Source: an uncultured Bacteroidales bacterium
GTDB taxonomy: Bacteria; Bacteroidota; Bacteroidia; Bacteroidales; Bacteroidaceae
NCBI GenBank assembly: GCA_902768605.1
Contig: CACXLY010000082.1
Span: 1-17,325, forward strand
Length of the DNA stretch: 17,325 nt
Direction of reading: 5' to 3'
The position numbers and the translations under genes were made by a program. The stretch's first letter is position 1; each line of letters starts with the position of its first letter. Shown here in pieces: positions 1 to 17,325 of this stretch. The notes beneath the pieces are model-generated. The model made no database searches and was not told where the DNA came from. It worked only from the letters and a program-made list of their open reading frames with translations.

Positions 1-963
1 CCACTCAATCTTCTTCTTGCCCGCCTCGACCTTCGCCTGCTCGGCCATGCGGTGCTTCAGCTCTTTGTCGTAGAGCATGGAGCGCAGCAGTCGCAGGGCA
101 TTCTCCTTGTTCTTGGGCTGGTCGCGCGTTTCGGTGTTTTCGATGAGGATTTCCTCCTCCTCGCCCGTGTAGGGGTCTTTGTACTGATAACGCAGGCGAA
201 CGCCGGACTCCACCTTGTTGACGTTCTGGCCGCCGGCGCCGGACGAGCGGAAGGTGTCCCATGAGATGCGGGCCTGCTCGATGTTCACCTCGATGGTGTC
301 ATCCACGAGAGGGGTGACGAAGACTGAGGCAAAGCTCGTCATGCGCTTGCCCTGCGCGTTGTAGGGCGAGACGCGAACCAGGCGATGCACGCCGTTCTCG
401 CTTTTGAGGTAGCCATAGGCATACTCACCCTGAATCTCGAGTGTGCAGGACTTGATGCCCGCGTCGTCGCCGTCGAGCAGGTTGCTGACCACGCACTTGT
501 AGCCGTGTGTCTCGGCGTAGCGCATGTACATTCGCATGAGCATCTGCGCCCAGTCCTGAGCCTCCGTGCCGCCAGCGCCCGAATTTATCTTGAGCACAGC
601 ATCCATCGCGTCTTCCTCGCGGCGCAGCATGTTCTTCAGTTCAAGTTCCTCGATGGCGGTAATGGCTTTGGCATAAAGCGCGTCCACCTCGTCTTCGGTG
701 ACGAGTTCCTCTTTGTAGAACTCGAAAGCAGTATCGAGTTCGTCGCAAAGCGTCTTGACTTCGGCATAGCCTTTGAGCCACTTCTCGAGGCTTTTGACAA
801 GCTTCATCTGTGCCTCGGCGCGCTTCTGGTCGTCCCAAAAGCCCGGGGCTTGCGTGCGGAGCTGTTCCTCTTCGTACTGTATCTTCTTGCCGTCGATGTC
901 GAGATAGCGATTGAGCTGTTCGGTGCGCTCCTTGACTTCTTTCAGTTGGTCTTGGGTAATCAT
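1..963 (-). CDS. prfB: Peptide chain release factor 2, 3'-truncated by window edge
   Basis: Class I release factor that reads UAA/UGA and triggers peptidyl-tRNA hydrolysis on the ribosome. 321 codons from the ATG at 961-963 are present; about 45 C-terminal residues of a ~365-residue protein lie outside the window. The catalytic GGQ is at residues 244-246 (bases 226-234), inside SSGAGGQNVNK. The stop-recognition tripeptide is SPY at residues 199-201, where E. coli has SPF. The frame is open through RYLDID, the place where many bacteria carry an in-frame UGA that needs a +1 shift: here the codons read CGC TAT CTC GAC, so no autoregulatory frameshift is present. It lies 65 bp downstream of the acyl-CoA ligase on the same strand and I see no promoter of its own, so co-transcription is likely. 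A 9-bp repeat precedes the start codon. Confidence 0.96.
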   Translation of the reverse strand, partial: MITQDQLKEVKERTEQLNRYLDIDGKKIQYEEEQLRTQAPGFWDDQKRAEAQMKLVKSLEKWLKGYAEVKTLCDELDTAFEFYKEELVTEDEVDALYAKAITAIEELELKNMLRREEDAMDAVLKINSGAGGTEAQDWAQMLMRMYMRYAETHGYKCVVSNLLDGDDAGIKSCTLEIQGEYAYGYLKSENGVHRLVRVSPYNAQGKRMTSFASVFVTPLVDDTIEVNIEQARISWDTFRSSGAGGQNVNKVESGVRLRYQYKDPYTGEEEEILIENTETRDQPKNKENALRLLRSMLYDKELKHRMAEQAKVEAGKKKIEW

Positions 964-997
964 TTATGGAGTTAATGGGTTTTATGAGGTTAATGGG
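962..997 (-). repeat. 9-bp tandem repeat abutting the prfB start codon
   Basis: Four 9-bp units read on the plus strand as ATTTATGGA, GTTAATGGG, TTTTATGAG, GTTAATGGG (equally, two 18-bp units at 962-979 and 980-997). The first unit overlaps the prfB initiation codon. The same unit length occurs before the sialidase fusion gene. Confidence 0.7.
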
Positions 998-999
998 AG

Positions 1000-1021
1000 G
1001 CCCGACGGAGAAGTGTCGGGC
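1000..1021 (-). other. GC-rich hairpin between ligase and prfB
   Basis: Perfect 7-bp inverted repeat GCCCGAC / GTCGGGC with an 8-nt loop, a few bases after the ligase stop codon. No T-run follows on either strand, so it is not a convincing intrinsic terminator. It could be an mRNA-stabilising or partial attenuating stem. Confidence 0.45.
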
Positions 1022-1028
1022 GCAATGG

Positions 1029-2843
1029 CTATTCTTGGTACATCTTTGCTATCTGTTCCTTGTAGAGTTCGTTAAGGACAGGTCGCTTCACCTTCAGCGT
1101 GTTTGTGAGCTCGCCGCGCTCCATGCTGAAGGGTTCGGGCAGGAGTGTGATGCGCTTCACTTGTTCGTAGGAAGCGAGGTCCTGTTGGATGGTCTCGATG
1201 CGGTCCATGAGGAACTGCACGATTTGCTCGTTCTGGCAGAGGTCGGCCCGCGAGCTGAAGGCGATGCCACGCTTCCTTGCCAGGTCCTCGAGCAAGCCGT
1301 ATTCGGGAATGACGAGTGCCGAGACGAACTTGTGCTGGTCGGCAATGATGACAATCTGGTCGATGTAGCGGTCCACGCAGAACTTCGACTCGAGCATCTG
1401 CGGCGCGATGTACTTGCCGTTGCTCGTCTTGAAGAGGTCCTTGATGCGCTCCGTCATGAAGAGCTCGCCGTCCTTCATGTAGCCGGCATCGCCTGTGTGG
1501 AACCAGCCCTCGTCGTCGATGGTCATTGCCGTAATCTCAGCTTTGCGGTAGTAGCCCTTGGTGATGGTATCGCCCTTGAGCAGAATCTCGTTGTTCTCGC
1601 CGAACTTAACCTGCACGCCATCCAGCGGACGGCCTATGGAGCCGAGCGTGATGGGCTGGTTCCATCGGTCGCAAGAGACGGTGGCTGTGCTTTCTGTGAG
1701 TCCGTAGCCCGTAATCATCAGGATGCCCGCCGAGCGCACAAACTCCTCGATGACAGGCGGTATGGCAGCTCCGGCGGTGGGGAAGAAGTTGCCGCGCTCC
1801 AGTCCCAGCGTCTTGAGCAGCAGGGCGATGACGGTCTTCTCGTAGAAAAGGTATTGCATCTTGAGGGCAAGCGGCGGGGTGAGACCCCGCATCTTGTAGT
1901 CGACGTTGTAGGCCTTGCCGATGCGCAGGGCGTCCTCGAGCATCCGGCGCTGAATGGGAGAGGACTCGTTCATCTTCTCCTGCACGCCGCTGTACACCTT
2001 TTCCCAGAAGCGCGGCACGGCGCACATGCACGTCGGATGCACTTCGCGCAGGCTCTGCAGGATGTCGGCAGGACGGCGGTTGACGGCCAACGTGCAGCCC
2101 GTCTTCAGGCAGAGATACGACCAGCCGCGCTCGAAGACGTGGGTGAAGGGCAGGAAGTTCATGATGAGGTCCTTGTCAGAGAGCGGCAGGGCCCCGACGT
2201 GGCCTCGGAAGGCGGCGTTGTACATCTTGTGCGTCAGCATGACACCCTTGCTGATGCCCGTCGTGCCGCTCGTGTAGAGGATGTTCGCGAAGTCGTCCTC
2301 CTGCACTTCCGAGGTGAGTTTCCTTATCTCTTCGCTATGGTCTTTGCCGTCGGACAGCGCCAGGAACTCGTCGAAATAGAGGCTCACGTTGTCTTGCGGG
2401 TCTTTCTCCACGGAAGGGTCGAAGATGATGAGCTTCCGCATAGCCTGCTCAATCTTGAGTATGCGGTAGGCCGTGTCGTACTGGTACTGCTCGCCGACGA
2501 AGATGTAATGAATCTTGGCGTCGCTCACCATGTACTTGACCTGCATCTCGCTCGCTGTGGCATAGAACGGGATGGTGACTGCCCGGATGCCATAGGCGCC
2601 GAAGTCCACGAACATGCATTCTGGCATGTTTTGCGAGAAGGTAGCAATGTTCTCCTGCACCCCGACACCCAGTTCGAGCAGCGAAGCCGATACGCGGCTC
2701 ACGGTCTGGGCAAAGCTTTCCCACGAAATCTCCTTCCACTTCTGCAGCTCGTCGTCGCGATAAAGCATGGCAGCGCGCTTGCCGTAGACGGCAGCTTGAC
2801 TCTGGATAAGCGAGGGGAGTGGACTGGGATTCTGCATGGTCAT
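1029..2843 (-). CDS. AMP-binding long-chain acyl-CoA ligase (FadD/ACSL type)
   Basis: Predicted to activate fatty acids with ATP and CoA through an acyl-adenylate. Taking the ATG at 2841-2843 gives 604 residues, normal for the family. Motifs: the adenylate-forming loop YTSGTTGISKG at about residues 190-200, GYGLTES at 379-385, GWFHTGD near 446-452, and the hinge ERIKDLFKTSNGKYIAP beginning near 465. No signal peptide is visible; expected to be cytoplasmic or membrane-peripheral. The frame extends to a GTG at 2861, but that codon lies within or just next to the -7 promoter element, so 2843 or the ATG at 2837 is more likely. Substrate chain length cannot be read from sequence. Probably transcribed together with prfB. 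Confidence 0.92.
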   Translation of the reverse strand: MTMQNPSPLPSLIQSQAAVYGKRAAMLYRDDELQKWKEISWESFAQTVSRVSASLLELGVGVQENIATFSQNMPECMFVDFGAYGIRAVTIPFYATASEMQVKYMVSDAKIHYIFVGEQYQYDTAYRILKIEQAMRKLIIFDPSVEKDPQDNVSLYFDEFLALSDGKDHSEEIRKLTSEVQEDDFANILYTSGTTGISKGVMLTHKMYNAAFRGHVGALPLSDKDLIMNFLPFTHVFERGWSYLCLKTGCTLAVNRRPADILQSLREVHPTCMCAVPRFWEKVYSGVQEKMNESSPIQRRMLEDALRIGKAYNVDYKMRGLTPPLALKMQYLFYEKTVIALLLKTLGLERGNFFPTAGAAIPPVIEEFVRSAGILMITGYGLTESTATVSCDRWNQPITLGSIGRPLDGVQVKFGENNEILLKGDTITKGYYRKAEITAMTIDDEGWFHTGDAGYMKDGELFMTERIKDLFKTSNGKYIAPQMLESKFCVDRYIDQIVIIADQHKFVSALVIPEYGLLEDLARKRGIAFSSRADLCQNEQIVQFLMDRIETIQQDLASYEQVKRITLLPEPFSMERGELTNTLKVKRPVLNELYKEQIAKMYQE

Positions 2844-2860
2844 TTTGTGCTTTGGTAGCA

Positions 2861-2868
2861 CAAAGATA
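2861..2868 (-). promoter_or_regulatory. Bacteroidetes-type -7 element for the acyl-CoA ligase
   Basis: TATCTTTG on the minus strand matches TAnnTTTG and sits 17 bp from the ATG at 2843. No TTG is found 19-20 bp upstream, where heptamer repeats lie instead. Confidence 0.6.
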
Positions 2869-2876
2869 CGACTTTT

Positions 2877-2904
2877 AATTCATAATTCATAATTCATAGT
2901 TCAT
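2877..2904. repeat. Heptamer array AATTCAT x4
   Basis: Three exact AATTCAT units and one AGTTCAT, in the spacer between the divergent ligase and ArgE promoters. On the minus strand each unit reads ATGAATT. Confidence 0.85.
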
Positions 2905-2921
2905 AATTTTATTATTTTTCG

Positions 2922-2929
2922 TAACTTTG
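2922..2929 (+). promoter_or_regulatory. -7 element for the ArgE-type gene
   Basis: TAACTTTG matches TAnnTTTG. The predicted transcript start would be around 2935, just upstream of the candidate start codons at 2952 and 2973. No good -33 TTG is visible. Confidence 0.6.
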
Positions 2930-2951
2930 CGCTGTAAAATGGTATTGTATC

Positions 2952-4013
2952 ATGGTCAATGTTCAATGTTCAATGCTCAATGAGCGGGCGGTGGAGTTGC
3001 TGTGTCGGCTCATTGAAGTGCCGCGTGTGAGCAGGGAAGAGAAGGCGGCTGCCGACCTCCTGCAGGACTATATGCAGGGAGAGCTCGGGCTCGAGGTAAA
3101 GCGCATCGGTAACAACCTCTGGTCGCAGCAGCCGAATTTCGATGCCAAGAAGCAGACTTTGCTGCTCAATGCCCATATCGACACCGTGAAACCCGTGGCC
3201 GGATGGCAGCGGAACCCGTTTCAGGCGACTCGTGAAGGCAGCCGCATCTACGGCCTTGGCGCGAACGACGACGGTGCCAGCCTGGTCGCTTTGCTACATG
3301 TCTTCGCTGCCCTCAAAGAGGAAGGAACTCCTTATAACCTTGTTTTCTTAGCGAGTGCCGAAGAGGAAGTGAGCGGGAAAGGCGGCATAGAAAGCGTACT
3401 ACCGCTGCTTCCGAAGATTGACGTCGCACTCGTCGGGGAGCCGACAGGTATGCAGCCGGCCATCGCCGAAAAGGGTCTGATGGTGCTCGATGTCACAGCG
3501 CACGGCAAGGCGGGACACGCAGCCCGCGACGAGGGCGACAATGCCATCTACCATGCCATCGAGGACATCGAGTGGTTCCGCAACTATAAATGGGAAAAGG
3601 TCTCGCCCCTGCTCGGTCCGGTCAAAATGACGGTCACCATCGTGAATGCCGGTACACAGCACAATGTAGTGCCCGACACCTGCACATTCACCGTCGATGT
3701 CCGCTCGAACGAGTGCTATACAAACCGAGAATTATTCGATGAAATCGGCAAAAATGTAAAGTCGGAGGTCAAGGCCCGCAGTTTCAGGTTGGGCTCCTCA
3801 GGCATCGATGTGAACCATCCCCTCGTGCAAAAAGTCATTTCGATGGGCGGCAAACCCTTCGGCTCACCCACTTTGAGCGACCAAGCCCTCATGCCTTTCC
3901 CCAGTTTCAAAATGGGTCCGGGCCAGAGCAGCCGTAGTCATTCTGCCGATGAATTTGTGGATTTTTGCGAAATAGAACAGGCGATAGAGACCTATCTCGA
4001 ACTATTGAAATGA
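2952..4013 (+). CDS. argE: M20-family deacetylase, ArgE type (N-acetyl/N-succinyl-citrulline deacetylase-like)
   Basis: Zinc-dependent amidohydrolase that in Bacteroidetes removes the acyl group from acylated citrulline in arginine synthesis. 353 residues from ATG 2952. Metal and catalytic motifs: NAHIDT (H75, D77), GANDDG (D106), SAEEEVSGK (E137-139), VGEPTGMQPAIAEKG (E163) and SRSHSADE (H330). The dimerisation (lid) domain runs roughly 175-285. The overall sequence closely resembles the Bacteroides protein as I remember it, which favours the citrulline substrate over ornithine, but other M20 peptidases are possible. Start choice is uncertain: the first seven codons are heptamer repeat, and an in-frame ATG at 2973 gives MLNERAVELL. 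It stands alone with its own promoter and runs convergent to tadA across a 22-bp repeat array. Confidence 0.88.
   Translation: MVNVQCSMLNERAVELLCRLIEVPRVSREEKAAADLLQDYMQGELGLEVKRIGNNLWSQQPNFDAKKQTLLLNAHIDTVKPVAGWQRNPFQATREGSRIYGLGANDDGASLVALLHVFAALKEEGTPYNLVFLASAEEEVSGKGGIESVLPLLPKIDVALVGEPTGMQPAIAEKGLMVLDVTAHGKAGHAARDEGDNAIYHAIEDIEWFRNYKWEKVSPLLGPVKMTVTIVNAGTQHNVVPDTCTFTVDVRSNECYTNRELFDEIGKNVKSEVKARSFRLGSSGIDVNHPLVQKVISMGGKPFGSPTLSDQALMPFPSFKMGPGQSSRSHSADEFVDFCEIEQAIETYLELLK
2955..2982 (+). repeat. Heptamer array TTCAATG x4 at the argE start
   Basis: GTCAATG, TTCAATG, TTCAATG, CTCAATG in tandem. Each unit carries an ATG, so a one-unit change moves the frame of the first ATG relative to the gene. 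The ATG at 2973-2975 is in frame. Confidence 0.85.
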
Positions 4014-4019
4014 CCCTTT

Positions 4020-4239
4020 GACGTGTATGGTCTCCAAACTACGCACGTGTAAATGCCAAACGACACACTAGTAAATTGCAATTTATACACTAGTAAATTG
4101 CGATTTATACACTAGTAGTTTTTGAACGACTCACGAGTAGTTGACAAATACGACGTGTCGTGATGAGCTTTTCGACGTGTCATGATGAGCTTTTCGACGT
4201 GTCATGATGAGCTTTTCGACGTGTCGTGTTTTCCAACCA
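4020..4239. repeat. Array A: ten units with exact 22-bp period
   Basis: Fills almost the whole 235-bp convergent spacer between argE and tadA. Ten consecutive 22-bp blocks start at 4020, 4042, 4064 and so on with no indels. Units at 4152, 4174 and 4196 are nearly identical (GACGTGTC head, GAGCTTTTC tail); those at 4064 and 4086 are also nearly identical (ACACTAGTAAATTGC). The hexamer ACNNGT occurs ten times, starting at 4021, 4045, 4067, 4089, 4111, 4133, 4153, 4175, 4197 and 4219. Tails vary far more than heads. No long hairpin or ORF explains it. Confidence 0.9.
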
Positions 4240-4248
4240 TCCGCGGCT

Positions 4249-4689
4249 CTATCGCTTTTCCCTGAAGAAGCGTTGTATGAGTTCGGCGCATTCGTCGGCC
4301 ATCACACCACTTTCGACCTGCGTCCGAGGGTGCAGGGCTTGGGGGGCGAAGCGTTGAAAACCACGCTTTTCATCGGGCGCCCCATAGACAATTCTGCTGA
4401 TTTGTGACCAGCCGAGGGCGCCTGCGCACATCACGCAAGGCTCCACCGTGACGTAAAGCGTGCAGTCATTCAAGTACTTTCCGCCAAGATGCTCTGCCGC
4501 CGCCGTGATGGCCTGCATCTCAGCATGCGCGGTCACATCGTGCAGCAGTTCAGTCAGGTTGTGGCTCTTGGCGATAATCCTGTCCCTGCACACCACGACA
4601 GCCCCAATTGGAATTTCGCCCTGCCGGTACGCCTCATTAGCCTCCGCCAGCGCCTGCTTCATGTAGAATATATCGATGTCATTTACCAT
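4249..4689 (-). CDS. tadA: tRNA-specific adenosine-34 deaminase
   Basis: Converts wobble adenosine to inosine in tRNA-Arg(ACG), giving decoding of CGN codons. 146 residues, normal length. Cytidine-deaminase-fold zinc site: HAE at residues 55-57 (H ligand, catalytic E) within DVTAHAEMQAI, and PCVMC at 84-88 with zinc-binding C85 and C88. The IPIGAVVV strand precedes the active site. The first codons (MVND) are themselves part of the heptamer leader repeat. It is transcribed divergently from the YhaM-like gene across a shared promoter region and converges on argE. Confidence 0.95.
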   Translation of the reverse strand: MVNDIDIFYMKQALAEANEAYRQGEIPIGAVVVCRDRIIAKSHNLTELLHDVTAHAEMQAITAAAEHLGGKYLNDCTLYVTVEPCVMCAGALGWSQISRIVYGAPDEKRGFQRFAPQALHPRTQVESGVMADECAELIQRFFREKR

Positions 4690-4713
4690 CTCTCATTTAC
4701 CATTTAATCATTT
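4687..4713 (-). repeat. 27-nt leader copy 1, ending in the tadA start codon
   Basis: Read on the minus strand, the 27 nt ending in the tadA ATG are identical to 4891-4917 on the plus strand. Built of AAATGGT-like heptamers and ending AAATGAGAGATG. Confidence 0.9.
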
Positions 4714-4733
4714 TTCCATTTACTATTTGTGAC

Positions 4734-4761
4734 CACTCTCCTTTGAAAGGGGTTAATGGCG
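4734..4761. other. Possible remnant of a palindromic repeat
   Basis: CTCTCCTTTGAAAGGGG resembles CTCTCCCTTAAAGGG inside the 78-bp element at 11111-11188, followed by a G-rich stretch. It may be a decayed copy of the same family; the similarity is short. Confidence 0.3.
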
Positions 4762-4815
4762 GGGTTTCATTCATCATTTAAGGGTTCGCAGAATGTTTTT
4801 TCTCCTTTTTACGTG

Positions 4816-4823
4816 CAAAGTTA
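4816..4823 (-). promoter_or_regulatory. -7 element for tadA
   Basis: TAACTTTG on the minus strand (CAAAGTTA on plus). It would give a leader of roughly 120 nt before tadA. It is 12 bp from the oppositely oriented -7 at 4835-4842, so the two promoters overlap and may compete for polymerase. Confidence 0.55.
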
Positions 4824-4834
4824 AGGAATTTTTG

Positions 4835-4842
4835 TAACTTTG
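4835..4842 (+). promoter_or_regulatory. -7 element for the YhaM-like gene
   Basis: TAACTTTG on the plus strand matching TAnnTTTG, about 73 bp before the ATG at 4915. No clear -33 TTG is visible. Confidence 0.6.
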
Positions 4843-4876
4843 CGAAGGAAAACGCAATAAATGTCATTTGCACATT

Positions 4877-4919
4877 AAATGGTAAATGGTAAATGATTAA
4901 ATGGTAAATGAGAGATGAA
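4877..4919 (+). repeat. Heptamer array AAATGGT, with leader copy 2 ending in the start codon
   Basis: Units AAATGGT, AAATGGT, AAATGAT, one extra T, AAATGGT, AAATGAG, AGATGAA. The last unit contains the ATG of the YhaM-like gene. Bases 4891-4917 are the perfect inverted copy of 4687-4713. Confidence 0.9.
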
Positions 4920-5790
4920 CAATACAGAATACCTCGTCATTAGCCGCAGCAACGGCACCACGAAGACCGGGTCGCCATACGCTTCGCTGAAGGTGGCAAA
5001 CCTCCTCGAGACTATCAATGTGGCGGTATGGGACATGCCTCCGACGGCAGAGCCGCAGGTGGGGCAGCTCGTCTTCTTCTATAATATGAAAGACAACGAC
5101 GGCAAGAAGTCGTGCGACCTGCGCGACCTGAAGTGCGGCGGAGAGCCGTTGCTCGACCATCCGCTCTATAACTTGTTGCCCCGTCCTGTCAGGCGTGATG
5201 TCTGGGATGACACGATACAGAAGCTCCTCAGCTATTGCTCGGACAAGCTCCTGATGGGCATCATCGAGGAGTTTGCAGGGCGCTTCTACGAGCCGTTCAG
5301 TCAGTACCCGGCAGCCACATCGATGCATCACGCCTTCCCCGGCGGGCTCTTGAACCACACGCACCAAATGCTCAAGATGCTCGAGGGGCTTTATCCCTGC
5401 CTGCCTTACGAGGTGAAGGTGGAGCATTGCATCCTCGCCATCCTTTTCCACGACTGCGGCAAGATGAACGAATACAGCAAGACGGGCGAGTCGCAGCCCG
5501 ACATGTACCTGCTCGGCCACATCTACATCGGAGCGCATTGGCTGCATAACATCCTCAAGGAGAGAGGGCTGAGCGAGGACGAGACGAAGCGCATCGTGCA
5601 CTGTGTCCTGTCGCATCATGGCCAAAGGGAATTCGGCAGTCCCGTCGTGCCGTGTACGCAGGAGGCCATCGTCGTGAGTCACCTCGATAACCTCAGCGCC
5701 AAGACCGACAACTGGGAAGGGGCGGGCGACATGGAATACATGAACGCGCTGGGGACGAAGAAGGTGGCACCTTCAATTCATAATTCATAA
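4915..5790 (+). CDS. YhaM-like OB-fold/HD-domain 3'-5' exoribonuclease
   Basis: Likely metal-dependent nuclease of the YhaM family (3'-5' RNA, possibly ssDNA, degradation). 291 residues. The N-terminal ~75 residues look like an OB fold (YASLKVANLLETINVAVWD, then a VGQLVFFYN strand). The HD domain starts near 135: SMHHAFPGGLLNHT (H138, H139, H147), FHDCGK (H179, D180), GHIYIG (H202), LSHHGQREFGSP (H234, H235) and SHLDNLSAK (H256, D258). This order of motifs is that of YhaM rather than of dGTPases or phosphodiesterases. The last residues and stop codon are encoded by an AATTCAT heptamer repeat, so the natural C-terminus may have been replaced or trimmed by repeat growth. Cytoplasmic; no partner gene is obvious. 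Confidence 0.85.
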   Translation: MNNTEYLVISRSNGTTKTGSPYASLKVANLLETINVAVWDMPPTAEPQVGQLVFFYNMKDNDGKKSCDLRDLKCGGEPLLDHPLYNLLPRPVRRDVWDDTIQKLLSYCSDKLLMGIIEEFAGRFYEPFSQYPAATSMHHAFPGGLLNHTHQMLKMLEGLYPCLPYEVKVEHCILAILFHDCGKMNEYSKTGESQPDMYLLGHIYIGAHWLHNILKERGLSEDETKRIVHCVLSHHGQREFGSPVVPCTQEAIVVSHLDNLSAKTDNWEGAGDMEYMNALGTKKVAPSIHNS

Positions 5791-5802
5791 TTCTTAATTC
5801 AT
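5775..5802. repeat. Heptamer array AATTCAT x4 spanning the 3' end of the YhaM-like gene
   Basis: AATTCAT, AATTCAT, AATTCTT, AATTCAT. Same unit as at 2877-2904. The gene's last codons and its TAA fall inside the first two units. Confidence 0.85.
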
Positions 5803-5835
5803 AATATGGCAGCGCCTTAGGGTTCGCGAAGGGGA

Positions 5836-5870
5836 GAATTATGAATCGTGAATTACGAATTAAGAGTTAA
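5836..5870 (+). repeat. Heptamer array GAATTAT x5 upstream of the LicD-like gene
   Basis: GAATTAT, GAATCGT, GAATTAC, GAATTAA, GAGTTAA in strict 7-bp register, 29 bp before the ATG at 5900. It is the reverse-complement sense of the AATTCAT unit at 5775-5802, so the two arrays flank an approximately 33-bp spacer as an inverted pair. Confidence 0.8.
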
Positions 5871-5899
5871 AGTGCAATTATTAATTTGTATTGTGAATA

Positions 5900-6748
5900 A
5901 TGGATTATAAAGGGCAGGAACTTCAGAAACTTCAGCAAGCGCTTTACGTCACGCTTGGCGAGGTGGACCGCATCTGCAGGAAGCACGGCATCCGTTACTT
6001 CGTGACGGGCGGCACGGCCGTTGGCGTGTACTTCTGGCACTCAATACTGCCCTGGGACGACGACGTGGACGTGGGCATGCTGCGGCCTGACTACGAACGC
6101 TTTGCCGCGATAGCGCAGGAGGAGATGGGCGACCGCTTCTTCCTGCAGACGCCTGACACGGAGCCGCATACGCCTTTCTTCTTCATGAAGGTCAGGATGA
6201 ATGGCTCCCGCTTCTCGGAAGCCACGTTCAAGGGCATCAAAATGCATCAAGGCATCTACGTCGACATATTCCCCTTCGACAAGATACCCAGGCAGCGATG
6301 GCTCGAACGGCTGCAGCACAACGTGCTCTTCTTCCTGAACGGCCTCTTCATTGCCAAGGAGATTTGGCAGTGGAAGCATTGCGGCAAGTGCGACATCCCT
6401 GAGCCGAGAAAGCGGGGCTGGCTGCCTTGCTTCTTCACTCGGCTGCTCATCACGCTGCTCAGCAAACGCACTATATATAATATAATGTATAGGGTGCAGA
6501 CGGCATTCAACGACAAGCCGCTGCCCCTGTGCAAAAACATCATCACCAAGAGCGAGCGCCTGCCCATCGAAGACGTCAAGCAGGCGCAGACCGCGACATT
6601 GGGCCCGCTGCAGGTCAGCGCGCCTCGCGACCTCCTGCTTTACCTCACGAACCACTACGGCACAGTCCGCAAGGACGTTCCCGACGAGATGAAGGTCAGT
6701 CATCGGCCCGAAGAGCTCGTCTTTCCGAAAATGAAAAATGAAGAGTGA
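5900..6748 (+). CDS. LicD-family phosphotransferase (nucleotidyltransferase fold)
   Basis: LicD proteins transfer phosphocholine or similar phospho-groups to surface glycans; the donor and acceptor here cannot be told. 282 residues. Signature region: GIRYFVTGGTAVG (residues 30-42) followed by LPWDDDVDVGM (50-60), with the metal-binding acidic cluster D53-D55 and D57. The hydrophobic block HGIYVDIFPFDKIP-like segment and the C-terminal YLTNHYGTVRKDVPDE are also typical of the family. No signal peptide; cytoplasmic face. The C-terminus ends in short GAA/AATGA-rich repeats. It lies upstream of a damaged membrane acyltransferase on the same strand, which suggests a small surface-glycan or envelope-modification pair. 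No clear TAnnTTTG promoter is visible in the 109-bp spacer. Confidence 0.87.
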   Translation: MDYKGQELQKLQQALYVTLGEVDRICRKHGIRYFVTGGTAVGVYFWHSILPWDDDVDVGMLRPDYERFAAIAQEEMGDRFFLQTPDTEPHTPFFFMKVRMNGSRFSEATFKGIKMHQGIYVDIFPFDKIPRQRWLERLQHNVLFFLNGLFIAKEIWQWKHCGKCDIPEPRKRGWLPCFFTRLLITLLSKRTIYNIMYRVQTAFNDKPLPLCKNIITKSERLPIEDVKQAQTATLGPLQVSAPRDLLLYLTNHYGTVRKDVPDEMKVSHRPEELVFPKMKNEE

Positions 6749-6830
6749 AGAATGAAGAATTTGCTACCGCATAATGTAGAAGTAAACGGATTGAAGCAAC
6801 CGGATTACTGCCAAAGCATGGGGCGTAGCC

Positions 6831-6865
6831 AAATTATGAATTAAGAATTGTGAATTATGAATTGC
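6831..6865 (+). repeat. Heptamer array GAATTAT x5 before the acyltransferase start
   Basis: AAATTAT, GAATTAA, GAATTGT, GAATTAT, GAATTGC, followed by AAATGAA, whose ATG (6868) is the likely initiation codon. Exact 7-bp register. Confidence 0.85.
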
Positions 6866-6867
6866 AA

Positions 6868-7856
6868 ATGAAACAGAGAAACCACTCCTTCGACATCCTT
6901 TGCGGCATCTGCATCATCCGCATGGTGACGCTGCACATCATGGCTTTCTGCGGAGAGGACAAGCAGGACTGGTGGCTCGAAGTGATGCGTTGGAGTTTCT
7001 TCTTCATGAGTTTCTTTTTCTTCAAGGCCGGCTACTTCAACAAAGGCACGTCGAGCGGCACGGACCTCGACTACCTGAAGGACCGCAGCAAGCGCCTCTT
7101 GGTGCCCTACCTGATGAGCGGCCTCATCGGAGCCGTGGTCTATTTCAGTTTCTACTTCCCTTTGGTCGACAGGTACAAGAAGTTCGTTGAGCCGCTCGAA
7201 TGGAACCACATCTGGATGAAGAGCGGCTTCTACGGCAACTCGCCCATCTGGTTTCTCTTCTCGTTCTTCACCGTCTATATGATGGTGCGGTACATCGACA
7301 AGGTGAAGCATCTGTGCTGGCTCACGATACTCTTCCCGGCCATCAGTTACTGGGCATACCGGACGGGCAACAACGTGCCGATGAGCCTCGGCAACGTCAA
7401 CGCTTCAGCAGGGAGCAGGTGATGGCAGCGTCGTGGCTGATGGTGGCGATGTTCGTCGTCCTCGGTATCGTGGTGCCCGGCACTTACAACATGAGCCAGA
7501 ACCTCTTCACGGGTAACGCCGTGATGGCGGTCGTCAATGCCACCTTGATACTCTGCGGCTTGGCGGGCGTCCTGCTGACGTTGCAGGTGCCGCGGATCCC
7601 CTTGCTGTGCTTCATCGGCGAGCATAGCATGGTCTTCTTCATCTCGCACTATCCGATGCTTTATTTCTACAAGTTCATGCACCTTTCCTATGGCAGGAGC
7701 ATCTACGGGAAGACGGACGACGTGCTCATCCTCTTGCCCGTCATCTTCTGCCTGTGTGCCTGGCTTGTGCCCTACATCGAGCGCATCCCGTGGCTTAGCG
7801 GACGCTGGCCAGAGAAGCCTCGTGCAGTTCCAGCAGCCGAACCACGCCAAGACTGA
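6868..7856 (+). pseudogene. Membrane acyltransferase (Acyltransferase_3 family), frameshifted
   Basis: Integral-membrane O-acyltransferase of the type that acetylates surface polysaccharides. The first frame (6868-7422) has the start MKQRNHSFDILCGICIIRM, the histidine motif VTLHIMAF, FFFKAGYF, then DRSKRLLVPYLMSG and PIWFLFSFF, and stops after SLGNVNASAGSR. The rest of the protein resumes in another frame from FSREQVMAA (about 7410) through IGEHSMVFFISHYPM to PRQD at 7856. The join lacks the membrane-segment residues expected after SLGNVNA, so a small non-triplet deletion near 7400 is more likely than a single-base error. The ATG at 6850 lies inside the repeat; 6868 is preferred. It could be a true null allele, a phase variant or an assembly error. 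Confidence 0.8.
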
Positions 7857-8355
7857 TGGACTTCAGTCCGAAGTCTTCCGGCCTGACGTCCTGCCAGGGC
7901 AGCCACAGCACTTCGCCGGCGTCGTCCATCGCCGTAGCGCCCTCTGTCTCAGCAACCTTGCAGAGGAAGAAGAGGTCGAGAGTGGGGATGTCAAGTCCGC
8001 TGTAGCGGTACATGTTTGGCAGCGAGAAGAGGTAGCGTGCCTCGGCAACCGTGAGCCCCGTCTCTTCCATGACTTCCCGCCTGACGCCCTCTTCGCCCGT
8101 CTCAAAGCAGTCGCAGAAGCCGCCGGGCAGGTCGAGCGTCCCCTTCGCAGGTTCCTTGCTTCGCCGCACAACCAGCAGACGGTCCGTTTCATCGACAATG
8201 ACGGCCACCGTGGAGGCACTCGGATTCATGAAATACACGAAGCCGCAGGCCTCGCAACGCTTGCTTTTCTCGCTGTCCTCGACAAAGCTCTTCGATCCGC
8301 ACTTCGGGCAAAAAGAGAAGAGTTGCAACAGGTGATTTCTTTCTTTGTTAGCCAT
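7795..8355 (-). CDS. Zinc-ribbon Nudix hydrolase
   Basis: Predicted pyrophosphohydrolase; substrate unknown, although the NADH-pyrophosphatase/zinc-ribbon-Nudix layout suggests a nucleotide-type substrate. 186 residues from ATG 8355. Zinc ribbon: CPKC (C16, C19) and CEAC (C34, C37). Nudix box: G79-x5-E85-x7-REVMEETGL (93-101), complete, with the catalytic glutamates E97/E98 present. The longer frame to 8406 starts upstream of the -7 element and is rejected. Its 3' end overlaps the convergent acyltransferase pseudogene by 62 bp. It is divergent from the NfeD-like gene. Confidence 0.9.
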   Translation of the reverse strand: MANKERNHLLQLFSFCPKCGSKSFVEDSEKSKRCEACGFVYFMNPSASTVAVIVDETDRLLVVRRSKEPAKGTLDLPGGFCDCFETGEEGVRREVMEETGLTVAEARYLFSLPNMYRYSGLDIPTLDLFFLCKVAETEGATAMDDAGEVLWLPWQDVRPEDFGLKSISLGVVRLLELHEASLASVR

Positions 8356-8375
8356 ATTTTGATACTTATTGTTTG

Positions 8376-8406
8376 CAAAAGTAGCAAAAAGCGCGATATA
8401 AAGCAA
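8376..8406 (-). promoter_or_regulatory. Promoter of the Nudix gene
   Basis: On the minus strand, -33 TTG within 8404-8406, then about 20 bp, then the -7 element TACTTTTG (8376-8383), 20 bp before the ATG at 8355. Confidence 0.6.
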
Positions 8407-8413
8407 GTTTTCG

Positions 8414-8444
8414 TTGTCCGTTCCGCCTAAATTCGTTAACTTTG
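8414..8444 (+). promoter_or_regulatory. Promoter of the NfeD-flotillin pair
   Basis: TTG at 8414-8416, a 20-bp spacer, and TAACTTTG at 8437-8444: a near-ideal Bacteroidetes sigma-ABfr promoter. The ATG follows 45 bp later. Confidence 0.75.
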
Positions 8445-8467
8445 TACTTCGGAAAGCATTAAAGGAG

Positions 8468-8495
8468 TATTAACCATTAACATTAGACTATGAAC
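8468..8495 (+). repeat. Heptamer array at the NfeD-like start
   Basis: TATTAAC, CATTAAC, ATTAGAC, TATGAAC: four 7-bp units, the last containing the ATG at 8490. Confidence 0.65.
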
Positions 8496-9113
8496 TTCGT
8501 ACAACTGACAGACTGGTTTCAGGCGTTGCCTCCCTACATGCGCGCCTATTGGGTGATAGCCATCGCCGTTTCCATCATCTTCATCATTCAGATGGTACTG
8601 ACGCTCGTCGGGCTTGGCGATACCGATGCTGGCGGCGACCTGGGCGACTTCGATGCCGGCGGCGGCGACTTGGGCGACGGCAACGGCGACACGATGGATA
8701 CTGGCGGAGCCATTCAGCTCTTCACGATTCGCAACACGGTCAACTTCCTGCTGGGTGTCGGCTGGGGTGGCGTCTGCCTGAGCAGCGTCATCGAGAACCG
8801 CTTCCTGCTCGCCGTGGCTGCCATCCTTTGCGGTTGCATCATGGTGGCCGCCTTTATATTAATGTATAGACAACTGATGAAGCTCGAGGGTAACGGCAGT
8901 TATCGCATCGAGGAGAGCGTGGGGCAGGTCTGCGAGGTATATATCCGCATCCCCGGCCAGCGCAGTGGCAACGGCAAGGTGCAGATCAGTTTCCATGGCT
9001 CGGTGCAGGAGTTGCCGGCCCAGACGGAAGGCGATGCCATCCCGAGCGGCAAGAAGGTCAGGGTGACGAAGATTGTCAGCAAGAACCTCCTGATAGTGGA
9101 GCCTTTGGCCTGA
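8490..9113 (+). CDS. NfeD/YqiJ-like membrane protein with C-terminal OB fold
   Basis: Membrane partner of flotillins. 207 residues: TM1 about 20-41, a Gly/Asp-rich loop 42-72 (repeats of GGDLGD type), two further hydrophobic segments about 82-101 and 104-126, and a C-terminal beta-rich domain 135-207 (VGQVCEVYIRIPGQRSG, then GKKVRVTKIVSKNLLIVEP) of the OB type found in NfeD and YqiJ. The flotillin gene lies 139 bp downstream on the same strand, the classical pairing. Role in membrane-domain organisation is inferred from the family. No ClpP-class protease domain is present, so it is the short form. Confidence 0.8.
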   Translation: MNFVQLTDWFQALPPYMRAYWVIAIAVSIIFIIQMVLTLVGLGDTDAGGDLGDFDAGGGDLGDGNGDTMDTGGAIQLFTIRNTVNFLLGVGWGGVCLSSVIENRFLLAVAAILCGCIMVAAFILMYRQLMKLEGNGSYRIEESVGQVCEVYIRIPGQRSGNGKVQISFHGSVQELPAQTEGDAIPSGKKVRVTKIVSKNLLIVEPLA

Positions 9114-9115
9114 AT

Positions 9116-9211
9116 CGTGATGACGTTATTCCGTCCCGTGATGACGTTATCCCATTAAATCCTTAAGACGTTATCCCGTTCCGTTATGACGTTATAACGT
9201 TATGACGTAAT
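9116..9211. repeat. Array B: GACGTTAT units, mean period 22 bp
   Basis: GACGT recurs at 9122, 9143, 9167, 9188 and 9204, with spacings 21, 24, 21, 16. The first four span 66 bp, exactly three times 22. The end of the array is a tighter palindromic run, GACGTTATAACGTTATGACG. It sits between the NfeD-like gene and flotillin, so it would be transcribed within their mRNA. Confidence 0.7.
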
Positions 9212-9226
9212 GACGAAAAAGAAATT

Positions 9227-9248
9227 ATTAAATCATTAAATATTAAAT
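9227..9248 (+). repeat. ATTAAAT x3 before the flotillin start
   Basis: ATTAAAT at 9227, 9235 and 9242 (one extra base after the first), followed at once by CAAAATGG containing the ATG at 9253. Confidence 0.7.
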
Positions 9249-9252
9249 CAAA

Positions 9253-10629
9253 ATGGAACCCTTCTATCTTATTGTGATTGGAGTCGTCGTACTCGTCTTC
9301 CTTTTCATGGCCATCGTAAACCGTTATCGTCGCTGCCCCAGTGACAAGATTCTGGTTATCTACGGCAATCGCGGCAACAGCAAGAGCGCCAAGTGCGTGC
9401 ACGGCGGCGGTGCCTTCGTGTGGCCCATCATCGAGGACTATGCTTACCTTTCCCTGACGCCCATCGGCATCGATGCGAACCTGACAAATGCCCTGTCGAG
9501 GCAGAACATCCGCGTGGACGTGCCCTGCCGCTTCACCGTCGGCATCAGCACGGAGCCCGAGAGCATGCTGGCTGCCGCTGAACGCCTGCTCGGACAGACG
9601 CCCCAGCAGATTCAGGAGCTTGCACGCGACATCCTCTTCGGCCAGCTTCGTCTCGTCATCGCCACCATGAGCATCGAGGAGCTGAATTCTGACCGAGACA
9701 AGTTCCTCGAAGCCATCACGGCCAATGTCGAGGTCGAGCTGAAGAAAATCGGTCTGCGACTCATCAACGTCAACGTGACCGACATCAAGGACGAGAGCGG
9801 CTACATCGAGGCCCTCGGACAGGAGGCCGCCGCGAAGGCCATCAATGAGGCCAAGGTACGCGTCGCCGAGCAGGAGCGAAACGGTGAGATTGGTAAGGCT
9901 GAGGCTGTCCGTGAGACGCGTATCCGTACCGCCGAGGCGAATGCCGAGGCCGTGAAGGGCGAGAACGAAGCCAAGATAGCCATCGCCAACTCCGATGCCG
10001 TGCGTCGTGAGCGCGAAGCAGAGGCGCAGCGAAAGGCCGTGGCTGCCGAGAAGGTGGCCAGCGCTCAGGCGCTCGAAGAAGCCTACGCGGCCGAGCAGAA
10101 GGCTGAGAATGCGCGTGCCGACAAGGAACGTGCGAGCCAGCAGGCCAACGTCATTGTGGCTCAGGAGATTGAGAAGAGGCGACTCGTCATCGCTGCTGAG
10201 GCTGAGGCCGAGCAGAAGAGGGTCAATGCCAAGGGTGAGGCAGACGCCATCTTCGCCAAGATGGAGGCCGAGGCAAAGGGCTTGTTCCAAATCCTCACGA
10301 AGCAGGCAGAGGGCTACGACAAGATGATTCAGGCTGCCGGCGGCGACGCCACGAAGGCCTACACGCTGCTGCTTCTCGAGAAGCTCCCCGACCTTGTCAA
10401 GACGCAGGTCGAGGCCATCAAGGGCATCAACATCGACAAGGTGACCGTTTGGGACAACGGCGGCGGCGCTGGCGACGGCAAGACGAGCACGGCCAACTTC
10501 CTCGCTGGACTGATGAAGAGCGTGCCTCCCCTCAGCGAACTCTTCGACCAGGCAGGCATGGCGCTGCCCGAGTATCTGGCTAAGAAGAAAGAGGAAAAGA
10601 CCGAGTCGCCCAGCGAGGCTGAGGAGTGA
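9253..10629 (+). CDS. Flotillin-family SPFH membrane protein (YqiK-like)
   Basis: Membrane scaffold that forms large ring or cage assemblies with its NfeD partner. 458 residues. An N-terminal membrane anchor (residues 4-22, YLIVIGVVVLVFLFMAIV) is followed by an SPFH/PHB domain about 25-195 (VVIYGN-like strand, IDANLTNALSRQNIRVDVP, QIQELARDILFGQLR, LKKIGLRLINVNVTDI). A long Ala/Glu-rich coiled coil spans about 200-345 with many AEA/EAE repeats. The C-terminal region 350-458 includes AGGDATKAYTLLLLEKLPDL and a charged tail. Length and order fit bacterial flotillin of the YqiK type rather than HflK/HflC. Likely cotranscribed with the NfeD-like gene from the 8414 promoter. Confidence 0.92.
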   Translation: MEPFYLIVIGVVVLVFLFMAIVNRYRRCPSDKILVIYGNRGNSKSAKCVHGGGAFVWPIIEDYAYLSLTPIGIDANLTNALSRQNIRVDVPCRFTVGISTEPESMLAAAERLLGQTPQQIQELARDILFGQLRLVIATMSIEELNSDRDKFLEAITANVEVELKKIGLRLINVNVTDIKDESGYIEALGQEAAAKAINEAKVRVAEQERNGEIGKAEAVRETRIRTAEANAEAVKGENEAKIAIANSDAVRREREAEAQRKAVAAEKVASAQALEEAYAAEQKAENARADKERASQQANVIVAQEIEKRRLVIAAEAEAEQKRVNAKGEADAIFAKMEAEAKGLFQILTKQAEGYDKMIQAAGGDATKAYTLLLLEKLPDLVKTQVEAIKGINIDKVTVWDNGGGAGDGKTSTANFLAGLMKSVPPLSELFDQAGMALPEYLAKKKEEKTESPSEAEE

Positions 10630-10652
10630 TGAAGTGAAGCGTCAGCTTTTCC

Positions 10653-10762
10653 TTGCTGTGGGAAAGGCCAACGCTTGCTGTGGGAAAGGATGACGCTTGC
10701 TGTGGGAAAGTCCAATGCTTGCTGTGGGAACGGCTGACGCTTGCTGTAGCGTCGGTTCTTCC
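10653..10762. repeat. Array C: five units of exactly 22 bp
   Basis: TTGCTGTGGGAAAGG-type units begin at 10653, 10675, 10697, 10719 and 10741 with no indels; the fifth is diverged after TTGCTGT. The junction reads ACGC, ACGC, ATGC, ACGC at 10671, 10693, 10715 and 10737. It lies directly downstream of flotillin and upstream of the feoAB promoter. Confidence 0.9.
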
Positions 10763-10822
10763 CTCACGCGGCGTTGAAGTTTGCCCCTCGCTACATCATC
10801 TTTTTTAGGTATTTTTGTCATT

Positions 10823-10860
10823 TAGAGGCATGTGGCTGCTTGTCATGTGCCTCTTTTTTT
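10823..10860 (+). terminator. Intrinsic terminator overlapping the feoAB promoter
   Basis: AGAGGCA pairs with TGCCTCT (7 bp; intervening bases may extend it imperfectly) and is followed by a run of T to 10860. Probably terminates the flotillin transcript. The feoAB -33 element lies inside its loop. Confidence 0.65.
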
Positions 10861-10869
10861 GTATCTTTG
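10840..10869 (+). promoter_or_regulatory. Promoter of feoAB
   Basis: TTG at 10840-10842, exactly 19 bp, then TATCTTTG at 10862-10869. The start ATG at 10899 is 30 bp on. This places the in-frame ATGs at 10815, 10830 and 10845 upstream of transcription. No Fur-like palindrome is evident. Confidence 0.75.
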
Positions 10870-10898
10870 CAGCACGAAAGGGGTTTTTCTATACAACG

Positions 10899-13280
10899 AT
10901 GACACTCAGAGAACTTCATAGAGGGCAGTCGGCCATCATCCTCAAAGTGGGTGGCGAGGGGGCGCTACGGCAGCATTTCCTCGACATGGGCATGATACCC
11001 GGCACACAGGTGACGCTGCAGAAGTTCGCACCCCTCGGCGACCCGATGGAGCTGAGGATTCACGGCTACGAACTGACGCTGCGGCTCGCCGACGCTGAAA
11101 AGATTGAGGTACAGACCCTCTCTAACTCTCCCTTAAAGGGTGAGAAACTTGAAGCTTCCCCTATAAGGGGAGGTTTGGAAGGGTCTGTGAGTTGGGCTGC
11201 CTTCCCGCATCCGGGCTTCGGCGAAGAAGGTCGCTACCACGATGAGGACGCATTTCACCCCATTTCATCGGCAAAAAAGGGGCCGCTCACCTTTGCGCTC
11301 GTAGGCAATCAGAACTGCGGAAAGACCACGCTTTTCAATCAGCTGACGGGCAGCAAACAGCATGTCGGCAACTTCCCCGGCGTGACAATCGACCGCAAGG
11401 ACGGCATCATAAAGGGCCATCCCGAAGCCACCGTCACCGACCTCCCCGGCATCTACAGCCTCAGTCCATACACGAGCGAAGAGGTCATCAGCCGTCAGTT
11501 TATCCTGGACAACAAGCCGAGCGGCATCATCAATATCGTCGATGCCAGCAACATCGAGCGCAACCTCTACCTCACCATGCAGCTGATGGAGCTCGGCATG
11601 CCCATGGTGTTGGCGCTCAACATGATGGACGAGGTGAGGGGCAACGGCGGAACCGTCCGCATCAACCAAATGGAGCGGCTGCTCGGCATTCCCGTCATCC
11701 CTATCAGCGCCATGAAGAACGAGGGCGTCGATGAGGTGGTGAGCCACGCCATACACGTGGCGCGCTACAACGAAGGGCCTGCGCGGCAGGACTTCTGCAG
11801 TCCGACGGAGCACGGCGGCGCCGTGCATCGCTGCCTCCATGCCATCATGCACTTCATCGAAGACCATGCACAGGCCGCCGACATACCTGTCCGCTTCGCC
11901 GCCAGCAAGCTGATAGAGGGCGACAAACTCGTGGCGTCGGCGCTCAGCCTGACACAGAACGAGCAGGAGACCATCGAGCATATCATCTGCCAAATGGAGG
12001 AGGAGCGCGGCCTCGACCGTTGCGCCGCACTCGCCGACATGCGGTTCCACTTCATCCTGCAGGTCAGCCAGTCCTGCGTCGTGCATCCCGAGGAGAGCAG
12101 CGAGCACAAGCGCAGCATCCGCATCGACAAGGTACTGACCGGCCGCTACACGGCCATCCCCGCCTTCCTGCTCATTATGGCTGCGGTCTTCTACTTGACG
12201 TTCAACACGATAGGCGCTTGGCTGCAAGACCTTTTCCAGGAGGGCATCGACCGCTTTACGGAGCTGTCCGACGCCGCCCTGACTGAGTGGGACATCGCCC
12301 CGCCCATCCATTCGCTCATCATCGACGGCATCTACTCCGGCGTCGGCACGGTGCTCGTCTTCCTCCCCCTCATCGTCATCCTCTTCTTCTTCCTCAGCAT
12401 GCTCGAGGACACGGGCTACATGGCGCGCATCGCCTTCGTGATGGACCGCCTCCTTAGAGGGCTGGGTCTGTCCGGCCGCAGCATCGTGCCTCTGCTGATT
12501 GGCTTCGGATGCTCCGTGCCCAGCATTATGGCCAGCCGTACCCTTCCCAGCGAACGCGACCGCCGGCTCACCATCTTGCTCACGCCCTTCATGTCCTGCA
12601 CCGCCAAGATACCTATCTATGCCTTCTTCGCTGCGGCCTTCTTCCCGAGGCATGCAGCATGGGTGATGATGTCGCTCTACGTGATTGGCATCCTCGTGGG
12701 TATCGTCGTGGCGCTCGTCTTGAAAAGGACGCTCTTCCGCGGCGAGGCGGTGCCCTTCGTCATGGAGCTGCCAAACTACCGCATGCCCGTTGCCATGAAC
12801 GTCTGGCACCTGTTGTGGGACAAGGCGAAAGACTTCCTCTCCCGCGCCTTCACCGTTATCTTCCTCGCCAGCATCGTCATCTGGCTCCTCCAGACATTCG
12901 ACTTCCACCTCCAGATGGTGCCTGCCGAGGAGGCCTCCCGCAGTATGCTGGCTCGGATATCGAGCCTTGTCGCGCCCATCTTCGAGCCGTTGGGTTGCGG
13001 CGACTGGCGCGTGGTGACCTCGCTCGTCAGCGGTCTCTTGGCAAAGGAGGTCGTGGTGAGCACGCTCAGCACACTCTTTGCAGGCGTGACGATAACCAGC
13101 GTCTTCACCCCAGGCGTTGCCTTCACGCTGCTCGTCTTCTGCCTGCTCTATACGCCCTGCATGGCAACGATGGCCACCGTCCGGCGCGAGCTCGGCACCC
13201 GCTGGATGCTGTTCATCATGGTCGGACAGTGCTGCGTCGCCTGGCTCGTAGCATTCCTCGTCCACCTGATTGTCAGCTAA
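10899..13280 (+). CDS. feoB: Fused FeoA-FeoB ferrous iron transporter
   Basis: Inner-membrane GTP-dependent Fe2+ importer. 793 residues from ATG 10899, chosen because the promoter excludes upstream starts. FeoA SH3-like domain 1-72 (LDMGMIPGTQVTL). A linker of about 55 residues contains a translated palindromic DNA element (see 11111-11188). The G domain has G1 GNQNCGKT (136-143), G2 Thr163 in FPGVT, G3 DLPG (181-184), G4 NMMD (241-244) and G5 SAMKNEG (270-276). The membrane domain runs from about 430 with two Gate motifs, including GFGCSVPSIMASR and LTPFMSCTAKIPIY. A-B fusion is usual in Bacteroidetes. Downstream, 134 bp away, is the Cys-rich FeoB partner fused to a sialidase. Confidence 0.96.
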   Translation: MTLRELHRGQSAIILKVGGEGALRQHFLDMGMIPGTQVTLQKFAPLGDPMELRIHGYELTLRLADAEKIEVQTLSNSPLKGEKLEASPIRGGLEGSVSWAAFPHPGFGEEGRYHDEDAFHPISSAKKGPLTFALVGNQNCGKTTLFNQLTGSKQHVGNFPGVTIDRKDGIIKGHPEATVTDLPGIYSLSPYTSEEVISRQFILDNKPSGIINIVDASNIERNLYLTMQLMELGMPMVLALNMMDEVRGNGGTVRINQMERLLGIPVIPISAMKNEGVDEVVSHAIHVARYNEGPARQDFCSPTEHGGAVHRCLHAIMHFIEDHAQAADIPVRFAASKLIEGDKLVASALSLTQNEQETIEHIICQMEEERGLDRCAALADMRFHFILQVSQSCVVHPEESSEHKRSIRIDKVLTGRYTAIPAFLLIMAAVFYLTFNTIGAWLQDLFQEGIDRFTELSDAALTEWDIAPPIHSLIIDGIYSGVGTVLVFLPLIVILFFFLSMLEDTGYMARIAFVMDRLLRGLGLSGRSIVPLLIGFGCSVPSIMASRTLPSERDRRLTILLTPFMSCTAKIPIYAFFAAAFFPRHAAWVMMSLYVIGILVGIVVALVLKRTLFRGEAVPFVMELPNYRMPVAMNVWHLLWDKAKDFLSRAFTVIFLASIVIWLLQTFDFHLQMVPAEEASRSMLARISSLVAPIFEPLGCGDWRVVTSLVSGLLAKEVVVSTLSTLFAGVTITSVFTPGVAFTLLVFCLLYTPCMATMATVRRELGTRWMLFIMVGQCCVAWLVAFLVHLIVS
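11111..11188. repeat. 78-bp palindromic element inside feoAB
   Basis: Outer ends ACAGACCCT and AGGGTCTGT are perfect inverted repeats, with imperfect pairing inward. Two inner palindromic cores are CCCTTAAAGGG and CCCCTATAAGGGG. The length is 26 codons, so the frame is kept, and it is translated as QTLSNSPLKGE...SPIRGGLEGSV in the linker between the FeoA and G domains. It looks like a REP/MITE-type repeat unit captured in a coding region. Confidence 0.75.
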
Positions 13281-13281
13281 A

Positions 13282-13416
13282 CTCAGAACCTCAGATTATT
13301 CAGAATCCTCCGATTCCTCAGAAAACTCCGAACCCTCAGAAAACTCCGAATCCTCCGAATATTCAGAATCCTCCGAACCCTCAGAAATCTCTAATTCCTC
13401 AGAACACTCAGACTAT
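13282..13416 (+). repeat. 9-bp tandem array between feoAB and the sialidase fusion
   Basis: Fourteen consecutive 9-bp units from 13291 (TCAGAATCC, TCCGAACCC, TCAGAAAAC and variants), plus one weaker unit at 13282, with no indels. The final unit TCAGACTAT supplies the AT of the ATG at 13415-13417. The array fills the spacer from one base after the feoAB stop codon. Confidence 0.9.
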
Positions 13417-14836
13417 GAACATCCAAAGCATCATCCTCCTTACCGCTGTGATAGTCGTTGCTGCCTTCGTGCTGTACCGCTATCTGCGCAGTGATAACAA
13501 ATGCAGCTGCTGCGAAGGTTGCAACAAAGATTGTTGCGCGAAACTTCTCATCCTGCTTCTCTTTTTGCCTTTTGACGTGTTGGCTTCGGTCACTTATGCT
13601 GATGCAAGGACCGGGGCAACTGAACTTCCGGACAAATCGCACAAAAGCGATGTCCAAATTCTCGCTCACAGCAACGACAGCACACGCGACGTCTATCGTA
13701 TTCCAGCGATTGCCAAGAACAAGAAGGGTGAGTTGATTGCCATCTACGATTACCGCGTGTGTGGCTCCGACATCGGTTTCGGAGAAGTCGACGAGGTGAT
13801 GCGTATCTCGAAGAACAACGGCAAGAAGTGGTCGGCCGAGACTAAGATTGCCGATGGAATGGGGGGAAATGACAACATCTTCGGCGTTGGCTTCGGCGAT
13901 CCGGCGCTCTGTCTGGACCGCGAGAGCGGCAGGGGTGTGCTCATTACCGTCAGCGGAAAGTGCATCTATGGCTATGCCAAAGCAGACTATCGTCCCTTCA
14001 TTGCAAGGCAGATTACCACGGACGGCGGACATACCTGGAGCGCGCCGGAAGACATCACTCCGCAGTTCTGGGGAAAGGCTGGCTCGATGTTCCAACAAAA
14101 GGAAACTGACGATGGAATGGGCGTTTTTGCGTGGGCAGGCTTCTTTGGCAGCGGTAAGATTCTGCAGAGTCGTGTCACGAAAGTAGGCGACTATTACCGC
14201 CTCTATGCCGCCTTGCTATTGAAAGGCACAGGACTCAAGGGCGCGTATGTCGTTTACAGCGACGACATGGGCATGAACTGGCAGCTTCTGGGAGGCGATG
14301 CTTCGTTTCAGGCGGCTCCCGACAGCGACGAGCCGAAGGTGGAGGAACTGCCCAGCGGACAAATCGTGCTGAGCGGCAGGAAGTGGTACGGCCGCACGTT
14401 CAACATCTGGACATTCGCTGAGGGTAGCGTCACCAAAGGCTCTTGGGACACGCCCGTCAACAGCCACGATGTGCCGACGGGCATCAAGGTGGGCGCCAAC
14501 AGCTGCAACGGCGAGATTCTCATCGTCCGCGGGCGTCGCGTTTCTGACGGCAAGCCTTGCCACGTCGCTCTCCAAAGCCTCCCGAAAGCCGACACACGAG
14601 CCGACGTTTCTATCTTCTATAAGGTTCTCGAGGAAGGCAAGAAGTACACGACCGCTGCCTTTGCCGAGGGCTGGAAACTCGGCATGCAAGTCACCGACAA
14701 GCGCTCGGCCTACTCCACCATGTGCCAGCAAAAGGACGGCCGCATCGCTTTCTTCTACGAAGAGGAACCTTATATATATAATATGGTATACGTGCCTCTC
14801 ACCCTCAAACAGGCAACGAATGGCGAAGTGAGATAA
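13415..14836 (+). CDS. FeoB-associated Cys-rich membrane peptide fused to a sialidase (GH33-like)
   Basis: 473 residues in one open frame. Residues 1-41 match the small FeoB-associated Cys-rich membrane protein: one TM (4-22, IILLTAVIVVAAFVLY), then KCSCCEGCNKDCC with cysteines at 30, 32, 33, 36, 40 and 41. From residue 42 a second hydrophobic segment, AKLLILLLFLPFDVLAS, looks like a sialidase signal peptide without its own Met. The exo-sialidase body follows: YRIP at 94-97, Asp-box-like SKNNGKKW (132-139), TDGGHTW (202-208) and SDDMGMNW (282-289), and a C-terminal SAYSTMCQQKDGRIAFFYEEE. There is no in-frame Met between residues 1 and 129, so the sialidase has no independent ATG. It probably arose by deletion between two neighbouring genes. 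Activity and topology are uncertain. Confidence 0.85.
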   Translation: MNIQSIILLTAVIVVAAFVLYRYLRSDNKCSCCEGCNKDCCAKLLILLLFLPFDVLASVTYADARTGATELPDKSHKSDVQILAHSNDSTRDVYRIPAIAKNKKGELIAIYDYRVCGSDIGFGEVDEVMRISKNNGKKWSAETKIADGMGGNDNIFGVGFGDPALCLDRESGRGVLITVSGKCIYGYAKADYRPFIARQITTDGGHTWSAPEDITPQFWGKAGSMFQQKETDDGMGVFAWAGFFGSGKILQSRVTKVGDYYRLYAALLLKGTGLKGAYVVYSDDMGMNWQLLGGDASFQAAPDSDEPKVEELPSGQIVLSGRKWYGRTFNIWTFAEGSVTKGSWDTPVNSHDVPTGIKVGANSCNGEILIVRGRRVSDGKPCHVALQSLPKADTRADVSIFYKVLEEGKKYTTAAFAEGWKLGMQVTDKRSAYSTMCQQKDGRIAFFYEEEPYIYNMVYVPLTLKQATNGEVR

Positions 14837-14854
14837 AGCAAATAAAGAAGCCCC

Positions 14855-15784
14855 ATGAAAAGAACCTTTCTTTTGGTCGTCCTGACCATCGTGTCCTTGA
14901 GCGTTCTGCCGAAGGACAAATCAGATGTACTGCGTGACAACCTCTTCCGCAATCCCAAGTTCGTTACCGTCGTGGCACATCGGGGCGACTGGCGCAACCA
15001 TCCCGAGAACTCCATTCCTGCCTTCCAAAGTTGCATCGATAAGGGCATCGACATGATTGAAATTGACGTGCGGCGCACCAAAGACGGTCAGCTCATACTG
15101 ATGCACGACCCGACGGTTGACCGCTGTACCAACGGGAAAGGCAAGGTGGCCGACTTGACCTACGACGAGATACAGAAACTGCGCCTTCTTCCCCAGCACA
15201 ATGCAGCCCCCACCCGCAACCACATCCCTACGCTTGAAGAAGTCCTCGTCCTTTGCAAAGGGAAGATACTTATCAACATCGACAAGGGCTACGACTACTT
15301 TCAGCAAGTGTATGAACTGATGGAGAAGACAGGCACCACAAACCAAGTCATCATCAAGTCAAGCAACCCCCTCGACAAGGTGAAGCGTGAGAACGGCGCG
15401 ATACTCGACAAGGTCATCTACATGCCTATCGTGAACCTGAACGCCGCGAACGCAGAGAAGACTCTCGACGAGTTCATCAGCATTCATCCCGTCGCCATAG
15501 AGTGTTGCATAGGCAAGTACGACGAAAACGTAGGTCGCTTGCTTCAAAAGGTGCGTGATGCAGGCATCAAGATATGGCTCTACAGCATTTGGGCCAGCCT
15601 TTGTGACGGCCACGACGATGACCGTGCAGTAGAACTGGGTGAGCCTGACGAAAGCTGGGGCTGGTTATTGGACAGAGGCGCTACCGTCATTCAGAGCGAC
15701 CGCCCATTAGACCTTCTGCAATATCTGACGAAGCACAAGCGTCACAAGCTGAAATCAAACTTGTCGTCCATCCCCAGGAAATAG
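14855..15784 (+). CDS. Secreted glycerophosphodiester phosphodiesterase-family protein
   Basis: Hydrolyses glycerophosphodiesters to glycerol-3-phosphate and an alcohol, or a related phosphodiester. 309 residues. Signal peptide 1-19 (MKRTFLLVVLTIVSLSVLP), so periplasmic or surface. GDPD TIM-barrel motifs: AHRGDWRNHPENS (H42, R43, E51), EIDVRRTKDG (E69, D71), LMHD (H84), the Lys of INIDKG and IKSSNP on later strands, and a C-terminal GATVIQSDRP. All catalytic residues I can identify are present. It starts 18 bp after the sialidase stop, so the two are cotranscribed; this suggests a joint role in scavenging host or bacterial glycoconjugates and lipids, which is inference. Confidence 0.9.
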   Translation: MKRTFLLVVLTIVSLSVLPKDKSDVLRDNLFRNPKFVTVVAHRGDWRNHPENSIPAFQSCIDKGIDMIEIDVRRTKDGQLILMHDPTVDRCTNGKGKVADLTYDEIQKLRLLPQHNAAPTRNHIPTLEEVLVLCKGKILINIDKGYDYFQQVYELMEKTGTTNQVIIKSSNPLDKVKRENGAILDKVIYMPIVNLNAANAEKTLDEFISIHPVAIECCIGKYDENVGRLLQKVRDAGIKIWLYSIWASLCDGHDDDRAVELGEPDESWGWLLDRGATVIQSDRPLDLLQYLTKHKRHKLKSNLSSIPRK

Positions 15785-15909
15785 TTGTCAATTATCGATT
15801 ATCCCCGTTTGTCGCTGAAGAGTTAAGTCTTGGTGACTGAATCGGCCAATGCCTGCCTGCGTCATTCCGAGTGCGGCAGTCAGGGTTATTATGTGTGCTT
15901 TGTATGAAG

Positions 15910-15990
15910 GACGTGTATCGTTGCCAGTCCACCAACGGGTAAACTGCAGTCCACCAACGCGTGGACTGCAGTCCTAACACGGGTGGACTG
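15910..15990. repeat. Array D: palindromic units with 22-bp period
   Basis: Three exact 22-bp blocks begin at 15925, 15947 and 15969 (CAGTCCACCAACG-type heads). The middle one is a perfect hairpin: CAGTCCAC and GTGGACTG around a 6-nt loop. Upstream, GACGTGTATCGT at 15910 matches GACGTGTATGGT at the start of array A (4020) in 11 of 12 positions. ACNNGT occurs at 15911, 15935, 15957 and 15979. Confidence 0.85.
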
Positions 15991-16002
15991 TTCTCGGACT
16001 GA

Positions 16003-16068
16003 GTTAGCCTTCATGTCGGAAACGTAAATCATGAGCATGAAGTCGTAGTCGCCACGCCCGCGTAAGAA
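16003..16068 (-). pseudogene. Possible Lrp/AsnC C-terminal domain remnant
   Basis: On the minus strand this stretch encodes GDYDFMLMIYVSDMKAN, resembling the G-x-YD-x-LL...V-x-D strand of the Lrp/AsnC RAM domain. A stop lies 14 codons upstream (TGA), no HTH domain precedes it, and similarity ends where array D begins. It may be the relic of a regulator gene eroded by repeat growth. The match is short and could be chance. Confidence 0.35.
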
Positions 16069-16077
16069 GGAAACAAA

Positions 16078-16112
16078 GCCGCTTTGAATTTTACAGACAA
16101 AGTGGCTTCACT
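16078..16112 (+). terminator. Terminator-like hairpin
   Basis: AAGCCGCTTTG and CAAAGTGGCTT form an 11-bp stem with one G-U pair and an 11-nt loop, followed by CACTTTTTG. It could end the feoAB-sialidase-GDPD transcript although it is about 290 bp beyond the GDPD stop, or act on minus-strand transcription. Confidence 0.55.
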
Positions 16113-16240
16113 TTTTGTTGTTTGTGTCATTCAGCGTTTAGTATTCCACCTCACAGGATGGAAAGAGGATGGAAAAGAGCTGTGAAACGCTTTGATTATC
16201 ACAGTGTAATAGGCGGAATAGCGATTTCCATCCCTTTCTC

Positions 16241-16271
16241 TTGTAGAGGCCAAAGAATTGCCGTACCTTTG
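16241..16271 (+). promoter_or_regulatory. Promoter of the last gene
   Basis: TTG at 16241-16243, 20 bp, then TACCTTTG at 16264-16271; the ATG follows 22 bp on at 16294. Confidence 0.7.
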
Positions 16272-16293
16272 CAGCGACAAAACAAAAAACGAC

Positions 16294-17325
16294 ATGAAAA
16301 GGAAGACAATTGGAATCATCGTTGCTGTGTTGGTGCTGGCCTTGGCGGGCGGCATCGGATGGAGCTTGCGAGACTTGCCGCAGAAGCGGTTGCTCACTTC
16401 TGCGGAAGATATTGTATTCACAGACGTGGACAGTGCTGCCCGAGTGTTGGAAAGTGTCGATACGACACGCCTGACGGAAAGTTCGCGGATGCTGTATGAC
16501 CTGTTGGGTGCTATGGTTTTTGAAGAACAATGGTATCTGGACAACGCCGACACCACCTCTTGCCTTTTATCAGATGCAGAGAAATGGCGCTTTATGCGCG
16601 AAAAGGCCAGCCAGAAAGCAGACGAGGAAACCTTTCCCGATGACAGCACCCTCATGCGCGTGTACCGTTATTATGAACGCGAGAGTCTTGGTGGCACAAG
16701 CGATGATAAGGATGCCTTGCGGCGTTTCGGACGCATCTGCTTCGTGTTGAGTCGCTACCAACGTGACAAACTTCAGCTTACGCAAAGTGCCCGACTCTCC
16801 TATCTGGCCATCCATTGTGCCGAAGCCACGGCAGACCATGCTCTTGCCTACCGTGCCTATAGCAAGTTTGTCAATCATTTGTATCTTTCTCATGCCAACG
16901 CTATCCAATCCGTGTTGAGTCTGCACCATGCATTGGAGCACTATCGCCTGTCGCCCAACCAGCCGCGCTGGCTGCTGACGATGCTCAATGACTATGGCTT
17001 CTCTGTACTCCATTATTCTCCTTTCGACCTTCATCATTTTGCTTCTCTGGAACGCATCACTGCCATTGCGGCCAGACATCGCGAAGAACCGTCATCGCCA
17101 CTTGTCAATGACTCCATCTATCAGGGTCTGGATTCCCTTTGGGCATTGCCTCCTGCCGACTTCGTATATACGATGTTCCTGCGCATAGACAAAAACCATT
17201 TAGTCGGGGAAATCGAAATATATGTCGGCCTTTATGAAGAAATGCAGCAGGAGCACAAAAATGACACTGCGAAACATTGGCGTCCTTCGTATGAAAGCGA
17301 GAAGGAACTAGTAGAGCAAGACTTC
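16294..17325 (+). CDS. Membrane-anchored helical (TPR-like) protein, 3'-truncated by window edge
   Basis: 344 codons are open to the end of the window. Start MKRKTIGIIVAVLVLALAGGIGW gives an N-terminal membrane anchor or uncleaved signal, with the rest probably periplasmic. The following segment, DSAARVLESVDTTRLTESSRMLYDLL, resembles the opening of Bacteroidetes TPR proteins that often end in a second TM and a DNA-binding or kinase-related domain. The body is strongly helical (YLAIHCAEATADHALAYRAY, SVLSLHHALEHYRLSP), but I cannot assign clean TPR units. The C-terminal domain lies outside the window, so a signalling role is only a guess. It has its own promoter. Confidence 0.75.
   Translation, partial: MKRKTIGIIVAVLVLALAGGIGWSLRDLPQKRLLTSAEDIVFTDVDSAARVLESVDTTRLTESSRMLYDLLGAMVFEEQWYLDNADTTSCLLSDAEKWRFMREKASQKADEETFPDDSTLMRVYRYYERESLGGTSDDKDALRRFGRICFVLSRYQRDKLQLTQSARLSYLAIHCAEATADHALAYRAYSKFVNHLYLSHANAIQSVLSLHHALEHYRLSPNQPRWLLTMLNDYGFSVLHYSPFDLHHFASLERITAIAARHREEPSSPLVNDSIYQGLDSLWALPPADFVYTMFLRIDKNHLVGEIEIYVGLYEEMQQEHKNDTAKHWRPSYESEKELVEQDF

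Follow-up and report, generated by a model that had tools for sequence, protein, structure and literature searches.

Intergenic arrays with a 22-bp period behind genes in a Bacteroidales window and its relatives

Repeat arrays in the window and their neighbouring genes

The window, a stretch of 17,325 nucleotides from an uncultured Bacteroidales bacterium, carries four intergenic repeat arrays, A to D, beside the following genes.

2952..4013, + strand: M20-family peptidase gene (Pfam PF01546, PF07687), left of array A
4021..4226, no strand: array A, with ten ACNNGT cores; the M20-type peptidase and deaminase (tadA-like) genes on its two sides are convergent
4249..4689, - strand: cytidine/adenosine deaminase-type gene (tadA-like; Pfam PF14437, PF00383), right of array A
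9116..9215, no strand: array B, repeat of an 8-bp type (CGTTATGA), in the gap preceding the SPFH gene
9253..10629, + strand: SPFH/Band 7 (flotillin-like) gene (Pfam PF01145), left of array C
10652..10747, no strand: array C, a 22-bp unit in 4.4 copies, between the SPFH/Band 7 gene and feoB
10815..13280, + strand: feoB with FeoA domain (Pfam PF02421, PF07670, PF07664 and PF04023 on 10869-13277), right of array C
14855..15784, + strand: glycerophosphodiester phosphodiesterase-type gene (Pfam PF03009), left of array D
15911..15990, no strand: array D, a leader core at 15911 followed by three units of 22 bp (15925-15990; type CAGTCCACCAACGCGTGGACTG), dyad-symmetric
16004..16057, no strand: probable gene remnant beside array D

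A sequence-only reading of the window had proposed that all four arrays are unrelated in sequence, share a 22-bp period, exact in arrays A, C and D, and an ACG core, and lie just downstream of genes. The cores of array A start at 4021, 4045, 4067, 4089, 4111, 4133, 4153, 4175, 4197 and 4219, giving steps of 24, 22, 22, 22, 22, 20, 22, 22 and 22, and self-identity was 0.67 at offset 22 compared with 0.17 at 21 and 0.18 at 23. The array is longer than first described and, with one 24-step and one 20-step, its register is not exact along the whole array. Array D was confirmed, with ACNNGT steps of 24, 22 and 22 and a self-identity of 0.55 at offset 22. As had been noticed, arrays A and D open with near-identical 12-mers (GACGTGTATGGT and GACGTGTATCGT, respectively) followed by the same leading steps. 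In array C, the period was confirmed: GCTTGCTGT recurs each 22 bp, with a self-identity of 0.66 at that offset. ACG, however, is found at a 22-bp distance only once in array C (10671, 10693).

Dyad symmetry was scored against 500 column-permuted versions of each array. The dyad of array D was reached by only nine of these, those of the first and second parts of array A by 24 and 40, and that of array C by 98, which is not significant. Array D has both period and dyad; in array A, period and core are present and the dyad is marginal; array C has the 22-bp period only. Array B, which had been counted as averaging 22 bp, does not belong to the class: CGT recurs mostly every 8 bp, GACGTT steps are 21, 24 and 21, and offset 22 gives a self-identity of 0.18 compared with 0.53 at 8 and 0.51 at 21. 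CGTnAT-type repeats resembling it by eye occur at the same place in three relatives (L001, L006 and L007). The location just downstream of genes fits arrays A and C, whereas array D begins 141 bp beyond the preceding stop codon and array B occupies the gap between two genes of the same strand.

The 22-bp period and dyad symmetry in relatives

Counts beyond the window were made in the genomes of relatives (G numbered). In a 1.2-Mb sample of G005, about 40% of that genome, intergenic tandem-repeat rows numbered 151 at period 22, compared with three at 20, nine at 21, none at 23 and one at 24. No period-23 rows were found in G005, G006 or the stretches of G001, which were picked around CACGTG hits and are thus biased towards arrays. 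Of 70 distances between neighbouring CRYG-centred dyads of G005, measured with no period assumed, 67 were 22 or 44 bp. Two hundred Markov-resampled sets of the nine window gaps yielded 12 TRF arrays in total, one of them with period 22. In relatives, the check that would have refuted the sequence-only reading, a lack of excess at 22 over 18-26 bp, did not do so, and the common period that this reading had set against locus-wise slippage was supported.

The 22-bp observation is thus real and extends beyond the window across the genus. A typical array consists of three to five tandem 22-bp units, and the density in G005 was approximately 110 arrays per Mb, with many unit families. The description of the arrays as unrelated holds only in part: identical unit families turn up at many loci within the sampled genomes, and one 10-mer of window array A was found again in arrays of other species. 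Occurrence was patchy: CACG-triple matches ranged from 0 to 307 per genome, with a reversed-pattern control inflated in some genomes by arrays containing GCAC, and G003 and others of the genus were nearly without such arrays. Arrays A and D belong to this genus-wide population of intergenic 22-bp arrays, and array C probably does.

In relatives, the centre of the units was mostly C-RY-G, and the shared ACG is mostly part of this dyad centre. The inverted arms vary by locus and species, yet tend to remain complementary. The best even dyad scored 0.716 in G005, 0.680 in the G001 stretches and 0.608 in G006, whereas column-permuted arrays gave 0.510, 0.465 and 0.492, respectively. Two-base-centre dyads occurred at 16.8 per kb in G005 arrays, 2.5 in other gaps and 2.7 in shuffled sequence, and among the 60 listed the centre was AC or GT in 50. 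This count is free of the choice of the main dyad (P1), which was defined as the dyad with more AC/GT centres, so that the P1 centre counts (GT 194, AC 191 and AT 60 of 490) arise partly by construction. Arm pairing at d2-d4 was 0.80-0.82 against 0.32-0.45 expected, and fixed positions (d1 C/G, d8 A/T) stand beside the variable ones.

Within arrays, 38 cells were doubly changed and still paired (7.7 expected), although most changes were uncompensated (305 single versus 38 paired double). When the CCG and CATG families were taken out of the G005 set, covariation persisted at just two positions, d3 and d4 (p about 0.003). The arms of the main G006 family, TACC|CACG|TGAT, are non-complementary, and five of 19 arrays from eight further species, coding and intergenic pooled, scored under their own null. 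A circular-unit symmetry score reached p<0.05 in 33% of 58 G005 rows, 13% of 39 G006 rows and two of eight window rows; the presence of two dyads in a unit, together with mixed orientations, blurs this score and makes it weak, and the register-based dyad score was used in its place. Symmetry is established in G005 and the G001 sample and is weaker elsewhere.

Position, turnover and strand tests

With gene calls from a crude longest-ORF method, arrays were present in 39 of the 79 convergent gaps of G005, in 62 of its 194 tandem gaps and in 13 of its 80 divergent gaps, and the median distance from stop codon to array in tandem gaps was 28 bp. G006 was hardly skewed by gap type (convergent, six arrays in 16 gaps; tandem, 11 in 60; divergent, six in 28), with a median distance from the stop of 91 bp. 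The position at gene ends could merely reflect where an array is harmless.

Two orthologous gaps hold 22-bp arrays whose units differ between relatives. Of 20 loci examined downstream of the SPFH gene (before feoB in the window), 12 had 22-bp arrays, and the 11 besides the window carried other units; in the peptidase-deaminase gap, all six loci examined had 22-bp arrays, again with other units in the relatives (L001, L005, L006, L012 and L018). Related species can keep an array in place with another sequence, which points to spacing and symmetry as more important than the letters. Genome-wide, orthologous gaps sharing arrays numbered two of 12 between G006 and G005 (p 0.045) and two of six between G001 and G005 (p 1), both from few gaps. 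As for the proposed duplication process, one orthologous pair of arrays, with four units in L004 and six in L235, supports the duplication of whole units, but no enzyme that would carry it out was found.

We further examined strand preference. On the sense strand of G005 tandem gaps, G.T and A.C mismatches numbered 58 and 65 for P1 and 54 and 62 for P2, and the centre was oriented AC in 27 arrays, GT in 20 and undecided in 11; these counts cover arrays in which at least one of the two dyad scores reached 0.6. Neither mismatch types nor centre orientation in these gaps indicated a strand preference. In convergent gaps, G.T mismatches were fewer (38 versus 61 A.C). With G005 and G001 pooled, T tracts were present at 24% of 83 sense 3' sides and 35% of 83 sense 5' sides, which speaks against intrinsic terminator arrays with a stronger T tract on the 3' side of the transcribed strand.

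The idea of 3'-UTR RNA elements thus found no support in the mismatch, centre-orientation and T-tract tests. A strictly bidirectional RNA role may be compatible with them, and arrays do follow stop codons and fill convergent gaps. T-runs of four or more reached 0.37 at the outer edges and 0.06 inside arrays, in a profile omitting eight of 132 G005 arrays near a stretch end or with fewer than two dyads, and an array coincided with the best hairpin-plus-T signal at 27 of 78 convergent ends. Separate hairpin-plus-T signals were found at 19 of 78 convergent ends with arrays versus 39 of 80, a contrast of little weight, since no more than one signal, the best, was retained for each strand. With no sense-strand G.T excess, no stronger sense 3' T tract, and a T tract at only about one third of array ends, bidirectional intrinsic terminators or stabilising 3'-UTR hairpins are the least probable explanation considered here.

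Known systems and candidate explanations

The sequence-only reading knew of no named family of this kind, but two come close. REP/BIME elements are likewise small palindromic repeats, in families with alternative complementary stem residues; they lie mainly between unidirectional or convergent genes, downstream of coding regions, and some are species-specific, according to those parts of PMC3733652 that describe them. In G005, we found the same combination of a 20-40 bp palindromic unit, high copy number and an intergenic position downstream of genes. The arrays differ from REPs in their head-to-tail order with an exact 22-bp period and in having no sense-strand G.T pair excess. The unpaired end tags of the REP GTAG/CGTC super-families were not enriched, arguing against membership: GTAG and CGTC numbered 12 and 39 in G005 arrays (78 and 67 expected), eight and two in the G001 stretches (23 and 20 expected), and nine and two in G006 (13 and six expected). 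Y1 transposase (PF01797, RAYT) matches were found in four of nine genomes (G001, G007, G008 and, weakly, G009) and not in G002-G006, although these MAGs may be incomplete. RAYT mobilisation is therefore rejected as a general cause, since G005 and G006 are array-rich.

The BrickBuilt minisatellite/MITE of Porphyromonas gingivalis, also a Bacteroidales species, is likewise intergenic; its tandem repeats have no spacers and a comparable unit length, with long predicted stem-loops and species-specific occurrence (PMC4596501). According to the same source, its unit measures 23 nt and forms a single sequence family with 19 copies in one genome, flanked by a leader and a tail that end in inverted repeats. 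The present arrays differ in their period of 22, with no rows at 23, in a far denser occurrence and in their many families. Within the search terms used, no printed description of such arrays was met; the relevant papers found concern REPs (PMC3733652) and P. gingivalis (PMC4596501, PMC5771137).

Our best reading, to which we give a probability of roughly 0.38, is that the arrays would be REP/BIME-like DNA punctuation at gene ends, without REP tags and abundant also where no RAYT was found. A phased row of dyads, one per two helical turns, would stand behind genes; the dyads might extrude hairpins or be bound by a structure-sensing protein, and thereby limit read-through and/or supercoiling between neighbours, especially convergent ones, in both directions. 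Arrays would gain and lose units as wholes, and other arrays would supply replacement units through slippage and, possibly, conversion; the sequence would thereby be renewed, with period, symmetry and place retained. Period, position, different units at the same place and, in G005 and the G001 sample, symmetry were observed directly, whereas the protein or structure involved, the boundary function and the conversion route are inferred.

Somewhat less probable is that the arrays are selfish or neutral repeats, duplicated by slippage, spread by conversion or an unknown mobiliser and tolerated at gene ends, with template switching perfecting the inverted arms into dyads. Recurrent families at many loci of one genome, flipped centres within 19 of 132 arrays, the near absence of strong dyads from genes (0.09 per kb versus 1.61 in gaps) and the patchy occurrence all agree with this. 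It leaves unexplained why more than 100 loci with different units share a period of 22 rather than 21 or 23, and why arrays recur at the same orthologous gaps; the lack of RAYT in G005 and G006 also speaks against it. Serine recombinase sites have a central dinucleotide flanked by inverted arms, as here, but arrays of such sites are rejected, as none of the nine genomes had a PF00239 match, which also weakens the case for selfish repeats.

Phased DNA sites, as the sequence-only reading had suggested, still fit the exact two-turn spacing, the dyads and the lack of strand preference. Plasmid iterons, tandem sites spaced about every two helical turns, are comparable, but they are tied to replication origins and one initiator, whereas the arrays lie scattered over gene ends and comprise many unit sequences. 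Iteron-like sites for sequence-specific dimeric DNA-binding proteins with fast-changing specificity would account for the fixed d1 and d8 positions and the single main motif of G006. Against them stand 63 distinct half-sites among G005 consensuses, and by eye no multi-copy DNA-binding-like family was seen among 874 proteins of the G005 sample (eight families with at least three members), which makes this reading unlikely. We consider equally doubtful a spacing-locked, nearly sequence-agnostic system, in which a factor would sense the dyad and two-turn spacing, not the arm letters, and install, homogenise or preserve C-RY-G arrays at gene ends throughout the genus; inheritance would then cover place, period and symmetry and leave the sequence free to change.

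If REP/BIME-like punctuation is correct, many species of one gut genus would mark a large share of gene ends by period and symmetry while the letters change, a natural experiment on the requirements of a chromosomal boundary element that could also lead to a new protein or process measuring 22 bp. In annotation, such arrays in rumen MAGs could pass for unrelated locus-specific minisatellites.

Among 30 chosen genomes, reverse transcriptase was present in ten, with no clear relation to array richness, and SbcD exceeded the cut-off in three, including array-rich G009; SbcD loss thus does not track the arrays. In the window, the true start of feoB may lie further inside the ORF. The stretch at 16004..16057 resembles by eye a portion of a longer sequence that L002 carries at the equivalent position, and it is probably a remnant of a gene, possibly an lrp-like one.

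Repeat arrays and the 22-bp period

The four intergenic arrays of the window are as follows:
A, 4021-4226, in the gap between the convergent peptidase and deaminase genes
B, 9116-9215, before the SPFH/Band 7 gene
C, 10652-10747, behind the SPFH/Band 7 gene and before feoB
D, 15911-15990

The sequence-only reading had given all four one 22-bp period, exact in A, C, and D and an average in B. Self-identity at offset 22 was 0.67, 0.66, and 0.55 in A, C, and D, respectively, and merely 0.17-0.26 at offsets 21 or 23, confirming the register for these three. Array B showed 0.18 at offset 22, 0.51 at 21, and 0.53 at 8; it is an 8-bp repeat of CGTTATGA type ahead of a start codon and was excluded from the 22-bp set. 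The register of A, described as exact, was slightly relaxed, as the steps between its ten ACNNGT cores were all 22 bp except one of 24 and one of 20. One period-22 array arose in 200 Markov-resampled sets of the nine window gaps.

Using the SPFH/Band 7 gene between B and C as a query, we kept 80 relatives' loci (L-handles) from gut and rumen Bacteroidales MAGs, with further candidates beyond these. The closest was L001, from a goat omasum MAG, whose SPFH/Band 7 gene was 92% identical to that of the window at the DNA level. Relative genomes (G-handles, MAGs) were sampled as well. The excess of 22 bp over neighbouring periods, proposed from the window, was borne out in these relatives.

TRF rows by period (bp); rows of the 81 sequences and of G005 are intergenic
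Sample; 20; 21; 22; 23; 24
80 loci and window (1.41 Mb); 7; 17; 48; 8; 3
G005 (1.2 Mb); 3; 9; 151; 0; 1
G006 (301 kb); 1; 9; 28; 0; 1
G001 stretches selected around CACGTG matches (382 kb); 0; 3; 46; 0; 0

The G005 period-22 rows merged into 132 arrays, or 110 per Mb. G008 (200 kb) had 9 rows of period 22 and 8 of period 21, and G003 (133 kb) had 1 row of period 22. In the 81 sequences, the commonest intergenic class was period 7 (58 rows vs 48 for period 22). Of the 139 species sampled from the genus, 115 had three CACG spaced 22 bp, with forward matches ranging from 0 to 307 per genome. Such triplets were also present in 15 of 119 genomes sampled from the order, including G001; G198 (23) and G226 (9) stood out among the other 14. 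The 22-bp period belongs to the lineage, beyond the window. Elsewhere in the order, G198 and G226 carry 22-bp arrays of quite different units (GCCATATATGGC-like, AGGTATATTCCT-like).

Dyads within the arrays

Dyads are inverted arms (positions d1-d8), mostly around a C-RY-G centre. With no period assumed, strong CRYG-centred dyads numbered 165 in G005 gaps vs 9 in Markov-resampled gaps, and their 70 neighbour distances of ≤60 bp were 22 (42), 44 (25), 43 (2), and 21 (1). Distances of 22 or 44 accounted for 9/10 in the G001 stretches and 2/4 in G006. Against a null in which array columns were permuted identically in every unit, the best even dyad scored 0.716 vs 0.510 in G005, 0.680 vs 0.465 in the G001 stretches, and 0.608 vs 0.492 in G006. 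In stretches of eight further species, 19 arrays averaged 0.589 vs 0.477, and 5 of the 19 fell under their own null. In the window, the score was matched by 9 of 500 permutations for D, 24 and 40 for the two parts of A, and 98 for C; by this measure, dyad symmetry is clear in D, marginal in A, and not significant in C.

When all centre sizes were searched, two-base-centre dyads were prominent in 45 G005 arrays (16.8 per kb vs 2.5 in other gaps and 2.7 in shuffled sequence); the 60 listed included 30 AC and 20 GT centres. Centres of the main dyad (P1) in G005 were GT in 194, AC in 191, and AT in 60 of 490, counts that partly reflect P1 having been picked for AC/GT centres. Both orientations occurred inside one array in 19/132 cases, and arrays mostly held 4, 3, or 5 dyads (46, 34, and 21 of 124).

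Arm types in G005 included TTAA-CACG-TTAA, GCCG-CACG-CGGC, TTCA-CACG-TGAA, GATA-CATG-TATG, and others; elsewhere we found TCAA-CACG-TTGA (G024), ACAG-CGTG-CTGT (G016), GGGA-CRCG-TCCC (G035), and CTC-CGTG-GAG (G009). Arm pairing at d2-d4 reached 0.80-0.82 in 130 G005 consensuses vs 0.32-0.45 expected, and much of this signal lies between families. In the 62 arrays outside the CCG and CATG families, pairing persisted at d3 and d4 (p about 0.003) and was not retained at d2. The 35 G001 arrays showed pairing at d2, d3, d4, and d6 (p 0.0005 to 0.021); the arms of the main G006 family were not complementary. Double changes that preserved pairing were seen in 38 cells inside G005 arrays vs 7.7 expected, and 305 single changes broke pairing.

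Turnover, position, and likely role

Behind the SPFH gene, 20 sequences picked from the closest ones were compared. Offset 22 was the sole peak (0.67-0.94; next best 0.38-0.60) in 12, which comprise several unit families: the window, L001, L002, L004, L005, L006, L007, L018, L229, L230, L235, and L239. TRF alone detected five of these (the window, L002, L006, L007, and L018). The best offset was 21 in L243 and L247 (0.73 and 0.76; 0.67 and 0.73 at 22), and no repeat was found there in L003, L008, L012, L025, L228, and L232. In the peptidase-deaminase gap, which is nearly absent from L002 and L003, offset 22 was best in 6/6 (the window, L001, L005, L006, L012, and L018; 0.62-0.98), with differing units. 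L235 has six full units vs four in its relative L004, with the same ends. The 10-mer CACTAGTAAA of array A recurs in L004 (the same place as L233, reached by two routes), behind the SPFH gene; L228 has two copies of it at a spacing of 22 bp. Among the few orthologous gaps found genome-wide, arrays were in both, one only, or none in 2, 1, and 9 for G006-G005 (p 0.045) and 2, 3, and 1 for G001-G005 (p 1); where both held arrays, the units differed. It is surprising that 22 bp stays constant while the sequence is replaced. L018 also carries long period-44 arrays, twice 22, at 4323-4746 (9.6 copies) and 4856-5130 (6.2 copies).

Arrays occupied 39/79 convergent, 62/194 tandem, and 13/80 divergent G005 gaps of 60-600 bp, at a median of 28 bp from the upstream stop in tandem gaps. 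The corresponding counts were 9 in 33, 22 in 70, and 6 in 29 in the CACGTG-selected G001 stretches (median 36.5 bp), and 6 in 16, 11 in 60, and 6 in 28 in G006 (median 91 bp). The likeliest reading is that the arrays act as boundaries where genes end; a selfish or mutational origin ranks only slightly lower. The suggestion of 3'-UTR RNA elements, in its strand-specific form, found no support. Sense-strand mismatches in G005 tandem gaps were G.T 58 and A.C 65 for P1 and 54 and 62 for P2; in convergent gaps, P1 gave G.T 38 and A.C 61 on the nearer gene's strand. Tandem-gap centres were AC in 27, GT in 20, and undecided in 11. The sense 3' side showed no strengthening of T tracts, though the outer array edges were T-rich. 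These tests showed no strand preference; they speak against a strand-specific RNA role and are compatible with a bidirectional one. With one best hairpin-plus-T signal kept per strand, it lay off the array in 19/78 convergent ends with an array vs 39/80 without, and in 15/62 vs 31/132 tandem gaps.

All genomes searched for machinery are MAGs, in which absences are uncertain. Among nine of them, PF01797 matched in four and was not found in G002-G006, and PF00239 matched in none. In 30 chosen genomes of the genus, full SbcD (TIGR00619) exceeded the cut-off in just 3, with some match at E≤0.001 in 24, and PF00078 was present in 10. Judged by eye, the 874 G005 proteins included no DNA-binding-looking family of at least three members. 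The arrays are a REP/BIME-like population of dyad arrays; their period and the lack of REP tags set them apart from REPs, and their period, number, and diversity from BrickBuilt, the P. gingivalis minisatellite/MITE.

Other features of the window

The stretch at 16004-16057, right of D, looks as if it were a decayed gene, since it resembles part of a longer L002 stretch and is absent from L001 and L006. At 6850-7856, an acyltransferase-type frame is apparently split into two overlapping frames, with PF01757 on the first part and no family match on the second. A 9/18/45-bp repeat of CTCAGAATCCTCC type lies immediately behind feoB (13279-13412). Repeats of 7 bp (TAATTCA, TAAATGG, and AATTCAT types) adjoin start codons at 2876-2908, 4876-4918, 5775-5805, 6730-6760, and 6832-6863.
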